Below, piece after piece: positions 1 to 64,000 of a DNA stretch of 64,000 nt. The stretch comes from Deltaproteobacteria bacterium (lineage in GTDB: Bacteria; Myxococcota_A; Polyangia; Polyangiales; Ga0077539). The stretch lies in assembly GCA_030694465.1 (NCBI GenBank), contig JAUXYJ010000023.1, forward strand, positions 434,001-498,000, in the 5' to 3' direction. The stretch's first letter is position 1. Each line of letters starts with the position of its first letter. The position numbers and the translations under genes were made by a program. The notes under the pieces were generated by a model. That model worked only from the letters and a program-made list of their open reading frames with translations. It did not search any database and was not told the origin of the DNA.

Positions 1-2
1 CC

Positions 3-1253
3 GCGTATCGCTACCTTGGGGGATTTTTCTTCGCGTGGATCTTTACGCATGCTGGGACGTACCCCGCGCCCTACACGCTCTTGGTCGTGGGGTTTCTCAC
101 GTTCTCGATGGCGCTCATGAAGCGCAACGAGGGCGACCGCGCGTGGCTCACGCCCTTCGTAAGCGCAACGGTCCTCGGTGTGGTCTTTGTGCTGTTAGCG
201 CTCGCGAAGTTCGTCCCGCTGATGCTGTTTCTCAAACAGTTTTCGCGCACCTGGGCGGTGATCGAGCAGCATCCTGCCCCGACGATTTTCTCGAACTTCA
301 CAGGGGGATACATCCCGATTCTCGTCCTCGCGGGGCTCGCGCCCGTGCTGCGCGATCGCTGGGGCGCCGTGTTCGCGCTCGGCGCGGGGCTCTTCTTTGT
401 CTTGGCCATGGGCGATTTTGACCCCCTCTCGCCCTATCACTTGCTCAAGCAATTGCCGTTGTTTAAGCAGCTTCGCTCGCCAGAGCGTCACGTCATTTTA
501 GTGATCCAGTTCTTGGTCCTAGGCGCCGCGCGCACGATCACGTTGGTCGAAGATGCGATCGCACAGAGCGTCCCTTGGGCCCTCGGGGCGTCCTCGCTCA
601 GTGTGCTCCCGCGCTCACTGCGGATCGGCGCGGTCGCGCTGGGGACCGCGTGCGCCGCGGGGATTTTTGCGCCCAAATACGTGCAAATGGTCAAGCAGTC
701 CGCGCCCTCGTACGCGTCGGTGCAGTACAGCTTTGAGCCCGCGCGACACATGCAACAGCCCTTTCGCCAACAGCGCGGAAACCGCCGAGATGGGCACGTG
801 TTTCCGGCGATGCACGCCGGCTCGCTGGCCTGCATCACGGGGATCCCGGTGCCGCAGTCACGACTTCTGCGTGGAGATTTGCAGGCAGAAGAGTATCCCT
901 TAGACCCCGCCCTCGCGACCGTGCGCCGCGTGTATTGGTCCCCCAACGCCATCACACTCGATGTCACCGCGCGACGCGCGACCCGCGTGTTGATCAACCA
1001 GAACTACCACCGCTATTGGCGCAGCCGCGAGGGCACGGTGGTGTCTCACCAAGGCCTCCTCGCGGTGAATGTCCCTGCAGGGCAACACCGCGTCACGCTG
1101 CGATTTGTCGACTGGCCCAGCTACATCGCGGCGAGTATTTCGCTCCTGACGCTGTTGGGACTGCTGGGACTCTTGGCTCGCTACGCGTGGACGTACTTGC
1201 TTGAGCTTGCGCGTCCTTTTGGCAGCAAAAACACAAGTAAACCCAACCGCTAG
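3..1253 (+). CDS. YfhO-like multi-pass membrane protein, 5' end cut by window
   Basis: The frame is open from base 3, so only the last 416 residues are seen and the true start lies outside. Several hydrophobic segments lie in the first half. They are followed by a PLFKQLRSPERH stretch resembling the conserved 'lr.P.R' region of YfhO/GT39-type membrane proteins. A soluble region of about 170 residues (LINQNYHRYWR, NVPAGQHRVTLRF) precedes a final transmembrane helix, as in YfhO proteins. The family is thought to act in glycosyl transfer onto surface polymers. That role is inferred from architecture; no catalytic residue was identified. It converges with the next gene across a 3-base gap. Confidence 0.65.
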   Translation, partial: AYRYLGGFFFAWIFTHAGTYPAPYTLLVVGFLTFSMALMKRNEGDRAWLTPFVSATVLGVVFVLLALAKFVPLMLFLKQFSRTWAVIEQHPAPTIFSNFTGGYIPILVLAGLAPVLRDRWGAVFALGAGLFFVLAMGDFDPLSPYHLLKQLPLFKQLRSPERHVILVIQFLVLGAARTITLVEDAIAQSVPWALGASSLSVLPRSLRIGAVALGTACAAGIFAPKYVQMVKQSAPSYASVQYSFEPARHMQQPFRQQRGNRRDGHVFPAMHAGSLACITGIPVPQSRLLRGDLQAEEYPLDPALATVRRVYWSPNAITLDVTARRATRVLINQNYHRYWRSREGTVVSHQGLLAVNVPAGQHRVTLRFVDWPSYIAASISLLTLLGLLGLLARYAWTYLLELARPFGSKNTSKPNR

Positions 1254-1256
1254 GCG

Positions 1257-2594
1257 CTACCGCGAGGACAGCTCAATGAACCGACCACGCAGGCGAAAGT
1301 GCGGACTGTTCGAGCCCTCAGACCAGAGCACAAAGAAGATGTCCCCCGCGATGTGCGTGATGCCCGGCGCATAGGCCGGCGCGCCGGGTGCACCCAAGAG
1401 CATGCGCGTCGAGGTGACCGCGGTGACCGCTCCGGGGGGTCGGATTCGCGCGGCCCACACCTGGTTGCGGCTCCCCGAGATCAACCGAAAGAACACCAGG
1501 CCCGCGCCCCCCGCGCGGTCCATCGCGAGGCGTGGCGCGTGGTTGGTCCCCGTGGTGCCAATGCGGCCAAGCACGTTGACCCTCGTGGGCTCACTGACGT
1601 TGCTCACACGGACGTAGCCGCCTTCGGTAAACGCGAGCAGTGTCGCCTGCGAATCTGCAGCGATAAAAGGAGACGCTCCCATCGGCGCGGCGTTGGCGGG
1701 GGTGACCAAGCCAGTGCCAGCGATCAGCACATTGGGGTTTGTGTCGCCCCGCTCAAACGCGAAGCGCAAGCGGTTCATCGAGGCAACCGTCGCGCTGCTG
1801 GGCCCCTGCGAAGTGGTCGCCTCAAGCGCGCTCACGGCGTCCTCGGTGGGATCTCCGTTGGCCGGCAGCTGCTGCGCAAACGCCTGAAAACTCATCGCCT
1901 CGGGGATCGCGCGGATGCCCGCGATCACAAAGCCCGAGGGCCCCGCTGCGACGCTCTGCACCGCGTGGTTGCGTGTCAGCGGCATGCCCATCGCGCGCGA
2001 GCGCAACGTGCTGTCCGAGCGTCCCCCGATTGATCCCTCGCGGCTCATTGTTCGATAGTGAATTTGCAGGTTGCTGTCACCGCCGTTGCCATCGTCGGTG
2101 GTCCACGCGACTAGCACGTTGCCGCTCTCGTCGATCGCGAGGTCTGGGTCGATGCTGTTGCCCGCGCTGGTGTTGAGCACCACAGGCGGGACCAACACTT
2201 GGCCATCGAGCCCGATGCGCGTAGCGAGCACATCAAACAAACGGCTCGCGTTGCGTGTGGCCGAATAGACGACCCAAACACCAAGCCCATCAAACGCCGC
2301 GGCGCCGTGGATCTGCGCGTCGCGGCCGCCGGTGCAGCTCTCGTCAGGACAGGGGTCCAGGTCGATCGCGCGGTCCAACGTGACCGGCGCGAGCCCGCCC
2401 TCAAGCTCTCGGACATTGCTGTCTGCCACGGCATCGCTCGCCACGACGTCGCTCGCTACGACGTCCATCGCGGCCGAGCCATCAGGCGACGTCGCGGGCT
2501 GCGAACAGGCACCTTGGAGCGCAAAAAATGGCGCAATGGAGAGCGCAAGGGCTCTGGGCGTGCGACGAAATCGTCGCGAAGTGAGTGCGAACAC
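1257..2594 (-). CDS. Secreted lipoprotein-like protein with Asp/Ala-rich linker
   Basis: 445 residues if started at the GTG at 2594, which places a basic and hydrophobic signal segment directly before Cys-Ser (FALQGAC). The lipobox is not canonical, because Gln sits at -3. A linker rich in Asp, Val and Ser follows (DVVASDVVASDAVADS). The rest looks like an all-beta, WD/YncE-like secreted domain with repeated 'DLAIDESGNVLVAW' and 'RLAMDRAGGAGLVFF' units. It is divergent from the next lipoprotein, with 81 bp between starts, and the two share the same layout. The linker carries a degenerate copy of the dispersed palindrome at 2481-2500, reading PATSP. Function unknown. Confidence 0.7.
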   Translation of the reverse strand: MFALTSRRFRRTPRALALSIAPFFALQGACSQPATSPDGSAAMDVVASDVVASDAVADSNVRELEGGLAPVTLDRAIDLDPCPDESCTGGRDAQIHGAAAFDGLGVWVVYSATRNASRLFDVLATRIGLDGQVLVPPVVLNTSAGNSIDPDLAIDESGNVLVAWTTDDGNGGDSNLQIHYRTMSREGSIGGRSDSTLRSRAMGMPLTRNHAVQSVAAGPSGFVIAGIRAIPEAMSFQAFAQQLPANGDPTEDAVSALEATTSQGPSSATVASMNRLRFAFERGDTNPNVLIAGTGLVTPANAAPMGASPFIAADSQATLLAFTEGGYVRVSNVSEPTRVNVLGRIGTTGTNHAPRLAMDRAGGAGLVFFRLISGSRNQVWAARIRPPGAVTAVTSTRMLLGAPGAPAYAPGITHIAGDIFFVLWSEGSNSPHFRLRGRFIELSSR

Positions 2595-2675
2595 AGTGCG
2601 TAGAGAGTCCCTACACCGGCGCTTAGAATGCAAGCCTTGGTGGTCATGGATTGTCAGAGTCGTACAGTGCAGGCG

Positions 2676-4118
2676 ATGAATTCTTACGTTGCAAGAGGCG
2701 CTCACCGTGTTGGGTTTGTTGGCGTGTCGATCACAGCGGTCGCGCTCTTGGCCTGTGGCGTGAGCGTAAGGGGCGTGCAGGACGGCGGCGAAGACAGCGC
2801 GACGCGCGACGTTTCGACGGGTCTTGACGCGGCAGAATCAGACGCTCGGCGTGACGTGACGGTGCCTCTTGATCGTGTCGAGGCCGTCGATGGGGGCATC
2901 GCTCGCGACGATGGATCGCGGGACGTGCTGATCCCTGCCCCTCCCGAGCCCGAGACCTTGCCGACCGTGGGTCCCCGCAGGTGCGTGTTTGCGAGCGCCA
3001 CCGTCCGCGCGTTTGACGACGTCGTAGAGATCTCGCGCACATACGGTCCGTACGCGCACCACCTGACCTGGGACCGCACCGCGCGGGCGCTGCCCGAGGC
3101 TTGGCTCGCGTCGTGGGTGGACACCCTGGGCGCGCTCCACGAGGTGCGCATCGGAGACTCGGGCGGCGTGACCAATGAGCGCACGATCGCGCCTGCGGCC
3201 GCGATCGCTCGGGCCGGGATCGAAGCGCACGAGGGGCTCTTTGGAGCGGATTTTCTCACGCAATCGGGCACTGCGAACCAGAGCATTGTGCGCATCCACA
3301 GCTCGGATTTTGGTGCGACGTTTGCGATCGATACGGTGCCGACGAGTGCGCGCTATCCCGGACACGCCGCGCTCTTGGGAGGCACGGCCTGGGTGCCCAC
3401 GACGCGCACCGGAGCGCGCAATCGGCTCGAGCTACGCGCAGACCGCCTCGCGCCTGATGGCCGAACGTGGGCGGCGTCGAGTGTGCTTCGAACGCAGGGC
3501 TCGGTCACCGCGCCGCGGATCGTGATGGGACGCAACAGCGTGTGGTTTGCGTTTCTACAAGACTGGGATTTTCCACTCGAAATCGCTGTCGCGCCCATCA
3601 ACCGGTCGACGGGCGAGCCCACAGGGCGCATCTCGCAGGTCGAAGGTTCAGGCGCATGCAGCGCGATCGGTGGCTTTGATGTGCTGTCCACGTACGACCT
3701 CCCGGTGACCGTTGAATCATGCGATGGCCGTGGAATTCGCCTCACCGTTTTCGGTGAGTTCGTTCGTCCCGATCCGCCGACGCCCACGGTACGCACGTGG
3801 GTGCGTGCCCGCTCGACCAGCGCCGAAGACCGAGGTCAATCGCTGCGGGCCCGCGTGGGATACAACGGTCGCGAGCTCGCGGTCGCCTGGCGCGAGCCCG
3901 GAGAGCAAGCGATCAGCGTGCGATTTGTCACGCCGTTTAGCGATGAGATGTCTGCCCGTGTGACCATCCCGTCGCCCGAACCCGTGCTCGATGACACGGT
4001 CGAGATCGCTGCGCTGCCCACGAGTGACGGCGCGTGGGCCGTGCTGTGGTCCACGACCTCGGCCACCTACCTCGCCCGCATGGGTCGCTGCGGAACCAAC
4101 CGCGCCGGCAGCCCTTAG
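2676..4118 (+). CDS. Lipoprotein with Asp-rich linker, beta-propeller-like
   Basis: 480 residues from the ATG at 2676, chosen because it leaves a compact signal peptide ending ALLACG; an upstream in-frame ATG at 2628 would add 16 unneeded residues. The mature N-terminus is Asp/Ala/Arg-rich (GGEDSATRDVSTGLDAAESD), typical of myxobacterial surface lipoproteins. The remainder has beta-strand-rich repeats without a recognised catalytic motif. It is divergently paired with the similar lipoprotein ending at 1257, and the two may be distant paralogues sharing a promoter region. Surface location is inferred from the lipobox; function unknown. Confidence 0.7.
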   Translation: MNSYVARGAHRVGFVGVSITAVALLACGVSVRGVQDGGEDSATRDVSTGLDAAESDARRDVTVPLDRVEAVDGGIARDDGSRDVLIPAPPEPETLPTVGPRRCVFASATVRAFDDVVEISRTYGPYAHHLTWDRTARALPEAWLASWVDTLGALHEVRIGDSGGVTNERTIAPAAAIARAGIEAHEGLFGADFLTQSGTANQSIVRIHSSDFGATFAIDTVPTSARYPGHAALLGGTAWVPTTRTGARNRLELRADRLAPDGRTWAASSVLRTQGSVTAPRIVMGRNSVWFAFLQDWDFPLEIAVAPINRSTGEPTGRISQVEGSGACSAIGGFDVLSTYDLPVTVESCDGRGIRLTVFGEFVRPDPPTPTVRTWVRARSTSAEDRGQSLRARVGYNGRELAVAWREPGEQAISVRFVTPFSDEMSARVTIPSPEPVLDDTVEIAALPTSDGAWAVLWSTTSATYLARMGRCGTNRAGSP

Positions 4119-4285
4119 CGCACGCACCGATCGCTTCACGTTGCGCTCAGGGCCTCGGCTGCGCTTTGATTCGCGCCGTCGTGAATATCCAAGGCCCGCC
4201 AGGGTTCGAGCACGTCCCACTGCTCAGACAGCCCACCGCACAAGAGTCCGTCCATTCGCGTGCTGGTTATCCAGTGAACTCACGC

Positions 4286-4663
4286 ATGATGGACCGCGCA
4301 AAGATCTTCGCCGAGGCGCTCTTTGCGACCGACGAGGGACCTCCAGATCCCGAGCGAATTCGCTGGCTTATGGACGATCTCAGAGACTTTCTCGGTCACG
4401 CAGGGGGGCGTGCGCGCGGGATCTTTAGGCTCTGTCTCTTCGCGTGTGATTGGCTCGCGCCCTTGAGCGTGCGCAAGGTCCCGACGCTGGCAAACTTGTC
4501 TCGCGACGAGCGCATCCGCGCGCTCGCCACGCTCGAACACAGCGCCCTAGGTCCCGCTGCGCTCGGCCCCAAGGCCATCTTGTGCATCCTGTGGTTCGAG
4601 CACCCAGACACCCAGCGAGAGACCCGCACGACGCCTTCGTGCATGACCGAGGTGCGCTCATGA
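4286..4663 (+). CDS. Small partner of GMC oxidoreductase
   Basis: 125 residues from ATG 4286; a second ATG at 4289 is equally possible. Its stop overlaps the start of the GMC oxidoreductase by four bases (ATGA), so the two are translationally coupled. It is mostly helical and ends with an ILCILWFEHPDTQRE segment. This resembles the small subunit or N-terminal helical region that accompanies GMC alcohol dehydrogenases and gluconate 2-dehydrogenase subunit 3. No Tat or Sec signal is evident. I infer that it is a structural or electron-transfer partner of the downstream enzyme. Confidence 0.6.
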   Translation: MMDRAKIFAEALFATDEGPPDPERIRWLMDDLRDFLGHAGGRARGIFRLCLFACDWLAPLSVRKVPTLANLSRDERIRALATLEHSALGPAALGPKAILCILWFEHPDTQRETRTTPSCMTEVRS

Positions 4664-6177
4664 GCTTGCACGCAGGACGCATGCAGCGAGGACCGCTGAC
4701 GCTCGATTGCGACACCGTCATTGTGGGCTCGGGCGCCGGCGGTGCCCCGGTCGCAGCCACGCTGGCCGAGTCCGGTGAGCGCGTGGTGATCCTCGAAGAG
4801 GGACCGCACGTCTCGGGCGAACAACACGGTCAAATGCGCCCGAGCCAGTCGGTCAGGCACGTGTGGCGCGATGGCGCGCTCACCCTCGCAGTGGGGCTCG
4901 GAGACTCACCCTCGGTCAACGTGACCGCGGCGCGCATGGTGGGCGGATCGTCTGCGGTGACTGGTGGCGTGTGCTTTCGAGCGCCCGAGGCTGTGCTCTC
5001 ACAGTGGGCCAAAGACCTGCGCATCGACGACCTCCAGCCCAACGCCATGGCGCGCTGGTTTGACCAGGTCGCCAAGGACATTCACATCGAAGAAGTCCCT
5101 GCCAATATGCGCTCAAAGAGCACGCAGCTCTTCATCGAAGGTGGCGCGCGCGAGGGCATCTCGTTTGAGCCCATGAGCCGCAACACACACCAATGCAATG
5201 GCTGTGGTCGCTGCAATTTTGGCTGTCCCCACAACGCCAAATTGAGCGTCGACCGGACCTACCTCCCGCGCGCGATCGCGGCGGGCGCCGAGCTCCTCAG
5301 CGACTGCATGGTGGACCGCATCGTGACCGACCGTGGCCGCGCGATCGGGGTGTCAGGCGTAGCCCTCAACGGCCCCTACGGGCAGCGTGGCGACGCAGTG
5401 CATGTGCGCGCCAAACGCGTGGTGGTCGCAGCGGGCGCGATGTACACGCCGATGCTCTTGCAGCGCAGCGGGATCGGCCGCGGATCCAGAGCGCTTGGGC
5501 GCAACCTCACGGTGCACCCGAGCTTTCGCGTGATGGCACGATTTGATCAGCCCGTGCGTGGCTGGGAGGGGGCCCTGCAGAGCGCGTACAGCAAGCACTA
5601 TGAGCCCGACGGCATGGTGCTCAACAGCGTGTTTGTGCCGAGCGGAGTGCTCGCCGCGACCATGCCGGGGTTCGCACAAGCTCACGCCAAATTTCGCAAT
5701 CAGATCGACCACTTAGCGATGTTCGGAGGCATGCTCCACGACGACGGCGGCGGGCGAGTGCACCGGCTGCCGTTTTCGCGCGAGCCCGCGATGACGTACC
5801 GAATGTCTCCACGCGACCGCGCGCGGATCCCGGTGCTCTTGGATCGCATGGCGAAGATCTTCTTCGCTGCAGGCGCGCGCGAGGTATTTTTGCCCGTGTT
5901 TGGTCTCGATCCCGTCGACGCCGATGCCCTCGGGCGCATCGATTGGTCGCGCATTCATGGGCGCCAGTTTGAGTGCAGCTCGCAGCATCCGCTAGGCACT
6001 TGCCATATGGGCTCGTCGCCCGATCACTCGGTGATCGACCCGACCGGGAGCGTCTGGGACGTCCCCAATGTCTTCGTCGCCGACGGCAGCATCTTGCCCA
6101 CGAGCCTCGGCGTAAACCCCCAGTGGACCATCATGGCGATGGCGCTGCGGGTCGCGCATCGGCTCGTGCGCGCATAA
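4660..6177 (+). CDS. GMC family FAD oxidoreductase with Cys-rich motif
   Basis: 505 residues. An N-terminal Rossmann motif VGSGAGGAP (about residues 22-30) and VVILEEGP bind FAD. The GMC signature region near the C-terminus has SSQHPLGTCHMG, with the catalytic His, and VNPQWTIMAMAL, with the Asn that replaces the second His in many members. A Cys cluster, CNGCGRCNFGCP (about residues 178-189), matches the CxxCGxC..GCP motif of bacterial GMC enzymes related to long-chain fatty alcohol or sterol oxidases; it could hold an Fe-S cluster. Substrate is unknown, but an alcohol or sterol is likely. No signal peptide is present. Start 4660 is set by the ATGA overlap with its partner. Confidence 0.85.
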   Translation: MSLHAGRMQRGPLTLDCDTVIVGSGAGGAPVAATLAESGERVVILEEGPHVSGEQHGQMRPSQSVRHVWRDGALTLAVGLGDSPSVNVTAARMVGGSSAVTGGVCFRAPEAVLSQWAKDLRIDDLQPNAMARWFDQVAKDIHIEEVPANMRSKSTQLFIEGGAREGISFEPMSRNTHQCNGCGRCNFGCPHNAKLSVDRTYLPRAIAAGAELLSDCMVDRIVTDRGRAIGVSGVALNGPYGQRGDAVHVRAKRVVVAAGAMYTPMLLQRSGIGRGSRALGRNLTVHPSFRVMARFDQPVRGWEGALQSAYSKHYEPDGMVLNSVFVPSGVLAATMPGFAQAHAKFRNQIDHLAMFGGMLHDDGGGRVHRLPFSREPAMTYRMSPRDRARIPVLLDRMAKIFFAAGAREVFLPVFGLDPVDADALGRIDWSRIHGRQFECSSQHPLGTCHMGSSPDHSVIDPTGSVWDVPNVFVADGSILPTSLGVNPQWTIMAMALRVAHRLVRA

Positions 6178-6235
6178 CGCGGCGCGGCCGCACGCTCGCT
6201 CGCGCAGGGGGCCCATTTCGCGGTACTTGTTCGGG

Positions 6236-6868
6236 ATGCATCTGTTGCTCTGGACGTGCGCGTTGTTGGACCAAGCCCTCATGCCAGTCCCCGCGACCGC
6301 GGGCCTGGCGTCAACCCCTGTGCAGACCGTGCAGACAGCGCCCCCGGCCGGCGAGCCAACCATCGTCGATGCACCTGTGATTTCGCAGCCAGAACCTGTC
6401 CCCCCATTGATGGCAGCTCCCGACGAGATGCCCCTGCGGCGCGTCGGTGTGCACCTCGCGCTCAACGCGACGCTCTTGGTAGACTTCTCGTTTGCGCGCA
6501 TCGGGTATGCGGGGTTTGCGACTCAGCTCACGGGCCTCGGCGCGCTCGTGAGCCCCGAGCGCAACTACACCCTCTCGGCGCAAGTGCTCGGTGGCGTCGC
6601 GCTGCCGCTGCATACGGGGCAGTCGCTCAGGCTCACGGCAGACCTCACGCCCGCGCTGACCTACTTTCACAGCGCACCGGTCAACATGCTCTCGGTGGGC
6701 TTTTTGGCAGGGATCCGGATGGTGCATCGCAGCGGGTTTACCGCGGCCCTGAGGCTCCCCTTGGTGGGCTACGCGGGCGCCCCCGACGCACAGCGCGGAT
6801 CGCTGCTGTACTACTACTACGGGGCCATCGTGACGGTGCCCTTCTTGTCGTTTGGATACAGCTTTTAA
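6236..6868 (+). CDS. Putative outer-membrane beta-barrel protein
   Basis: 210 residues from ATG 6236. A short hydrophobic start (MHLLLWTCALLDQALM) looks like a signal peptide and is followed by a Pro/Ala-rich spacer. The C-terminal 140 residues alternate polar and hydrophobic residues, and the protein ends in aromatic SFGYSF with a terminal Phe, the usual C-terminal signature of outer-membrane beta barrels. No family name can be given. It lies 58 bp after the GMC gene and could be cotranscribed. It is followed by a hairpin that overlaps its stop codon. Confidence 0.6.
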   Translation: MHLLLWTCALLDQALMPVPATAGLASTPVQTVQTAPPAGEPTIVDAPVISQPEPVPPLMAAPDEMPLRRVGVHLALNATLLVDFSFARIGYAGFATQLTGLGALVSPERNYTLSAQVLGGVALPLHTGQSLRLTADLTPALTYFHSAPVNMLSVGFLAGIRMVHRSGFTAALRLPLVGYAGAPDAQRGSLLYYYYGAIVTVPFLSFGYSF

Positions 6869-6890
6869 TCACACGATTCGCTGTGATTTT
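6867..6890. terminator. Hairpin between convergent genes
   Basis: AATCACA (6867-6873) can pair with TGTGATT (6882-6888) around an 8-base loop and is followed by T residues on the plus strand. It lies in the 31-bp gap between two convergent genes. It is a plausible terminator for the plus-strand gene; the T run is short. Confidence 0.45.
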
Positions 6891-6899
6891 GCACACGAA

Positions 6900-7370
6900 T
6901 TAGCGCGGCGTGTAGCGCACGATCACTACGCGTCCGTCGTATTCGCAGGTCGCGAGCGCGGCCTCGATCACAGACTGCACGTGCGCCATGGAGCCGCCAC
7001 CCGCGCCGGCACCGATGAGGGGCAGCGCGATGGACTCAAAGCCGTGGGTCTTGGCCAACGCGATCGCGTGGACGACGCTGTCATGGATCGAGCGCTCGCT
7101 GGCAGTCCACAAGAGGTTGATCCCCGCGACGTGGATGATCGCTTGGAACGCAAGCTTTCCTGGGCCCGTGAGCACCGCGCCGCCCAGCGGGATGAGCGGC
7201 ATCGCGGCGAGCTCACGAAAGGGCGCGCTCCCTGCACGCTTGTGAATCGCACGCGAAACACCAGACAGAATCATCAACCACCAGGGGAGCGGGTTGCGAT
7301 TCCACGCGTTGACAATCACGTCGACTTGCTGATCGAGAAGGTCGCCTTCGACCACGGTGATGTGTGGCAT
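6900..7370 (-). CDS. Macro-domain protein (ADP-ribose binding/hydrolysis)
   Basis: 156 residues, a single macro domain. The N-terminus ITVVEGDLLDQQVDVIVNAWN and the GAGAGGGS loop before the last helix match the ADP-ribose binding loops of the YmdB/Appr-1''-processing fold. The usual VNAAN is VNAWN, and the G-rich loop after it is replaced by NPLPWWLMILSGVSRAIH. This is a divergent member whose ligand cannot be assumed. The start at ATG 7370 lies one base after the stop of the upstream nuclease-like gene, so the two form an operon. Cytoplasmic, as no signal is present. Confidence 0.75.
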   Translation of the reverse strand: MPHITVVEGDLLDQQVDVIVNAWNRNPLPWWLMILSGVSRAIHKRAGSAPFRELAAMPLIPLGGAVLTGPGKLAFQAIIHVAGINLLWTASERSIHDSVVHAIALAKTHGFESIALPLIGAGAGGGSMAHVQSVIEAALATCEYDGRVVIVRYTPR

Positions 7371-7371
7371 T

Positions 7372-8664
7372 TCAGCGGCGTGGCGCGATCTGCAAGCGCA
7401 CAGCTTGCCCATAGTGGTCGCTGAGCGGGCCCATACGACCGTCGCTGTACGGCACTGGATCGACGAACGCGACGGTGCTCTCGGCGACGTGGATGCGGTT
7501 GTCTGTGTCTCTCGCGAGCACATAGTCCAGGCGCGCCGGAAACTCGGTTCCTGCGTACTGCGCGAAGTACATCGCGTTGCAATCGGTCCCTGTAAACACG
7601 GTGTTTGGCGTGCGCGCGCAGTAGCCCGCGTCGCCGAGGGGCACCTGCAGCGCCATCGCCGGGTTGCTCGGCACGAGGTCGCCCAGGGTGATGTCCGCGT
7701 CGGCGTCGGCCATGCTCCGCGCGCGCACGGCGAGGTCGGTCACGCCGGCGTAGTGCATCATGACGGGGTACGACAGCGTGTTGGCGAACCAGTCGGGCTC
7801 GGAGGTCCCGTTGGCGAGCGCCCAGCGGTCGGTCGCGTAGTACGGCGCCGCGTTGAGATCCCCCATGACAAAGAGCAGGGCGTTGTCGGTCACGTTGCGA
7901 CGGGCGTGAAGACCGAGCTCACGAGCATGGGCCATTCGCAGGCGATACGCAGACGGAAACGCTGCGGTGTGTGTGTCGTACACGACCACGGGACCGAGCG
8001 CGGGGCTCTCAAAACGCACCGAGAGAAAGCCGCGGCTGTAGCCATTGGCGGGATAGAATTCGTTGCCCGAGATCTCGCTGTATTGCTCAGCCAAGACCAC
8101 GCCGGGCGTGGGCGCCACAGAGGTCTTAACCGCGATGGCGAGCCCATCGGTGTAGCCCGCGCGCGACGAGGTGACGACCCAGTATCCCGCGGTGGCTGCG
8201 GCCGCGCGAAAACGTGTGACGTCGCTCGAACGCCAGAGCTCTTGCACGGCGATGACGTCGTAGCCTTGGGCGAAGAGGGTCTGTGCCATCACCGCAGCGC
8301 GCACCTCGAGGTCAGGGGTCCGTGCGTAGTTTACGAGGCCGAAGAGCTGCACATCGAGCAGGCCCACGTTGTAGCTGAGCACACGCAGGGGCACCGCGTC
8401 TGCAGCGGCGGGCGGGTTGCTCGCTGCGATCTGCTGCAAAAGCGCACGCGGAGTAGGCTTCGCACTGAAGCTCAAGGGGTTGCGCAGCAGTTCGCCCACG
8501 GTGGTCGCGCCTGTGAGCAAACCCTGGTAGTGCGCGAACAAGGCCGAGGCAGCGAGGGCGACGTTGTCTTGCTCGACCGAGCCCAAAGGGATCCCTGCGC
8601 GACCACAGCTCACAGTGAGAGAAAGCGCCGACAAGACCACGCCGCGAAGAGCCAACAAACGCAT
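7372..8664 (-). CDS. Endonuclease/exonuclease/phosphatase-family lipoprotein
   Basis: 430 residues from ATG 8664. The start MRLLALRGVVLSALSLTVSC carries a lipobox (TVSC), so export and lipid anchoring are likely. Catalytic motifs of the DNase I-like (EEP) superfamily are present: VLSYNVGL, VQELWR (metal-binding Glu), YDTHT, MGDLNAAP (Asp/Asn) and SDHYG (Asp-His). The layout also fits bacterial sphingomyelinase C-like members. Substrate could be extracellular DNA or a phospholipid; the sequence alone does not decide. It is first in an operon with the macro-domain gene one base downstream, an odd pairing of an exported and a cytosolic product. Confidence 0.75.
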   Translation of the reverse strand: MRLLALRGVVLSALSLTVSCGRAGIPLGSVEQDNVALAASALFAHYQGLLTGATTVGELLRNPLSFSAKPTPRALLQQIAASNPPAAADAVPLRVLSYNVGLLDVQLFGLVNYARTPDLEVRAAVMAQTLFAQGYDVIAVQELWRSSDVTRFRAAAATAGYWVVTSSRAGYTDGLAIAVKTSVAPTPGVVLAEQYSEISGNEFYPANGYSRGFLSVRFESPALGPVVVYDTHTAAFPSAYRLRMAHARELGLHARRNVTDNALLFVMGDLNAAPYYATDRWALANGTSEPDWFANTLSYPVMMHYAGVTDLAVRARSMADADADITLGDLVPSNPAMALQVPLGDAGYCARTPNTVFTGTDCNAMYFAQYAGTEFPARLDYVLARDTDNRIHVAESTVAFVDPVPYSDGRMGPLSDHYGQAVRLQIAPRR

Positions 8665-8744
8665 GGCCGAGAGTAAGCGACAGTCGCGGGTCTTTCGCAA
8701 TGGTCTCTCGCGCAAAGCGTGTGCCGATGCGCGCCGTGGGGCCG

Positions 8745-8764
8745 ACCCGGCTACGTCGCCGGAT
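8745..8764. repeat. Dispersed palindrome, 18/20 match
   Basis: ACCCGGCTACGTCGCCGGAT differs from the window consensus ACCCGGCGACGTCGCCGGGT at two positions. It lies between the Kelch lipoprotein end (8779) and the upstream start of the EEP gene (8664), so it is intergenic. Confidence 0.7.
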
Positions 8765-8778
8765 GTGAGCTTGCTTGG

Positions 8779-10026
8779 TTAATTGCAGAGCGTGCGGCAG
8801 TTGGTTCGCTCTTGGCGCTGGCACGACAGGCCATCAAACGTGCCTCGCGAGAGCTGCCATCGGTGGGTCGCGAGGTCAAAGATCCAGACGTCGTTGGCGA
8901 GGCCACAGTCGGTCTTTCCGCCGTAGACGAGGACGCGGTTGCGGGGAGCGTCGATCGCGACGATGGCTGCGCTGCGGCGCTCGGGCGTACCCATCGCGGG
9001 CACGACAAAATTCGCAGGAAAATCACAGAACCCTGCGGGCGGTTGGTCCAACGTGTCCCCCGCGTTGTGCACGGTGACCTCACCTGTCGCGCTCACGCTG
9101 ATTGCGTCATTGCGGTTGCCCAGCGCGCCATCATCGTGGCCACCAAGCAAGAGCACGCCCGCGCCCTCGGGGACCATGCCGGTGTTAATCCGTCCCACGA
9201 TCGCGTCGTGCTGATCGAGCAACCGTGTCCACTGGCCCGAAGTGAGATCCATGCGCCAAATATCAGTGTTAAAGGGCCCCTGAAACGCGTTCGCGCCGCC
9301 GCCCCCGAACATCGTGAGGCTCCGTCCCGAGAGCACCATGCTGTGAAACAATCGCGCGCTCGGGGGCGTCCCCATCGCAGGGACGCGGCGCCAAGTATTG
9401 CTCGCGAGCGAGAGGGCCCAGAGGTCACTCTGAGGCGAAAAACTCGCGCCCGACGCGCTCGTGTTGCCGCCGTAGATCAAGAGCTCATCGGTGACCGCAT
9501 CGTAGGCCGCGGCCGAGTTTGCGCGCGGCGTAGGCCCTGCAGTCGCAGAGAGCTGCGTCCAGGTCTGTGCGCTAATGTCCAACGCCCAGACGTCGTTGTA
9601 GAGCGTGTAGCTACCTGATGTTCCGGCGCGAAAACGCCCGCCGAACACGATGAGCCGGTTGCGCGTGCTGTCATACGCCGAGGCAGCGCGGGCGCGCGCA
9701 GAGGGTGGATTTGCCGCATCGAGGCTCTCCCAACGGTCGCACGTCGCGTCATAGCGCCAGAGGTCATTGCGAGCCATCGGCGAGGGGATGCACATCACCG
9801 TCGGCCCCACGTCCCCGCCAAAGACGTAGAGCAGCCCCGTCCTAGGATCCACTGCGCCCACCGCGTCTCCGCGTGCCTGGGGCTGCGCAGTGCCCGACGG
9901 AGGGCACATCACCGCGGCCTCTGCGCCACTGTCCACACTGGCATCGCCAGCGGGCGGCGCCGCAGCGCAAGAAGCAAGGGTCCACCACAGCACGTTGCAC
10001 GCGCTCCATCGCATCCCGATTCGCAT
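8779..10026 (-). CDS. Kelch-repeat lipoprotein
   Basis: 415 residues from ATG 10026. The signal region RWSACNVLWWTLASC ends in a lipobox-like LASC. At least six Kelch repeats can be read from their GG doublets: LYVFGGD, LIVFGGR, LLIYGGN, LTMFGGG, VLLLGGH and VLVYGGK, each followed by a Trp-containing strand. They would form a beta-propeller, probably for binding at the cell surface. There is no catalytic motif. It is divergent from the lipoprotein starting at 10093. The large family of Kelch lipoproteins in Polyangia lacks a known function. Confidence 0.8.
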   Translation of the reverse strand: MRIGMRWSACNVLWWTLASCAAAPPAGDASVDSGAEAAVMCPPSGTAQPQARGDAVGAVDPRTGLLYVFGGDVGPTVMCIPSPMARNDLWRYDATCDRWESLDAANPPSARARAASAYDSTRNRLIVFGGRFRAGTSGSYTLYNDVWALDISAQTWTQLSATAGPTPRANSAAAYDAVTDELLIYGGNTSASGASFSPQSDLWALSLASNTWRRVPAMGTPPSARLFHSMVLSGRSLTMFGGGGANAFQGPFNTDIWRMDLTSGQWTRLLDQHDAIVGRINTGMVPEGAGVLLLGGHDDGALGNRNDAISVSATGEVTVHNAGDTLDQPPAGFCDFPANFVVPAMGTPERRSAAIVAIDAPRNRVLVYGGKTDCGLANDVWIFDLATHRWQLSRGTFDGLSCQRQERTNCRTLCN

Positions 10027-10092
10027 CCCACTCTCTGTCTCACCCCAACGTGTGGGGCCGCAAGACCCCATGCGAGCCCGACGGATGCAAAT

Positions 10093-10680
10093 GTGCGCGT
10101 GACGCGTCGCGAGAGATCGGTACACTCGCGCGGTCCATTGCTACGACGTTTACGCATTCGCCGCCCTGCGTTGCACCTCGGATTGATACTGCTGTCGATG
10201 CACTTCGCGCAGTGCATGCCTGCTATTTCTGCACGACCCGGAGATGCTGGCGATGGCGTGGACGATGCGGGATTTGCGCAGATCCCGTTTGCGATCGCGA
10301 CGGGTGATATCACTTGGCAAGAGCTCACTGGGCCTGACGCACGCGCGCGATTGATCATGGGTCCCCAGGGTGGATTTCACATCTTGGGCAGGCTGCGGTT
10401 TGAGGGCTTTGCGCCGGACGTCGCGGTGCGATTTCGAGTGACGGATCTCGCGACAGGGACGCTCTTCAATGACCCAACCGATGTCTTGCGGAGACGCGAT
10501 CGTCAGGGCCTCGTGCGCACCCCAGAGGGCTGGGAGAGCGTCTCGGCCGAGCTGGTTATTTTCACACAGATCCGCACGGCAGACCAAGCCCGAGGCCACC
10601 GCGTGCGGTGGGACGTCGAGCTCGAAGAGGCCTCAAGTGGACGACGTGCACGCACATCGCGTGAGTTCTTAGTCGAGTAA
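10093..10680 (+). CDS. Small lipoprotein, unknown function
   Basis: 195 residues from a GTG at 10093. A basic N-terminus is followed by LGLILLSMHFAQC, a plausible lipobox. A short Asp/Ala spacer (GDAGDGVDDAG) leads to a beta-rich domain of about 130 residues (FHILGRLRFEGFAPDVAVRFRVTDLATG). It resembles immunoglobulin-like or beta-sandwich folds without a named match. The start is uncertain because alternative TTG codons lie closer to the lipobox. The phosphatase gene follows 24 bp downstream. Confidence 0.6.
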   Translation: MRVTRRERSVHSRGPLLRRLRIRRPALHLGLILLSMHFAQCMPAISARPGDAGDGVDDAGFAQIPFAIATGDITWQELTGPDARARLIMGPQGGFHILGRLRFEGFAPDVAVRFRVTDLATGTLFNDPTDVLRRRDRQGLVRTPEGWESVSAELVIFTQIRTADQARGHRVRWDVELEEASSGRRARTSREFLVE

Positions 10681-10704
10681 TTTTGAAGAAGGATCTCTAC
10701 TTCG

Positions 10705-11487
10705 ATGAACAGCCACACCGACGAGTCCAATGCCTCAGAGGCGCGCACCTTTGTCATCGGGGACGTGCACGGCGAAATCGGAATGCTCCGCACCGTGATG
10801 GCACGACTGCCTACCCTTACAGAGCAGGACACGCTGGTTTTTTTGGGAGATTACATCGATCGTGGCCCGAAATCGAAGGCCGTGCTCGACGCTGTCCGAC
10901 GCCTTCCGCAAGAGCTTAAGTGTCGCGTGGTGGCGCTGCGGGGCAACCACGAGGACGCATGGCTGCGCGTGATTGACAACGGTTGGCCTGAGTTTTTGCT
11001 GCCTCGCGGCAATGGCGCGCTCGCCACGTATCGCTCGTGGGTGGGCACTGAGCTCTCAGACAAGACCGGCCTACCGAGCGCCGAAGAGTTCGCCGGGATG
11101 GAGCGCGGAGGCTTTTTTTCGGCGGAGCAAATCGCGTGGATGCGTGAGCTGCCGTACTGGTACGAAGACGCTCACGGGATCTATGTGCATGCGGGGCTGT
11201 TGGCTCGCAACGGCGCGTACATGCACCCGAAGGACTGCGAGCCCAAGGCGGCGCTGCTTTGGACCCGCACACGCGAGTTCTTTACGGACTACCGAGGCAA
11301 GCACGTCGTTGTGGGCCACACGCGCACCAAGACTTTGCCGCAAGAGCTGTCACAGTTTACACCCGAAGATCCCACGGACATGTGGGCTGGGCCGTGCGTC
11401 ACCGCGATTGATACTGGCGCAGGGAGCGAGGGTGGATTTCTCACCGCGCTTGAGCTCCCGGCGATGCGAGTCTACGAGTCGCGCTAA
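10705..11487 (+). CDS. PPP-family metallophosphatase (serine/threonine or ApaH-like)
   Basis: 260 residues. All PPP metal-binding motifs are present in order: GDVHGE (about 20-25), GDYIDRG (about 49-55), RGNHED (about 80-85), a later YVHAGL and GHTRTK. The size and motifs fit bacterial PrpA/ApaH-like protein phosphatases, which use two metals to hydrolyse phosphoserine/threonine or dinucleotide polyphosphates. No signal peptide, so cytoplasmic. The genome clearly uses Ser/Thr kinases (one lies at 58.9 kb), so reversal of protein phosphorylation is a reasonable role. It may be cotranscribed with the lipoprotein upstream. Confidence 0.85.
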   Translation: MNSHTDESNASEARTFVIGDVHGEIGMLRTVMARLPTLTEQDTLVFLGDYIDRGPKSKAVLDAVRRLPQELKCRVVALRGNHEDAWLRVIDNGWPEFLLPRGNGALATYRSWVGTELSDKTGLPSAEEFAGMERGGFFSAEQIAWMRELPYWYEDAHGIYVHAGLLARNGAYMHPKDCEPKAALLWTRTREFFTDYRGKHVVVGHTRTKTLPQELSQFTPEDPTDMWAGPCVTAIDTGAGSEGGFLTALELPAMRVYESR

Positions 11488-11538
11488 GAAAAAGCCCAGG
11501 CCCCTCGGTGTAATTTTGCCAACGAATCCGTAGCATGA

Positions 11539-12321
11539 ATGCAATTCACTATGAATGAACAACCGACAAGTCATCTCCCGCCCGCCGGGCCCCAGCCGGT
11601 CGTAGTAGGCACTGTCCTTGGCAAGATCTTCACTGGCGTCGCACTGATCTACCTTCTGGGCAGCTTGGTCTACAGCATCTGGGCCATGTGCGGAGAGCCC
11701 GCAGAGCCGGCGGCGACCTTCATTCACTGGCAGGCGACGTGGGGCGACGGGCGCTATTATCTCAAAGCGACCTTTCTCGCGACCTGGTTTCACCTGCTCG
11801 GAGTCCCGGCGTTGGTGTGCAGCTGCGCGTGGGCTCCTTGGTATGCGGTGACAGCGCTCAGCGCACCCAAACCAGCGCCGCTGCCAGCGAACGAAACGTG
11901 GCGCGCGTTGCCGGCCAAGGGCGTAAAGACCTGGGTCCTCGCGGTGCTCTTCGGGCTCGTCCCGGGGACGCTGGCGTACCTCGTCTTGCTCATCGATCCT
12001 GAGCAGCTTGCATTCACCGGGACCGGGTCAATCGCCGTGCTTATTCTCTTGCCGCTGCTGTTTGGCTTCGGTTGGATTGGCCTGCTCAATCTCGCGCTCC
12101 CGCGCCGCCGCGTGATCGGCCCCGTCGAGTCGCTGGTGATCCAGCGTGACCAGAAGAACAACATCGTCGCCCACCTGATGCGCGTGGGCGGGATCAACTG
12201 GGGTGTCCCCCCAGAGACCTTCGCGATGCTCAACACCAACATGGTGATCGAGGTCGTCGCGCCCGCTGTGACCGCCACGCCGTTCTCGTTGCGTGTGCGT
12301 GACACGGTTCACTACCGCTGA
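11539..12321 (+). CDS. Inner-membrane protein, unknown function
   Basis: 260 residues from ATG 11539; ATG 11551 is an alternative. Hydrophobic segments lie near residues 22-48, 80-105, 134-156 and 165-188, giving about four transmembrane helices. They are followed by a soluble tail of about 65 residues (RRRVIGPVESLVIQRDQKNNIVAHLM). No recognised motif. It stands alone, downstream of the phosphatase by 51 bp and followed by a G-run in the next gap. Confidence 0.65.
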   Translation: MQFTMNEQPTSHLPPAGPQPVVVGTVLGKIFTGVALIYLLGSLVYSIWAMCGEPAEPAATFIHWQATWGDGRYYLKATFLATWFHLLGVPALVCSCAWAPWYAVTALSAPKPAPLPANETWRALPAKGVKTWVLAVLFGLVPGTLAYLVLLIDPEQLAFTGTGSIAVLILLPLLFGFGWIGLLNLALPRRRVIGPVESLVIQRDQKNNIVAHLMRVGGINWGVPPETFAMLNTNMVIEVVAPAVTATPFSLRVRDTVHYR

Positions 12322-12391
12322 GCGCGGGGGGGGGTAAGGTTGGTTCGGCGGGGAATGATCTCGCTGGTTCTGGTATGGTCAGCAGACCTCC

Positions 12392-14359
12392 ATGACCCGC
12401 ATTTCTTCACGCTCGCTTGGACTGTTGCTCTCACTCACCGCGCTGTCGTGCAGCTCGCCTCCGACGCCCAGCGATGGTGGGGCCGATGCGGGCGTCGCAC
12501 CGCCGATGGTGTGCCGCACGGGCGAGGCATGGACCGCGGATCGACCGGCGTTTCGCCGCGCGACGGCAGACTGGGATCTCAGCGCTGTGCGGGGCACACG
12601 CTTCGCGACCGCAGACATCGACAACGATGGTTTTGCGGACCTCGTCGTGCAGTCCGGCACGACCAACGTGCGCACCAATCCCGACGCGACCCCTCCGGTG
12701 ATTCACACGCGCGTCTTGATGAACCGGCCCAAGATGGGCGGTGGGCGGCAGTTTGTCGACACGACACGCGCTTCGAATTTTCTCGCGACACGCAACGGCG
12801 AGTACGGCCGCAACACGACGATTACCGGCTTTGCAGACGTCGACAACGACGGTGACGTCGACGCGGTCACGCAGGTCTTTGTGGCCACCGATGCGCGCGC
12901 GGCGATGGACCCCGGAGACCGCGGGACGGTGTTGCTCAACGACGGGATGGGACGCTTCGCGCTCGCGGGCGAAAGCGCGATTTCGCCGCCCCACGACGAT
13001 GGATTTGCGTCGCAGAGCTCTGGGCTCGCGTTTGTCGATCAGAACCGTGACGGCAACATTGATGCGTTCGTGAGCTACTATTACGACCCCAGCGGAGGGG
13101 CCGAAATCGGCCAACAGCCGACGCTGTTTCGCGGCTCTGGCGACGGGCTCTTTGCAGACGTGACCGACAGCGTAGGGCTCACGCTCGGGGACACGATGGC
13201 GTCGTTTTCGATGGCGCAACATCGTCGCCCGCTCTACGGCGCCACCGCCTGCGACGTGAACGGCGACGGCATGCTGGACCTCATCGGCATGGCCTATGGT
13301 CGCCAATGGAATGAGCTCTTTGTCTCTCAACCCGACGGCCATTTTGTCGAGCAAGGGCGAGCGTCCGGCGTGGGCGGCGATGCCAACCAAGATTTCATGG
13401 GCGACCAGAGCTACCTCTGTTTTTGCCAGGCAAATCCCGCGCGATGTCCTGCAGGCACCGCAGTCCCGATGTACCAATGCCCCATCCGTGGCTGGCGCGA
13501 GGGCTACAACGATCAGCCCTGGAGGCTCAACGGCAACACCTTCACGATCGCGTGCGGAGACGTCGACAACGACGGCGACATGGACCTGTACACAGCCGAA
13601 ATCGCACACCCGGATACGGGCCCCGCGAGCGACCGCTCGCAGCTCTTGCGCAATGACTCGACCGCGGCAATGACACAATTTACGCGCGTCGATCGCGCGA
13701 CCTCGGGGCTCGTGCCTGGGTCGTCGCCTGGTCGCGACGAGGGTGGGATCTCAGCGGTGATGTTTGACTTCGACCGCGATGGCCGGCTGGATATCTGGTA
13801 CGGCGCGAGCGATTATCCGGGCAATTTTGGCTGGCTTTTTCACCAAAAGACCGACGGGACGTTTGAGCAAGTGAGCCGCGCCGCGGGGATCTACCACGCG
13901 TGCCCCGTCGGCATCGCGCTCGCAGACTTCGATGGCGACGGCGACCAGGATCTTATCGTAGGCAGCTCGACGGCCCGCGACTGCGCGCAGACCTGGCGCA
14001 TGGGCAACGAAGTGCACTTGTACGAAAATATCGCGGCCGATGTGAACAGCACGTCCATCCGTTTGGTGGGACGCGGCGCGGGTGGAGCCAACCGAAGTGG
14101 TATCGGCGCGCGCATCCGTGTGACCGCTGGAGGCATCACACAGACACGCGAGATCCAAGGGAGCTTCGGGCACTTTGGCTTGGGCCAAGAGCTCGTGGCG
14201 CACGTGGGACTTGGCAGCGCGTGCGCGATCGATCGGATCGAAGTGCGATGGCCCGATGCGACCAGCTCGGTGGAGACCTTTGCCAACGTGCGCGCGAACT
14301 ATCCGCTCGAGATTCGTCAGGGCGAAGGGTACGTGCGTTATCTGCCGCGCACCCCGTGA
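12392..14359 (+). CDS. FG-GAP/VCBS lipoprotein with C-terminal ASPIC/UnbV domain
   Basis: 655 residues. The signal peptide ends LLSLTALSC, a clear lipobox, followed by a Pro/Asp spacer. Seven Ca-binding FG-GAP-like units can be counted from DxDxDG-type loops: DIDNDGFAD, DVDNDGDVD, DQNRDGNID, DVNGDGMLD, DVDNDGDMD, DFDRDGRLD and DFDGDGDQD. They predict an integrin-like beta-propeller. The last 100 residues (GIGARIRVTAGG, SFGHFGLGQ, RIEVRWPDA) are a canonical ASPIC/UnbV domain. Such proteins are exported, probably surface-attached, and their ligand is unknown. ATG 12392 is the only sensible start. Confidence 0.88.
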   Translation: MTRISSRSLGLLLSLTALSCSSPPTPSDGGADAGVAPPMVCRTGEAWTADRPAFRRATADWDLSAVRGTRFATADIDNDGFADLVVQSGTTNVRTNPDATPPVIHTRVLMNRPKMGGGRQFVDTTRASNFLATRNGEYGRNTTITGFADVDNDGDVDAVTQVFVATDARAAMDPGDRGTVLLNDGMGRFALAGESAISPPHDDGFASQSSGLAFVDQNRDGNIDAFVSYYYDPSGGAEIGQQPTLFRGSGDGLFADVTDSVGLTLGDTMASFSMAQHRRPLYGATACDVNGDGMLDLIGMAYGRQWNELFVSQPDGHFVEQGRASGVGGDANQDFMGDQSYLCFCQANPARCPAGTAVPMYQCPIRGWREGYNDQPWRLNGNTFTIACGDVDNDGDMDLYTAEIAHPDTGPASDRSQLLRNDSTAAMTQFTRVDRATSGLVPGSSPGRDEGGISAVMFDFDRDGRLDIWYGASDYPGNFGWLFHQKTDGTFEQVSRAAGIYHACPVGIALADFDGDGDQDLIVGSSTARDCAQTWRMGNEVHLYENIAADVNSTSIRLVGRGAGGANRSGIGARIRVTAGGITQTREIQGSFGHFGLGQELVAHVGLGSACAIDRIEVRWPDATSSVETFANVRANYPLEIRQGEGYVRYLPRTP

Positions 14360-14394
14360 TCTTGTGACGCCCTTGAGCATCGGACGGGTCAGCG

Positions 14395-14907
14395 ATGAGT
14401 AACGAAGACAGCGATCCAGACGTGGTGTGGGTTGAGATCGAGGGCGCTGGGCGCGTGAGATTCTCGCGCAAATCGTCTATCCGAATCGATCAAGAGGGCC
14501 ACTTCTGGCACGAGGACGAGCGCGTAGAGCATCTTGGGATGTCCGAGACGTTTGCTCGCTGGATCACCCGCGACGCGGAGTCTGGGCGATATCAACTTCG
14601 CAACGGGATCGACTGGTGCTGGATCACCGTGGACGACGCGCCGCTCGTCGTGCGAGCCGCGCACGTTGAGAGTGACGGGCGCGTGACGCTCTGGCTGAGC
14701 GATGGACAGCAAGAGCGCTTGGATGCGTCCACGTTGAGTCTCCGCGACGAGAGCGTCCCGTATTGTCTCGTGCGAGAGGGCACCCTGTCCGCGCGCTTTG
14801 GAGCGAGCGCAGCGTTTACGCTGCTCGAACACGCGCAATGGCGCGATGGGCAGTGGATCCTCGCTTTGGCAAACGAGCGATTTGCGCTACCTCCCCACAC
14901 GCAATGA
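14395..14907 (+). CDS. DUF1285-like protein
   Basis: 170 residues. The segment IRIDQEGHFWHEDERVEHLGM followed by F.RWI, then WCWITVDDAPLVV, matches the DUF1285 pattern of a 'G.W.h....i....l...f...l' strand and a 'v.VeDaPfvv' strand. The family consists of small soluble bacterial proteins of unknown role. The stop overlaps the start of the next gene by four bases (ATGA), so the pair is cotranslated. No signal peptide. Confidence 0.6.
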   Translation: MSNEDSDPDVVWVEIEGAGRVRFSRKSSIRIDQEGHFWHEDERVEHLGMSETFARWITRDAESGRYQLRNGIDWCWITVDDAPLVVRAAHVESDGRVTLWLSDGQQERLDASTLSLRDESVPYCLVREGTLSARFGASAAFTLLEHAQWRDGQWILALANERFALPPHTQ

Positions 14908-15743
14908 CCGCACAAGATCTGCACACACTGATCGAGGCTTTTGAGGCGCGACGAGAGGCGATCGACGACGAGCAAGACCAAGCCCTCATGGCGCTCGCGC
15001 TTGAAGAATGCCAAGCGATCCGCGATCACCAAGACGCCACCGAGGGGGACATCTTAGAGGGCCTCTTGCGCGTCGTCGCGGGACCGCTGGTCGAAGGCGC
15101 TCAGCTTGCGCAGCGCGAGTGTGCGAAGACGTTGATGGCGCAAATGTCTGCGGCCTCGGACGACGCGAAGCGCGCATGGGGGGTGTCGAGCTGGGTCGCG
15201 ACGGCGCGCTGCGCGCTAAGGCTCGAAGATTCAGAGTTAGCCACGCAGGTGCTGGATGCGCGTGGTTGGTGCGAGGCGATTGAGGACAGCGTTTTGCACG
15301 GCGTGGTCGGCTTGCTGGCGCTCGAGCTGACGCTGCAGAGCCCACGGGAGCAGAGCGCGCACGACGCCGCGTTTGCGGCCGAGCAGCTTGAGCGGGCGGT
15401 GAGCGGTGCGGTGGAGGGCGAGCTTGAGGCTACGACCGTAGCGGAGTGGCTTGAGCCGCTGTGGAGAATTTACCTGGGACTGGGAGACGTAGAGCGCGCG
15501 CTCGGAGCGGCCCGTGCGTGGCTTTCACTTGAGAAATCACTGGGTAGAATGCTTCGTGTGTGCAGCGCATACGCGGCGATCGCGACGCTCTGCGATGAGC
15601 AGGGCGCACGAGATCAGGCCTTGGTGGCTGCGCAGGCTTGGCACGCGGTCGCGAGCGCGGCGCTCGAAGAGCATCCAGACGACGGGTTCTTGGTGCAGGC
15701 GCGTGCAGACGCCGAGGACGCTGTCGCTTCGCTCAGCGCATGA
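14904..15743 (+). CDS. Helical repeat protein, unknown
   Basis: 279 residues from ATG 14904, coupled by ATGA overlap to the DUF1285-like gene. It is strongly helical and Ala/Glu-rich, with spacing suggestive of TPR-like helix pairs (for example IYLGLGDVERALGAARAWLSLEK and YAAIATLCDEQGARDQALVAAQAWHAV in the last 100 residues). No signal peptide or catalytic motif. Probably a cytoplasmic scaffold that works with its upstream partner. No family name can be given with confidence. Confidence 0.65.
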   Translation: MTAQDLHTLIEAFEARREAIDDEQDQALMALALEECQAIRDHQDATEGDILEGLLRVVAGPLVEGAQLAQRECAKTLMAQMSAASDDAKRAWGVSSWVATARCALRLEDSELATQVLDARGWCEAIEDSVLHGVVGLLALELTLQSPREQSAHDAAFAAEQLERAVSGAVEGELEATTVAEWLEPLWRIYLGLGDVERALGAARAWLSLEKSLGRMLRVCSAYAAIATLCDEQGARDQALVAAQAWHAVASAALEEHPDDGFLVQARADAEDAVASLSA

Positions 15744-15837
15744 GCCGTGGGGCTCGCTCTAAAATCGGGCATTGGAGGCGCTGCGCGGCGTGTTGATACT
15801 TGACCAAACGGGCGCACAGCGAGACCGTTGCGCCGTC

Positions 15838-16947
15838 ATGCGTGAGGCGGAAATCGCCGCTATTACTGAGACCTTCTTCGAGACGGAGTTCGCCGAGTAC
15901 GACGCGCAAGCGTTGCTCGGGGCAGCGTTTGAGCGGCAGGAGCACGAGGGACGAGAGTTCGTCTATCTTCGACCTGATGCGCGAACGCTGGTGCGGGTGG
16001 ATCTAGCGATCCGCCCTCCGAAACCCGGCGAGTCGATGCTCGGAAGTGATGGCGAGTTGTATGCGGCAGAGCCCTTTATCGAAGAGCTTGTGCTGATCCT
16101 GAGGGCCTCGACGCCCTACTCTCGTCAATCGCTTGAGTCCATGTTTGGGCCCGCGCGGTTGAGCGAAGGCCCCATCAACGAAGATGGCGATCCCTCGTTG
16201 CAGCTCACATTTGACTATGTGGGCAGTTTTACAGGGCAACTGATGATCCGCTGGTGGCGTGAGCCCATCGATCCGCCGAACATGGGCCGCCCCAATGGGC
16301 CCGATGAGGTCCGCGTCGAAGAGTTTCATCTCACGAGGCTTCCGTTCGGGAGCGAGCCCGAAGAAGAGGTCGCCATGGACGAGCTCTTGGAGGACGACCT
16401 CGAGGATGCCAACTCTGGACAGTGGAACATGGACCCCGAGGCGTTTGCCGACGCGATGACCGTCGGATCGTCTCAGGCAAACCCCGAGACCATGAACCGC
16501 GAGACGGTCCCACCCATGGTGGCCGTTCAGTTCTCGATCGATGACGCGATGGAGGCTGGCGTATGGCTCGCAGACCTCTCTTGGCGAATCCTGCGTGCAG
16601 ATTTTACCGTCGATCGAGCCCTCGATACGTTGGGATTGCCAGAGGGTCCGCTGGGTGACGGTGAAGCAGTGTCGCTCACGCCGTTGGACGCTCGCTTGGG
16701 CGGAGTCACGATCGTTCCGCGGGGTGAACGCGTGGGCCAAGCCGTGCTCTATCCGCACAGCGACCCGCCCATGGTGGTCGCCATTGACGCGCTCACCGAT
16801 CGCTTTGGGGCAGAGCCGTCCCACGCGATGGGCAGCGTGAGCTTTCGCATGGAAGGCACGCGCTCACGTGGCACGGTGGTCGTCCACGGCAACGAGCTAC
16901 GCACAGGCCTCTGGGCTGTGTCCGTCGTCGACCTTCACCGCAACTGA
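15838..16947 (+). CDS. Acidic soluble protein, unknown
   Basis: 369 residues from ATG 15838; a TTG at 15772 would extend it by 22. A first domain (about 1-170) is followed by an acidic linker near EEEVAMDELLEDDLEDANSG and a second alpha/beta domain. There is no signal peptide and no known motif. It follows the helical-repeat gene by 94 bp and may belong to the same transcription unit. It converges with the lipoprotein at 16985 across 37 bp. I do not recognise it. Confidence 0.6.
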   Translation: MREAEIAAITETFFETEFAEYDAQALLGAAFERQEHEGREFVYLRPDARTLVRVDLAIRPPKPGESMLGSDGELYAAEPFIEELVLILRASTPYSRQSLESMFGPARLSEGPINEDGDPSLQLTFDYVGSFTGQLMIRWWREPIDPPNMGRPNGPDEVRVEEFHLTRLPFGSEPEEEVAMDELLEDDLEDANSGQWNMDPEAFADAMTVGSSQANPETMNRETVPPMVAVQFSIDDAMEAGVWLADLSWRILRADFTVDRALDTLGLPEGPLGDGEAVSLTPLDARLGGVTIVPRGERVGQAVLYPHSDPPMVVAIDALTDRFGAEPSHAMGSVSFRMEGTRSRGTVVVHGNELRTGLWAVSVVDLHRN

Positions 16948-16984
16948 GCCAAGCCTCTTTCGCTGCCCGTTCACACCGCCAGGG

Positions 16985-17560
16985 TCACTCGGGTAGCGCG
17001 CGGCAACCGCGAGGCGCTTCGCACTGCCCCTGCGCGTCACAAGACGCCGTCGCAAACGCCAGTCGATCTTCGGTGAGCGCCATGCGCGCTTGGCTCGTCG
17101 GACCCGCGCCAGCCATGCACAGCCCCGCAGCGCTCACGCGATCGAGTCCACGATCGCGCGCCGTGACTCCGGGCGAACGCGCGACACACAGCCCACCCCC
17201 ACACGCCACACGCTGCCCACGGTGCATCGGCGGGCAATCGAGATCGCGCGCACACGCGATGGGTCGACAGCGTGAGAGATCAGGCCGCGCAGGGCGCCCC
17301 TCTGCGATCCACGCGTGACACACCGTCGGGACATGTGCGCCGAGCAACGCGAACCCTGCGTGCTCGCCCGGCTGGGCCTGCCCCTGCGGACGGGCGCCCA
17401 TGGGGGATGAGATCTCTTCGCGACAGACCCCCTCGCGGCAGCTCACACGGTAGACGCTCTGCTCGGTGTCACGCACGTTGTACTGGGTGCCAGTGTCACA
17501 ACCCATCAGCGCGTTGAGCAGTAAAAACACAGAAACAAATCTCAACACTTGCGCGCTCAT
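16985..17560 (-). CDS. Small Cys-containing lipoprotein
   Basis: 191 residues from ATG 17560. The signal peptide VSVFLLLNALMGC ends in a good lipobox (LMGC). The mature part has about ten further Cys residues in short loops (SCREGVCREE, CARDLDCPP, CGGGLCVA, CDAQGQCEAPRGC). These resemble EB/TIL-like disulfide-rich modules common in Polyangia lipoproteins. Its ATG overlaps the stop of the upstream Old Yellow Enzyme gene (ATGA), so it is cotranslated with a cytosolic flavoenzyme, an unusual pairing. Function unknown. Confidence 0.7.
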   Translation of the reverse strand: MSAQVLRFVSVFLLLNALMGCDTGTQYNVRDTEQSVYRVSCREGVCREEISSPMGARPQGQAQPGEHAGFALLGAHVPTVCHAWIAEGRPARPDLSRCRPIACARDLDCPPMHRGQRVACGGGLCVARSPGVTARDRGLDRVSAAGLCMAGAGPTSQARMALTEDRLAFATASCDAQGQCEAPRGCRALPE

Positions 17561-19035
17561 GGTTGCCACTCCGGTGCGATCAGACGCCTTCGACCATCTC
17601 GCGCGATTCGACTAGGCGACTCGGGCAAATCGCCTGGCCGAATGCGATCCCATCGCTGACACGTGACCTCTTTGTGATGCTGGTCGAGCGCTTCACAGTA
17701 GTTCGTAAACTTGCACCGACGGACCTCTGCGCCGCGCCCAAGCCGCGCTTTCTCAAACCAGTCCGGGTCGGCGAGGGTCTGTCTCGCGGACGCTGCAAAG
17801 TCACAGTCTCCGTCTCGCAGGGCACGCTCTGCGATCGCAAATCCATGAATCCCGCCGGCTGCGACGACGGGCGTATCGAGACCTGCGCTGCGAATTCGCT
17901 CACGAATCTCTCGTGCGAGCGCAAGGTTGCGGCCAAACGGGCCACGCGCGTCCGAGCGAACCGTGGGCATGCACTCGTGACCGCTGGGGCCGGTGTACGG
18001 GTACGCCGCGTGTCCGACCTTGGGCTGCGCCGCGTCGTCAAACTTGCCGCCCTTGGACACGCTCACAAAGTGCAACCCATCGTGGGCGAGCTGTAGTGCG
18101 AAAAATGCTGCATCTTCGCAGGTGGATCCGCCCTCGATGGACTCGTCTCCGAGCAAGCGACAGCCCACGACAAACGACGGCGACACGCGCTCGCACACGG
18201 CCCGTACGACTTCACGTGGCAAGCGCGCGCGTCCCTCGAGCGTGCCTCCGTAGCCATCGTCACGTTGGTTGGTCGCCGACAAAAAAGAGGCCATGGTGTA
18301 AGCGTGCGCGTAGTGGAGCTCGACGCCGTCAAAGCCTGCTTTTTCAGCGCGCAATGCTGCCTCGGCGAAGAGCGTTGGCAGCACCTGCGGGAGCGTGCGG
18401 ATGTGCTCGAGGTGCGTGTCGGTCACGCGCTCACGGTGGCCATGCGTCAGGGACTCAAGCGCGCGGGGGTCCAGCACGCGTGAGAGCACGCTGTCGTCGA
18501 GCGCGATCAACCGCTCGCGGACCTGGCTCTCGGACGCGCGCGTCCAGCGAGGGTCACCGAGAAGCGCTGAGAGTTTTTCTCTCAATTCGCTGGTGATTTC
18601 GAGAAATCGTCGGAGGTATTTCTCTCGATCAGGGCGTCGTTTGATGGCCAAAAAATCAATGAGCTGGATCAACACCAGCGTCTGCCCTTCAGAGGCCTGG
18701 CGCACCGCATCGACGACCTGGCGCAGACCATCGAGGTAGCGGTCGTGACCGATGCGCAACAGCGGTCCAGACGCGACGTCTCGGATGCCGGTGGCTTCGA
18801 GGACAAGAACACCTGGTTTTCCGCTGGCAAATCGTGCGTACCAGTCGATCACCGCGGGAGAGACAAAGCCCTCTTCGGTCGCGCGCCACGGCACCATCGC
18901 GGGCACCCATGTTCGGCGCAAGCTTGTGCGTGGACCCAGCACGCGAGGCGAGAACAAGAGGCTCTCTGCCGCTTGCGCTTGCGTGGGCCACGCTTCGTCA
19001 GGGACCGCGTGCACGATGGGCAGTGACCGGGACAC
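17557..19035 (-). CDS. Old Yellow Enzyme family NADH:flavin oxidoreductase
   Basis: 492 residues from a GTG at 19035. The N-terminal half of the FMN-binding TIM barrel starts RVLGPRTSLRRTWVPAM. The family signature FDGVELHYAHAYTMASFLS followed by N.RDDGYGG lies in mid-protein. A late VVAAGGIHG and DCDFAASARQTLADPDW form the phosphate-binding end. An extension of about 60 residues holds RRCKFTNYC..LDQHHKEVTC, similar to the position of the Fe-S Cys motif in 2,4-dienoyl-CoA reductase-like members but with changed spacing. An insert of about 50 residues (REKLSALLGDPRWTRAS...) is longer than usual. It probably reduces an activated alkene; substrate unknown. Confidence 0.85.
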   Translation of the reverse strand: MSRSLPIVHAVPDEAWPTQAQAAESLLFSPRVLGPRTSLRRTWVPAMVPWRATEEGFVSPAVIDWYARFASGKPGVLVLEATGIRDVASGPLLRIGHDRYLDGLRQVVDAVRQASEGQTLVLIQLIDFLAIKRRPDREKYLRRFLEITSELREKLSALLGDPRWTRASESQVRERLIALDDSVLSRVLDPRALESLTHGHRERVTDTHLEHIRTLPQVLPTLFAEAALRAEKAGFDGVELHYAHAYTMASFLSATNQRDDGYGGTLEGRARLPREVVRAVCERVSPSFVVGCRLLGDESIEGGSTCEDAAFFALQLAHDGLHFVSVSKGGKFDDAAQPKVGHAAYPYTGPSGHECMPTVRSDARGPFGRNLALAREIRERIRSAGLDTPVVAAGGIHGFAIAERALRDGDCDFAASARQTLADPDWFEKARLGRGAEVRRCKFTNYCEALDQHHKEVTCQRWDRIRPGDLPESPSRIARDGRRRLIAPEWQP

Positions 19036-19108
19036 CGAAGTGCCTATATCACCACCCCGGCGAGCGCACGAAACACTCTGACGGATCTTTCACCCCACCC
19101 GAGCGCGC

Positions 19109-20233
19109 TCAGCGCATCACAATAAAGCTGCCCGAGAACGTGCCGAAGTTCGACGTGGTCACGCCGCCGCGCGACGAGCCACGGTAGCGGGGATAGCCTC
19201 GCGAGATCAGCACGGTAAACGCGCCGCCCTGCGCCTGTGTGATCCGGCCCGCGTGGACGGCTGCGGTGCACATCGACGAGTCATCGGTGTAGGGCCCGCT
19301 GCCCCAGACCGTGCCAGTCGCTCCACCGGGCGGGCAGAACACGCGGTGGGTCGACCCGTTGGCTCCCCGCCATGCGGTCGCGGTCTGCGCCCACGTGATG
19401 CCCTCTGCGCCATCGGGCGCAGCGACTTCGGGCGGGACCGTAGGCGTAAACGCAAAGCTGCCCGGGTAGGTCGCGTAGTTGCGTGAGGTCACGCCGTTGG
19501 CCACGCTGCCTTGGTAGCTCGAGCGCCCAGGATGCACGAAGACTGTCACTGCGCCGCCTGCCATGGGGTTGATCATCCCTGAGTGCGTGGCTGCCGAGCA
19601 GATAGACGAATCGTCTGTAAAAACGCCGGTTCCCCAGACCGAGCCCAGCGTGCCATTGGGCGGACACTGGTGCACAAAGCTCGTGCCAATCTGACCTCGA
19701 TGCGATGTGACGTTGGCCGTCCAGGGGTTGGCCACATTGATCTGGACGCCACCGACGTTTACGCCATTGCCGTTAAAGTTCACGTTGGGCACGGGGATGG
19801 CCATGAGGCCGGGCGCAGGGCCACCCACGATCGTGAAGCTCCCCGGAAATCCTGCGAAATTTCGTGAGGTGACCTGATTGCGGATGGTCCCGTTGAAGGC
19901 AGGCATGCCGGGGCCGATCTGGATCTGTACGACGCCGCCTGCTGGGGTCATCCGGCCCGAGTGCGCAGCGGCGGTACAGATCGACGAGTCGTCGGTGTAG
20001 ATGTCGGTTCCCCAGACCGAGCCCGTGGGCGCGCCAGGAGGACACGCGAATGCGTGGACCGTGCCAATTTGCCCGCGAAGTTGCCGCGCATTGTTGGTCC
20101 ACTGGATGTCCGTTGCTTCCACCGTGGGGGTGACACGGCTTTTTTTGCAGCCAGGAGCCATCGCCAGCAACGAGACTCCAGCGAGGGTCACGAAGATGCG
20201 AAGAGCGGGCGAAGAGGGAGCGCGTGCGGTCAT
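19109..20233 (-). CDS. Lipoprotein with three tandem LCCL domains
   Basis: 374 residues from ATG 20233. The signal peptide ends LLAMAPGC, a lipobox. Three repeats of about 95 residues follow (about 43-136, 166-258, 277-374). Each has RGQIGT or RGANGS, a Cys-Pro-Pro, GSVWGT.iYTDDSSIC, AA.H.G, a GG turn and a final 'TSRNFAGFPGSF' strand. These are the hallmarks of the LCCL fold named after Limulus factor C, Coch-5b2 and Lgl1. Each domain keeps two Cys. LCCL domains bind lipids or LPS in eukaryotes; here a surface binding role is inferred. It is divergent from the acyl-CoA dehydrogenase gene. Confidence 0.85.
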   Translation of the reverse strand: MTARAPSSPALRIFVTLAGVSLLAMAPGCKKSRVTPTVEATDIQWTNNARQLRGQIGTVHAFACPPGAPTGSVWGTDIYTDDSSICTAAAHSGRMTPAGGVVQIQIGPGMPAFNGTIRNQVTSRNFAGFPGSFTIVGGPAPGLMAIPVPNVNFNGNGVNVGGVQINVANPWTANVTSHRGQIGTSFVHQCPPNGTLGSVWGTGVFTDDSSICSAATHSGMINPMAGGAVTVFVHPGRSSYQGSVANGVTSRNYATYPGSFAFTPTVPPEVAAPDGAEGITWAQTATAWRGANGSTHRVFCPPGGATGTVWGSGPYTDDSSMCTAAVHAGRITQAQGGAFTVLISRGYPRYRGSSRGGVTTSNFGTFSGSFIVMR

Positions 20234-20512
20234 GACAGTCAGGATCCTTTCAGTGATCGGCAGCTTCGTATGCGCTGCAAATTCTGGTAGCGATGAAGTT
20301 AGAAGCGATAAGCAACTAACTATCAGTGGTGCCAACGGAGACCCCTGTCTCGTCGCAGTCTGACAGGCAACGACACGAATCTCGTAGCACCCTCGAAACG
20401 CGTGAAGCTTCTCACACAACCTACAAAAACCGGCAAATGTATTAGAATAATTCCGCACATTTTGCAGATCAGAATGCGTTTCTGTTTCTTCTTACTTCTC
20501 TGAACAAGTCCG
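20234..20512. promoter_or_regulatory. AT-richer divergent intergenic region
   Basis: This is the 279-bp gap between the LCCL lipoprotein and the acyl-CoA dehydrogenase starts. The right half (about 20400-20500) is clearly richer in A/T than its surroundings (for example ATGTATTAGAATAATTCC), which fits a promoter region for the dehydrogenase. I cannot assign a sigma factor or operator. No ORF in it is convincing. Confidence 0.4.
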
Positions 20513-22315
20513 ATGACGCCCCTCACGCGAGGCCCATCATCAGAGCCGCCGACGGGGGATCACGGTGGTAGTATCTCTCAGAGATTGTTGGATATGGCCG
20601 ATGCACAGTCGCTACTAAAGTCGCTCTTTTACGGGGTCATTCCCGAGTCCATGTTGTTTCCGTACCCGGAGATTTCACGAGAAGAGCGCGAGCACACTTC
20701 GCTGCTCATCGAGAGCACGAGGCGGTATTTTTCAGAGCGAGTCGACAGCGCCAAGATTGATCGGGAGGCCTCGTTAGGTCCCGAAATCCGCGAAGGGATC
20801 GCGCGCCTCGGGCTCTTTGGGCTGAGAGTCCCCGCGCGCTTTGGCGGTCGCGGGCTCTCGGCCATGAGCTACGCGCGCGTCCTCGAAGAGCTCGCGCTGA
20901 TGGACGCGTCCATCGCCCTGACCGTGGGCGCGCACGGCACATTGGGCCTTGGCGCGCTCGTGCTCTACGGGAGCGAGGCCCAACAGCGCAAATACCTCCC
21001 TCGCCTTGCCTCGGGCGAGTGCATCGCGAGCTTCGCGCTCACAGAGCCTGGCGCGGGCTCGGACGCCGGCGGGATCACCACGCAAGCCAGAGTCGTAGGC
21101 GACGGTCTGACCGTGCAAATTGATGGCGAAAAGTGCTGGATCGCCAACGCTCCGAGCGCACAATTTTTCACGGTCTTTGCGCGCACCACGGGCGACGACG
21201 ACCTGAGGCCGCGGTTGACCGCGTACTTTGTCGAGCGTGGCCGCGGAGTCCAAACGCTCCCCGCAGAACCCACGCTGGGTGTGCGCGGACTCGAGCTCGG
21301 GGGCATCCGATTTGACGGCGCACGCGTCGCGACCGACGACGTCCTCGGGGAGGTAGGCAAGGGCCACCGCGTGGCAGTCCAGGTGCTTAACGACGCACGG
21401 ATTACCCTCGCCGCGGGGTGCGTCGGGAGCTGCAAGCGGCTGATCAAGCTCAGCACCGAACGCGTGGGAAAACGCAGGGCATTCGGGCGCACCATCGGTG
21501 AATTCGGCCTGATCAAAGACAAGATCGCGCGCATGATGACCGACACGTTTGCGCTCGAGTCCATGACCTATCTCACCGCGGGGCTGGCCGACGGTCGCGG
21601 CACCGACTACGCCGTCGAGAGCGCGATTTGCAAGGTCTTTGGCAGCGAGACGCTCTGGCGCGTGGCGCACGAGTCCATGCAGATCGCTGGCGGAGCTGGC
21701 TTTATCCAGAAGCAACCCTGGGAGCGGCTGCTCCGTGACGCTCGGGCGACGCTCGTGTTTGAAGGGACCAACGAGATCTTGCGTGCGTTTATCGCGCTCG
21801 CGGGCATGCAAGGCCCCGGACAAAAGATCGCGGACGTGGGCAGAGCCATGCGCGAACCGATCAAGGGCTTTGGCTTGTTGAGTGACTTCGCGATCCAGAA
21901 AGCGCGCAGCGCGCTGGGCCGAGATCGCATTGAGAAAGCCCACCCGCTGTTGCGCCGTGAGGTCGTGCTGCTTGAGCAGGCGACCGAGCAATTTTCAAGG
22001 CAGATCGACAAGGTCTTGCGACGACACGGCACCGAGATCGCAGAGATGCAGTACACCCAGCGACGGGTGGCAGACATCGCGATCGACCTGTTTGGCCTCG
22101 CGGCGACCATCTCGCGATCGACCCGCGCGATCGAAAAGAAGGGTGAAGAGGGCTCGCGGCGCGAACTTGAGCTCACCACCGCGTTCGCCAACGGCGCCGA
22201 AAAGCGTATCCGCAGCAACGTCGCGAGCATCGACGAGAACGACGATGAGCTGCTCAAGGGCATCGCCACACGCACCTACGGCGACAACGGGTACCCTTTT
22301 GACGCGGTGCTATAA
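20513..22315 (+). CDS. Very-long-chain-type acyl-CoA dehydrogenase
   Basis: 600 residues, which matches the long VLCAD/ACAD9-type family rather than the 380-residue short type. LTEPGAGSDAGG and WIANAP are the FAD/substrate-binding core. RVAFGRTIGEF-like KRRAFGRTIGEFGLIKDKIARM and QIAGGAGF lead to VFEGTNEILRAFIAL, which carries the Glu that acts as catalytic base in VLCAD. A C-terminal helical extension of about 180 residues follows. It oxidises acyl-CoA to 2-enoyl-CoA in beta-oxidation, probably at the membrane. The start is taken at ATG 20513; ATG 20594 (MADAQSL) is an alternative that better fits family length. Confidence 0.88.
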   Translation: MTPLTRGPSSEPPTGDHGGSISQRLLDMADAQSLLKSLFYGVIPESMLFPYPEISREEREHTSLLIESTRRYFSERVDSAKIDREASLGPEIREGIARLGLFGLRVPARFGGRGLSAMSYARVLEELALMDASIALTVGAHGTLGLGALVLYGSEAQQRKYLPRLASGECIASFALTEPGAGSDAGGITTQARVVGDGLTVQIDGEKCWIANAPSAQFFTVFARTTGDDDLRPRLTAYFVERGRGVQTLPAEPTLGVRGLELGGIRFDGARVATDDVLGEVGKGHRVAVQVLNDARITLAAGCVGSCKRLIKLSTERVGKRRAFGRTIGEFGLIKDKIARMMTDTFALESMTYLTAGLADGRGTDYAVESAICKVFGSETLWRVAHESMQIAGGAGFIQKQPWERLLRDARATLVFEGTNEILRAFIALAGMQGPGQKIADVGRAMREPIKGFGLLSDFAIQKARSALGRDRIEKAHPLLRREVVLLEQATEQFSRQIDKVLRRHGTEIAEMQYTQRRVADIAIDLFGLAATISRSTRAIEKKGEEGSRRELELTTAFANGAEKRIRSNVASIDENDDELLKGIATRTYGDNGYPFDAVL

Positions 22316-22325
22316 ATCCCTGAGA

Positions 22326-22919
22326 TTATCCTCGTAGAGTGTCCGCGACATGGTCAAGCACGCGCCGGTCGTGGAGCATCCAGCGGTGTAACTTCACGGG
22401 GACCACGAGCTCGCTCTTGGCCTCGGGCAAGTGACTTGAGCGGGCCGGGACGATCATCAGGTCGAAGGGCGTCCAGACCGTGTGCAGCTCCACCTGATCC
22501 CACGGCGAAGGGTGCTCGCGAAGTGCGCGCAAAAACGCAGAGTTGGGGCGCATCTGTCGCAGCCCTGCGCGAGGCAGCGCGAGCGCCGTGAGCGTGCCGT
22601 GGTGAGGCCCCGAGATCGACACAAACCTGCGGACGCTCTCGCGCCCGTAGTGATGGACAAAATAGCGTGACGTGAGCGCGCCCATCGAGAAGCCCACCAG
22701 GTCGAGTGACGTGCACGAGAACTGCGCGAGGACTCGCGAGACCTGGTCACGCACCTGCACCGCCAGTGTCTCGATCGTGGCGCTCCCGTCGTTGGGACAC
22801 AGGTCGATCGCGATTACACGATCCCCTGCAAATCCCCTGGCGACTAACGCTTCGCGTAGGGGCGCGATCCGCTCGGACGAGTCCCAAATTCCGTGCACAA
22901 GCACGACCGGTGGATGCAT
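22326..22919 (-). CDS. Alpha/beta hydrolase, lipase-like
   Basis: 197 residues from ATG 22919. A TTG at 22940 overlapping the upstream stop would give a coupled start and seven extra residues. VVLVHGIWDSS is the oxyanion-hole strand, VGFSMGALTSRYF holds the nucleophile Ser elbow, and SISGPHHGT is typical of PGAP1/triacylglycerol lipase-like members. The acid is probably the Asp in TPFDLMIVP, and the His lies near LHRWMLHDR. There is no signal peptide. It is last in a three-gene operon with an OmpA protein and a Cys-rich lipoprotein. Substrate unknown, likely a lipid ester. Confidence 0.8.
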   Translation of the reverse strand: MHPPVVLVHGIWDSSERIAPLREALVARGFAGDRVIAIDLCPNDGSATIETLAVQVRDQVSRVLAQFSCTSLDLVGFSMGALTSRYFVHHYGRESVRRFVSISGPHHGTLTALALPRAGLRQMRPNSAFLRALREHPSPWDQVELHTVWTPFDLMIVPARSSHLPEAKSELVVPVKLHRWMLHDRRVLDHVADTLRG

Positions 22920-22936
22920 CACGTGGGCAGCGTAGT

Positions 22937-24154
22937 TCAAGGGAGCACGGCGCGGTGCAAGATCATCGGGCGGGTGACATCGTTGGCGTCGGCAAACACT
23001 GCGTACGACAAAGCCCCTTGGTAGCGAACCATGTTGCGGCTGCCTCGGTACAACACGTCTACGCCGCTCGCGACGGCGTCTCCTGCCGCACGCGAGAGCA
23101 GCTGCACCGTCGCGTCATCGGCGTCTTCGGCCGAGTCGATGGGCAAGAGCGTGGTCGCGCGCGAGATCATCCATGTGCCATGGGTCGGGTTGGCGCCATC
23201 CATGAGAATCACTGTCCCCCCTGCGCGGGTAAACGAGGTGATCGGAGAGGCCCACGCCAGCGCGATGGTGCTCATTTGTGCGGGCGTCGCGTTGGGTTGG
23301 TCGTAGACAATCAACGCGTCGACGGCGTCGATCGTGAGGTCACGAGAGAGCGTGCTCTCGTCGGCCAGCACGGTCCGACGCAGGCGCATCCCAAACGCGC
23401 GGTCGACCAAGGACTGCACGCGCGTGACCACTGGCGGATCAGAATACCGCGAGAAAACCAGCGCGCGGATGAGCCCACGCGAAGCGAGGGCGACGGCGTT
23501 TTCGAGCGTGAGGTCTTGAGGCGTACGCGAGGACGCATAGTCTCCGCCGAGCTGGACGATGTGCCCAGCGCGCGCGCTACGACAGCGGCCGCCATTGCAG
23601 ATTCCGCTCGGACACACGACGCCACACATGCCGCAGTGGTTGGGGTCTGTGTTGGGATCGACGCAAAAACCATCGCACTCGACCAACGGCGCGAGGCATC
23701 GCGGGGTGCATGTGCCCAGCACACAAAACTCGCCCATCGCGCAGCTGCGACCACAGATTCCACAGTGCAAAACATCTGACGAAATAGACACACAGGTGCC
23801 TTCGCACACCTGCTGTGGTGGCGTGCAGCCGGCCTCGGGGACGTCTCCGCGCTGAACATCGTCTGCGTCCGTGGGCAAAGCGGCGACGTCGCCGGAATCA
23901 TCCACGCGTCCAGCGTCGCCAGAGTCCCCACCATCCATCGCGACAACTACGGCGCCATCCCCGTCGAGCTGGGCGTGGTCATTGGCGGCATCCGAGGCGT
24001 CCGACCGTGTCCCATCTGCGAGGCTCGCGTCGCGACGAACGCAGCGAAAATCCACGGTCTGTTCGTACTCAGGGAGGCAGCGACCTCCGACGAGCGGGCT
24101 CGTGCACGCGTGCAGGGCCGCGAGCGCGGCGAGGAAAAACCACTGGGACTTCAT
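22937..24154 (-). CDS. Cys-rich lipoprotein with Asp-rich linker
   Basis: 405 residues. The signal peptide LAALAALHAC is a lipobox. An Asp/Ala/Gly-rich linker of about 70 residues is followed by a Cys-rich block: VCEGTCVSISSDVLHCGICGRSC, then CDGFCVDPNTDPNHCGMCGVVC, two copies of a 'C..GxC....D..HCG.CG..C' module seen in many Polyangia lipoproteins. The C-terminal 220 residues form an alpha/beta domain (LIRALVFSRYSD, GGTVILMDGANP) that resembles a ThuA/GATase-like fold; this is tentative. The start overlaps the OmpA gene stop by four bases. A degenerate dispersed palindrome lies in the linker at 23878-23897. Confidence 0.75.
   Translation of the reverse strand: MKSQWFFLAALAALHACTSPLVGGRCLPEYEQTVDFRCVRRDASLADGTRSDASDAANDHAQLDGDGAVVVAMDGGDSGDAGRVDDSGDVAALPTDADDVQRGDVPEAGCTPPQQVCEGTCVSISSDVLHCGICGRSCAMGEFCVLGTCTPRCLAPLVECDGFCVDPNTDPNHCGMCGVVCPSGICNGGRCRSARAGHIVQLGGDYASSRTPQDLTLENAVALASRGLIRALVFSRYSDPPVVTRVQSLVDRAFGMRLRRTVLADESTLSRDLTIDAVDALIVYDQPNATPAQMSTIALAWASPITSFTRAGGTVILMDGANPTHGTWMISRATTLLPIDSAEDADDATVQLLSRAAGDAVASGVDVLYRGSRNMVRYQGALSYAVFADANDVTRPMILHRAVLP
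23878..23897. repeat. Dispersed palindrome, degenerate copy
   Basis: The 15-base core CGGCGACGTCGCCGG (23881-23895) is intact, and the flanks differ from the consensus at four positions (16/20). It lies inside the Asp-rich linker of the Cys-rich lipoprotein and reads SGDVAALP on the coding strand. Confidence 0.55.
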
Positions 24155-25452
24155 GGACGCACCTCGGGGACTGGCACCTGCTCGTAGCCACGACGCGAAA
24201 ACACTCGGCCAGGCGTACGGCGGCCGTCTAAGACAAACTGCACACGGCGATTGAGCGCGCGCTCCCAGTAGTCATTTCCCTCGGTGATGGGCGTCTGTTG
24301 GCCGTAGCCATAGGGCCGCATGCGAGAGCGTTCGATGCCGAGCGCGACGAGCGCGTCGATCACGGTGCGTGCCCGAAGCCAAGAGAGACGGTCGTTGTAG
24401 TGCGCGTCTCCGAGAGAGTCCGCGTGGCCCTCGACATAGATCACGGCGAACTCTGGGTGCGTCCGAAGGATCAGCGCGATCGCCGAGATCACCGGCCGTG
24501 ACTCACGCGTTAGCCTCACGGAGTTAAAGAAAAATCGCAGTGAATCCGCGTAGTCAACCCGTCCGTCGTGCACCCGCGCGAGCGACTCGTCGGGGCAGCC
24601 GTCTTCGTCGTCGATCCCGTTGATCACTTCGGCCGCGTTGGGGCATCGGTCGCGGGTGTCCTCGATGTTGTCGTGGTCGTTGTCAGGGTCCGGGCAGCCG
24701 TCTTGGTCTTCGAAGCCGTCGCGATCTTCGGCTTCGTTTACGCAGTGATCAAGAGTGTCGCCGATGCCGTCGCCGTCGCGATCGCTGTCGGGGCACCCGT
24801 CGCGGTCAAGGTCCTGCGCGACGGTGTGCGCAAACTCGGGGCAGCGCCTAGGTTCTTCGACCCTCGGCGGGGGCGCAGGCGTGCGTGGCGCACTGGGTCG
24901 CACAAACGTACGGCTGAGCTCGACGCCGCCCTCGACCCACTGGGCGTCGCCGCGGAGCACCGACGGGACAAGGTCGAATTGGCGAAGGTAGCCAAGGTAG
25001 GCGCCGATGTTCCATGTGGCAATTCGCAGATCAAAACCGAACCGCGCGGCGATCGACGGAGCGACTCGCTCGCCCGTGACGCCTCCGCCCAGCGCGAGCT
25101 CGGCGAACGGCGAGAGGATCGCGTCTTGCGGCATGGGCTCAACCCGCGCGTGCGCTTCGATCCCAAGCCACCCTCCGGGCCCGCCAGGAGGCGCGACACC
25201 CTGGGGCAGCCCGGGAGCGCTTACGGTGCTCACCAAGGCCCCCACGAGGCCACCACCCACGACGAGCCACGATTGTGCAAAGAGCTCCCCGCTCGCCCCC
25301 AGCAACACCCCCGGACCGAACTGAACGGACTGGGGACTGGCGACCGGCGCGATCATTGCCACCCGCGCACGCGTCCTGTACTGGGCACTCGCGGCGCGAG
25401 GTGCCAGAGCACTTGCGATGATCAGGATCGCCGTAAACATCCCACCGCGCAT
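24151..25452 (-). CDS. OmpA-family protein with thrombospondin type 3 repeats
   Basis: 433 residues with a Sec signal (ILIIASALAPRAASAQ). A beta-barrel-like N-terminal domain (about 25-205) precedes Ca-binding TSP type 3 repeats (about 215-300: DLDRDGCPDSDRDGDGIGD, DQDGCPDPDNDHDNIED, DEDGCPDES). The C-terminal OmpA peptidoglycan-binding domain follows (VIYVEGHADSLGD, NDRLSWLRARTVIDAL, NRRVQFV). It anchors the outer membrane to peptidoglycan. First gene of the operon with the Cys-rich lipoprotein and lipase. A second in-frame ATG at 25440 is possible. Confidence 0.9.
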   Translation of the reverse strand: MRGGMFTAILIIASALAPRAASAQYRTRARVAMIAPVASPQSVQFGPGVLLGASGELFAQSWLVVGGGLVGALVSTVSAPGLPQGVAPPGGPGGWLGIEAHARVEPMPQDAILSPFAELALGGGVTGERVAPSIAARFGFDLRIATWNIGAYLGYLRQFDLVPSVLRGDAQWVEGGVELSRTFVRPSAPRTPAPPPRVEEPRRCPEFAHTVAQDLDRDGCPDSDRDGDGIGDTLDHCVNEAEDRDGFEDQDGCPDPDNDHDNIEDTRDRCPNAAEVINGIDDEDGCPDESLARVHDGRVDYADSLRFFFNSVRLTRESRPVISAIALILRTHPEFAVIYVEGHADSLGDAHYNDRLSWLRARTVIDALVALGIERSRMRPYGYGQQTPITEGNDYWERALNRRVQFVLDGRRTPGRVFSRRGYEQVPVPEVRP

Positions 25453-25500
25453 AGAAGCCAGTATGGTCTGAGCCGATCGGCGGCGTCTACCCTCGTTGCC

Positions 25501-25974
25501 ATGCGAGTCACTTTCGATCGGTCTGAGAGCCCCGCGATGAGAGCACCCAAGAGTCGATTTAGGTCTGCAAAATTAGCAGCGCTTTGCATTTTTATCGTGC
25601 ACTGCAAGCAGGGGCTCCCGGACGCACCGACCGAGTCCACCGTGAGCGAGTCGCCGTCGCCATTGCCTCCAGAGTCGCGTGCCCGGATGGTCTTTTCGTC
25701 CCGATGCGCGAGCTGTCACGGGAGCGAAGGGCGCGGAGATGGCGTCGCAGCCGCGGGGCTGCAACCACGCCCACGCAACTTCGCAGACCCCGCCTGGCAC
25801 GACCGCGCCAACGACGCGTACCTGCGCCGGGTCATCGTCGAGGGAGGCGCCGCCGTCGGACGCTCTGCGCTCATGCCCCCTGCGCCCGATTTGCGTGGGC
25901 AGCCGCTGGTTCTCGATGCGCTCGTGCAGCAGGTCCGCGTGATGATGCACGCAGCGCCCGCGCAGACGCACTAG
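25501..25974 (+). CDS. c-type cytochrome
   Basis: 157 residues from ATG 25501; ATG 25537 would give a shorter signal region. The hydrophobic AALCIFIVHC segment before Lys-Gln suggests membrane or lipoprotein export. A single haem-binding CASCHG motif is followed by GxxGRGDG and, late, SALMPPAP, whose Met is the likely sixth ligand. This is the size and layout of a monohaem class I cytochrome c. The electron partner is unknown. It is divergent from OmpA (48-bp gap) and lies 11 bp upstream of the DNA repair gene. Confidence 0.85.
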   Translation: MRVTFDRSESPAMRAPKSRFRSAKLAALCIFIVHCKQGLPDAPTESTVSESPSPLPPESRARMVFSSRCASCHGSEGRGDGVAAAGLQPRPRNFADPAWHDRANDAYLRRVIVEGGAAVGRSALMPPAPDLRGQPLVLDALVQQVRVMMHAAPAQTH

Positions 25975-25985
25975 ACTCGGACGCG

Positions 25986-27155
25986 ATGGAGAAGAGCACA
26001 CGCTTTGCGCGCTTTGAGACGGCCCTAGGGCAGTGCGCAGTGAGTTATCATCACCGGTCTATTTGCGGGGTGTTTCTGCCTGAGAGCAGCCCAAGAGCGC
26101 TCGCTAAGCGCGTGCTCGAGAGAGCCCCTGACGCGGTGGAGAGCGAGCCCTCGGAGCTCGCCAAGGGCGCCATCGCTGCGCTGCGCGAGGCCGCAGAGGG
26201 CAAGACAACGGAGGCGCTCTTGGCGCTCCCGCTAGAGCTCTCGGGGGTGCCGGATTTTTATCGCCGCGCGAGTGTGCAGGCGCAGAAAATCCCGGTGGGT
26301 GAGACCCTGACCTATGGGGACCTCGCCGAGCGTGCGGGCGCCAAGGGTGGCGCGAGGGCGGCGGGACAGGCCATGCGTGAGAATCGTTTTCCGCTGGTGG
26401 TTCCCTGTCATCGCGTGGTCGCGGCGGGGGGCGGGCTCGGTGGCTTTTCGGCCGGCGGCGGGCTGAGCACGAAGCTCAAATTGCTCGCGGCCGAGCGCGA
26501 AGCACAGCGGGCGAAGAAGCACTCGCTCGCCCTGCCCTACGACCTCGCGCGAGCACGCGAACACCTGAGCGCGAGCGACCCGTTGCTCAAACCATGGATC
26601 GCTCGCGTGGGCGAATGCATGCTCGCCCGGGCGCCCACCGAGAGCGTGTTCGCCGCGCTCACCGAGGCCATCGTGTACCAACAGCTCTCGGGCCGCGCCG
26701 CTCGCACGATCTTTCTTCGGCTGTGGGCACTGGATGGCTTGGCGCCGACAGGACTGCGCGCAGAGAGCCTCGCGCGAATGAGCGAAAAGAAGCTCCAGAG
26801 CGCAGGGATTTCGTCAGCAAAATCACTGGCAATCCAAGAACTCGCGCAGAGAGCCCGAGACGGCAAGCTTCGGACACTGCAGGCCCTCGGAGACATGGAG
26901 GACGAAGCCATCGTAGACGAGCTCATCGCGCTCCGTGGGATCGGTCGCTGGACCGTCGAGATGTTCTTGATGTTTAGGCTCGGGCGCCCGGACGTGTTGC
27001 CGCTGGACGACCTAGGGGTGCGCAAGGGCCTCGGGGCGCTGCTCAAGCGCGAGGGCCCCGTCGAGAAGGCAGAGTTAGCGGCCCATGGCGCGCGTTGGGC
27101 GCCCTACCGCAGCGTCGCGAGCTGGTATCTATGGCGCGCGAGCGAGCTCGCCTAG
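25986..27155 (+). CDS. Ogt-type alkyltransferase fused to AlkA-type DNA glycosylase
   Basis: 389 residues. Residues 1-170 are an O6-alkylguanine-DNA alkyltransferase: KIPVGETLTYGDLA, then VVPCHRVV with acceptor Cys141, then GGFSAGGGLSTKLKLL. Residues 185-389 are an HhH-GPD DNA-3-methyladenine glycosylase: TEAIVYQQLSGRAA, the hairpin-helix-hairpin LRGIGRWTVEMF (about 316-327) and LPLDDLGVRKG with catalytic Asp342. One chain would therefore reverse O6-methylguanine directly and excise N3-methyladenine. No Ada regulatory domain is present. The ATG at 25986 follows the cytochrome stop by 11 bp. Its end overlaps the convergent TPR gene by four bases. Confidence 0.9.
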   Translation: MEKSTRFARFETALGQCAVSYHHRSICGVFLPESSPRALAKRVLERAPDAVESEPSELAKGAIAALREAAEGKTTEALLALPLELSGVPDFYRRASVQAQKIPVGETLTYGDLAERAGAKGGARAAGQAMRENRFPLVVPCHRVVAAGGGLGGFSAGGGLSTKLKLLAAEREAQRAKKHSLALPYDLARAREHLSASDPLLKPWIARVGECMLARAPTESVFAALTEAIVYQQLSGRAARTIFLRLWALDGLAPTGLRAESLARMSEKKLQSAGISSAKSLAIQELAQRARDGKLRTLQALGDMEDEAIVDELIALRGIGRWTVEMFLMFRLGRPDVLPLDDLGVRKGLGALLKREGPVEKAELAAHGARWAPYRSVASWYLWRASELA

Positions 27156-28420
27156 CAGCCTCGCCAAAAGAGCAGGGCCGACACGAGCGCGAGGGCCAAC
27201 ATAAACCACAGGGCCAGGGCCTGGTCCGCTCGGGTCGCGAGCGCTCCCTCTTCGGACTTTCTCAGCGAATCTGGCGGCGGAACCTCTTTGCGCGCCCGCT
27301 CTCTCGACGCGCGCTCTGACGCCAACCGCGCGTCCGCGTCACGGCGCATCTCGGCCGCGCGCTCAAGGGCCGTGCGGATCTCTTCGTCTTGCAGCGCAGT
27401 CGCGGGCACACCCGGCGACGTCGCCGGGTCACTCTTCTCGCTGTCACTCTTGCGGGTCTCGCCAGGGGTCTCTGCCGTCCGCGCGAGGGTCTCGCGGGAC
27501 TCTCGTGCCGCTTGCTCGACGACCTCGCGTTGCTTGGCAACAATCGCAGCGCGCACTTCGTCACGAAGCGTCACCAAGGTCTTGGCGTTAGGGCAGGCCG
27601 CGATGGCTTTGACGACTGCGGTCTCGGCCGCAGAAAAGTCGCCCTCTTCGCGCAGGATTTTTACAATGTTTTCGTGCACGGCGACCTGCGACGGGCGGAT
27701 GCGCACAGACTCTCGATACGCCGCGAGGGCTTCGCTGCGTTTGCCCCTCATCGCGCCCGAGTAACCAAGCTCAAACCACGCGTCGGCGTCGTTGGGCTGT
27801 ACTGCAATCGCACGGCGCGCGCTCGCGTCGGCCTCGTCGTAGCGCTTGGCCACGTTGAAAGCCCAGGCCAAGCGCCGGTGGGGTTCGGGCTTGTCGGGCG
27901 AGGCCTCGCGGAGCTTCTCTCCGACCTCGATCGCGCGCGTGACGCGCTGCGCGCGCATGAGCGCAAGAAAGCTCAGGTCCAACGTGAGCCAAAACGTGGG
28001 CCCGAGCGCGAGAGCCTCGCCGACGAGCTTCTCGGCTTCGTCTGCGTCGCCTTTGCCCGCGAGCGCCATCGCCAACCGCGCGCGATACACGCTGTCTCGC
28101 GTGTCGAGTTTGCAAGCCTCGCGCAGGTGCACTTCGGCCTCGGCGTACTGCTTTTGCAGCTCGTGGATCATGCCGCGTAGGTAGTGCCCGTAAGCGTCGG
28201 TAGGGTTGGCCTCGATCGCTCGTGCCGCGCCCGCGACGGCGTCGTTGTAGCGCCCCTGAACGATCAGGGCGCGCGTGAGCAAGACCAGCGCTTCGTAGTG
28301 TTGAGGCGCCACCGCGAGGGCCTCGCGGGCTTCGCGCTCTGCGGCTTCGTGACGGCCAATATCCAGCGCGGCTTTTCCGCGGGCTACGTGCTGCTTGGCT
28401 TGCTCATCGGGAGAGGTCAT
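27152..28420 (-). CDS. TPR protein with C-terminal membrane anchor
   Basis: 422 residues from ATG 28420. About eight TPR-like repeats occupy residues 5-270 (ARGKAALDIGRHEAAEREAREAL, RYNDAVAGAARAIEANPTD, KRYDEADASARRAIAVQPND, KRSEALAAYRESVRIRPSQ). A charged, disordered region of about 130 residues follows, then a single transmembrane helix ends the chain (ALALWFMLALALVSALLFW). It is thus a tail-anchored scaffold facing the cytoplasm. The disordered linker carries a perfect copy of the dispersed palindrome (27410-27429), reading DPATSPG. No signal peptide. Confidence 0.8.
   Translation of the reverse strand: MTSPDEQAKQHVARGKAALDIGRHEAAEREAREALAVAPQHYEALVLLTRALIVQGRYNDAVAGAARAIEANPTDAYGHYLRGMIHELQKQYAEAEVHLREACKLDTRDSVYRARLAMALAGKGDADEAEKLVGEALALGPTFWLTLDLSFLALMRAQRVTRAIEVGEKLREASPDKPEPHRRLAWAFNVAKRYDEADASARRAIAVQPNDADAWFELGYSGAMRGKRSEALAAYRESVRIRPSQVAVHENIVKILREEGDFSAAETAVVKAIAACPNAKTLVTLRDEVRAAIVAKQREVVEQAARESRETLARTAETPGETRKSDSEKSDPATSPGVPATALQDEEIRTALERAAEMRRDADARLASERASRERARKEVPPPDSLRKSEEGALATRADQALALWFMLALALVSALLFWRGC
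27410..27429. repeat. Dispersed palindrome, perfect 20-bp copy
   Basis: ACCCGGCGACGTCGCCGGGT, a perfect palindrome able to form an 8-bp stem with an ACGT loop. It sits in frame inside the disordered linker of the TPR protein and reads DPATSPG on the coding (minus) strand. Confidence 0.9.
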
Positions 28421-28520
28421 GACGGCGCAGAGTCTACGCGACAACGAGGCCCGCACGCACAGACCCACGTGCGTTTGGCTGTGTGATTCTGCGTTCTGTC
28501 CACAGCGCAGGGTGGGCTCC

Positions 28521-31500
28521 CTACGCGCGAAAACTCGAGAGGGTCACGCGCGCCCCGTCGCGCTCAAAGCCCTCGCTCACCAGGTGGATCCCGAGCGCGC
28601 TCTGTGACGCAGGTGCGTCGTCTACGCGCTCGACCGTGAGCGTCCGCATGGGCCTGAGGGCAGCCGGGAGCCTCGCGAGCGACCGCAGCGCATCGGCCAC
28701 CGAATGCAGGTCTCGCTCGTGCAAATCGCGCAGCGTGCGGATCGTGAGCCCGTCACGCTCGACCACCGCGAGACACTCGCCATCGCGCACGATGACCCGC
28801 GTCGACGCAGCGCGCGTGAGCCCCTCGATCGCGTGCACCAGCGCGGGATCTCGCACCGAGAGCAGCACGGCTGCGTGTTCGATCTCAGTGCGCGAAGACC
28901 GCAGCGACTCGATGGTCTCGGTGCGCGCGAACTGCACGGGGCCCAGGCCCTCAATGATCTCGCCGCGGCGGACTTCTCCACGCGATTCACGGCGATCGAG
29001 CTCTTCGCGCATGGCTCCCCACGCGGGCGCGAGCTCTTCGCGGTCTACCAGGGGCCGCGCGACCACGCCGTACCGCGCGAGCACCCGCGCGATGAGCGCG
29101 TCGGGCGAAGGGTCACCGTGCAGCGTGGGCCGAAGAGACCATCGGCCGGTCTTGCGGTGAGTGATCCCCAGGGTGCACGCGCGGGCCGCGGCGAAGCTGT
29201 CGTTGCACACCTCGCCTCCGCGCAGGAGCTCCAGCAAGAGAGACTCGATGTCGGACACGGGGATCTGCAAAATCGCTGACAAATCAGCGGCGAAAAGCGC
29301 CCCCCGCGCGCTCAGGGTCTCTCGTACGGCGTCGGCCCTCGGGCCCTCCGTGCGCCGCGTCGGGGCCGGAAACGGCTCGGTCCCCGAGGGCGATCCAAGC
29401 ACGATCCGCGCGGGCGACTCAAGGAGCACATACCGAAGCTCTCCACGCGCGCAGCTCAGGTCGAGCCACGAGGGATCATAGCGAGTCACCCGAACACGCA
29501 GCAGGTCACGCTCAAGGCTCTCGGGCGGCGCCGGATACATCCACAGGCCCTCCATCGCCTGGGCCACTGCGTCGTCACCCTCGCCCGCAAAGGGCCCCAC
29601 GCGCTGACGCTCGAGCAACCAGCGCTGATACGCGCGACGTGAGACCGGCTCGATCTGTCGCCTCGCCCGAGACAGCGCCTTGCGACGCAAGCGCGCGAGG
29701 ATCTCAGCGTCGCAGATCTCAAGAGTGTCAGCGATTTCACTGGTAGAACTAAATCGTCCCACGACCAACTGACCCGCCGCGATCGCCGGAGCCAGCGCGA
29801 GCCTGAGCGCGCCCTCGTCTATCCGCATGTGCATCGCGAGGTCATGCACGGCCACTGGGCCCTGCGCGCGCAGCACAATCAACGGCAGCGGGAGCTCAAG
29901 CGACAAGCCCCCTAGGACGCCCTTGTCCGCGGGCTCCGCGATGCCATCGAGCGTCAGCGGATACTCGAAGCTCCCGGCGCCGACGTCTCCTCCGCTCGAG
30001 TCGGCTCTGCGCGCTGCGCGCTCGGCCGAAGGAGTGTCATCTTCGTAGAGGTTTTCTGCGGTAAACGCTCGCTCAAGCAGTCGCGCAAACGGTGAAGGGC
30101 TGCGACGCTCGACCACGCAGACCTCGACCTCGTTGCGCTCGATCTCACCCAGCAACCGCGTAAGAGCGCGCATGCTCCAGCGATCGTCGAGCACCTCGCG
30201 CAGCGCTTCGACCAGCAACGGATGCGTTGGGTCATCACCGATCGAGAGCAAGAGATCGCGGGCGCGCTGGCGGTTCATCCAGAGCGGCGTGCGCTTTTTG
30301 TATGGCAACCTAGGCAACAGAAGCGAGCGCTCTGCGGCCTCGCGAAACGCGGCGCCCACGATGGCAGTGCGCGGGGCGATGGACTCGATCAGCGCGCGGA
30401 CCTCGGTCGAGCCTACGAACGCGAGGAGATTCGTCAGCGAAATCGCTAGCTCTTTGGGCGGAGCGAAGAGCAACCCGTTGTCTGTGCTCGCCACGTGCAC
30501 GGCGCCACCGAGGCGCGCTTCAATGCGTGCGGCGAGCGCGAGGGCCCAAGGTTCGAGCACGGCGCGGCCGTTAAACGCGTGCACGGCGATGCGCACTTCG
30601 CCCAGCGCGTCGGTGTAGCGCTCGACCACCACGCGGCGATCGGTGGGCAACGGTGTCGCCCGGGCTTGGGTCGCGATCTCTTCGACGCACGCCTCGGCGG
30701 TGCGCTCATCCACCGGAAACCTCTCGCGAAAAAACGCGACCGCCTGACCTTGATCTGCCTGCAAAATCGGCTCGATTTCGCGCAACACCGCGCCGATCGC
30801 GAGGCCCGTCTGCTCGGCTCGCATCGGGCGATCTCCGCGCCAGAAGGGCATGCGCGCGCTGCCCGGCGGCGCACGGCGCACGAGCACCGCGTCGGGACGA
30901 ATGGTCACTACGCGGTAGACTCCGAGCCCAAACGTGAAGCGATCGCCCACGCGTGACTCGTGCACAAACTCTTCGTCGAGCTCGCCGAGGGTCTCGCGCG
31001 AGTCGGCGTCGAGCATGCGGTAGAGCCCACGGGAGGTGATGGTTCCGCCTGCGATTCGTGCGAGATTTCGCGCGACCTCCGGCGCGGTGATCGTCGAGCG
31101 TGCCCGGTCGAGTGTGAGCCTGGGCGCGCGGTGTCGCTCACTCGCGAGCGCCTCGATCACACGCAAGAGCGACTCACGCGTGAGGTCTCTGTAAGGGTCA
31201 CTCTTGCGCGCCATCGCGAGAAAATCATCGATCGCCACGGGCTCGGCGAAGCTCGCTGCGTGCGCGACGACCTGCTGGGCCAACACGTCGAGCGCCCCCT
31301 GAGGGATGCGCACCTCTTCGAGCACTTGATCCAGCGCACATCGCGCGGTCACCGCGCACTCAAGCAGGTCCATTCCGCCGCTCGAGACCACCACACCACG
31401 CGGCGTGGCGCCCGGCGAATGGCCTGCGCGCCCAACACGCTGCAAGAGCGCCGCGACGCTCCCTGGCGCACCGACTTGCACGACCATGTCGATCGCGCCC

Positions 31501-32558
31501 ACATCGATGCCGAGCTCAAGCGAGCTGGTCGCGACGACGGCACAGAGCCCCCCGTCGCGCAGCCCTGCTTCGACCACCACGCGCACCTCTTTGGCGAGCG
31601 CGCCGTGGTGAATCCCGATCGCCAACGGGGTCTCGCCCGCGGGCGTTGACTCCGCGAGCTCTCTCTCGAGCGACGGTCGAAATCGCTCGGCGAGCATACG
31701 CGACCCGACAAACACGATCGAGCGCTGCGCTCTTCGCACATGCGCAGCGACCCGCGCGACCCGCACGTCCCCTTTGGCTTCTTTGGCCCGCGGCGCGAGC
31801 TCAACCCGCAGGTCCACCACCCGCGCGCGACGCCCATCCAGAACCTCGACGTCGCGTTGACCGCACAATAGCTGTGCCAAACGCACGAGGGGCTCGGCCG
31901 TCGCGGTCACGCCTAGGCGCTGAACAGGCTTTGCGCAGAGCGCATCGAGTCGCTCGAGCGACAGCGCGAGGTGGGTGCCGCGCTTACTGTCTGCGATCGC
32001 GTGAAGCTCATCAACGATCACGAGCTCGACGTGCGAGAGCGAGGCGCGATGGGTCTCGTTGCCGAGCAACACAAACAAGCTCTCGGGGGTAGTGATCAGC
32101 ACATGCGGAGGTGACTTGAGCGATGCGCGACGGTCACGCGCCGAGGTGTCACCAGTGCGCATTGCATGGGAAATTTGCAGATCGATTCCACTCGCACGCG
32201 CGAGCGCAGAGATGCCATCGAGCGGCGCGTGGAGGTTGTGATGGATGTCTGCATCCAGCGCGCGCAGGGGCGAGATGTACAGCACGCGGATGCCCTTCGA
32301 GGGCTCTGCGATCGCGCGGGATGTGCGAGGCAACGACAGCGCTTCATCGGCCAAGCGACCCAACGGCTGCAAGAACGCGGCGAGGGTCTTGCCCGAGCCC
32401 GTAGGCGCGACCAAGAGCCCATTGCGGCCCGTCGCGAGCAGCGGCCACGCGAGCACTTGTGCGATGGTTGGCCTGCCAAATCGCTCGACAAACCACTGGC
32501 GTGCGAGCGGCGCGAGCGAGTCAAGTGCGCGCTCTTCGGGTGAGCTTTGCGCGCTCAT
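28521..32558 (-). CDS. lhr: Lhr-family large ATP-dependent helicase
   Basis: 1345 residues. Superfamily 2 motifs: Q-motif region RPTIAQVLAWP, Walker A APTGSGKT (51-58), motif II DELH (183-186), SSLELGIDVGAIDMVVQVG and the motif VI variant QRVGRAGH. The long region after the RecA domains (winged helix, Lhr-core beta-barrel and the C-terminal Lhr extension with further winged-helix repeats) accounts for the size, close to E. coli Lhr (about 1540). Lhr is a 3'-5' helicase acting on DNA and RNA-DNA hybrids in repair. Its start overlaps the SDR stop (ATGA). DNA repair by the Ogt-AlkA fusion nearby may be more than coincidence. Confidence 0.92.
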   Translation of the reverse strand: MSAQSSPEERALDSLAPLARQWFVERFGRPTIAQVLAWPLLATGRNGLLVAPTGSGKTLAAFLQPLGRLADEALSLPRTSRAIAEPSKGIRVLYISPLRALDADIHHNLHAPLDGISALARASGIDLQISHAMRTGDTSARDRRASLKSPPHVLITTPESLFVLLGNETHRASLSHVELVIVDELHAIADSKRGTHLALSLERLDALCAKPVQRLGVTATAEPLVRLAQLLCGQRDVEVLDGRRARVVDLRVELAPRAKEAKGDVRVARVAAHVRRAQRSIVFVGSRMLAERFRPSLERELAESTPAGETPLAIGIHHGALAKEVRVVVEAGLRDGGLCAVVATSSLELGIDVGAIDMVVQVGAPGSVAALLQRVGRAGHSPGATPRGVVVSSGGMDLLECAVTARCALDQVLEEVRIPQGALDVLAQQVVAHAASFAEPVAIDDFLAMARKSDPYRDLTRESLLRVIEALASERHRAPRLTLDRARSTITAPEVARNLARIAGGTITSRGLYRMLDADSRETLGELDEEFVHESRVGDRFTFGLGVYRVVTIRPDAVLVRRAPPGSARMPFWRGDRPMRAEQTGLAIGAVLREIEPILQADQGQAVAFFRERFPVDERTAEACVEEIATQARATPLPTDRRVVVERYTDALGEVRIAVHAFNGRAVLEPWALALAARIEARLGGAVHVASTDNGLLFAPPKELAISLTNLLAFVGSTEVRALIESIAPRTAIVGAAFREAAERSLLLPRLPYKKRTPLWMNRQRARDLLLSIGDDPTHPLLVEALREVLDDRWSMRALTRLLGEIERNEVEVCVVERRSPSPFARLLERAFTAENLYEDDTPSAERAARRADSSGGDVGAGSFEYPLTLDGIAEPADKGVLGGLSLELPLPLIVLRAQGPVAVHDLAMHMRIDEGALRLALAPAIAAGQLVVGRFSSTSEIADTLEICDAEILARLRRKALSRARRQIEPVSRRAYQRWLLERQRVGPFAGEGDDAVAQAMEGLWMYPAPPESLERDLLRVRVTRYDPSWLDLSCARGELRYVLLESPARIVLGSPSGTEPFPAPTRRTEGPRADAVRETLSARGALFAADLSAILQIPVSDIESLLLELLRGGEVCNDSFAAARACTLGITHRKTGRWSLRPTLHGDPSPDALIARVLARYGVVARPLVDREELAPAWGAMREELDRRESRGEVRRGEIIEGLGPVQFARTETIESLRSSRTEIEHAAVLLSVRDPALVHAIEGLTRAASTRVIVRDGECLAVVERDGLTIRTLRDLHERDLHSVADALRSLARLPAALRPMRTLTVERVDDAPASQSALGIHLVSEGFERDGARVTLSSFRA
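29729..29742. repeat. Quasi-palindrome CAGYGAAATCRCTG copy
   Basis: CAGCGATTTCACTG, the reverse-strand form of the motif. It lies inside lhr, coding for Ser-Glu-Ile-Ala on the minus strand. Confidence 0.5.
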
Positions 32559-33313
32559 CGCACGCGCGCGAGGCCACTGTGGAGCACGTCCCGCAGGGGC
32601 CTAGGCAGGCGCCCCATCGCCCGCGTCAGCGACGCCAAGGGCTGCGGAAAATCAATGGTCGCGGGCCCATCTGGCAGTCTCTTGACGATGTAGTCCGCCG
32701 CGCGCTCGACCGTGAGCAACTGTGGCATCGGGTGCGAGATCTCAGCCGTCATCGGGGTCTGCACAAAGCCCACGTGTACCGCGGTGACCTTGATGCCGTG
32801 CGCACGGACATCGAGCCGGAGGCAATCGAGCAGCATCGACAGACCCGCTTTGGGCGCACAATACGCAGCGCTCTGTGGCAAGGGGCCGAAGCTCGCGAGC
32901 GACGAGATCCCGACGAGGTGCCCTCGCCCGCGTTGCACCATCTGCGGCAGCACTGCGGTGAGCGTCGCTACGGCCCCGGTAAAATTCGTGCGACACGCGT
33001 CCGCGAGGGCCTCCCACGCGTAGCTCTCTTGGTCGCGTCGGGGACCCACGCCCGCGTTGGCGATGACAAGATCGATTCCGCCGATGGATCGGTCGATCGC
33101 GCGCAGGCGCTCGACAGTGCGATCCGCTTGAGAGACATCCAAGACTTCGGCGGTCGCCTCACCACCCTGCGCAGTGATTTCGCTGACCAAAGAGCGCAGA
33201 GCGTGCTCGCGGCGAGCGGCCACGATGACGTGCACACCGTCCTGTGCGAGCCGCAGCGCGAGCGCGCGACCGATCCCCGACGAGGCCCCCGTGACCAATG
33301 CGAATCGAGTCAT
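32555..33313 (-). CDS. Short-chain dehydrogenase/reductase
   Basis: 252 residues. Classical SDR motifs: TGASSGIGRA (NAD(P)-binding), NAGVG, the catalytic Ser in GISSLASFG and YCAPKAG (a variant of YxxxK with Tyr and Lys kept). VGFVQTPMT follows. The Arg-rich AARREHAL after the second strand suggests NADP preference. Substrate unknown. It is upstream of lhr and coupled by ATGA overlap, so a reductase is cotranslated with a helicase; the functional link is unclear. Confidence 0.88.
   Translation of the reverse strand: MTRFALVTGASSGIGRALALRLAQDGVHVIVAARREHALRSLVSEITAQGGEATAEVLDVSQADRTVERLRAIDRSIGGIDLVIANAGVGPRRDQESYAWEALADACRTNFTGAVATLTAVLPQMVQRGRGHLVGISSLASFGPLPQSAAYCAPKAGLSMLLDCLRLDVRAHGIKVTAVHVGFVQTPMTAEISHPMPQLLTVERAADYIVKRLPDGPATIDFPQPLASLTRAMGRLPRPLRDVLHSGLARVR
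33172..33185. repeat. Quasi-palindrome CAGYGAAATCRCTG copy
   Basis: CAGTGATTTCGCTG, inside the SDR gene, coding for Val-Ser-Glu-Ile-Thr on the minus strand. Confidence 0.5.
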
Positions 33314-33344
33314 GATCGCGGCAGCATAGCGCGATCGGGACCGC

Positions 33345-33812
33345 TCAGTTGGCGCGGGTAAACGTGAAGGAGTTTGAGCCCATGGTCATCGTGAGCGTGC
33401 GGTTGTCACCGCTGAGCGTGTAGTTCTGCGAGCCGTTAAAGTTGTTGGTGCCCGCCGCTGCGCAGTCGAAAGTCGTGTCGGTGCCGCCCGCTGTGCAGGT
33501 GCTCATTCCCGAGCAAGTTGGTGAGCCCGCAAAGACAAGCGTGGTCGCTGTCGAGGTCCAGGTGTTGCCGGTGTAGGTGAGCCCGGCGCCAGCACAGGTC
33601 ACGGTCACACCACTCACGGTTCCACCCATGGGTTGCAAGCCAAAGGTGCTCGTGCCGTCCGCGTTGAGGGTCATGGTGACGGTGGTGTTAATCCCCCCCG
33701 AGTTCTGCGTCGCAGTCCAACGGGCTACGAGCGGATTGCCTGCACACCCAGCGATCGCGAGGGTTGAAACGAGCGCGACGCTCAAACGCATTGCTGCTGC
33801 AAACTTCTTCAT
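33345..33812 (-). CDS. Small Thr-rich lipoprotein
   Basis: 155 residues. The signal peptide LVSTLAIAGC carries a textbook lipobox. The mature protein starts NPLVARWTATQNSGG and is rich in Thr, Ser, Gly and beta strands (TVTMTLNADGTSTFGL, NYTLSGDNRTLTMTMGSNSFTF). This resembles the lipocalin-like or META-type 'W....' small lipoproteins that measure deviation from a wild-type baseline strand pattern. Four Cys could form two disulfides. It is preceded by a clear AGGAG. Function unknown. Confidence 0.75.
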   Translation of the reverse strand: MKKFAAAMRLSVALVSTLAIAGCAGNPLVARWTATQNSGGINTTVTMTLNADGTSTFGLQPMGGTVSGVTVTCAGAGLTYTGNTWTSTATTLVFAGSPTCSGMSTCTAGGTDTTFDCAAAGTNNFNGSQNYTLSGDNRTLTMTMGSNSFTFTRAN

Positions 33813-33819
33813 GATTTGA

Positions 33820-33824
33820 CTCCT
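33820..33824 (-). promoter_or_regulatory. Ribosome binding site of small lipoprotein
   Basis: AGGAG on the minus strand with 7 bases to the ATG at 33812. It is one of the clearest Shine-Dalgarno sites in the window and fixes the start. Confidence 0.7.
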
Positions 33825-33934
33825 GTGTGACGCGAGCCCGCTCGTTGGCAGGCCTGCCGTCGCTGACTATCCTAAATTCGAAAACCGCGCGGACTTTGCC
33901 CGACTCCCACAGGTTTGCAATCCCTCCCGATTTT

Positions 33935-35575
33935 TCAGGGTATGCCCGCTCGCTCGGCGCCTGAGGTGCGTGCCTTCACCAGCGCCCGCACACTCAAGAT
34001 CACCAGGCCGCTGAGCGCACCAAACGCAAACCCCGACAGGTGTGCCGTCTGAGAAATTCCCGGTGTAAATGTGTCAATCACCGCTTGTGCCGCGAAGGTA
34101 ATCCCCACACCCACGAGCATACTCCGGCCGCTCCTGGCCCGCCGAAGCTCGCCCTTGAACAGCAGCACCACGCCCAGCGCACCGATGAGCGCAAAGATTG
34201 CACCCGAGGCGCCCACCAGAAGCATGGGGCGCAACGGATCGGCGAAGTGCATCACGGTCAGGCCGCTCGCGACTGTGGCCGAAACGTAGATAAGCACGAG
34301 CGCGATTCGCCCGTAAAAAGCCTCACAGAATCGCCCAAAGTGCCAGAGGGCTACCACGTTAAAAATCAAGTGGAGTGCGCCCGCGTGCAACAAACCGTGC
34401 GTCAGCAGCCGCCACGGCTCACTCCACGGGTCGAGCGAGCCCCCAACCAGCCCTCCGGATACGAACAAGTGCTCGGGATCAAGCGAATTTCCACGCAGAG
34501 TGACCCAAGCGTGGACCGCAAGGAGCAGCGCGCATTGCGCCGTGGTCAGCCACGCGATCGAGGCGCGGCCCTCGAGCGGCGCTGTCGCTGCAAGCTCGCG
34601 TTGCTCTGTGCGAAGGCGCACCACCAGCGACTCAAGCGCCGGCGAGCTCTGCGCGCGGGTCCGCGGTGGCACGGCTTCGAGTGTGCGCTCAAGCCCGCGC
34701 AGCGCCGCCGCCGAGAGGGTCGTGTCGCCCAAGCGCGCGCGCTCTTCAGTGAGCCATTTTGCAGCGCTCTGCGCGTCCCCCGTGACAAACGCGGCGACCG
34801 CGCGCACGGCCACGGGCACGCCCGGCGCGAGGTACGCTCTGAGCTCGCGCGACGCGGTCGTTGCGCCGTCCAGATCGCCTGCGTACGCCAAGACATATGC
34901 GACCAGCAGCGCGCGTCGGTCGGCGTTTTTGGTGCTCATGGTGGGGTCCATCGCGAGCACCTCGGCCACCGCGGTTGCGAGCGCGTCGGGAGACATGTCG
35001 ATCAGCGCGACGCTCTGGAGATAGACCATGCCGAGGCCCTGACGCAACAGCTCCTCGCGCTCTTTGAGCGGAACAAACGCGTGGTAAACTTGCTGGATTT
35101 TTCCGAGGTTGTGCAGTCGGACGACGTCGAGGGTGTTGCGCGCGCTGGGGCTCCCGTTGGCGAGCGTGTCGAGCGTCGCGTCGTCGATGTCGGCGCCCTG
35201 TCTGAGCCTCAAGAGCGAAGGCAGCGTCGCCCTGAGGTGACGGGTCGCTTGCGACGGATGAAGCACCGCGAACAACGTGAGCCACAGTCGCGCCATCCGC
35301 GGTTGACCGACGCGCACCGCACGCAAGAACCACGCGTGCAACCGCAGCGGCGCGAAGAGCAAGAGCGTTAAGAGCGAGAAGCTCACGAGGCCCGCGTAGC
35401 CTCGCGTGCTGGGCACAACCGCGAGCGCGACCGACGGGACGGATATGCACCCAAGCGCGATCCACCAGTCCAAAGTCTGGCGAATCGGCGCAGACTTCCA
35501 CAAGCGAAAGGCAAAGATGGTCACCGCGAGGGCGGTCGAGAACAAGAGCGGAAACAGCAGATCTTGAGCGGTCAC
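33935..35575 (-). CDS. Rhomboid intramembrane serine protease with N-terminal solenoid
   Basis: 546 residues from GTG 35575. The N-terminus has two to three hydrophobic segments (about 1-85), then a helical, TPR-like soluble region of about 225 residues. The C-terminal 200 residues are a rhomboid core: HLIFNVVALWHFG, the catalytic Ser in GASGAIFALIG and the catalytic His in TAHLSGFAFGALSG. It would cleave transmembrane helices of membrane proteins. The N-terminal membrane plus solenoid part is unusual for a rhomboid and may select substrates or partners. It is divergent from the M20 peptidase. Confidence 0.88.
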   Translation of the reverse strand: MTAQDLLFPLLFSTALAVTIFAFRLWKSAPIRQTLDWWIALGCISVPSVALAVVPSTRGYAGLVSFSLLTLLLFAPLRLHAWFLRAVRVGQPRMARLWLTLFAVLHPSQATRHLRATLPSLLRLRQGADIDDATLDTLANGSPSARNTLDVVRLHNLGKIQQVYHAFVPLKEREELLRQGLGMVYLQSVALIDMSPDALATAVAEVLAMDPTMSTKNADRRALLVAYVLAYAGDLDGATTASRELRAYLAPGVPVAVRAVAAFVTGDAQSAAKWLTEERARLGDTTLSAAALRGLERTLEAVPPRTRAQSSPALESLVVRLRTEQRELAATAPLEGRASIAWLTTAQCALLLAVHAWVTLRGNSLDPEHLFVSGGLVGGSLDPWSEPWRLLTHGLLHAGALHLIFNVVALWHFGRFCEAFYGRIALVLIYVSATVASGLTVMHFADPLRPMLLVGASGAIFALIGALGVVLLFKGELRRARSGRSMLVGVGITFAAQAVIDTFTPGISQTAHLSGFAFGALSGLVILSVRALVKARTSGAERAGIP

Positions 35576-35657
35576 GGGGTGAGATCGCCGAAGTTAGCAC
35601 TCCCGCGCGATGCTCTTGCGTGACCAAGAGCGGCCCTCTCTGCGATGCTCCCGCGCC

Positions 35658-37106
35658 ATGCTAAACGAAGACACCCTCCGCGCTCGCAGCGAGCACCTCT
35701 GGGAAAGCGAAATCATCAGTGAAATCACTGAGTATATTCGCATCCCTAACAAGTCCCCGATGTTCGACCGAGACTGGGCGAGCGCGGGACACATGGACCG
35801 CGCCGTGGCGCTCATCGAGACCTGGTGCCGCAAGCAAATGGCCCACATCCCAGGGCTCACCGTCGAGGTGGTTCGGCTCAAGCACCCAGACGGCAGCCCT
35901 CGCACACCGGTGATCTACATCGAGGCCCCGGCGACCGGTGACGCAGCCAAAGACGACGTAGTCTTGCTCTACGGCCACCTGGACAAGCAGCCCGAAATGA
36001 CCGGCTGGCGCGAGGGTCTTGGCCCATGGATCCCTGTGCGCGAAGGAGACAAGCTGTACGGCCGCGGGGGCGCAGACGACGGCTACGCGGCGTTTGCCTC
36101 GCTGGCTGCGTTGCGGTTGCTTCAAGAGCAGGGCGCGACGCGTGTGCGCTGCGCGGTGCTCATCGAGGCGTGCGAAGAGAGCGGGAGCTTTGATCTCCCG
36201 GCGTACATCGAGCACTTGATGCCCCGAATTGGGACCCCTTCGCTTGTGGTCTGCCTGGATTCTGGCTGTGCAAACTACGACCAGCTCTGGATGACCACGA
36301 GCCTCCGCGGGTTGGTCGCCGGAGACCTCACGGTCAAAGTGCTCAACGAGGGCGTGCACTCGGGCGACGCGAGCGGGATCGTCGCGTCGAGCTTTCGCAT
36401 CCAGCGCATGTTGCTCGAGCGAATTGAAGACATGGAGAGCGGCGTTGTCACCGTGGACGAGCTGCACACCGAGATCCCCGAGCAGAGGCAGCAGCAGGCC
36501 CAGGACGCGGCGCGCTCGTTGGGCTGGGAGATCTTCTCGAAGTTTCCGTTTGTGTCGGGCTCGATGCCCATGCAGAGCGACCTCAAGGACATGATCTTGG
36601 CCCGCACGTGGCGGCCGACGCTCTCGGTCACCGGGGTCGACGGGATGCCGCCCTTGCACAGCGCAGGCAACGTGCTGCGGCCGTACACCACGCTCAAATT
36701 GTCCATTCGCATCCCTCCGCGGGTGGACCCCGAGGTCGCCGCGAAGGCCGTCAAAGAGGTGCTCGAGGCAGACCCTCCCTACGGGAGCGAGGTCACATTC
36801 AATGCTGAAAAATCAGCGCCAGGATGGGACGCACCGCCGTTGGCCGACTGGCTCGGCAGCGCGCTCACGGGCGCATCGCAGACCTACTTTGGCCAGCGCT
36901 TTATGGCCATGGGCGAAGGCGGAACGATCCCCTTCATGGGCATGCTCGGCGAGCGGTTTCCGAGCGCACAGTTCTTGATCACCGGGGTGCTTGGGCCCGC
37001 GTCCAACGCGCACGGACCCAACGAGTTTTTGCACATCCCCACGGCGAAGAAGCTCACCTGCTGCGTGGCGCATGTGCTCGTCGCCCACGCCGCACGCGCG
37101 GTGTAA
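35658..37106 (+). CDS. M20-family metallopeptidase (dipeptidase)
   Basis: 482 residues from ATG 35658. Zinc and catalytic motifs are LYGHLDKQPE (His and Asp), YGRGGADDG (bridging Asp), IEACEESGS (Glu-Glu), CLDSG and a final HGPNEFLHIP His. The lid domain lies between about 215 and 350. This matches the carboxypeptidase G/dipeptidase branch of M20. Cytoplasmic, no signal. It probably cleaves small peptides; the substrate is not certain. An exact CAGYGAAATCRCTG motif sits near the start (35717-35730). A perfect 20-bp palindrome follows the stop. Confidence 0.88.
   Translation: MLNEDTLRARSEHLWESEIISEITEYIRIPNKSPMFDRDWASAGHMDRAVALIETWCRKQMAHIPGLTVEVVRLKHPDGSPRTPVIYIEAPATGDAAKDDVVLLYGHLDKQPEMTGWREGLGPWIPVREGDKLYGRGGADDGYAAFASLAALRLLQEQGATRVRCAVLIEACEESGSFDLPAYIEHLMPRIGTPSLVVCLDSGCANYDQLWMTTSLRGLVAGDLTVKVLNEGVHSGDASGIVASSFRIQRMLLERIEDMESGVVTVDELHTEIPEQRQQQAQDAARSLGWEIFSKFPFVSGSMPMQSDLKDMILARTWRPTLSVTGVDGMPPLHSAGNVLRPYTTLKLSIRIPPRVDPEVAAKAVKEVLEADPPYGSEVTFNAEKSAPGWDAPPLADWLGSALTGASQTYFGQRFMAMGEGGTIPFMGMLGERFPSAQFLITGVLGPASNAHGPNEFLHIPTAKKLTCCVAHVLVAHAARAV
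35716..35731. repeat. Quasi-palindrome TCAGTGA-AA-TCACTGA
   Basis: Perfect 7-base inverted arms around AA, the best copy of the CAGYGAAATCRCTG family. It is inside the M20 peptidase gene, coding for Ser-Glu-Ile-Thr. Confidence 0.6.
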
Positions 37107-37115
37107 GTGTCCCGT

Positions 37116-37135
37116 ACCCGGCGACGTCGCCGGGT
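37116..37135. repeat. Dispersed palindrome, perfect copy between convergent genes
   Basis: ACCCGGCGACGTCGCCGGGT in the 37-bp gap between the M20 peptidase stop (37106) and the convergent Cys-rich lipoprotein stop (37144). Its position makes a bidirectional transcription-stop or insulating hairpin plausible. No T run follows on either side. Confidence 0.9.
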
Positions 37136-37143
37136 CACTGCGC

Positions 37144-38172
37144 TCACGGGCGACAGAGGTGCGTCACTGCGTTGCACCGAGAGGTAAACAAGTCTGTCAA
37201 CGGCCGAGGGCAATAGTCGGTCACTGTGCAATCAGGCATGCAAAATCCCTCGCGGACCTCTGTCTCACCCGGCACCGCGGGGACGCAAATGTACGGAGAC
37301 GCGCCCATGGCCGCCGAGCGACACGAGACAAAGGGCTGGCTTGGGCTCCAGCTGTCCGGGAGCCTGCATCGCGCCACGCAGATGCCTATCAGAGGGTCGG
37401 TGAACAGCGCGCCGCCGAGCGAGAGACACTGACCTAGGTTTCCGCACGAGCGAATATCCCGCGTGTCGCACTTAGCCGAACAGTAGCCCCCAGGGAGGCT
37501 CGTCCCGAGTCGCAGCGTAGGGCCAATGCACTCAGGTGCAGGAGCTCCGGTGGCACGCCCAGAGAGCTGACATGCAGCACCTACGCTGCAGGGCTGCGCG
37601 ATCGCGAGCGGAGCGCACGGCCCGGTCCCACCGGTCGCGGGACAGCAGTAAATTCCCAGGCGACACGAGTAGGTCGAGGGACACTGCCCGGCGCCGTCAC
37701 AGCGCAGCGAGCCATCGGTTGTAGGCGTGATCGTGCTGGGCGCGGGGCACTGCAGCGCGGTGCTCTCGGGCGGACAACAGCGGCCCCAGCGGCATGCATA
37801 CCCCTGCGCGCAGTTGCCCTCTTCGCAGGCCACAGCGCCCGTCTGTCGCCCAGGGACCAGCGCCTCTGCCGGGCACACCGTGAGGCTGCTCATGGGCGGA
37901 CAACACTGACCCCAGCGACACGCATACCCCTGCTCGCAGTTGTCCTCTGCGCCACACCGAAGGCTCCCGGTTTGTCGCCCGGGCAAGAGCCCTTCGCTGG
38001 GGCACTGCGTCAGCGAGCTCTCTTCGGGGCAGCACACGCCCCATCGCGCGACCTGCCCAGGAGGACACTCGCCCCGGGCCCCCGCTTCGATCGTGCGCGA
38101 GGGGTCGAGGACGGGCAGCCCGCAGCCCGTGATCGCAAGAAATACCGCAGTAATTCCCAGCTCAAACTGCAT
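37144..38172 (-). CDS. Cys-rich repeat lipoprotein
   Basis: 342 residues from ATG 38172. The signal peptide ITAVFLAITGC is a good lipobox. Four tandem units of about 40 residues carry 'CPPGQVARWGVCCPEES', 'CEQGYACRWGQCCPPMSS', 'CAQGYACRWGRCCPPEST' and 'CPSTYSCRLGIYCCPAT', each with a CC pair, resembling EB/whey-acidic-like disulfide modules. A further Cys-rich half follows (YCSAKCDTRDIRSC, CVARC, CMPDC). It is probably a surface-displayed disulfide-rich protein. Its start lies 11 bp after the stop of the TPR-membrane gene, so they are cotranscribed. Confidence 0.75.
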   Translation of the reverse strand: MQFELGITAVFLAITGCGLPVLDPSRTIEAGARGECPPGQVARWGVCCPEESSLTQCPSEGLLPGRQTGSLRCGAEDNCEQGYACRWGQCCPPMSSLTVCPAEALVPGRQTGAVACEEGNCAQGYACRWGRCCPPESTALQCPAPSTITPTTDGSLRCDGAGQCPSTYSCRLGIYCCPATGGTGPCAPLAIAQPCSVGAACQLSGRATGAPAPECIGPTLRLGTSLPGGYCSAKCDTRDIRSCGNLGQCLSLGGALFTDPLIGICVARCRLPDSWSPSQPFVSCRSAAMGASPYICVPAVPGETEVREGFCMPDCTVTDYCPRPLTDLFTSRCNAVTHLCRP

Positions 38173-38183
38173 CTTCGAGAGAC

Positions 38184-39062
38184 TCAAAACGCACCTCCCA
38201 CGGTCACCATCGCGCCGCCCCGGGTGGGCATCACGCTCGCGGTTCTCACGAGCTCTTCGCGACGCTGACCGGGTCCACGCGCGATGAGCCACGCCGTCCC
38301 GACGCCGACAAACGCTCCGGCTGCGACGCCAAACGCGATCGCCGTGTTTGCTTCGTCACGCGAGGCAAAATAAGCGTTCGTGAGCTCGCTGCTCCACACG
38401 GTAGCCGCTTGGACGCGCGCACGATCGTTCACGGACGACACGCCCTGCCAGATCGAGAATCCACCCAGGACCCCAGCCACACCCATCAAGACCCAAGGCG
38501 CGACCGTATCGAGGGTGCGGTGCTCGTAGCGAACAAGTGTGCGCAAAGATAGCAGAGAATTTTCAGCCAATCCTGCCTCGACCGCCGGCGCTGTTTGGGG
38601 CGGGACAGACGACGGGCTAGGCACCGAGACTGCCTGCGCGGGAGAAGCCGACGCACCCGCCGCACAGCGAGCCGCAGCCTCTGCTCCCTCGCGCTCGAGT
38701 ATCCCTTGGAGAGCCACCATGCGCGCGTCGATCGCGACAAGGTCTACGCCCTGCAAATTAGCTCGCCGAAACACCTCGAAGTCTCTGAGCGCGCGTGCGT
38801 GATTGCCCGCCGCGTCCCAGGCCCGCGCGGCGTTGTAGAGCAGCTCCACTTGTCCGCTGAGGGCATGGACACGCTCGAACTCTGCCGCGGCGTCTGCGTA
38901 CTGCCTCGCCTCGAAGAACGCGGTCCCCGCTCGAAAGTGCGCGCTCGCGAGGTTGTCGCGCTCGGCAGGCGAGAGCGGCTGCGCATAGCTCTGCACAGCG
39001 ACGGAGCACATCCCCAAGGCCACCATGGATGCACTCAAACGCATCCGGACACGTCCAATCAT
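38184..39062 (-). CDS. Exported TPR protein with membrane helices
   Basis: 292 residues from ATG 39062; a GTG just upstream is possible. The signal peptide is ASMVALGMCSVAVQSYAQ. Two TPR-like units (about 35-105: FRAGTAFFEARQYADAAAEFERV, LYNAARAWDAAGNHARALRDF) are followed by a Pro/Ser/Ala spacer. Two hydrophobic segments (VLMGVAGVLGGFSIW, AIAFGVAAGAFVGVGTAWLIA) and a short tail end the protein. This is a recurrent Polyangia architecture of unknown role, likely periplasmic/envelope. It is the first gene of a pair with the Cys-rich lipoprotein. Confidence 0.75.
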   Translation of the reverse strand: MIGRVRMRLSASMVALGMCSVAVQSYAQPLSPAERDNLASAHFRAGTAFFEARQYADAAAEFERVHALSGQVELLYNAARAWDAAGNHARALRDFEVFRRANLQGVDLVAIDARMVALQGILEREGAEAAARCAAGASASPAQAVSVPSPSSVPPQTAPAVEAGLAENSLLSLRTLVRYEHRTLDTVAPWVLMGVAGVLGGFSIWQGVSSVNDRARVQAATVWSSELTNAYFASRDEANTAIAFGVAAGAFVGVGTAWLIARGPGQRREELVRTASVMPTRGGAMVTVGGAF

Positions 39063-39547
39063 CACCCGCCGAGCTTACCCTAACCGTGAAGCGCTACGGA
39101 CGTTTCTCGAGGGTAGACGATACCCGATCCCTTCGTGGGTGACCTCTCTCGTGCATCCGTCAAGACCTCTCGCCCATGAGGCTTGTTGACAAAGGCATTT
39201 CGCAAAGTGCCAAAGAACTGTCAGGTCGCTGGTCAAGACGCAACGAGCGGGTTGGCCTTGTGGCCCGAGGCGGGGCCGCTCGTGGTGACCTGCCGATACA
39301 CACCGAAGCACTTAGCCAAGAGATTGGCCGAGCGACAGACACTCCCGCAGCGATTTCAACGGCGTTTTGACAGGGTCTCAAAGCGGACGAACCGTTCATC
39401 TCTGCTTCGCGCCTTTGACGCTGCCCTAGAACAACGGAGATTCGATTGTAATTCACAGCTATTCAATCGCGGCAATCTATTGAAATTAATGCGTTTTTCT
39501 TGCTTCGATTTCTTGAGATCCCGCCGAGAGTGCGTAGCGTTTTACCC
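39063..39547. other. 485-bp intergenic stretch, no convincing gene
   Basis: This is the longest gene-poor stretch of the window, between divergent genes. Its right half (about 39430-39530) is A/T-rich with ATTCGATTGTAATTCACAGC and TTGAAATTAATGCG, a likely promoter for the large lipase-like gene. Short ORFs exist (plus strand 39176-39370 and 39183-39551, minus strand 39160-39456) but none has a signal peptide, RBS or recognisable family. Codon use in them is unlike neighbouring genes. It may hold a decayed gene or a small RNA; I see no direct evidence for either. Confidence 0.4.
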
Positions 39548-42457
39548 ATGAAGACCCATGGGGAGCCACGGCAGACCAAGCGCCCACCACGCGCCTTGGC
39601 GATCGCTGCACTGAGTTTGCTTACTTGCACCTGCGGGCCGAGCCTCCGCACCGACGGCCCGCCGGTGTACGTCGGCCACATTGAGGGCAGCGACGCGCTC
39701 ATCGCCATTGTCGCCGACGAGGGCACCCTCGTGGCGTACACGTGCGGGGGCACGCGCTCGTGGGAGACCCACACGGGCTGGTTTCATCCCGTGCTGCCCG
39801 TAGACGGCCTCTCAGGCGCCACACAGACCATCCCAGTCACGCGCTCCGCGCGCGGCCTACAGCTCACGGGATCGATCGAGCCCACGAGCGCCTCGGGCAC
39901 GCTGCAGCTGTCCGACGGCGCCACCGTCCCTTGGCGAGCCCAACGCGCAGACCCGTCACGCGGCGCGGGCTTCTTTACGATCAGCGACGGGGGCGAGCTC
40001 TCGGGACTCATCGTCGCCAATGACGGAGCGGTCGCAGGAGTACGTGTCGGCATCGGCGCAGACGACACCCGGACTCCCACGCCGATCGCAGCGACGCCGC
40101 CAAGCAACAGCGGCACTGCAGTCACCGGGCGTGTCACGATCGGCACGCAGTCGGGCGTCCCGATTTCGCTCCAGCCCACCGTGCAAGGCCGACTCGTGCA
40201 GGTCCAACGCGCCGCTCCGACCATCGTGGTCCTGCTGCACGGCGTGACCAGCGTGGGCGATCAAGCCAAGCTCGAGAACGGTCGGCTCACCCTCGATGAC
40301 GACCTCACCGAGGTCCAGCGTGTACGCAACACGCCGGTGATCAAGCCGCACCCGGGCACACGAATGCACGCGCGCTCGTACTGGACCGCGCCCTTCGTTT
40401 CGGGACTGCTGACGGGACGACCGGACAACGCGTTGTTCACCCTGGGCTCGGGAACGAACATCACAGGGCCTGCATTTTTGCACGCAGACACAGCGGCGGA
40501 CATCACCGCAACGGTGGCCACCGCGGCGCCTCCTCCTGGCGACTGTGACCTCAATGACCTCATCGTGAATCAGGTGCCGAGCACCGCGGTGCCTGTGGCC
40601 GGTCTTCCGCCGCAAGCACCGAGGCTCTCGCTCTTGCTTGGGCACCGCGACGGCAAGCTGCCGCTGATGGTGCAAGTAATGAACGCGACCGACCAAGTCT
40701 ATCGCTGCGTCGACCTCTTTCGCACACGCTACCGAGTCGAGCCTGCCCTAGTCTTTGTCGGTCACAGCGGCGGCGGTTTGGTCATCCGCGGGATCCTCTC
40801 AAACCCGTCGCGGGCCTCGCTAGTCGCCGCGGGCGCAATCGATTCGGCGACACCCAATCACCTGCACTATGACCGCGCGAACATCGACGGAGACCCGCTC
40901 AGCACACGTCAAAAAATGTCTTTTTTGCGCGATCGCGCGATGTACGCGGTGACCTTGGCGACGCCACACCAAGGGAGCCCCTTCGCCGATTTTGCAGCGC
41001 GCGCGCGGCCCGAGGTCGAGCGTGTTCGACAGTGGCTCATCGCTGGCGCAGGGGCAGACTTTGGTCGCTTCAATGTGCCTCCGGTCTTGGCTACAAGTGT
41101 TCAAGCGCTAGGCTCTGCAGGGGTGATTCTGTCGCCCCAAGCGCCCATCAATGGCGTGCTCGAGTCCGCCGAATCAACCACCCGCCGCGCCAGCGCCGAG
41201 CTCCTCGCGGTGATCGATGGCTTTGTCAAACCTGCCTACGACGACAACCCCATTACCATCGAGCTCGCGAGCGCGCGTTGGCGCGCTTTTAACCGCGGAG
41301 CCCTCCACCCACAGGCCGCCCGCCGTGGCCCGAGCAGCCCAATCCCAGGCGCCGCCGGAGCGCTCGTCCCGATCTACACGGCGGGTGCTCGAGCAGCCGG
41401 AAGCGACGTACTAGACTCGATGGATGTCAGCGAAATCGCTCGTGGAATGACGGCGATCTCGACCCGGTCCATGCCACGACGCTCGCGCTTTTGGCTCATG
41501 GGGCTGACCTTCGTCGACCAGCTCATGCGTGGATACGGCGGGATCCCCATGGCACCCCGGCCACTCGCTTCACAGCTCGATCGCGTCAACGCGACGGGCT
41601 GGTTTGCAGAAGGCACCGCGATGTACGCGCGTCGCAGCCCTGTGCTCGATGCCACGTTTCGCGCGGTCTACGGACTCAGCGGCGCGCGCGATGTCGACAA
41701 TCTCTTGCGTTGGCTCAGCAACGAGACCGGCACGCGGCTTAACCAAGCCTCGTTTGTCGCCCCCGTCTATTTGTCTCGCACCTGGGAGGTCCTCGATCGA
41801 CCCACGACGTTTCCGGTCCCCGCGCTGCGATGCACCGCGAACGACGGGGTCGTCCTCGAGCTCGCGTTTGATTACACCCCCATGATCACGGCCCTGGTCT
41901 CAAGCTTTGGCACGATGGACGCTGCACTCAGGGCGCTCGCGAACCAAGATTTCTCAGCCCTGATGACCCGCTTCGAGAACACAGGCGGCGCGCTCGCGAA
42001 CGTCGTCCCAAACCTTCGCGCAGACTTTGACACGCTGTTTCGCGCGGCAACGCGCCCCGAGTGCGTCGACCCCGGACGTTGGCGACTCGCGACGGCCATG
42101 CGCACGATCGCGCTGCCGCTGCCCACCGAGACAACAAACACCGCGAGCGATGGCCTCGTCGATCACGACGGCTTCGTACTCTATGAGTCTGCGCACGGCG
42201 TGACCCTCGGTCGCGACGGAACCGACGGCATGCCCCTCACCCTCGAGTTCTTCGACCACACACGGCTCGATGACACAAGCACTGGGACCCCGACGCCGGG
42301 CAGCTGGTATCGACGCTACACCAGCGCGCTTGAGCCGTTTAATCACGAGATCCAGCGCTTCGAGACCGGCCAGTGGGTCTTCACAAACCTGCTCGCGCGC
42401 AGCCCCGGACCGCTCCCCGCCATCGCGGGTGAGCTCAGCGTGTTCGCCTCACCCTGA
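39548..42457 (+). CDS. Large lipoprotein with lipase-like alpha/beta hydrolase domain
   Basis: 969 residues from ATG 39548. The signal peptide ends ALSLLTCTCGP, with a lipobox at LLTC. A beta-rich N-terminal 200 residues precede the hydrolase domain: IVVLLHGVTSVG (oxyanion strand), LVFVGHSGGGLVIRG (nucleophile Ser) and TLATPHQGSPFADF, the Pro-His-x-Gly loop of PGAP1/lipase-like proteins. The C-terminal 400 residues have no assigned fold. Large size and lipidation suggest a surface lipid or ester hydrolase. A perfect 20-bp palindrome lies just past the stop. Confidence 0.78.
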   Translation: MKTHGEPRQTKRPPRALAIAALSLLTCTCGPSLRTDGPPVYVGHIEGSDALIAIVADEGTLVAYTCGGTRSWETHTGWFHPVLPVDGLSGATQTIPVTRSARGLQLTGSIEPTSASGTLQLSDGATVPWRAQRADPSRGAGFFTISDGGELSGLIVANDGAVAGVRVGIGADDTRTPTPIAATPPSNSGTAVTGRVTIGTQSGVPISLQPTVQGRLVQVQRAAPTIVVLLHGVTSVGDQAKLENGRLTLDDDLTEVQRVRNTPVIKPHPGTRMHARSYWTAPFVSGLLTGRPDNALFTLGSGTNITGPAFLHADTAADITATVATAAPPPGDCDLNDLIVNQVPSTAVPVAGLPPQAPRLSLLLGHRDGKLPLMVQVMNATDQVYRCVDLFRTRYRVEPALVFVGHSGGGLVIRGILSNPSRASLVAAGAIDSATPNHLHYDRANIDGDPLSTRQKMSFLRDRAMYAVTLATPHQGSPFADFAARARPEVERVRQWLIAGAGADFGRFNVPPVLATSVQALGSAGVILSPQAPINGVLESAESTTRRASAELLAVIDGFVKPAYDDNPITIELASARWRAFNRGALHPQAARRGPSSPIPGAAGALVPIYTAGARAAGSDVLDSMDVSEIARGMTAISTRSMPRRSRFWLMGLTFVDQLMRGYGGIPMAPRPLASQLDRVNATGWFAEGTAMYARRSPVLDATFRAVYGLSGARDVDNLLRWLSNETGTRLNQASFVAPVYLSRTWEVLDRPTTFPVPALRCTANDGVVLELAFDYTPMITALVSSFGTMDAALRALANQDFSALMTRFENTGGALANVVPNLRADFDTLFRAATRPECVDPGRWRLATAMRTIALPLPTETTNTASDGLVDHDGFVLYESAHGVTLGRDGTDGMPLTLEFFDHTRLDDTSTGTPTPGSWYRRYTSALEPFNHEIQRFETGQWVFTNLLARSPGPLPAIAGELSVFASP
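41428..41441. repeat. Near-match to CAGYGAAATCRCTG
   Basis: CAGCGAAATCGCTC, 13/14 to the motif, inside the large lipase-like gene (Val-Ser-Glu-Ile-Ala). Confidence 0.35.
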
Positions 42458-42473
42458 GAGTCCGTCGCCCCCA

Positions 42474-42493
42474 ACCCGGCGACGTCGCCGGGT
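42474..42493. repeat. Dispersed palindrome, perfect copy between convergent genes
   Basis: ACCCGGCGACGTCGCCGGGT in the 45-bp gap between the lipase-like gene stop (42457) and the convergent lectin stop (42503). The setting is the same as the copy at 37116. Confidence 0.9.
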
Positions 42494-42502
42494 GGTAGAG
42501 CA

Positions 42503-43465
42503 TCACTGGTTACCGGGGCGCGTGCTCCACGCTTGGCCACTGAAATTGCCACACGGACGCAGCTCCACCTGGTTGTTACGCGGGCCGCCATTGACCACGT
42601 CGAGACACATGTTTGCGCCCCTAAAATCTGTGGTCAACCGGAGCGAACCGTTGGACTGCGCAGCCAGCCTCCAGTTTTGACCCGAGAAGTTGCCACACGG
42701 GCGCAGCTCGATCTGATTGCTCTCTGGCCCGCCGTTGATCACGTCGAGGCACATGGTCGCGCCCCTAAAGGCCGTCGTCATGCGGGTCGCGCCGTTGGGC
42801 TGCGGCTCCATGTGCCACTGTTGCCCAGAATAATTGCCACACGGACGAAGCTCCGCGTGGTTGTTACGCGGGCCGCCGTTGACCACATCAAGACACATGT
42901 TCGCGCCCCTAAACGCGGTCGTCATGCGCTGAAAACCCAGCGAGCCTGAGGGCTGTGGCTGCACTTGCGGCGGTGGCTGAATTTGCACCTGTAGCTGCTG
43001 TGGCTGGACGGCCTGCGCACCCACACAACCGCAGACCGACATCCGGCCCTGAATCGTGGTGGACCACTGGCCGTTCCACTGCATGCCCTGGCCGCCACAG
43101 ACGCTGGGACAACGTCGCTGCGCGTGGCCCTGATTCCAAATCGGACCCGCTTCGACGTTGCGTGAGGCAGGTGCTGCCACAGGCTGCGCGATCACAGGCT
43201 GCGCGATCACAGGCTGCGCCGGAGCATCGCAGCCGCAGACAGACATCCGACCCGGGACGGTAGTCCGCCACTGGTTGTTCCACTGCATGTTGCGGGATGA
43301 GCACACCTGCGGACAGCGACGCGCGGCGTCACCGTTGTTCCAAATGGGGCCCGCGGCGACGTCGACAGCGAGCGCGCTGCTCGAAGCCAAGAGCACTACG
43401 GCTGCGCTGAGAATTCCGCGCACAGTGAGCACGCTCCTTTGGATCCTATGGCCTCGAACACTCAT
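42503..43465 (-). CDS. Secreted lectin: two MVL domains plus ricin-type repeats
   Basis: 320 residues with a Sec signal (VVLLASSSALA). Two copies (about 36-79 and 104-147) of AGPIWN.G.A.RRCP.VC...MQWN.QW.TT..GRMSVCGC match the MVL mannan-binding domain of cyanobacterial lectin MVL (AGPlWsn..A, QW.T...mSV), with added Cys pairs. A Gln/Pro linker follows. Residues 175-320 hold three ricin B-like repeats of about 47 residues, each with F RGA.MCLDV.NGG, ELRPCGN and a QxW end (GQQW, GQNW, GQAW). It likely binds mannose/galactose glycans outside the cell. The linker between MVL copies is an AQPVI tandem repeat. Confidence 0.85.
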   Translation of the reverse strand: MSVRGHRIQRSVLTVRGILSAAVVLLASSSALAVDVAAGPIWNNGDAARRCPQVCSSRNMQWNNQWRTTVPGRMSVCGCDAPAQPVIAQPVIAQPVAAPASRNVEAGPIWNQGHAQRRCPSVCGGQGMQWNGQWSTTIQGRMSVCGCVGAQAVQPQQLQVQIQPPPQVQPQPSGSLGFQRMTTAFRGANMCLDVVNGGPRNNHAELRPCGNYSGQQWHMEPQPNGATRMTTAFRGATMCLDVINGGPESNQIELRPCGNFSGQNWRLAAQSNGSLRLTTDFRGANMCLDVVNGGPRNNQVELRPCGNFSGQAWSTRPGNQ

Positions 43466-43764
43466 TGAAATCTCTGTCTCCTGGATGGATGGTTGTCAGG
43501 GTGGAGCGCAACAGCACTACCATTGGATCTCGGATCGCCTCGCCTCAATCGACCACGTGGTCACACTTTTGATAAGCGAATTGGGCCGCCGATCGCGTAG
43601 GGCATCGCGAGGTGAGCGCGTTGGACGTACGCAGCGCTGCGTCTATGCACTCGGGCCCCCATCACGGACACGACCATCCCGGCGACGTCGCCGGGTTCGC
43701 TCTCCCGGGGCATGCCGAGGCACTCGCGCATCCGTACACAACCACGCTACGCTCGCTCACCCCA
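43466..43764. promoter_or_regulatory. Divergent intergenic region with 12-bp palindrome
   Basis: 299 bp between the lectin and the Asp-rich lipoprotein starts. GACCACGTGGTC at 43551-43562 is a perfect 12-bp palindrome with a CACGTG core and a plausible operator for the divergent pair. A near-perfect copy of the dispersed 20-bp palindrome also lies here (43677-43696). No gene seen. Confidence 0.4.
43677..43696. repeat. Dispersed palindrome, 19/20 match
   Basis: TCCCGGCGACGTCGCCGGGT; the central 18 bases are a perfect palindrome. It is 69 bp upstream of the lipoprotein ATG at 43765, in non-coding DNA. Confidence 0.88.
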
Positions 43765-44958
43765 ATGAGCCAAACATCGCGCTGGATCTCGCTCTCTCTT
43801 GTGCTGTCAGCGTGCTCGCCTTCGCTGAGCGAGACCGACGCTTCGACCGCGGACTCGGGCCCCCTTCGCGAGGACGTCTCGCTGTCATCCGATGCAGAAG
43901 CTGCTGTTTTTGCAGACGGATCCATCGACACGCCCTCGCCACAGGACGCGACCACCGCGTCTGACGCGGGCCCACAGAGCGACAGCGCGCCCACATCCGA
44001 CGTACCCGGCGACGTACCCGGCGACGTCGCCGTGTCGCCCGGAAGCTCTCCCACGATCGCTGGCTGCCGGATGCTCCCGCCCGACAACGCGCTCAACCAA
44101 GACATCTCACGCGCACCGTTGCACCCGCAGTCGGCGACCTACATCGCGGCGATGAACCCCACGCGCGCGATGCACGCCGACTGGGGCGACTGGTCCACGA
44201 ATCACTACGGAATTCCCTGGCAAACCGGCATGGGCGCCGCGCCCGTCGCGATGCAATGGACCACCTCATGGGGCCCGCGCGAGAGCGAGATGCGGCCCTG
44301 TCCCGGTGGCATGGGCGCGTTTTGCTATCCCATCGCGACCAGCGCGCGCATCGAGGGCGGGCCCTCAGCGTCCGCCGCAAGCGATCGACATGTGCTCTAT
44401 CTCGACCGCGCAGGGGCCCCCAACAATTGCACGCTGTACGAGCTCTACAACGCGCAAAACTTCACCTCGCCTCCATGGCGCGCGGCCAACGGCGCCATCT
44501 TTGATCTCTCGACCAACGCCCTGCGCATGGACCAATGGACGAGCGCGGACGCGGCAGGGCTCCCGATTTTGCCAACGATCGTGCGCGTCGACGAGGTGCT
44601 CGAGGGGGCCATTCGCCACGCGATTCGCTTTACGATGGCGCGCACGGGGCGAGCGTTTATTCACCCAGCGACGCACGCCGCGGGCACCGCTGGGACCAAC
44701 CTGCCGCCCATGGGCCTCCGGCTCAGGCTTCGCGCAGCCTTCGACGACAGCCGGCTCACGCCAGCCACACGCGTGATCATCCGCGCGATGAAGACCTACG
44801 GGATCATCCTGGCTGACAACGGCTCAGACTGGTTCATCACTGGCGACTCAGACGACCGCTGGAGCCCACTGATCAACGAGATCAACCGAGGACTCGGCAG
44901 CGTTCGTGGGATGGACTTCGAGGTCGTCAACACAGGTCCCACCATCCCGCAGGGCTAG
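43765..44958 (+). CDS. Lipoprotein with long Asp/Ser-rich linker
   Basis: 397 residues from ATG 43765. The signal peptide LSLVLSAC is a clear lipobox. An Asp/Ser/Ala-rich linker of about 90 residues includes DVPGDVPGDVAVSPG, encoded by a palindrome copy and a half copy in tandem. The C-terminal 290 residues form a compact domain (CRMLPPDNALNQDISRAPLHPQS, NNCTLYELYNAQNF, NGAIFDLSTNALRMDQWTSADAAGLPILPTIVRVDEV). This resembles uncharacterised secreted proteins of soil bacteria; the 'RMDQWTSADAAGLPI' block is strongly conserved-looking. No function can be named. Confidence 0.75.
   Translation: MSQTSRWISLSLVLSACSPSLSETDASTADSGPLREDVSLSSDAEAAVFADGSIDTPSPQDATTASDAGPQSDSAPTSDVPGDVPGDVAVSPGSSPTIAGCRMLPPDNALNQDISRAPLHPQSATYIAAMNPTRAMHADWGDWSTNHYGIPWQTGMGAAPVAMQWTTSWGPRESEMRPCPGGMGAFCYPIATSARIEGGPSASAASDRHVLYLDRAGAPNNCTLYELYNAQNFTSPPWRAANGAIFDLSTNALRMDQWTSADAAGLPILPTIVRVDEVLEGAIRHAIRFTMARTGRAFIHPATHAAGTAGTNLPPMGLRLRLRAAFDDSRLTPATRVIIRAMKTYGIILADNGSDWFITGDSDDRWSPLINEINRGLGSVRGMDFEVVNTGPTIPQG
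44004..44035. repeat. Half copy plus full copy of the dispersed palindrome in tandem
   Basis: ACCCGGCGACGT (44004-44015) is followed directly by ACCCGGCGACGTCGCCGTGT (44016-44035), which matches the consensus at 19/20. It is in frame in the linker of the lipoprotein and reads VPGDVPGDVAV. The arrangement looks like a local duplication of the left half. Confidence 0.8.
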
Positions 44959-44962
44959 ACCC

Positions 44963-45889
44963 TTACGGGCGCGTCTGTTCCTCAAGACTCCGCACCGCGG
45001 CGTCAAGCCATCTCAGGTTGATCGTGCGCTCAGAGACCTCCGCGTAGGACGCATTGCCTCTGGGCAATGGCTGCAAATTCACAAGCGAAAGATGCACACA
45101 CAGGTTCGTCGTGCAGCCCGATGCGCTCGCGTCATGTACGTACAGCTCGCTCTGGGGCGCGTGCCGCACAGCGCTCGCTCGCATCCACGCAGCGCTCAGC
45201 CCTGTGAGCCCGCGCTCGCGGTCTTCGCCCATCGCAAACACGATGCGCGCAAGCCCCGACACACTCCCTGCCGAGAGACTCCGCTCGGGATCGCTCGGGA
45301 CCGAAGGGTCTCCGTCCAGGTCCACGTAGACCACACGCCCGTCAAGCGCCCTGTGCTGCGAAGGCCGCTGCCGAAACGCGCGATCAAACATCGTCGCCGC
45401 GACGTGTGCGCCGCTTGAGTGCGCGACGACCCACACCTTCGCAGCAGGCCCGTGCCTCTCGGCGTGCGAAACGAGCCTCGCCAAGAGCACGTCGACCCCC
45501 AGCTCTTTGCTGCGAAAATCCACGTCCAATGGCCCCTCGACCGCCACCAACGTCGCGTCGTTGAGCATCCCTGGTCGCGCACGAACCACCGCCTCTGCCC
45601 ACGCCCGGACCGAAGCATCCGTGATGCGCCAGCCGCCCATGAGCACCAACACCGTGGGGCTCTCGCCCTCGCGCACCGACATCCCTCGCGCCAGGGCCGT
45701 CCACGAGGACACCCGCCGCACAGCGCGCTGAGCGTCTGCGCGACCCACGACGTCGAGAGGCACCGCGTGAGGGACATCCTCGCGAGACGTGTTGGCGTCT
45801 ATCGTATGCAATCGAGCAGTGATTTGACTGGGTTTGCAACACATCAAGGCAGAGACCCCGGCGAGCGCGAGCCAGCGACTCAGTGACAT
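44963..45889 (-). CDS. Alpha/beta hydrolase-like lipoprotein
   Basis: 308 residues from ATG 45889. The signal region LALAGVSALMCC ends in a Cys pair, a possible lipobox. The core includes VLVLMGGWRITDASVRAW and KVWVVAHSSGAHVAATMF, a Ser-elbow-like HSSG consistent with an alpha/beta hydrolase. The product is probably a secreted hydrolase of unknown substrate. It overlaps the stop of the upstream phosphatase gene by 10 bp and is cotranscribed with it. A 13/14 match to the CAGYGAAATCRCTG family lies near its start (45817). Confidence 0.65.
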   Translation of the reverse strand: MSLSRWLALAGVSALMCCKPSQITARLHTIDANTSREDVPHAVPLDVVGRADAQRAVRRVSSWTALARGMSVREGESPTVLVLMGGWRITDASVRAWAEAVVRARPGMLNDATLVAVEGPLDVDFRSKELGVDVLLARLVSHAERHGPAAKVWVVAHSSGAHVAATMFDRAFRQRPSQHRALDGRVVYVDLDGDPSVPSDPERSLSAGSVSGLARIVFAMGEDRERGLTGLSAAWMRASAVRHAPQSELYVHDASASGCTTNLCVHLSLVNLQPLPRGNASYAEVSERTINLRWLDAAVRSLEEQTRP

Positions 45890-47481
45890 TCGAGGTGGCC
45901 TAGGTCTACAAAGCGGTCCCCTGCGACGGGCACAAACTCGTACTCCATCAGGCCCTCTCGGAGCGTCATTTTGAGCACGCCGTGCGAAGTAATATCTCGC
46001 GCGACGCCGCCACGAACGAGTGTCGAAAACGTGCGAAGCCCAGCGCCGCCAGTGCCCACAATGAGCTGACGAATTCCTCGCATGGGGTCGACCTCTCCCA
46101 TCGCATTGAGCGGAGCAAATCGCTCGTAATCGTGCTCGTGGCCGACCAGAATCACGTCCGCGTTGGCCTCTTGGAGCGCAGTCCAAAACGCCCCGTACGA
46201 CGTGCTGCTCCCGTGCTGCCCCGATGAAAACCTCGGGTGATGCCAGTAGGCCAGCGTGCATCGCGTCGGGTGCATCCGAAGGTCCTCACGCAGCCACCGC
46301 TCTTGCGGAGAGCCCGCGCCGCAACCACCCACCTCGCTGCAGTTCGAGTTGAGCACGACCGCATGCCAGCTCCCGATTTCGTAGCTGTAGTACCCACGCA
46401 TGCGATCGCCCGCGGACGCGCCAAAGTAGTCAAAGTAGGGCCCCGCACCAGGGCTGCCGTACTCGTGATTGCCCACCGCGGGGCGCGCGCGTGCGCGATG
46501 TCGACCCCACGAGGGATTAAAACAGTCGCGAAATTCAGCGGTGGTTCCGTTGTTGTACACCGTGTCACCCAAGAGCAGCGCGGGCCCAGCGATGCCGTCC
46601 GCGACCAAGCTCGTGGCCTCGTCAAAACGAGAACCACACACGGCGATGTCGCCGACCGCGAGAGCCGTCGGGTCCCCCGAGGTGTCCACCACCGCGCGAC
46701 GCACCGAGAGCTCGAGATCAAACGAGAGATCCGAGCTCGTGGCCGCGGCTTGATGAAGCTCGACCGCAAGCACGTTGCGCCCCTCGACAAAGCCCCCTGC
46801 GGCGAGGCTCGCGAACACAAAGAGTGACTCGTCATCGCCTCCCACGGTGCTCGAAGCGAGGGTCCCCGAAGAGATCATTCCAGCAGGCATATTGCTGCGA
46901 AAAACCTCGCTCCCGTTGAGAAACACCACCGCGCCATCGTCTCGCCGGAGCCTCAACTGCACTTGGCGAATCGCGCCCGCGTCGCGCACCAAAAACTCAC
47001 GCCGAAAGTACGTCGTGATGGCCCTTCGCATCGGGTCCGGTCCCGCGCGAACCACCGTGCGCTCATCGCCGTTGCCATACCCCAACGGCGCGCCACCCTC
47101 ACGCCACGCGCTGTCATCCACCATGCGCTCCATCCAGCGCGACCCTGGGACCATCCCATCGTCGAGATAACGCCACACGCTCGCGCTCTGGACCAAGGTC
47201 TCGATGGGCCGCCCCGGCGCGGGGATCATCGCATCGGGCGCAGCGTCGATCGCACCCGCGTCCAACACCGCGGTATCCCCAACCGCAGCGTCCGCACCCG
47301 CGTCCGACGAATCCTCACGCGCGACTGTGTCCGTCGGCGAGGGCCCCGTGTCGTGCGCATCGAGCGCGGCGGCGATGTCCTCGGCGCTCGCGCCGTCGCC
47401 TGCGTCACTCGGCTCCATCGGCCCGGCGCAGGACGCAACGAGCAATAAAATTGCAGCAGCTTGCACAACGTGAACGCGCAT
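45880..47481 (-). CDS. Purple acid phosphatase-like lipoprotein
   Basis: 533 residues from ATG 47481. The signal peptide AAILLLVASC is a strong lipobox, followed by an Asp/Ala-rich linker of about 75 residues. A beta-sandwich, carbohydrate-binding-like domain (about 85-275: SVWRYLDDG, TTYFRREFLV, RDDGAVVFLNGSEVF) precedes a metallophosphoesterase domain. Its motifs are LLLGDTVYNN, AVGNHEYG, YWHHPRF and VGHEHDYERF. The GDxxY/GNHE/GHxHxYER set is that of purple acid phosphatases. It likely releases phosphate at the cell surface. Divergent from the gene at 47519 across only 37 bp. Confidence 0.87.
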   Translation of the reverse strand: MRVHVVQAAAILLLVASCAGPMEPSDAGDGASAEDIAAALDAHDTGPSPTDTVAREDSSDAGADAAVGDTAVLDAGAIDAAPDAMIPAPGRPIETLVQSASVWRYLDDGMVPGSRWMERMVDDSAWREGGAPLGYGNGDERTVVRAGPDPMRRAITTYFRREFLVRDAGAIRQVQLRLRRDDGAVVFLNGSEVFRSNMPAGMISSGTLASSTVGGDDESLFVFASLAAGGFVEGRNVLAVELHQAAATSSDLSFDLELSVRRAVVDTSGDPTALAVGDIAVCGSRFDEATSLVADGIAGPALLLGDTVYNNGTTAEFRDCFNPSWGRHRARARPAVGNHEYGSPGAGPYFDYFGASAGDRMRGYYSYEIGSWHAVVLNSNCSEVGGCGAGSPQERWLREDLRMHPTRCTLAYWHHPRFSSGQHGSSTSYGAFWTALQEANADVILVGHEHDYERFAPLNAMGEVDPMRGIRQLIVGTGGAGLRTFSTLVRGGVARDITSHGVLKMTLREGLMEYEFVPVAGDRFVDLGHLECH

Positions 47482-47518
47482 GACCTCGAAGCGTACACCC
47501 TGTGCGATCCTCGCGCGC

Positions 47519-48406
47519 ATGGTGAGCGACTACGACCCCTTTGAGCCGCCGTGTGCCCTGGACGACCTCGGGGCGATCTGCCGCGCGATGTTTCCGCATC
47601 GCAACACGTGGAGCACGTGGCGCATCGCCGACGAGCCTGACGCGGTTCGTTGCAACGACGGCTGGCCCACCGTCACCCTCACGTTCGAGCGCACCGACGA
47701 ACCCAGCGACCGCGTCACCCAAGCGACCGTGGTTCTGGCCGGAGCAGGCGATCGCCCGCCGACACCATCGCCCGCACGCCTTCGTGAATTTTTACAGGGA
47801 TTTATCGATTTTACAGATCTCATTGAGGGCCACGATCGCGCGCGCTTCGCGCGGCTCAGTCCCGCGCTCTGGGTGCCCACGAAGCTCTTGGATCGACGCA
47901 AGGCCAAGAGCGCCGAAGACTTCACAGCCCTGTTCGCCAAGCACCACAAGCTCACCGCCGAGACCGACGGCGCGTGGCTCTCGTGCAGTGCCCTCGAAGC
48001 GATGGTCCGGCCGATGATGCCCTGCCGCGAGGGCGCCTTCGAAATCAGTTTGGTCAAAGAAAACGCAGTACAAGAACACGAAGGCTCTCTCTCGCTCACG
48101 ATCTGGCTTATCGTGTACGACAAGCACGAGACTACGGACGAGTGGCAGATCCGAAACCTCAAAGAGCAGTCGGTGTACGCGGTCCCCGAGACCGCTCGCA
48201 GAGACCCTGAGCGCGTGCGCGCGTACCTCGAAGGCACGCTCGACGGGTTCAGGGCCTTTGCACAACAGCGCGCACATACCGATGAGCTCGATTGCAGTAT
48301 GCCCTGCGATTTGATTGATCCAGGGCTCCTCAAGCTGACGCGACCGCAGACCCGCGAGGACTTTTTTCGAGCGTACTGTCGCCGTCGCAAACTCACGGTG
48401 GACTAG
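47519..48406 (+). CDS. Soluble protein, unknown function
   Basis: 295 residues from ATG 47519; no signal peptide. An alpha/beta protein with segments such as RAMFPHRNTWSTWRIADEP, LREFLQGFIDFTDLI and SLSLTIWLIVYDKHETTDEW. Three Cys lie in the middle. No recognised motif. It shares a 37-bp divergent promoter region with the phosphatase lipoprotein and is followed 12 bp later by a small lipoprotein gene, so the two form a unit. Confidence 0.65.
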   Translation: MVSDYDPFEPPCALDDLGAICRAMFPHRNTWSTWRIADEPDAVRCNDGWPTVTLTFERTDEPSDRVTQATVVLAGAGDRPPTPSPARLREFLQGFIDFTDLIEGHDRARFARLSPALWVPTKLLDRRKAKSAEDFTALFAKHHKLTAETDGAWLSCSALEAMVRPMMPCREGAFEISLVKENAVQEHEGSLSLTIWLIVYDKHETTDEWQIRNLKEQSVYAVPETARRDPERVRAYLEGTLDGFRAFAQQRAHTDELDCSMPCDLIDPGLLKLTRPQTREDFFRAYCRRRKLTVD

Positions 48407-48418
48407 TCTCGCCCGCAC

Positions 48419-48985
48419 ATGCCAACGCTCTCTCGTACGCTCGCGCTCTCTCTTTGGCTCACCGCGTGTGCCGCGACCACCACCTCGGTGCCTCCGACCC
48501 AACACACCGCGGGGCCACGGTGCGAAGGCACCATCGTGGCCCCTGATTCGCTGGTCCCCGTGGTCGACGAGCCGCTCTTGGCCTCCTCCCTGGGGCAAAT
48601 CAACGAGGGAAAACTCTGCCAAGGCCGCACCTATCGTGCCCTCACCCCGGTCCGCGTCTACCGCCTCTGGAACCGCGCGCAGAGCTACACCCAGCTCGGC
48701 CGCTGGTGGACCTTTGAGCGCCCTCACGGCCCTGTAGAAGCCCTGCGCGCATCGCTCGAAGTGTGCCCCGAATGGAGCCCCCTCGATGTCCTCAGCGAGT
48801 GCACCCTCACGGCGGGCTCGCACGTCGTCGTGGGCACAGGACAGAGCGCTCAGTGCCAATCCAATGTGCACTACAACATCTCTGCGGTACCTCAGGTCTA
48901 CATCCCCAACGACACGCGCGCGACCCCAGCGCAGGTGTACGTGACCGACTGCCGAGAGCTCTCTCCCTGGCCCGAGACCCCGTAA
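48419..48985 (+). CDS. Small Cys-containing lipoprotein
   Basis: 188 residues. The signal peptide LALSLWLTAC is a clear lipobox. The mature part has about seven further Cys (PRCEG, LCQGRTYR, VCPEW, ECTLT, QCQSNV, DCREL), likely in disulfides, and a beta-rich core (TYRALTPVRVYRLWNRAQSYTQLGRWWTF). Unknown function. Probably cotranscribed with the gene starting at 47519. It converges with the lipoprotein at 49019; the 33-bp gap contains an exact CAGYGAAATCRCTG motif. Confidence 0.7.
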   Translation: MPTLSRTLALSLWLTACAATTTSVPPTQHTAGPRCEGTIVAPDSLVPVVDEPLLASSLGQINEGKLCQGRTYRALTPVRVYRLWNRAQSYTQLGRWWTFERPHGPVEALRASLEVCPEWSPLDVLSECTLTAGSHVVVGTGQSAQCQSNVHYNISAVPQVYIPNDTRATPAQVYVTDCRELSPWPETP

Positions 48986-49002
48986 CAAAAGTCTCAATCG
49001 GA

Positions 49003-49016
49003 CAGCGAAATCACTG
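49003..49016. repeat. Quasi-palindrome CAGYGAAATCRCTG copy, non-coding
   Basis: CAGCGAAATCACTG in the gap between convergent lipoprotein genes. It is the only exact copy outside coding DNA and could act as a terminator hairpin there. Confidence 0.5.
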
Positions 49017-49018
49017 CA

Positions 49019-49909
49019 CTAGCGAGAGCAATACGTCTGCGGCCCCGTGGCCCCATAGCGCGTCTCGAACCACATCCAGACCGAAGACATCTCGGGCAAC
49101 AGGCTCGCCGGCGTCGTGTAGCGGATCTCATGGGCCGGATCACTCGTGCGCAAACGCACCGTGACAACCGGATAGCAATCGATCGAGGTGCCTCGGTGCG
49201 GGAGCATCGAGACCGAGGTCCGAGTCCAGCGATCAAAGAGATCGTCCACGTCGGCCACGCTCACACGCTCGGCGCGAGAGGGAGGCATCGACAGCGCTTC
49301 GTCCAGCGAAAACCCTGTCCGATTCTCCCAGAAGCGCACGCTCCCGTCGCCGCTCACCATCACCGCAGGCCCCCACCCCGCGAAGCCTCCAGGCGACTGC
49401 CACACCATCACCGCGTTCGCATAGCGCGCAGAGGTCATCGCGTCACTCGCGTCACTCGCGTCACTCCCTGCATCCACACGCGGACACGTCCCAAGGCTTC
49501 TCCACCGGACACTCGGCTGGCACGCGCTCGGGATCTGCAAAGAGGTCCCCTCGCAAGTGCAAAATTCTCCCACCGTCGGGAGCGACTCGCAGCCACGGCT
49601 CACGCAGGTTCCACGGGTATTTTCGCAGCCCATAGTGAACTCGCAGTAGGTCCCCATCGCGCACTCTGCGCTGCTCGCACACCCACGCGACGCGTCCATC
49701 GTGGCCGCATCGATCGCGACATCCGACGTGCTCGCATCGCGCGCGACGTCCGAGGTGACAACGTCCGTCACAACATCTCGCCCCGAATCACTGGACGCAT
49801 CTGGCACCACCGAGTCTCCACAGCCCACGACAATCGCCGCGCCAAAACACAGGGTCCAGAGGCCACTGCGACGCACTCTGGCACAGCTCGTACGCTCACT
49901 TGCATCCAT
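49019..49909 (-). CDS. Lipoprotein with Asp/Val-rich linker and Cys-rich module
   Basis: 296 residues from ATG 49909. The signal peptide ends FGAAIVVGC, a lipobox. A linker of about 40 residues (DASSDSGRDVVTDVVTSDVARDAS) is followed by a Cys-rich block (CASSAECAMGTYCEF, CENTRGTCVSRGCESL, EFCTCEG). A 9-bp tandem repeat (GTCACTCGC x3, 49438-49466) encodes the short ASDASDA spacer. The C-terminal 130 residues form a beta-rich domain (VMVWQSPGGFAGWGPAVMVSGDGSV). Unknown function. Confidence 0.72.
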   Translation of the reverse strand: MDASERTSCARVRRSGLWTLCFGAAIVVGCGDSVVPDASSDSGRDVVTDVVTSDVARDASTSDVAIDAATMDASRGCASSAECAMGTYCEFTMGCENTRGTCVSRGCESLPTVGEFCTCEGTSLQIPSACQPSVRWRSLGTCPRVDAGSDASDASDAMTSARYANAVMVWQSPGGFAGWGPAVMVSGDGSVRFWENRTGFSLDEALSMPPSRAERVSVADVDDLFDRWTRTSVSMLPHRGTSIDCYPVVTVRLRTSDPAHEIRYTTPASLLPEMSSVWMWFETRYGATGPQTYCSR

Positions 49910-49994
49910 ACGCACTACCCTCGCACGCCCCGTGCCAGCGTGCGACGACGCGAGGGCGCAAGGGCCAAGACTCTCACCGTCCAACGCGAGCGGG

Positions 49995-50252
49995 CTAGCG
50001 CGGACGAACGCCTGCTTCGAGCTCGTCCACCACTTGTTTGGCCGTCGACAGGCTCGCGCCCGTGACCGCGCGATAAGCTTGAATTGCCTGGATTTTGTCG
50101 CCCTTCGCCAGCCACTTCAGCGCCTCGGTGACCTCCGCGGGCGGGCCAGGCTCTACGTCGGGGAGACCCACATGCGCCATCACCCGCGCGAGCTTGCGCT
50201 GGAGCGCCGCCACCTGCTGTTCGAGTGCAAAAATCCTGCTTCGATCATCCAT
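49995..50252 (-). CDS. Small protein with coiled coil and L7/L12 C-terminal-like domain
   Basis: 85 residues. Residues 1-30 (RIFALEQQVAALQRKLARVMAHV) form a short coiled coil. Residues 42-80 (TEALKWLAKGDKIQAIQAYRAVTGASLSTAKQVVDELE) strongly resemble the C-terminal domain of ribosomal protein L7/L12 and its non-ribosomal relatives, which bind partner proteins. The ATG at 50252 shares one base with the upstream stop (TGATG); a GTG at 50255 is an alternative. It is cotranslated with the lipase-like gene, so it may assist or regulate that product. Confidence 0.7.
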   Translation of the reverse strand: MDDRSRIFALEQQVAALQRKLARVMAHVGLPDVEPGPPAEVTEALKWLAKGDKIQAIQAYRAVTGASLSTAKQVVDELEAGVRPR

Positions 50253-51202
50253 CACACACCTTCGCTCTCGTCGCGAGCCCCGCGACCCAACAGCGCATCA
50301 TGAACCCGTGCAAACACCCTCGGGAGCAACAAGAACCCCGCGTGAGTCACTCCCTCAAGACAGATCGACTCGGCCCCCTCAAGGGTCGCCGTCGACGCGG
50401 GCAAGATCACCACATCGCTCTCGCTGTACACGCACACCAACCGCGGCATGGTGGGAGGTCCGGGCCACGGCGACTGCGCTCTCAGTCTCTCAAAAAGCGC
50501 CGATCCCGGTCGCAGCGATCGCACGCGCCCGGTGTCTGCAAAGCGCGCGATGTGCGTCCCACGGTGAGGCGTCCCCAAGGTGAGCAAGGTCCGAACGCGC
50601 CGCGCAAACGCAGGGTCCTCAAGCGCCACGCGCGAGACCACGCCGCCCATCGAGTGCGCGACCAAGTCCACCCGCACCTCGGGATCGTCACTCAACCCGT
50701 TGACCTCGAGGATCACCGCGATCTGCTCACGAAGCCTCGCACCGACTTCGTCTAAGTCCTGCGAATCTCCTAACGAAACCGAGTAAGAGCGCGTGCGACC
50801 GAAGAGCTTGAGCGCCTCGCGCATGAGCGCAAAATTGGCCCGATGCCCACCCAGCCCGTGCACAAACACAAGCACCGGATGCCCGTCGTCCGCGCGCGCG
50901 ACAAAGTCCTCGTCTCGCGCCGAGAACATGGTGAGTCCAAGCACTGGCAGCTCAGCCATGTGCCTCCGCACATCGGGGTCAATCGCGCGGTATCCCTGCG
51001 CGCTCTTGCGCCCTAGCCAGAGCGCCCCGCGCGCGACCGAGCGGCCCACCATCGCGAGCCCTCCAAGCATCGCTGTGCCCACGCGCTTGGCCGTCTGCGG
51101 GTCCACCTCTCCCGCCACCGGTGGCTGGACCTCGTCGGGCGCGGGCGGCTCTTTCTCGGGGGTCTGCAGCTCGGGTCCTTCTTTGTCAGGTCGATCGCTC
51201 AT
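50252..51202 (-). CDS. PGAP1-like alpha/beta hydrolase
   Basis: 316 residues from ATG 51202. A charged Pro/Glu-rich N-terminus (about 1-45) precedes a short hydrophobic segment (GTAMLGGLAMVGRSVARGALW). The hydrolase core has VLVFVHGLGGHRANF, VDLVAHSMGGVVSRVAL with nucleophile Ser, TLLTLGTPHRGTH, and SESDVVILP with a likely acid residue. The final His is in EGVTHAGFLL. PGAP1/GPI-inositol deacylase-like and esterase families share this pattern. Substrate unknown. Coupled to the L7/L12-like gene by a one-base overlap. Confidence 0.85.
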   Translation of the reverse strand: MSDRPDKEGPELQTPEKEPPAPDEVQPPVAGEVDPQTAKRVGTAMLGGLAMVGRSVARGALWLGRKSAQGYRAIDPDVRRHMAELPVLGLTMFSARDEDFVARADDGHPVLVFVHGLGGHRANFALMREALKLFGRTRSYSVSLGDSQDLDEVGARLREQIAVILEVNGLSDDPEVRVDLVAHSMGGVVSRVALEDPAFARRVRTLLTLGTPHRGTHIARFADTGRVRSLRPGSALFERLRAQSPWPGPPTMPRLVCVYSESDVVILPASTATLEGAESICLEGVTHAGFLLLPRVFARVHDALLGRGARDESEGV

Positions 51203-51323
51203 AGCGTCGGCAGCGTACGCCTCTCGCGCCCGCCGCGCGACACGTTGCGTTTGACACTTGTGCACAGCAACGGTAGCCGTCGCGCTCACGCGATTCTTCA
51301 CTCTGCCACTCTGGACACGCTTC

Positions 51324-51980
51324 ATGGCCGATACGCCCGACACGCCCGATTCGCCCGCAAGGCCCCCCTCTCGCCGCCCGCTCTCGCCCTATCACGACGC
51401 CCCCAAGCTGCCGACCGAACCCATCACGATCGGCGACATCGTGAAGGGCGACGGGCCAGTGATGCTTGAGATCGGCCCAGGTCGCGGACGCTTCGCGCTT
51501 GAGTTCTGCGCAGCTCGCCCTGATTGGCGTGTCCTCGCGATCGAAATTCGACGCAAATCGTCCCACATTCTCGACGCACGCATGCGCGCACGTGGGTGGT
51601 CCGAGCGCGCCCGATGCTTCGCGGACGACGCACGCGAAGTGCTCCCTCGCATCGGCCCCGACGGCTCGGTCGACGCCGCGGCGATCCACTTTCCCGATCC
51701 CTGGTGGAAAGCCCGCCACAACAAGCGCTTGGTCGTCACCGACGCCCTCGTCCCCGAGCTCGCACGCTTGGTGCGACCCGGAGGCCTGGTGCTCGTGCAG
51801 ACCGACGTCCCCCACCGCGCCGAGGCGTACTACCCACGCTTCGCAGAGCACCCCGCGTTTGAGAGCCTCGGCAATCCCTACGTCGACGACAGCCCCTTTG
51901 CGCCCGCACGATCCAACCGCGAGGCCATCGCCATCGTCGACGGACTGCCAGTCTATCGCATGGTCTTTCGCCGCAAATAA
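51324..51980 (+). CDS. trmB: tRNA (guanine-N7)-methyltransferase
   Basis: 218 residues from ATG 51324. GPVMLEIGPGRGRFALEF is the SAM-binding motif I, LAIEIRRKSS is motif II, and IHFPDPWWKARHNKRLV is the TrmB hallmark ('FPDPWPKxRHxKRR' type). LVLVQTDVP and a C-terminal extension of about 40 residues follow. It methylates N7 of G46 in tRNA. It is a stand-alone gene whose stop is 9 bp from the convergent hisA stop. It is the only clearly translation-related gene of the window. Confidence 0.92.
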   Translation: MADTPDTPDSPARPPSRRPLSPYHDAPKLPTEPITIGDIVKGDGPVMLEIGPGRGRFALEFCAARPDWRVLAIEIRRKSSHILDARMRARGWSERARCFADDAREVLPRIGPDGSVDAAAIHFPDPWWKARHNKRLVVTDALVPELARLVRPGGLVLVQTDVPHRAEAYYPRFAEHPAFESLGNPYVDDSPFAPARSNREAIAIVDGLPVYRMVFRRK

Positions 51981-51989
51981 GCCCGCAGA

Positions 51990-52703
51990 CTACGCACAAG
52001 CGGCCACGGCTGCGGCGTAGTCAATTCGGCCCTCTAAGAGCGCCTTGCCCAGCACGCACGACGCGATCACGCCCTCGCGTGCGAGCGACAAGAGATGTTC
52101 GAGCGAGCCCACGCCGCCGCTGGCGATCACCTCGTGTCCGTCGACTGCGCGCGCGATCGCGACCGTGGCGGCGACGTTGGGTCCCACACCGGTCCCATCG
52201 CGCGCGACGTCTGTGTAGAGCACCGCACACGCACCCAGCGCCACGCTCTCGGCCGCGAGGTCCACGGCGCGCACAGTGGTCGCCTCGGTCCATCCGTGCG
52301 TCGTGACGAGCCCGTCGCGCGCGTCCACCGCGACCACGACCGAGAACGCTCGACAGGCCTCACGCAAGAACGCTTTGTCGCGCACCGCCGCGGTGCCCAA
52401 GACCACACGCTCGACGCCCAGCGAGACATAGGCTTCGGCCTGCGCAAGTGAGCGAATTCCGCCGCCAACTTGCACCGACGCCCCGGTCTCGCGCACCACG
52501 CGCGCGATCAATTCAGCCTGCGTCGCCCGACCCTCCCGCGCGCCGTCGAGGTCCACGATGTGCACACGCGTCGCGCCCTGTGAAACGTAGTCGGCGACGA
52601 GCGCTACAGGGTCCACAGGATACTCGGTCACTTGTGCATAGTCGCCTTTGTGCAATCGCACGACGCGGCCGCCCAACAAGTCCATCGCGGGATAAAGCTT
52701 CAT
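51990..52703 (-). CDS. hisA: Histidine biosynthesis: ProFAR isomerase
   Basis: 237 residues from ATG 52703, chosen because MKLYPAMDLLGGRVVRLHKGDY is the family's normal start. An upstream ATG at 52712 adds three residues. The (beta/alpha)8 barrel carries the catalytic Asp8 (PAMDLLGG), the phosphate-binding VQVGGGIRS and SGGVGS loops, and the second Asp in LYTDVARDGTG. It converts ProFAR to PRFAR. It is third in a hisB-hisH-hisA unit, 21 bp after hisH. hisF, the partner of HisH, is not in the window. Confidence 0.93.
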   Translation of the reverse strand: MKLYPAMDLLGGRVVRLHKGDYAQVTEYPVDPVALVADYVSQGATRVHIVDLDGAREGRATQAELIARVVRETGASVQVGGGIRSLAQAEAYVSLGVERVVLGTAAVRDKAFLREACRAFSVVVAVDARDGLVTTHGWTEATTVRAVDLAAESVALGACAVLYTDVARDGTGVGPNVAATVAIARAVDGHEVIASGGVGSLEHLLSLAREGVIASCVLGKALLEGRIDYAAAVAACA

Positions 52704-52724
52704 GACATCCATGCCTCTGGGTCT

Positions 52725-53357
52725 CTAGACAGCGAGCCAACGGAGCAGACACTGCTGCCCAGCGCGCTGTGATTTTTCTGGGTGAAATTGCACAGCAAAC
52801 ACGTGATCTCGCGCCACTGCAGAGACAAAGTCTTCGCCATGCTCGGTCCGCGCAGCGATCACGGACGGGTCGCTCGGTCGCACCACATACGAGTGAACGA
52901 AGTAGTACCAAGCGTCGTCGCCGATGAGCGCGCGGTGAGCCGACTCGGTGCGCGCGATGTTCCAGCCCATGTGCGGGATCTTGACGGCGCACCCTCGTGT
53001 GTCGACACGTCCCTCGGGCAGACGCACGACATCGCCCTGCAAATACGCAAGCCCTTGCGCACCAGGAGCTTCGTCACTGCGCTCAAAGAGCACCTGCATC
53101 CCTAGGCACATCCCGAGATACGGGACCCCTCGCGCGAGGGACTCATCAAGCGCCTGCCTCAGGGCCTGGCCCTCAGCATCCAGCGCTCTCACACAATCAC
53201 CAAACGCCCCTTGCCCCGGAAACACAACCCGCGACGCCTGCACAATCACAGCCGGATCTCGCGTGACACGCAGCGCTCCCTCGGGCACCCCTGCGGCGAC
53301 TAGCGCGCGCGCGACAGAGCGCAAGTTTCCACTGCCCGCGTCAATCAACGCGATCAT
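52725..53357 (-). CDS. hisH: IGP synthase glutamine amidotransferase subunit
   Basis: 210 residues. Class I glutamine amidotransferase: the oxyanion strand VVFPGQGAFGD, nucleophile Cys84 in PYLGMCLGMQ, and the catalytic His-Glu in VQFHPEKSQRAG. YYFVHSYVV is the HisH-specific strand. It supplies ammonia to HisF to make imidazole glycerol phosphate. Its start overlaps the hisB stop by four bases (ATGA), so the two are translationally coupled. Confidence 0.93.
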   Translation of the reverse strand: MIALIDAGSGNLRSVARALVAAGVPEGALRVTRDPAVIVQASRVVFPGQGAFGDCVRALDAEGQALRQALDESLARGVPYLGMCLGMQVLFERSDEAPGAQGLAYLQGDVVRLPEGRVDTRGCAVKIPHMGWNIARTESAHRALIGDDAWYYFVHSYVVRPSDPSVIAARTEHGEDFVSAVARDHVFAVQFHPEKSQRAGQQCLLRWLAV

Positions 53358-53941
53358 TCGGTCAGCGTCCCCTTGGTGCTCGGAAGCTCAGTCCCCTCAA
53401 CGCGCACAGCGTCTCGCAACGCACGCGCGAGACACTTAAAACTGCACTCGACAATGTGATGCAGGTTCTCTCCCTCAATCTTGCGCACATGAAGATTGCA
53501 CTGCGCCCCACGCGCGAAGCCCTCGAAAAAGACCTCGGCGAGCTCCACATCAAACGTCCCCAATTTTGCTTTGGGAAGAGACAATCGCTGCACAAAATAC
53601 GTCCGCCCCGAGAGATCCAGCGCGACCTGACAGAGCGCCTCGTCCATCGGCAAGGTCGCCTCGCCGTACCGCCGAATCCCACGCTTGTCTCCAAGCGCAT
53701 CCGCGATCGCGCGCCCAATCACAATCGCCAGATCCTCGGTCGTATGGTGCCCGTCGATCTCAACGTCCCCGCGGGCACGCACCGTGAGATCCAAGCCTCC
53801 ATGGCGCCCCAGCTGCTCGACCATGTGTGACAAAAACGCGATCGGCGTCTCGATGTCACAACGCCCGGTCCCGTCCAAATCGACGGTGACCTCAATCGCC
53901 GTCTCACGCGTCTCGCGCCGCACCGTCGCTCTTCGTACCAT
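53354..53941 (-). CDS. hisB: Imidazoleglycerol-phosphate dehydratase
   Basis: 195 residues from ATG 53941, a monofunctional HisB without the phosphatase domain. Two Mn-binding histidine motifs are present: ARGDVEIDGHHTTEDLAI and, later, LHVRKIEGENLHHIVE. FLSHMVEQLGRHGGLDL is the conserved N-terminal helix. It dehydrates IGP. First of the hisB-hisH-hisA unit. No leader attenuator (His-rich peptide) is visible in the 214 bp upstream. Confidence 0.93.
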   Translation of the reverse strand: MVRRATVRRETRETAIEVTVDLDGTGRCDIETPIAFLSHMVEQLGRHGGLDLTVRARGDVEIDGHHTTEDLAIVIGRAIADALGDKRGIRRYGEATLPMDEALCQVALDLSGRTYFVQRLSLPKAKLGTFDVELAEVFFEGFARGAQCNLHVRKIEGENLHHIVECSFKCLARALRDAVRVEGTELPSTKGTLTE

Positions 53942-54155
53942 CACCGTCGCCCAGTCCTTTGTCACGCAGACCCAACTCGAACGCCGCCGTTGTAACACGC
54001 ACACTCTTCGCGACAACGCCCACCGTAGCGTCACCAAACTCAGCCAGACCGAGCAGCACACAAACCCCGCAGCGATCATGCACTGAATAGCCATTCAGCG
54101 CGGCCCGCTTGCCCTTGCAACAAGGCACTTCTCAGCCCACCATCGCGGCCCTCAC

Positions 54156-55184
54156 ATGACCGACAGCACCGGCCACAACCGCGCCGTTCTTCGCGCACCC
54201 CGCGCACGACGGACCGTCGCCATCACTGGCGCAGACAGCTTTCTGGGGCGCAATCTCATCGGGTTGCTCGAAGACGATGACCGCATCGGGCGCATCGTCG
54301 CGCTCGACATCGAGCAGCCGCCCACCGCCGGACGCAAGACACGGTACTACCGCGTGGATCTCACGCAGCCCACCGTCGACAGCCGCATCGCAGAGATCCT
54401 CGGCGCCGAGGGCGTAGACACCCTGTTGCACCTCGCGTTTTTGGCCTCGCCTGGCTACGCCAGCGCGTGGGCCCATGAGCTCGAGTCCGTCGGCACCATG
54501 CACGTGCTCAACGCCTGCAGAGAGCGCCCAGTTCACAAATTTGTGCTCTGGTCGCAGACCCTTCTGTACGGCGCGCTCCCGACCAACCCCAACTTTCTCA
54601 CCGAGAAGCACCCGCTCCGCGGCAACCGCGAGAGCCGCTATCTCGCAGACAAAATCGAAGCCGAAGCCGTAGTCCAGCGCTTCGCCAAACAGATGCCGCA
54701 GACCATCGTGACCATCCTGCGCATGGCCCCGATCCTCGGCCCCACGGTCCGCAATTATCTCTCGCGGTATCTTGGTCGACGCCTCGTCCCGACGCTCTTG
54801 GGCTATGACCCGCTCATGCAGTTCTTGCACGAAGTCGACGCTCTCGCGGCGCTCAAATTGGCGACCCATCGCGACGCCCCCGGGGTCTTTAACATCGTCG
54901 GTGACGGGGTCTTGCCGCTCTCGACCGTGATCGCCCTCGCGGGCGGCGCCAACGTGCCGTTTGTTCCCATGCTCGCCAAACCGATGGCCTCGCTCTTGTG
55001 GGCGGCACAACAACTCGAAGCGCCCGCCAGCTGGCTCGATTACCTACGCTGGCTCTGCGTCGCCGATGGGCAGCTGGCCGAAGATGTCTTGAAGTTTCGC
55101 GGAAGCTTCAGCACCCGGGAGGCCGTGCTCGACTACGCCGGAGCCCAACGTCTGCGAGACGCACGGCTGCTCCGAGCGGGATAA
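54156..55184 (+). CDS. NAD-dependent epimerase/dehydratase-like extended SDR
   Basis: 342 residues. TVAITGADSFLGRNLIGLL is the Rossmann nucleotide motif (GADSFLG in place of GatGfiG). LHLAFLASPGYASAW holds the NAD-binding region, and NRESRYLADKIEAEAV replaces the YxxxK (Tyr641-like RYLADK). The extended C-terminal domain follows. The substrate is likely a sugar nucleotide or lipid-linked hydroxyl; it is not clear. It is followed 60 bp later by an acyltransferase gene, suggesting work on a lipid precursor. Confidence 0.8.
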   Translation: MTDSTGHNRAVLRAPRARRTVAITGADSFLGRNLIGLLEDDDRIGRIVALDIEQPPTAGRKTRYYRVDLTQPTVDSRIAEILGAEGVDTLLHLAFLASPGYASAWAHELESVGTMHVLNACRERPVHKFVLWSQTLLYGALPTNPNFLTEKHPLRGNRESRYLADKIEAEAVVQRFAKQMPQTIVTILRMAPILGPTVRNYLSRYLGRRLVPTLLGYDPLMQFLHEVDALAALKLATHRDAPGVFNIVGDGVLPLSTVIALAGGANVPFVPMLAKPMASLLWAAQQLEAPASWLDYLRWLCVADGQLAEDVLKFRGSFSTREAVLDYAGAQRLRDARLLRAG

Positions 55185-55244
55185 TTTGTCAGCATTTTTT
55201 CAGCTATTTTTGCACAACGTTCGTCGTTTAGAAGACACACGCCA

Positions 55245-56663
55245 ATGACTAAGAAGGTTCTGGGCAACGACCCTTTTGCCACGACGCCCACCAACGACAG
55301 CGCCGCCGAGCCCCGTGACTCGACGCCAAGCGCCAAGCCCGCGCGCAGCAAGAGCACACGCCCCAGCAAGCGCCCCTCGACGCGCCCGAGCAAGACCCCC
55401 GCGTCGACAAAGCCCAAGGCCAAGAGCGATCGATCCAGCTCGATCCACCCGCCCCCCGCTGCCAAAGTGCCGGTCGACGCGCTGGATGTCCCCACCGAAA
55501 CGCTCGACGCTGCGCCCACAAGTGAGCCTGACCCGGCGACGTCGCCGGATTTGCTCGCGCCCGCCCCCGAGCCAGCCCTTGTGATCCCGCTCACCCAAGA
55601 AGAGCCCGTCGAGGCACCCGTGACAGCGGCCGACGAGCCCGCCATCGACGAGCAAATTCGCGCCCTCGAGGCGCAGCTCGATGGCCTCTTGGCCGTGGCC
55701 AGCTACGACGCAGAGTCTTCGCTCGCGCAGCCCGCGGTCACACTCGAGGATGTCTCGGGTGTGCAAGTGCTCGTGCGAGACGCGAGCGGCGAGCGGCTAG
55801 GCGACGACCCAGAGAGCTCTACTCCGAGCGAGCAAACTGGCAGCTATTTTTCACGCCAATGGGGTCGCGAGGCGATGCGTGAGCGCGCCGAAGAGGTCGA
55901 CGAGTTCGGCATGGATCCCACGTTCGTCAAGCGCGCACAGCTGCTACTCGACGCTCTTTACACACGCTGGTGGCGAGTCGAGACGCAAGGGATCGAGAAC
56001 GTCCCGTCCGATGGCCGCGTGATTCTGTGTGCAAATCACGCGGGCGCGGTGCCCTACGATGGCGTGATGCTCGCGACCGCGCTCAGGCGCGAGCATCCCG
56101 CGCAACGTGAGCTGCGCTGGCTCGCCGATGATTTCGTGTTTCACTTTCCGTTCATGGGTGTCGCCCTCAACCGACTGGGTGCCGTGCGCGCGTGCCAAGA
56201 AAACGCTGAGCGATTGCTGCGCAAACCGCGGGTCGTCGGCGTGTTTCCAGAGGGCCTCAAGGGCATCTCGAAGCCCTACAACGACCGCTACCAGCTCCAA
56301 CGCTTCGGCCGCGGTGGGCACATCAAGCTGGCCCTTCGCACGCAGACCCCGATCGTCCCAGTCGCCATCCTCGGCAGCGAAGAGACCCACCCGCTGCTCC
56401 CCACCGGGCCCCTCGCCAAGCTGCTCAATCTCCCACTTGTGCCGGTCACTCCCACGTTTCCGTGGCTCGGCTTGTTGGGCGCCATCCCGCTCCCCTCCAA
56501 ATGGAAGATCGCGTTTCTAGAGCCCATCTCCGTGACCGCTTACCCACCGAGCGCAGCCGACGACGAGGTCCTCGTAGGGCGCCTCAACGAGAAGGTGCGC
56601 ACTGTTATCCAAGAGGCCCTCGATCGCCTCACCCGCGAGCGCGTGAGCGTGTTTAAGGGCTAG
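55245..56663 (+). CDS. Lysophospholipid-type acyltransferase with disordered N-terminus
   Basis: 472 residues. The first 210 are low-complexity: Lys/Ser/Pro-rich, then Ala/Pro/Glu-rich with PATSP at about 97-101 from a palindrome copy. The catalytic domain (about 225-460) has NHAGAVPYDG with the acyltransferase His265 and Asp272, like the MGAT/DGAT-type LPLATs that keep NH.G..PYD. It also has FPEGLKG and PIVPVAILGSEET. It transfers acyl groups to a lysolipid or diacylglycerol. The long disordered extension is unusual and may tether it to partners. It is paired with the epimerase upstream. Confidence 0.82.
   Translation: MTKKVLGNDPFATTPTNDSAAEPRDSTPSAKPARSKSTRPSKRPSTRPSKTPASTKPKAKSDRSSSIHPPPAAKVPVDALDVPTETLDAAPTSEPDPATSPDLLAPAPEPALVIPLTQEEPVEAPVTAADEPAIDEQIRALEAQLDGLLAVASYDAESSLAQPAVTLEDVSGVQVLVRDASGERLGDDPESSTPSEQTGSYFSRQWGREAMRERAEEVDEFGMDPTFVKRAQLLLDALYTRWWRVETQGIENVPSDGRVILCANHAGAVPYDGVMLATALRREHPAQRELRWLADDFVFHFPFMGVALNRLGAVRACQENAERLLRKPRVVGVFPEGLKGISKPYNDRYQLQRFGRGGHIKLALRTQTPIVPVAILGSEETHPLLPTGPLAKLLNLPLVPVTPTFPWLGLLGAIPLPSKWKIAFLEPISVTAYPPSAADDEVLVGRLNEKVRTVIQEALDRLTRERVSVFKG
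55531..55550. repeat. Dispersed palindrome, 19/20 match, in coding DNA
   Basis: ACCCGGCGACGTCGCCGGAT in frame in the disordered N-terminus of the acyltransferase, reading DPATSPD. Confidence 0.85.
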
Positions 56664-57495
56664 TTTCTGCGGTCACAATCGGCGGCACCAACCGCGGCAA
56701 CCACTCGCGCATGGCCACCGGCACGATGCCGTTGTGCACATCGATCCCGCGCATCTCGTAGCGCTGCAACACGCGGTGGCTCGGAGCAGCGCCAGAGGCC
56801 TGTCCGTGGCGTGTATACATCCGCACAAAGCCCTCATAGTCGCGCGCCCACATCCAGTCTTGGTACAGCACAATCACCTGCTGCCAGGCGGGAGCGCCTC
56901 CTAGCAAGACGCCAAAGCGGCCGTTCATGCAGCCGTCGATGTTGAGAATAGTCGACACGGCGCGGTTGCCGACTCCCGCGAAGAGCCCGTTGCGTTCGGC
57001 ACACGAAGACGCGCTGTGTGCGACAAAGATCACACGATTTCGATCGATGACCATGCCCTGGGACTCCAGGGCGTGTGCGGTCGCTTCGACAAAACCAGCT
57101 ACGTCAAACGTGCGGTAAATCGTGAGTGAGCTCTGCGCGTCGTCGCCAGTAGTAGACGGCACCGCGACCGCCATCGGGCCGATCTCACCGCGCGCCGCAG
57201 GAGGCCCAACGATCGTGCGCATGTCCCACACGCTGCCGTGCAACCACCGGTGATGAATGTGGTCCCGGTTGAGCCCATGAAGATAAATCAACAGCGGGAG
57301 CGGCTGTCCTGGGAGCGCCGTCGGAGTCACCCACGCGGCACCCGCGCGACGCTGTCGTCTTGTCAGCAAGCGGGCGTCATCAAACTCAAACGTGACCACG
57401 TCGGTCATGTCAAAGTGGGGATAGGTCAAAGGCGCGATCTGCCGCTGCAACCCAAGCGAAGTGAACAACAGCAACGTGAAGAGGTCGGTGGGCAA
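56653..57495 (-). CDS. Secreted alpha/beta hydrolase-like protein
   Basis: 280 residues if the TTG at 57495 is the start; an ATG at 57408 would drop the hydrophobic LFTLLLFTSLGLQ segment that looks like a signal peptide. PLLIYLHGLNRD is the oxyanion-hole strand, and VIFVAHSASSCAE replaces the usual GxSxG with AHSAS, which still places Ser in the elbow. GAAPSHRVLQRYEM and DVHNGIVP follow. It resembles feruloyl-esterase/poly(3-hydroxybutyrate) depolymerase-like folds. Substrate unknown. Convergent and overlapping the acyltransferase end by 11 bp. Confidence 0.6.
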   Translation of the reverse strand: MPTDLFTLLLFTSLGLQRQIAPLTYPHFDMTDVVTFEFDDARLLTRRQRRAGAAWVTPTALPGQPLPLLIYLHGLNRDHIHHRWLHGSVWDMRTIVGPPAARGEIGPMAVAVPSTTGDDAQSSLTIYRTFDVAGFVEATAHALESQGMVIDRNRVIFVAHSASSCAERNGLFAGVGNRAVSTILNIDGCMNGRFGVLLGGAPAWQQVIVLYQDWMWARDYEGFVRMYTRHGQASGAAPSHRVLQRYEMRGIDVHNGIVPVAMREWLPRLVPPIVTAETSP

Positions 57496-57538
57496 AGGAA
57501 AGACTTACAGTGTAAGGTTAGAGAGCTATTGGGGGTGG

Positions 57539-58402
57539 TTATCCCTGCAATTGCATCGTCGTCTGCGCAGAAATCGCAGTGACCTGCTGCTGACGTCCCC
57601 GCGTGGTGGTCGTGACATTGAGCGTGAGATTCGTGCTCGATTGCTGAACAACTCCGCGCTCGACCGCCAACAGCACTTCACCCGTCGCGGTGCCTGCCCC
57701 TGTCGCGGTCACGTTGGGTGCGACCAGCCCTGACGGGACGCTCAAGGTCATCGAGGTCGCGAGCACTGCAACGGTGCTCCCCGCCACGCGCCGAAGCTCG
57801 CGCAGCGTGTACTGCAGCTCGATGCGAAGCGTGAGATTCGCGCTCCCCATCGCCATGCGCACCGTCTTGGTATCCGTCCATCGCTGCCCCACCGTGACGG
57901 GCCCTGTCGGCAAGAGCGGCGCGGTCTGCTCGACGTTTTGCAACAGCTGCTCACCCATCGAGGCCATCACGGGGGGCAAGCCACGCACGGGCTGTCGCGA
58001 CACCATGCGACCTCGTCCATCCATTTGGTACTGAAACACTGCGCCCATCATGGCTTGCGCAAACTGCTGTCGCACCGCGGTGGTCATCGCGCCGGACTGA
58101 ATATCGAACGCGGTCGTCCGAGCGCGGATGTCCGCGACCCCTGCGGGCGTCACGCTCAGCGTCTCAAACGCGAGGGTCTGCGACGTGCTGCTTCGTAGCC
58201 CCGCCATCTGTTGCTGCACGCGCATCGCGTACACGTTGCGTTGCCCGGGCGTAAAGCGCAACACCAGTGAAATCGCTGACGGATTGGCCGAGACCCCGGC
58301 ATCAGCACGCGGCGGCGATTGCTGCGCAAGCGCCCCACCTGAGGCAAAAATCGAGGCCGATAACAACACGAGCGACGAGGCTGTTTTGAGCTTGCTCACC
58401 AT
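57539..58402 (-). CDS. Secreted DUF6263-like protein
   Basis: 287 residues from ATG 58402. The signal peptide VLLSASIFASGGALAQ ends at a typical Ala-x-Ala site. Repeated beta strands with many Thr, Val and Gln follow (RFTPGQRNVYAMRVQQQMAG, DGRGRMVSRQPVRGLPP, GQRWTDTKTVRMAMGSANL). This is the pattern of DUF6263-type periplasmic proteins, in which a 'GQxW' strand lies in the second half. Function unknown. It contains an exact CAGYGAAATCRCTG motif (58265-58278) coding Ser-Ala-Ile-Ser. Confidence 0.65.
   Translation of the reverse strand: MVSKLKTASSLVLLSASIFASGGALAQQSPPRADAGVSANPSAISLVLRFTPGQRNVYAMRVQQQMAGLRSSTSQTLAFETLSVTPAGVADIRARTTAFDIQSGAMTTAVRQQFAQAMMGAVFQYQMDGRGRMVSRQPVRGLPPVMASMGEQLLQNVEQTAPLLPTGPVTVGQRWTDTKTVRMAMGSANLTLRIELQYTLRELRRVAGSTVAVLATSMTLSVPSGLVAPNVTATGAGTATGEVLLAVERGVVQQSSTNLTLNVTTTTRGRQQQVTAISAQTTMQLQG
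58265..58278. repeat. Quasi-palindrome CAGYGAAATCRCTG copy
   Basis: CAGTGAAATCGCTG inside the DUF6263-like gene. The reading frame differs from the Ser-Glu-Ile copies, which argues against a purely protein-level cause. Confidence 0.5.
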
Positions 58403-58562
58403 GGCGGCGCGCACCCTATCACGGGCGATCGCGCGGTCACCCTTTGCTGCCGATTCGCGATGTGTCCCCTCCGTGATTGGGCGAGCGTCAGCGCCCAGGC
58501 TTCGATCCTGCGTGTCCATCCAGTGATTGACGAAGCATCGAACAGTCCGCTTCAATCCCGAC

Positions 58563-58940
58563 ATGCACCGAGTCGCCAAGTTATGCGTTCGCCGTGGCCC
58601 TGTGCCCAGCGTCGGTCGTCGATTCGGTGCTGCAATCGGGCTGGTGATTGTCATTGCGATCGTGGCCGGATGTGCTCCCTCGCCATGCGAGCGACGGGTC
58701 GCGTGGGCGTCGCGAGACTCCAACGCGTGCGTAAGTTGCGAGCGAATGTGCAAGCAAACCGCGCAAGAGCGAGCCCCGTTGGGGTGTGAAGCGGAGCTCG
58801 CGTGCGTCGCGCGATGCCCCGACCGGAGCGCGCTTACCTGTGGCTGCGTGGACCAGTGCCTACGTACTGCCCCTTGCACTGCCGCGTGGAATGCCCTGTC
58901 GGCCTGTCTCGCGCAGAGCTGCGACGAGGCGTGCCGGTAG
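58563..58940 (+). CDS. Small Cys-rich lipoprotein
   Basis: 125 residues from ATG 58563; a TTG at 58527 is possible. The signal peptide AIGLVIVIAIVAGC has a good lipobox. The mature 75 residues hold at least 14 Cys, spaced as CERR, CVSCERMCKQT, GCEAELACVARC, CGCVDQCLRTAPC and ACLAQSCDEAC, suggesting a small disulfide-rich fold. It is divergent from the DUF6263-like gene and 8 bp from the convergent kinase stop. Function unknown. Confidence 0.65.
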   Translation: MHRVAKLCVRRGPVPSVGRRFGAAIGLVIVIAIVAGCAPSPCERRVAWASRDSNACVSCERMCKQTAQERAPLGCEAELACVARCPDRSALTCGCVDQCLRTAPCTAAWNALSACLAQSCDEACR

Positions 58941-58948
58941 GCATGGGC

Positions 58949-60334
58949 TTAGATGCGAGAGGCGCGCTCGAGCGGTACCAAAATGGTGCTCAACCGCTCG
59001 CGAAGCGCCGCGTCTTTGCCCACAAAATGCACGATCCCGAGCTGTTGCAAGAGCAGCAGCTCACCGAGCTGTGCGCGGCCCGAGACGCTGACAATGGTCG
59101 TCCGCTCGGTCAGGTGCGTGGCGCGAAGATGCATGCACACTTGGATCCCGTTCATGGTGGGCATGTGCAAATCGAGCAGTAAAACATCAGGAAGCGAGCG
59201 CCGAACGAGCTCGACCGCCTGAGCTCCATCCGCTGCGGTCAACACCCGCGCAGCCGGAACACACTCTTGCACACTGGCAAGCAGCACCGCGAGCATCACG
59301 GGATCATCGTCCACGATCAGCACCGTAAAGGGCCGGCGCTCGGCGTCCGTCGCGACGCTCACCTCTCGAGAAATCTCGCTTCGCACCATCCGCAGCTGGA
59401 GCAGCAAGAGCTCAGCGCTCTGAGATCTCCGCTCGGGCGCTGGGTTCACCAGCTCATCGATCAATTGAACGAGCTTGGGGTGCACGTCGTGACGATGTTT
59501 TGCCAGTGATTCTGCAGGCGAACTCTGTTGATCCACGAGCGTCCTGAGGTCATGCCCCATGTACGGCCTTCGCCCCGAGAGCAGCTCAAACGCGACGACC
59601 CCCAACGAGTACAGGTCCGCAAGGTGCCATTCACCTTTGCGCTGCTGGCCAGCGATCACCTCGGGAGCCATGTAGGGCGGAGAGCCCGCGACGCTGTCTG
59701 CGCCCTCGTAGCTCTCTTTGACGAACAGCCCAAAATCCATCACCACCACACGGTCGTTGGGGGCGAGCAAAATGTTCGAAGGCTTCACGTCTCGATGAGC
59801 GATCTGTGCACGATGCATCGCTGCGAGCGCGTCGCACACATCGGTCATGATCGTGAGGACCTCGAGCTGCGTAAGACGCTGTCCGGACGCTTGCAGTCGC
59901 GCGGAGTGCGCGCGCAAGGTGACGCCGTACAGGCGCTCCATGACGAGAAAATCGATGCCGCGGTGGTTGCCAAAGGCATAGGCCGCGACGGTCGAGCGAT
60001 GCTGCACTGCGGCCATCGCTTGCGCTTCGAATCGCAGGTATTTCGCTGATACTCCTGGATGGCTCACCTTGATCGCCACGCGACGGTTGAGCCAACGGTC
60101 GTGCGCTTCAAACACGACACCCATCCCGCCCTCGCCCAGCCCCTCGCCCACTTCGTACACGCCTGAGATCAGCTCGCCGATTTCAAACGGGATGTGCCCT
60201 ACTGCCGCCGGTGGAGGGCTCTCAGAGACAATCGCCGCCGGATGTACGGGAACCTCGAAGGTCACGCTCGCGCTGCTGCTTGAGCGCAAGCCTCGGGCCT
60301 CTCCGCCTTCAGGGGAGTTGTCGTTCTCACTCAT
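58949..60334 (-). CDS. Ser/Thr protein kinase fused to a C-terminal receiver domain
   Basis: 461 residues. A disordered start (1-50) precedes a Hanks-type kinase (about 59-320): GLGEGGMGVVF, Lys89 in AIKVS, HRDVKPSN, DFG (200-202) and APE. A response-regulator receiver domain (about 337-455) follows: acidic DDD (344-346), phospho-acceptor Asp388 in LLLDLHMP, SVSG and Lys439 in VGKD. All catalytic residues of both modules appear intact. No transmembrane helix. The chain could let an upstream phosphorelay set kinase output. Its start overlaps the HPt gene stop (ATGA), so the two are coupled. Confidence 0.9.
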   Translation of the reverse strand: MSENDNSPEGGEARGLRSSSSASVTFEVPVHPAAIVSESPPPAAVGHIPFEIGELISGVYEVGEGLGEGGMGVVFEAHDRWLNRRVAIKVSHPGVSAKYLRFEAQAMAAVQHRSTVAAYAFGNHRGIDFLVMERLYGVTLRAHSARLQASGQRLTQLEVLTIMTDVCDALAAMHRAQIAHRDVKPSNILLAPNDRVVVMDFGLFVKESYEGADSVAGSPPYMAPEVIAGQQRKGEWHLADLYSLGVVAFELLSGRRPYMGHDLRTLVDQQSSPAESLAKHRHDVHPKLVQLIDELVNPAPERRSQSAELLLLQLRMVRSEISREVSVATDAERRPFTVLIVDDDPVMLAVLLASVQECVPAARVLTAADGAQAVELVRRSLPDVLLLDLHMPTMNGIQVCMHLRATHLTERTTIVSVSGRAQLGELLLLQQLGIVHFVGKDAALRERLSTILVPLERASRI

Positions 60335-61344
60335 AATATTCCTCGACGTGAGATCGAAATCGTAGCGCCGAGGTCACTGGGCGCGCCTCCAAAGGTCTCA
60401 CTCGACCGGCTCCGAGACATCACACTGCTTCGCTCACTGAGGGTGTCGTCCAGCAGCTGTGAGACCGCGCTCATCACGTTCGCCAGACTTGGGCGCCGCT
60501 CAAGCGCACGATTCGCCCAAGAAGCTGGCCCCAAGCTCACCGTCCGCAGCGCGGCCCACTCGGGCACCAGCGACTGGGGCGGGTCATCCACAATGACTAC
60601 CGTGGGCGACTCATCGAGAGTCACAAGCCTCGCCCCGAGCGCCTCGAACCCGGCCCGCATCACAGAGCGCATGAGCGCATCAGAGGTCTCACACGCGATC
60701 AATTGACCTGCAAATACCCCTGGAAGAAGCGACTGCGCGGTGTCCAGCACGTTGGCCGACAGACCGACCAGGTCCGCCCCCGCGCGCAGAGCCATGACAT
60801 GCTGCGCCGTGGTCGCGCCCTCGATGACGACCATGAGCAGCCCCTCACCCAGTCGATCACGCGCCTCGCGGATCGCTTGGCTCTTTGCCTCGTGGCTCTC
60901 GATCACACACACGCCCTGCGGCCGCGTCGCGAGGTCGCTGAGGCTCCGATGGACAAACGCGCTTTGCACGGTTCCGAGTAAATTCTCTGAGAAATCTCCG
61001 ATGAGATGGATCGGTGCCGAGCTCGACAAGCGAAGCGATGCGATCGGTCGGGGGCTCTCGCTCAGCTGTGCATCCAGCGCGCGAGACAGCGCGATCGCCT
61101 GCCCATGCCAACGTTCGCCCTGCGATTCAAGGGCTCGTTCAAGCTCAGCAGCATGCTGACCCACGCTGGTAAAACCCAGGCTCGAAGCGGTCCCTGCCAA
61201 CCGATGGGACTCGACGCAGAGCGCGTGTTGCATGGCCTTTGAGTCATCTCGCAGCGCCAACCGCGACAGCCTCTCGATCGTCGCGCGCGAGGTCCAGAGC
61301 GACCACCCAAACGCGTCCCGAACGGTATCAATGCTGTACGTCAC
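60331..61344 (-). CDS. HPt-domain protein with degenerate receiver-like regions
   Basis: 337 residues from GTG 61344, chosen for a strong upstream AGGGGGAG. A frame extending to 61482 has no better start. Residues 8-95 form an HPt helical bundle with HALCVESHRLAGTASSLGF, where His47 is the likely phospho-acceptor. Two later alpha/beta regions (about 115-205 and 230-310) resemble receiver folds but lack the full acidic and Lys set (for instance VVIVDDPPQSLVP). It is coupled to the kinase-receiver gene downstream and may hand a phosphoryl group to Asp388 of that protein. Confidence 0.7.
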   Translation of the reverse strand: MTYSIDTVRDAFGWSLWTSRATIERLSRLALRDDSKAMQHALCVESHRLAGTASSLGFTSVGQHAAELERALESQGERWHGQAIALSRALDAQLSESPRPIASLRLSSSAPIHLIGDFSENLLGTVQSAFVHRSLSDLATRPQGVCVIESHEAKSQAIREARDRLGEGLLMVVIEGATTAQHVMALRAGADLVGLSANVLDTAQSLLPGVFAGQLIACETSDALMRSVMRAGFEALGARLVTLDESPTVVIVDDPPQSLVPEWAALRTVSLGPASWANRALERRPSLANVMSAVSQLLDDTLSERSSVMSRSRSSETFGGAPSDLGATISISRRGIL

Positions 61345-61610
61345 GGCTCCCCCTGCAGGCAGCTGAGCGGGCACATGGTTGGCTGTGCGATACGCGTGCT
61401 CATCCGTCAGAATTGCGACTCTACCGCAGTCAACGAGCCTCTGCACGATCCATCGAAGGCACCACAGCGCGACGAACGCCAAGCGCGACGCATGAACGAT
61501 TGGAGCGCTTGCGTTTGGCAGTTGCTTTGCGCTTCATTGCGCAACACGGAGCACCCGAGGCGTGCCAACCTCGCCGGCAGCACTTCGAATCTCTTGGAGA
61601 AAAGCAACTC
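61345..61610. promoter_or_regulatory. Divergent intergenic region, 266 bp
   Basis: Between the HPt gene and the lyase-like gene. No ORF with its own RBS is seen, and no clear operator. It must hold promoters for both units. A ribosome site for the HPt GTG (AGGGGGAG, 61347-61354, minus strand) lies at its left end, and GGAG at 61596-61599 serves the lyase start. Confidence 0.45.
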
Positions 61611-63077
61611 ATGACACGCGCAGCCATCCCAACAACGGGCGAAGACCACGGTGAGATTCTCGCTTCGATGAAGTCCATGCGGGGTCAAGACGCAGACTGG
61701 AAGCACGGGCGAACCTGGAGCCTCGTCTACTTTGCCGGCGACGCGCATCACCAGCTGTTGCAAGACTCGCACAACATGTTCTTCGCCGAAAATGCCCTCA
61801 ATCCGATGGCATTTAAGAGCATCAAGCGCATGGAAGCCGAAGTCATCGCGATGTCCGCGTCCATGCTTCACGGCCCCGATGACGCCTGCGGAACAATGAC
61901 GACGGGCGGCACCGAGTCGATCTTGATGGCGGTCAAAGCAGCGCGCAACCGCGCACGCGCGCGAGGCCCCAAGACGCAACGACCCGAGATCGTCGCGCCC
62001 AGCACGGCTCACCCGGCGTTGATCAAGGCCGCACACTATTTTGGTCTCCACGTGCGAAAAATCCCCGTGGGGCCGGACTATCGCGCCGACGTCCGCGCGA
62101 TGCGCAAAGCCATGAACAAGAACACGGTGCTCTTGTTTGCGAGCGCGCCGCAGTATCCACACGGAGTCATCGATCCCATCGACGAGCTCGGGCGGCTGGC
62201 GCTGGAGTGGGGAGTGCCGTTTCACGTCGACGCGTGCATCGGTGGCTTTGTGCTTCCGTGGATCGAGAAGCTCGGACACGCGCTCCCTACTTTTGATTTT
62301 CGCGTCCCAGGCGTCACGTCCATGAGCGCGGATCTCCACAAGTATGGCTTCGCGGTCAAAGGCGCCTCGGTGGTGATCTACCGTGACATGTCTTACCTAG
62401 AGCATCAGTTCTTCGTCGAGACGGATTTTCCAGGCGGCGTGTATGCGTCGCCAACCATGACGGGCACCCGCGGAGGTGGCCCGATCGCGGCCGCCTGGGC
62501 CGCTCTGCACGCGGTCGGCGAAGATGGCTTCATGGAGCACACTCGCATCGCGATGGACGCCGCACAGCGCCTGCAGCAGGGCATCGTCGCGATCCCCGAG
62601 CTGCAGCTCGTCGGAAAGCCAGACGCGACGCTCGTCGCATGGTGCGCGCGCGACCGAGCGGTAGACATCTACGCGGTCGCAGATCGGCTCGAAGACGCAG
62701 GATGGAGCGTCGATCGACAGCATCGACCCGCGTGCATTCATCACACCGTGACAAGCAACCACGCCACGGTCGTCGACGAGTACCTCGCGGACCTTCGCGA
62801 CGCTGTAGCCTTTGTAAAATCGCACCCCGAAGTCTCGGCACGGGGCAACGCTGCGATGTATGGGATGATGGCCAAGATCCCCTTTCGAGGGATGGTCAAA
62901 CAAGGCGTCGTGCAGGTGCTTCGTGGCATGTATGGCCCAGACGCCGCCACGTTTGATCCGACAAAAGTCGGCCAAGACGACGGGGTCATGGGCAAGGTGA
63001 TGGACGTTGTGGGACCCACGCTCAACAAGGTCCTCGATCAGGTCGATCGCATGCGCGACGCCGTACGATCGCGCTGA
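61611..63077 (+). CDS. PLP-dependent lyase, sphingosine-1-phosphate lyase-like
   Basis: 488 residues from ATG 61611. A group II PLP-decarboxylase fold: GTMTTGGTESILMA (about 94-107), FHVDACIGGF with the Asp that pairs with the pyridine nitrogen, and SADLHKYGFAVKGASVVIYRD with the PLP Lys244. The 'HKYGFA.KGaSvv.YR' block and overall order fit the S1P lyase (DPL1) branch better than glutamate or aromatic decarboxylases. It would split a long-chain phospho-base into a fatty aldehyde and phosphoethanolamine. Sphingolipids are known from several Bacteroidota and Myxococcota. Divergent from the HPt-kinase unit. Confidence 0.85.
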   Translation: MTRAAIPTTGEDHGEILASMKSMRGQDADWKHGRTWSLVYFAGDAHHQLLQDSHNMFFAENALNPMAFKSIKRMEAEVIAMSASMLHGPDDACGTMTTGGTESILMAVKAARNRARARGPKTQRPEIVAPSTAHPALIKAAHYFGLHVRKIPVGPDYRADVRAMRKAMNKNTVLLFASAPQYPHGVIDPIDELGRLALEWGVPFHVDACIGGFVLPWIEKLGHALPTFDFRVPGVTSMSADLHKYGFAVKGASVVIYRDMSYLEHQFFVETDFPGGVYASPTMTGTRGGGPIAAAWAALHAVGEDGFMEHTRIAMDAAQRLQQGIVAIPELQLVGKPDATLVAWCARDRAVDIYAVADRLEDAGWSVDRQHRPACIHHTVTSNHATVVDEYLADLRDAVAFVKSHPEVSARGNAAMYGMMAKIPFRGMVKQGVVQVLRGMYGPDAATFDPTKVGQDDGVMGKVMDVVGPTLNKVLDQVDRMRDAVRSR

Positions 63078-63107
63078 AATATTGCACACGCACTGAGTCC
63101 GCCGCGT

Positions 63108-64000
63108 ATGAACGCACGCTCGCCTGTCAACATGATGAACGCACCCGCGGCCATTCGGTCGTGGCGTGGTGCGATGGATCGTTGCAGTCGGATCATCGGG
63201 CTCGACACCTCGCACGTGCGGTGGCTCTTGCGTGTGCTCGATGCAAGATCTCCGCGCCTGATGCCAAGCCTTCTGACAGCAGATTTCTCTGCAAATGAGC
63301 TGCGCCATTGGTCACTGGACGAACGCACCGACGACGAGCCCATCGATGAAATCTTGCGACTCGCGGTAGCCGCCATGCGCGACCCAACGTTCGTGAGACT
63401 GTTCGCTCTGACCGCGCGATGGGATCCCGAAGGCGACATCGACGCAGACTGTGCAGACACACTCCAGCCCGCCCTCTCGGACTGGTGGAACGACTCGCCC
63501 ACACAGACCCCAAGCGCAAGTCGCGCGAGCAGCGCAGCAAGCACGATGCTCTCACTGCTCGGATTTCTGGACCCCGAGATGAGGCAAGACCCTCGGGGCA
63601 CACGCTGCGCGGTCAAGATTGTCCTTGCGCTCTACGGCTCACTCGAAGGCGACGAAGCCCTTGAGCTTCGTGCGCTGGCCGATCCGCTCAACCGATGGCT
63701 CGACAACGAGCCGGTCGATCTCGACGCGCTGATGTCTTCTCTCGATCGATATCGCGCGACCACGAGCATGCTGTTTGGCTCGACCTCGAACTTCAGCAAC
63801 AACCGATATCGGCTCGCGTTCTTTCAGCAGTGCGCCTACGGCATCGAGGGCGCGGTGCGACTCATTCGCGCGCCTGGCATTACCATCGCGTCGAACCTCG
63901 TCGAGACAAGCTGCTCGTTTTGGGGCCGTTGGCAGCGGCGAGATCGCGATTTCTCACTGGGAATCGCCTCGGATGCTAAGCCTCAGCTGCCGGGGGCTGC
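63108..64000 (+). CDS. Unknown protein, 3' end cut by window
   Basis: A frame of at least 297 codons is open from ATG 63108 to the window end without a stop, so the C-terminus is missing. The readable part is helical and soluble, rich in Leu, Ala, Asp and Arg (MNARSPVNMMNAPAAIRSW, LDTSHVRWLLRVLDARSPRLM, LRLAVAAMRDPTFVRLFALT, FGSTSNFSNNRYRLAFFQQ). No motif is recognised and there is no signal peptide. It starts 30 bp after the lyase-like gene on the same strand and could share its transcript. Confidence 0.6.
   Translation, partial: MNARSPVNMMNAPAAIRSWRGAMDRCSRIIGLDTSHVRWLLRVLDARSPRLMPSLLTADFSANELRHWSLDERTDDEPIDEILRLAVAAMRDPTFVRLFALTARWDPEGDIDADCADTLQPALSDWWNDSPTQTPSASRASSAASTMLSLLGFLDPEMRQDPRGTRCAVKIVLALYGSLEGDEALELRALADPLNRWLDNEPVDLDALMSSLDRYRATTSMLFGSTSNFSNNRYRLAFFQQCAYGIEGAVRLIRAPGITIASNLVETSCSFWGRWQRRDRDFSLGIASDAKPQLPGA

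Follow-up and report, generated by a model that had tools for sequence, protein, structure and literature searches.

The stretch of myxobacterial DNA analyzed here (64,000 nucleotides, called the window) encodes a lipoprotein with three LCCL domains. This triple-LCCL lipoprotein is real. The LCCL domain itself is already known, best of all from proteins of hearing and immunity in animals. Our favored reading, held tentatively and at slightly less than even confidence, is that the protein would be tethered to the inner membrane, face the periplasm, and act in multivalent binding or scaffolding of some envelope ligand that is not lipopolysaccharide (LPS).

Three LCCL domains on a bacterial lipoprotein

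The open reading frame lies exactly where it was predicted (Table 1). Pfam recognizes LCCL (PF03815) in three stretches of the product with an E value of 1.4e-57 and 192.3 bits (cut-off, 22.6), and the domains individually score 69.9, 67.7, and 63.3 bits in the genome scan. An AlphaFold model built from 15 sequences (alignment A1) has a mean pLDDT of 82.5 and a pTM of 0.50, which means that each domain is modeled more reliably than the placement of the domains relative to one another. In Foldseek, the top match was the cochlin LCCL structure (E, 3.4e-5), followed by Rxt3 of the S. pombe SIN3L complex (E, 1.2e-4). VIA-align superimposed domain 3 on the LCCL domain of human cochlin (1jbi) with a Z score of 14.8 and an rmsd of 1.9 over 97 aligned residues at 30% identity; this residue-level comparison covered domain 3, plus domain 1 for one Rxt3 row, and domain 2 is assigned from Pfam and the model. 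Structure prediction, which had been proposed as a check, thus returned the LCCL fold, and the three domains of the original prediction are confirmed. The motif YxxxSxxCxAAVHxGVI, as given for LCCL in a section of PMC10892792, is found as YTDDSSICTAAAHSGRM, FTDDSSICSAATHSGMI, and YTDDSSMCTAAVHAGRI, with the Cys and His kept and single positions varying.

The repeats had been described as near-identical, but their pairwise identities are 53, 51, and 46%. Among nine window-type proteins (that of the window included), domains at the same position are 65 to 70% identical, versus 52% at different positions. The triplication is therefore old, and a recent origin of near-identical repeats is ruled out. 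The order of the three domains is conserved among window-type proteins, as are the VTVFVHPGR stretch in domain 2 and the linker between domains 1 and 2, which is modeled with low confidence at residues 150 to 166. Single-domain paralogues (L040, L044, and L048) are closest to domain 2 (56 to 61% identity, versus 43 to 49% for the others).

The expected lipoprotein nature also stands: the signal peptide runs directly into a lipobox Cys, and lipoboxes occur at the same position in relatives. In the window protein, the lipobox departs slightly from the norm (A-P-G-C, without Leu at -3), and the mature protein is predicted to begin with Cys-Lys-Lys.

Table 1. Features of the triple-LCCL lipoprotein gene (window positions) and of the small gene upstream of the second paralogue type (positions in other stretches)
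Feature	Position	Strand	Basis
Triple-LCCL lipoprotein gene, 374 aa, ATG start	19109..20233	(-)	ORF, translation, Pfam, 15-sequence alignment A1
Signal peptide, residues 1-28, end LLAMAPG	20150..20233	(-)	Sequence; relatives' lipoboxes at same place
Predicted lipidated Cys29, then Lys-Lys (+2, +3); candidate inner-membrane retention signal	20141..20149	(-)	Lipoprotein +2 counts in this work; M. xanthus rule (part of PMC3222651)
LCCL domain 1, residues 38-137, Cys64 and Cys86	19823..20122	(-)	Pfam, genome scan, model; aligned to Rxt3 8ga8
Gly/Asn/Pro-rich linker, residues 138-167	19733..19822	(-)	Alignment, model
LCCL domain 2, residues 168-263, Cys190 and Cys212	19445..19732	(-)	Pfam, genome scan, alignment, model
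LCCL domain 3, residues 274-374, Cys300 and Cys322	19112..19414	(-)	Pfam, genome scan, model; aligned to cochlin LCCL
Stop codon	19109-19111	(-)	
Small upstream protein of the G000:C43 type	L035:7361-7924 (-); L039:6179-6856; L043:6615-7226; L047:1618-2235 (-)		

Cysteine pairs

Each window domain contains two Cys, the first preceding the VWG motif and the second within SSIC/SSMC (Table 1). We aligned 243 LCCL domains from the window, genome stretches, genome-contig loci, and viral-collection contigs, and thinned them to below 90% identity. The remaining 184 comprise 151 domains with both Cys, 22 with neither, 3 with one, and 8 with a gap at the first position. Both or neither were thus present in 173 of 176 nonredundant domains, and two of the three exceptions have another Cys close by. 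Because the two positions covary almost perfectly, we read the single pair of each window domain as a probable disulfide. The two-Cys pairing that had been expected is therefore supported by covariation as one pair per domain; the four Cys and two disulfides of the animal and apicomplexan LCCL subtype are absent from the window domains.

A second count covered 183 domains, of which 87 have only the core pair and 16 have no Cys at the counted positions. Another 57 have, besides the core pair, one Cys far toward the N terminus and a further one in the core, mostly as CxC, with the CxxxC spacing of cochlin in six of them. Smaller groups carry an N-terminal Cys and another near the end (WxC). Domains without the pair occur in L082, L093, L106, L112, L115, L116, L121, L131, and viral-collection contigs, and their records are named Acidobacteria, Bacteroidota, Spirochaetes, and others. 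The LCCL proteins of the viral-collection contigs (L150 to L161), whose viral origin is putative, mostly have long Thr-rich linkers; they lack the core pair, and several have another likely pair.

Distribution, domain partners, and gene neighborhoods

The genome that contains the window encodes a second triple-LCCL protein with a lipobox (G000:C43:9142-10044). LCCL was present in 17 of 57 genomes (the window's own included) and in 18 of 235 genomes of the phylum, and it was found in none of 14 control genomes. The domain had been introduced as best known from animals and apicomplexans, yet it is not mainly eukaryotic: relatives are encoded on 226 stretches of the genome-contig collection, from which we kept 79 loci of many bacterial groups. 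Their records are named Myxococcales, cyanobacteria (Nostoc and Oscillatoria), actinobacteria (Rhodococcus), Acidobacteria, Gemmatimonadetes, Bacteroidetes, Anaerolineae, Alphaproteobacteria, and Spirochaetes. This sample is biased, as the scan used a single pattern, VWG[TS][GD]x[YF][TS][DT]D.

Ten chosen LCCL proteins were scanned for Pfam domains. Two (L118 and L147) join an M57 metallopeptidase to two LCCL domains, one (L081) has part of a trypsin domain with LCCL and SLH, one (L097) has DUF6777 with LCCL, and one (L059) has two LCCL domains with a Tudor-knot. The others are LCCL arrays (L082, L093, and L116) or have a single LCCL domain (L112 and L135). M57-type (HEIGH) metallopeptidase-like proteins with C-terminal LCCL were seen in ten loci (L118, L126, L127, L133, L138, L140, L141, L146, L147, and L148) of Myxococcus, Corallococcus, Pyxidicoccus, and Citreicoccus; L118 and L147 are confirmed by Pfam, and the other eight are assigned by resemblance. 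Like the window protein, these Myxococcaceae proteins are exported LCCL proteins of myxobacteria; unlike it, they have a protease domain, the four-Cys LCCL subtype, and Gly instead of Lys at +2. Two LCCL lipoproteins (L059 and L065) carry a C-terminal extension; in L059 it matches Tudor-knot/Agenet, a domain of the chromatin type that here sits on an exported protein of a bacterium, and in L065 it looks similar. Two other proteins (L058 and L070) combine hydrophobic, membrane-spanning-looking stretches with one degenerate LCCL domain. Elsewhere in the window, positions 22937-24154 of the minus strand encode a lipoprotein-like product with STIG1-like Cys-rich repeats (Pfam Stig1, 45 bits), and similar-looking repeats adjoin LCCL domains in L036 and L063.

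Gene neighborhoods were compared all against all in 37 stretches, consisting of window positions 13000-28000 and L035 to L070; the composition filter removed the LCCL frame of the window and kept its neighbors. In this comparison, no neighboring gene common to the window gene and its relatives was found. The sole window frame with a match elsewhere (25563-27152) matched L064, a stretch outside the window-type relatives. Neighbors are common to some of the relatives (L037 with L045, and L052 with L055), and kinases or regulators lie near several. Upstream of the second paralogue type (G000:C43), four of five stretches encode, on the strand of the paralogue, a related small protein with an export-signal-like start; its gene adjoins the paralogue gene in three and lies about 0.6 kb away in L039 (Table 1). 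No Pfam match was found for the two of these small proteins that were tested.

In our literature search, no paper joined LCCL with myxobacteria or with a lipoprotein and a bacterial genome, and the astacin paper PMC9848320 names LCCL once, in a domain list. Bacterial LCCL is little discussed in the literature surveyed, which was covered in part, and we do not claim that it is unpublished.

Relationship to Rxt3 and to animal LCCL proteins

The window protein also matches the Pfam family Rxt3 (PF08642) at 89 bits (cut-off, 29.9); it is filed as LCCL because that score is far higher (192 versus 89 bits). With VIA-align, Rxt3 of S. pombe (8i03) matched domain 3 at a Z score of 9.9, and budding yeast Rxt3 matched domains 3 and 1 at 7.6 to 7.7, which is in the ambiguous range of the tool. 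Sequence matches by profile were weak (E, 0.009 and 0.02) and pointed in the same direction as the fold. Bacterial LCCL matches Rxt3 significantly in profile, both with Pfam and with the S. pombe sequence, and also in fold; the top Rxt3 Pfam score, 131 bits, belonged to a four-domain array without the Cys pair (L093). The Rxt3 structures (8i03, 8ga8, and 8hpo) have the motif WGxDxYxDDS in common with the window protein; in contrast to it, Rxt3 is nuclear, a subunit of the Rpd3L/SIN3L histone deacetylase complexes of fungi. In the aligned part, S. pombe Rxt3 has Ala and yeast Rxt3 has Ile in place of the SSIC Cys; yeast Rxt3 also lacks the first Cys, a position that falls outside the aligned part for S. 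pombe. A role as a deacetylase-complex subunit is implausible for an exported bacterial lipoprotein. In the literature surveyed, we found no paper that names both LCCL and Rxt3. The LCCL-Rxt3 link may nevertheless be known in databases, since InterPro presumably places Rxt3 in an LCCL-like superfamily. The Rxt3 passages of the structure papers PMC10115800 and PMC10224958 do not mention LCCL.

Among animal proteins, the LCCL domain of cochlin resembles the window domains in fold, in a YxxxSxxCxAAVHxG-type motif, and in being exported. As summarized in part of PMC10892792, animal LCCL has four conserved Cys and, in cochlin, precedes von Willebrand A domains, whereas the window protein is a bacterial lipoprotein whose domains, three in tandem, have two Cys each. 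CRISPLD2 (Lgl1) likewise has tandem LCCL in an exported protein, namely, two domains with reported lipid A binding (same part of PMC10892792); the window protein differs in lacking an SCP/CAP domain, in having a lipid anchor, and in belonging to a host without detected LpxC or LpxB. Bacteria themselves have been reported as the LCCL ligand of akhirin.

Lipid A genes

LpxC was found in 0 of 13 genomes searched, 8 of which belong to the family of the window (its own genome included); across the phylum, it was found in 112 of 235 genomes, with two other families of the same order (f7 and f12) among them. LpxB was found in 0 of 13 genomes of the window's family, again including its own, and in 12 of 57 genomes overall, all in f7 and f12. 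The family genomes are 64 to 96% complete, so the absence of a single lipid A gene means little; across the family, the pattern of apparent absence is consistent. With neither gene found in the genomes searched, LPS of its own is unlikely for this organism, and we set aside binding of self-LPS. The myxobacterium Sorangium cellulosum reportedly lacks LPS. LCCL as a marker of LPS carriers was likewise set aside: 11 of the 18 LCCL-positive genomes are LpxC positive and 7 are not, compared with 112 of 235 overall, which shows no clear link.

Lipid anchor and membrane side

According to PMC3222651, 8 of 12 inner-membrane lipoproteins of M. xanthus have Lys at +2, Ala at +7 is a signal of extracellular-matrix lipoproteins, and an added +2 Lys did not block FibA from reaching the matrix, so the +2 Lys signal is not absolute. 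Lys or Arg occupies +2 in 20 of 28 LCCL lipoproteins, versus 3 of 43 other predicted lipoproteins of the same stretches, and +2 or +3 in 25 of 28 versus 10 of 43. The Fisher p value for this enrichment (~1e-8) is overstated because many of the LCCL lipoproteins are orthologues and not independent. Hand selection gave the 28, whereas a rule gave the 43; under an identical automatic rule for both sets, the +2 counts were 19 of 25 and 3 of 43 (one artefact dropped). The window's family alone has Lys or Arg at +2 in 14 of 19 cases; counting +3 as well raises this to 18 of 19.

BamD is an outer-membrane lipoprotein, and proteins of the SCO1 type are expected at the inner membrane. Lys or Arg at +2 or +3 was seen in 0 of 23 BamD-like lipoproteins of the same order (25 of 30 loci parsed, 2 without a lipobox). 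For SCO1, 30 parsed loci gave 16 rule matches, and 12 usable lipoboxes remained after 4 internal CxxxC sites were dropped; Lys or Arg was at +2 or +3 in 6 of the 12 (7 with one start re-read) and at +2 in 2 (3), which makes SCO1 a thin control for the inner membrane. The SCO1 of the window's genome starts with CKPK, and those of family relatives with CRRR, CTKK, and CAAGACRRRA, where the true start of the third is probably CRRR; the remaining SCO1s of the family lack a lipobox. Two further inner-membrane controls were uninformative: HlyD adaptors gave one lipobox in 30 loci, with wrong frames in several, and PilP was found in 5 of 57 genomes, none of them in the window's family. LolA was detected in 11 of 13 genomes searched and is encoded in the window's own genome. 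By the +7 Ala rule of M. xanthus, which may not hold here, the window protein does not look like a matrix lipoprotein (+7 Thr, +2 Lys), and just 2 of the 28 LCCL lipoproteins have Ala at +7. Taken as sequence evidence, the anchor offers moderate support for the inner membrane, by a +2 rule that comes from another myxobacterial group and may not hold in this one.

Possible functions

The lipid anchor would tether the protein to the outer face of the inner (cytoplasmic) membrane, and the protein would extend from there into the periplasm. Arranged in series and each probably held by one disulfide, the three LCCL modules would jointly form a multivalent binder or scaffold for a putative non-LPS ligand, which could be a glycan of the cell wall or envelope or a protein partner in the envelope. 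Together with the anchor, a tether of about nine residues, a probable disulfide in each of the three domains, and the Gly/Asn-rich linker joining domains 1 and 2 would suit multivalent capture or scaffolding. We infer the membrane side, the ligand class, and the multivalency; glycan or protein partners appear more likely because the organism seems to have no LPS of its own.

The LCCL identity and lipoprotein nature of the original prediction hold, whereas its picture of a surface protein that binds LPS or lipids, possibly in contact with other bacteria, probably does not, given that LpxC and LpxB were not found and that Lys/Arg at +2 predicts inner-membrane retention under the M. xanthus rule. 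A version of that picture, in which a surface lipoprotein binds LPS or lipid A of other Gram-negative bacteria in predation or contact, strikes us as quite improbable. It has precedents in the lipid A or LPS binding, or action on bacteria, reported for CRISPLD2, cochlin, and factor C LCCL (in parts of PMC10892792 and PMC9333281). An LPS-less cell could tell foreign LPS from self, and the M57 fusions of the four Myxococcaceae genera would suit it as well. Yet foreign-LPS binding needs surface exposure, of which we found no sign: the +2 Lys/Arg signature is unlike that of the order's BamD-like lipoproteins, and the window protein is not among the two with Ala at +7. LCCL also occurs in records of Actinobacteria and Chloroflexi; since these groups are not known to have LPS, LPS cannot be the general LCCL ligand.

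The cell's own exopolysaccharide or matrix glycans would be another ligand for an outer-membrane or surface lipoprotein. For cochlin, binding of sulfated heparan sulfate/heparin is reported; the LCCL domain is probably responsible and is regarded by the authors as possibly lectin-like (part of PMC9333281). Repeated domains would suit glycan avidity, and the lipoprotein sorting rules of this order are unproven. We nonetheless consider this unlikely, as it meets the same objections from the anchor, namely, the +2 Lys/Arg, the scarcity of +7 Ala, and the dissimilarity to BamD-like lipoproteins. It is likewise unlikely, in our estimate, that the protein is purely a protein-protein scaffold in which the LCCL modules keep an envelope complex together without binding any small ligand. 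Arguing for a scaffold, the bacterial domains match Rxt3, which is among the subunits forming the Rpd3L scaffold in budding yeast (part of PMC10224958) and in S. pombe lies in one lobe and contacts Pst3, Prw1', and Rxt2 (part of PMC10115800), and apicomplexan LCCL proteins act in multi-protein complexes (part of PMC10892792). The second paralogue type has its candidate exported partner gene upstream, but the neighborhoods of the window gene and its relatives have no such partner in common in the stretches compared. We retain the inner-membrane-tethered, periplasm-facing binder or scaffold as the favored, tentative reading.

A broader evolutionary scenario is doubtful but can be stated. LCCL may at root be a bacterial envelope-binding module with a non-LPS ancestral ligand, from which the LPS-binding LCCL domains of animals and fungal Rxt3 would descend. 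The module would have expanded as inner-membrane-tethered triple-LCCL lipoproteins in an apparently LPS-less myxobacterial family, and Rxt3 would have arisen from a form like the pair-less LCCLs of Acidobacteria and Bacteroidota.

Published accounts treat LCCL as a module of animals and apicomplexans that encounters components of the bacterial cell wall. In this analysis, it occurs across bacteria, is multiplied in a family without detected lipid A genes, and is detectably related to a fungal chromatin subunit. The family of the window separates the LCCL domain from LPS, and a bacterial triple-LCCL protein would make the question of the LCCL ligand testable without LPS interfering.

Follow-up and report, generated by a model that had tools for sequence, protein, structure and literature searches.

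An HPt gene overlaps the gene of a receiver-bearing Ser/Thr kinase

The window analyzed here is the whole 64,000-nucleotide stretch of a Deltaproteobacteria bacterium genome (GCA_030694465.1, contig JAUXYJ010000023.1, positions 434,001 to 498,000 of the forward strand). On its minus strand lies an HPt gene followed by a gene for a Hanks-type Ser/Thr kinase with a C-terminal receiver (Table 1), and we confirmed the ATGA overlap between the two that a preliminary description of this DNA had reported. That description had also claimed an intact acceptor His in the HPt-like protein, a complete kinase joined to a complete receiver, and the lack of a histidine kinase in the unit, all of which were borne out by the analyses given below.

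Table 1. Coordinates of the HPt/kinase-receiver unit within the window
Feature	Position	Strand	Evidence
HPt protein, 337 aa, N-terminal HPt and degenerate receiver-like C-terminal part	60331..61344	-	Pfam Hpt 3.2e-07; homologous proteins in one sister genus (three genomes)
HPt domain, four-helix bundle, ~residues 1-97	61054..61344	-	AlphaFold2 model
Acceptor His47 codon, motif HRLAGTASSLGF	61204..61206	-	Sequence; His kept in 37/37 HPts
Degenerate receiver-like region, ~residues 213-275	60520..60708	-	Profile comparison with REC: probability 92%, E 7e-07
ATGA overlap, HPt stop / kinase start	60331..60334	-	Sequence read
Hanks-type Ser/Thr kinase with C-terminal receiver, 461 aa	58949..60334	-	Pfam Pkinase 2e-40, Response_reg 1.6e-17
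Kinase catalytic domain, residues 60-310	59405..60157	-	Pkinase 2e-40; Lys89, HRD 180-182, DFG 200-202
Receiver domain, residues 338-446, complete	58997..59323	-	Response_reg 1.6e-17
Phospho-acceptor Asp388 codon	59171..59173	-	Sequence; Asp kept in 94/96 kinase-receivers

The HPt gene starts with GTG at 61344, and an alternative TTG lies upstream at 61482. Pfam Hpt (PF01627) covers residues 19-94 of the protein with 30.9 bits, above the cut-off of 24.6, and the AlphaFold2 model places helices at residues 5-33, 36-56, 59-73 and 79-96 (block pLDDT mostly 71-93), with His47, whose original numbering was exact, in helix 36-56. For the HPt part, Foldseek returned the HPt structures 9h6e, 3myf, 1tqg and 7c1i at high probability, but with E-values of 0.07-0.3; the part alone was used because most of the HPt model is of low confidence, for which reason the whole model matched nothing at E below 0.001. 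By sequence, the HPt protein matched only designed TIM barrels among solved structures, and these marginal matches were dismissed as repeat-like noise. The Lys of the HxxKG motif is absent, being replaced by Ala in the window's protein (HRLAG) and by Val in its sister-genus homologues; many linked HPts carry other residues at this position, and the Lys is a common, yet not an essential, defining feature of HPt domains.

Beyond the HPt domain, which extends to about residue 97, the protein has ~240 more residues, modeled poorly by AlphaFold2. The preliminary description was right about the domain and His47 and missed this length and the receiver-like part that it contains. In the alignment with homologues, region 213-275 keeps Asp222 and Asp253, shows no receiver Lys and is shortened by deletions, and one homologue (L036) has a weak Response_reg match (0.022). 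As the region resembles receivers and has lost parts of the fold, we regard it as a degenerate receiver, which probably serves docking or regulation rather than acting as a phosphate station. Residues 104-207 were considered as a second receiver and rejected on a profile comparison probability of only 2%, although strands and helices alternate there in the model, at low confidence.

The kinase domain finds its best solved relatives in PknB (2.3e-31), and the receiver has its acidic residues at 342-344 along with Asp388, Ser418 and Lys440, so that all catalytic and phosphorylation residues are present in the fusion protein (AlphaFold2 mean pLDDT 82.7). Pfam detected neither a PP2C nor a GHKL domain in it. 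A HisKA search of the whole genome gave no match within the window and 37 matches elsewhere, the nearest on the same contig lying ~130 kb off.

The exact pair recurs in a sister genus

Among 57 genomes of the family and order, we found clear relatives of the HPt protein in three genomes of one sister genus; one further match (E 3.4e-4) covered only residues 66-154. In 379 genomes of the phylum, only weak HPt-domain matches appeared outside the family, and across both searches the protein is known from four genomes only. In all three sister-genus genomes the HPt gene immediately precedes, and by 4 bases overlaps, the gene for the kinase-receiver's closest relative (60% identity), and His and Asp are invariant in the pair across the four genomes, the window's included. 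Recurrence in related genomes, which the preliminary description had proposed as a check, is thus seen in three others of the same family, overlap kept. We also looked for diverged HPts upstream of the nearest non-family relatives (L039, L047, L049, L055 and L046) and rejected them: Asp/Glu racemase, DUF4013, alcohol dehydrogenase and GTPase genes lie there instead.

Several genes flank the unit. Divergent from the HPt gene, positions 61605-63077 (+) encode a sphingosine-1-phosphate lyase-like PLP enzyme (solved lyases, 3e-115), and a divergent gene of this kind flanks the unit in all three sister-genus genomes, where a PLP-decarboxylase-like gene stands at the same place (confirmed by Pfam at L036); this neighbor is a possible clue to the process that the kinase regulates. 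Downstream of the kinase, the gene at 57539-58879 (-) has a weak DUF6263 match, and the L036 kinase also has a DUF6263-like gene downstream. A small open frame rich in cysteine, whose start resembles that of a lipoprotein (58527-58940, +), is convergent with the kinase gene.

HPt genes are enriched around receiver-bearing kinases

Kinase-receivers related to the window's are present through the order, a wider occurrence that the preliminary description had missed. We took kinase surroundings from the same genome set, picking loci by kinase search and not by neighbors, and used local profiles to mark the kinase, receiver, HPt and histidine-kinase domains in them. HPt neighbors were called by profile; a motif regular expression misses members with Ile or Val after Gly. 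The set comprises 94 receiver-bearing and 80 receiver-less kinases, some of which share a stretch, the window and L119 (fetched for its HPt) being excluded from the counts.

Of the 94 kinase-receivers, 35 have an HPt within 3 kb, compared with 0 of the 80 receiver-less kinases (Fisher 1e-11, an optimistic P since related genomes are included). When histidine kinases are counted as well, the figures are 57/94 versus 5/80 (6e-15, optimistic on the same account), and all these neighbor counts are lower bounds, several contigs ending early and the local profile missing HPts that Pfam sees in hybrid kinases (L157, L159, L162 and L163). As a guard against circularity, we built an HPt profile from HPts that Pfam found at other places in the genomes, most of them with CheA-like sequences, and this independent profile found HPts at 19 of 93 kinase-receiver loci versus 0 of 45 receiver-less loci (4e-4). 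Among 20 neighbor HPts scanned, 18 score above the Pfam Hpt cut-off.

The acceptor residues, whose loss in most homologues would have spoken against the preliminary reading, are kept: His in 37 of 37 HPts and Asp in 94 of 96 kinase-receivers. The receiver Lys accompanies the Asp in those 94, and both exceptions are without an HPt or histidine-kinase neighbor; the kinase Lys, HRD-Asp and DFG-Asp are present in 96/96. These residues bear on a reverse flow, in which the Ser/Thr kinase would tune a two-component pathway by phosphorylating Ser/Thr residues of the HPt protein or of its own receiver. Phosphorylation of response regulators by Ser/Thr kinases is well documented (reviewed in PMC12189002), but the intact receiver Asp, acidic residues and Lys, together with the His of every HPt, are necessary for His-Asp transfer and would not be needed for a reverse flow, and we consider the reverse direction quite improbable.

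Linkage occurs in many gene orders

In a tree of 96 kinase-receivers, the "linked" label changes at least 12 times over well supported branches, a count that is approximate, the tree having been made by a fast method that leaves some long branches doubtful. Partners occur as an overlapping upstream HPt, a downstream HPt, a divergent HPt-REC, an HPt followed by the kinase-receiver and then a histidine kinase, an upstream hybrid HK-REC-REC-HPt, or an upstream HPt-REC-GGDEF. RTGA overlaps, which recur at L036, L037, L038, L119, L129, L132, L135 and L139, are found in several of the differing linked lineages. Read from these sequences, the linkage is not one inherited accident. Within the window kinase's own subclade, only 7 of 31 rows have an HPt or histidine kinase within ~1.5 kb; in five relatives (L039-L043), histidine kinases lie ~2.1 kb away and no HPt was found.

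Some of these loci have further features. In L039-L043, close relatives from outside the family, two adjacent divergent histidine-kinase genes lie one gene away (in L039 the intervening gene is a racemase and the histidine kinase is of PAS type). An HPt-REC with an apparently intact receiver is divergent from the kinase-receiver at L106, L121, L123, L134, L141, L147, L148 and L173, in two families of the order. At L109, one kinase-receiver lies between two separate HPt genes (7380-7700 and 9075-9401), and three histidine-kinase genes are found to one side of it. The HPt-REC-GGDEF protein is encoded directly upstream of the kinase-receiver in two cases (L155:4285-5940 and L158:4146-5891), where a branch between c-di-GMP and Ser/Thr phosphorylation is possible.

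The overlapping pair in three other genomes and the enrichment of HPts around receiver-bearing kinases indicate that the arrangement exceeds chance. Neighbors by chance or by history, co-transcribed without functional coupling, would suit the presence of the exact pair in only four related genomes; given the strong enrichment over receiver-less kinases, the many gene orders and the repeated overlaps, this explanation is extremely improbable.

The gene orders also bear on the route of the phosphate. A distant histidine kinase might charge the receiver directly, with the HPt serving as a phosphate sink or as a shuttle back to a hybrid kinase. HPt transfer is reversible, and the kinase-receivers at L169-L172 and L039-L043 neighbor an ordinary histidine kinase, no HPt having been found there. 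In several lineages, however, the HPt gene is directly upstream and overlapping, and an HK-REC-REC-HPt protein encoded upstream of a kinase-receiver suggests forward flow, which leaves direct charging unlikely.

More complete units occur elsewhere in the genome

The window's own genome has three further kinase-receivers with such partners. On contig C65 (L119), a 104-residue HPt (Pfam 2.1e-13) overlaps the second kinase-receiver by 4 bases, and a GAF-PAS-HisKA-HATPase gene adjoins the pair. A 1089-residue PAS-HisKA-HATPase-REC-REC-HPt protein is encoded upstream of the third kinase-receiver (L157, contig C73), and a histidine-kinase gene lies upstream of the fourth (L171, contig C17). As the same genome has complete units, the window's unit looks like an orphan form of such wiring. 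The earlier proposal that the phosphate comes from a distant histidine kinase fits these sister units, which include the histidine kinase or hybrid that is missing here.

A phosphorelay that may end in a Hanks-type kinase

The preliminary description had suggested that His-Asp signaling controls Ser/Thr phosphorylation through the receiver, and the occurrence of HPt and histidine-kinase neighbors for receiver-bearing, not receiver-less, kinases supports this view. Judging from sequence, we think it likely that the two genes encode the orphan last stage of a multistep His-Asp phosphorelay, with a Hanks-type Ser/Thr kinase, gated via the Asp388 receiver, as its output. A distant histidine kinase, most likely a hybrid, would charge His47 of the HPt protein, probably through a receiver, and the HPt would donate its phosphoryl group to Asp388 in the receiver fused to the kinase. 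The change in receiver state would in turn affect how active the kinase is or which partners it has. The kinase would then phosphorylate cytosolic targets, and translational coupling would hold the HPt and kinase-receiver proteins at matched levels. The gene pair itself is real and probably functional; phosphotransfer, its direction, the sign of regulation and the substrates are what we infer. Against the relay speak the limited spread of the exact pair, the scarcity of nearby HPt or histidine-kinase genes in most of the kinase's subclade, and the Ala of HRLAG in place of the usual Lys.

Relation to known systems

More broadly, and with somewhat less assurance, we suggest that the receiver-bearing Hanks kinases of the order may make up a large class of response regulators, repeatedly re-wired, in which phosphorelays made of standalone HPt, HPt-REC, HK-REC-REC-HPt or simple histidine kinases come to an end. 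This would be a prokaryotic counterpart of the Sln1-Ypd1-Ssk1 route to a MAPKKK, with the receiver and the kinase in one protein. In yeast, the Sln1-Ypd1-Ssk1 phosphorelay acts on the Ssk2/Ssk22 MAPKKK, such that an HPt-to-receiver relay controls a eukaryote-type Ser/Thr kinase. The logic is shared, although the yeast receiver and kinase are separate proteins, whereas they are fused in the window's protein. Response-regulator censuses, in reviews by Galperin, reportedly include Ser/Thr kinase outputs. Some myxobacterial sets of Ser/Thr kinases are among the largest known, and to our knowledge most of these kinases have no known activating signal; the kinase class described here often has its upstream partner in the next gene, so that its input is directly testable. 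Links reported in bacteria mostly run from a Ser/Thr kinase to a response regulator or histidine kinase (PMC12189002); if the relay reading is true, receiver-bearing Hanks kinases would widely connect the two systems the other way round.

Fusions of REC with noncanonical output domains have been described in general terms (PMC9239204), and the window's protein, like these unusual-output response regulators, joins a receiver to an enzyme output. Cyanobacterial HstK, in which a Ser/Thr kinase and a histidine kinase form one protein (Phalip et al. 2001, as cited in PMC2176072), likewise combines a Ser/Thr kinase with two-component parts in a bacterium; the window's kinase is instead joined to a receiver, and the HPt has its own gene next to it. 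Neither "receiver" nor "Hpt" occurs as a word in a survey, dating from 2005, of Ser/Thr kinase architectures in prokaryotes (PMC1262709), and a literature search, with subscription censuses outside its reach, found no description of recurrent pairing of HPts or hybrid kinases with Hanks kinase-receivers. The window's pair is one instance of a recurrent, apparently undescribed coupling.

Nearest in logic is HptB-HsbR of Pseudomonas aeruginosa, where HptB, fed by several hybrid kinases, phosphorylates the receiver of HsbR (PA3346), a protein that controls Ser phosphorylation (PMC6482189; PMC12189002). Among the adjacent genes of the window's unit scanned with Pfam, none encodes an HsbA-like anti-sigma-factor antagonist. 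In both systems an HPt acts, or here would act, on Ser phosphorylation through a receiver; the output of HsbR is a PP2C phosphatase with a GHKL-type kinase/anti-sigma domain acting on HsbA, whereas that of the window's unit is a Hanks-type kinase.
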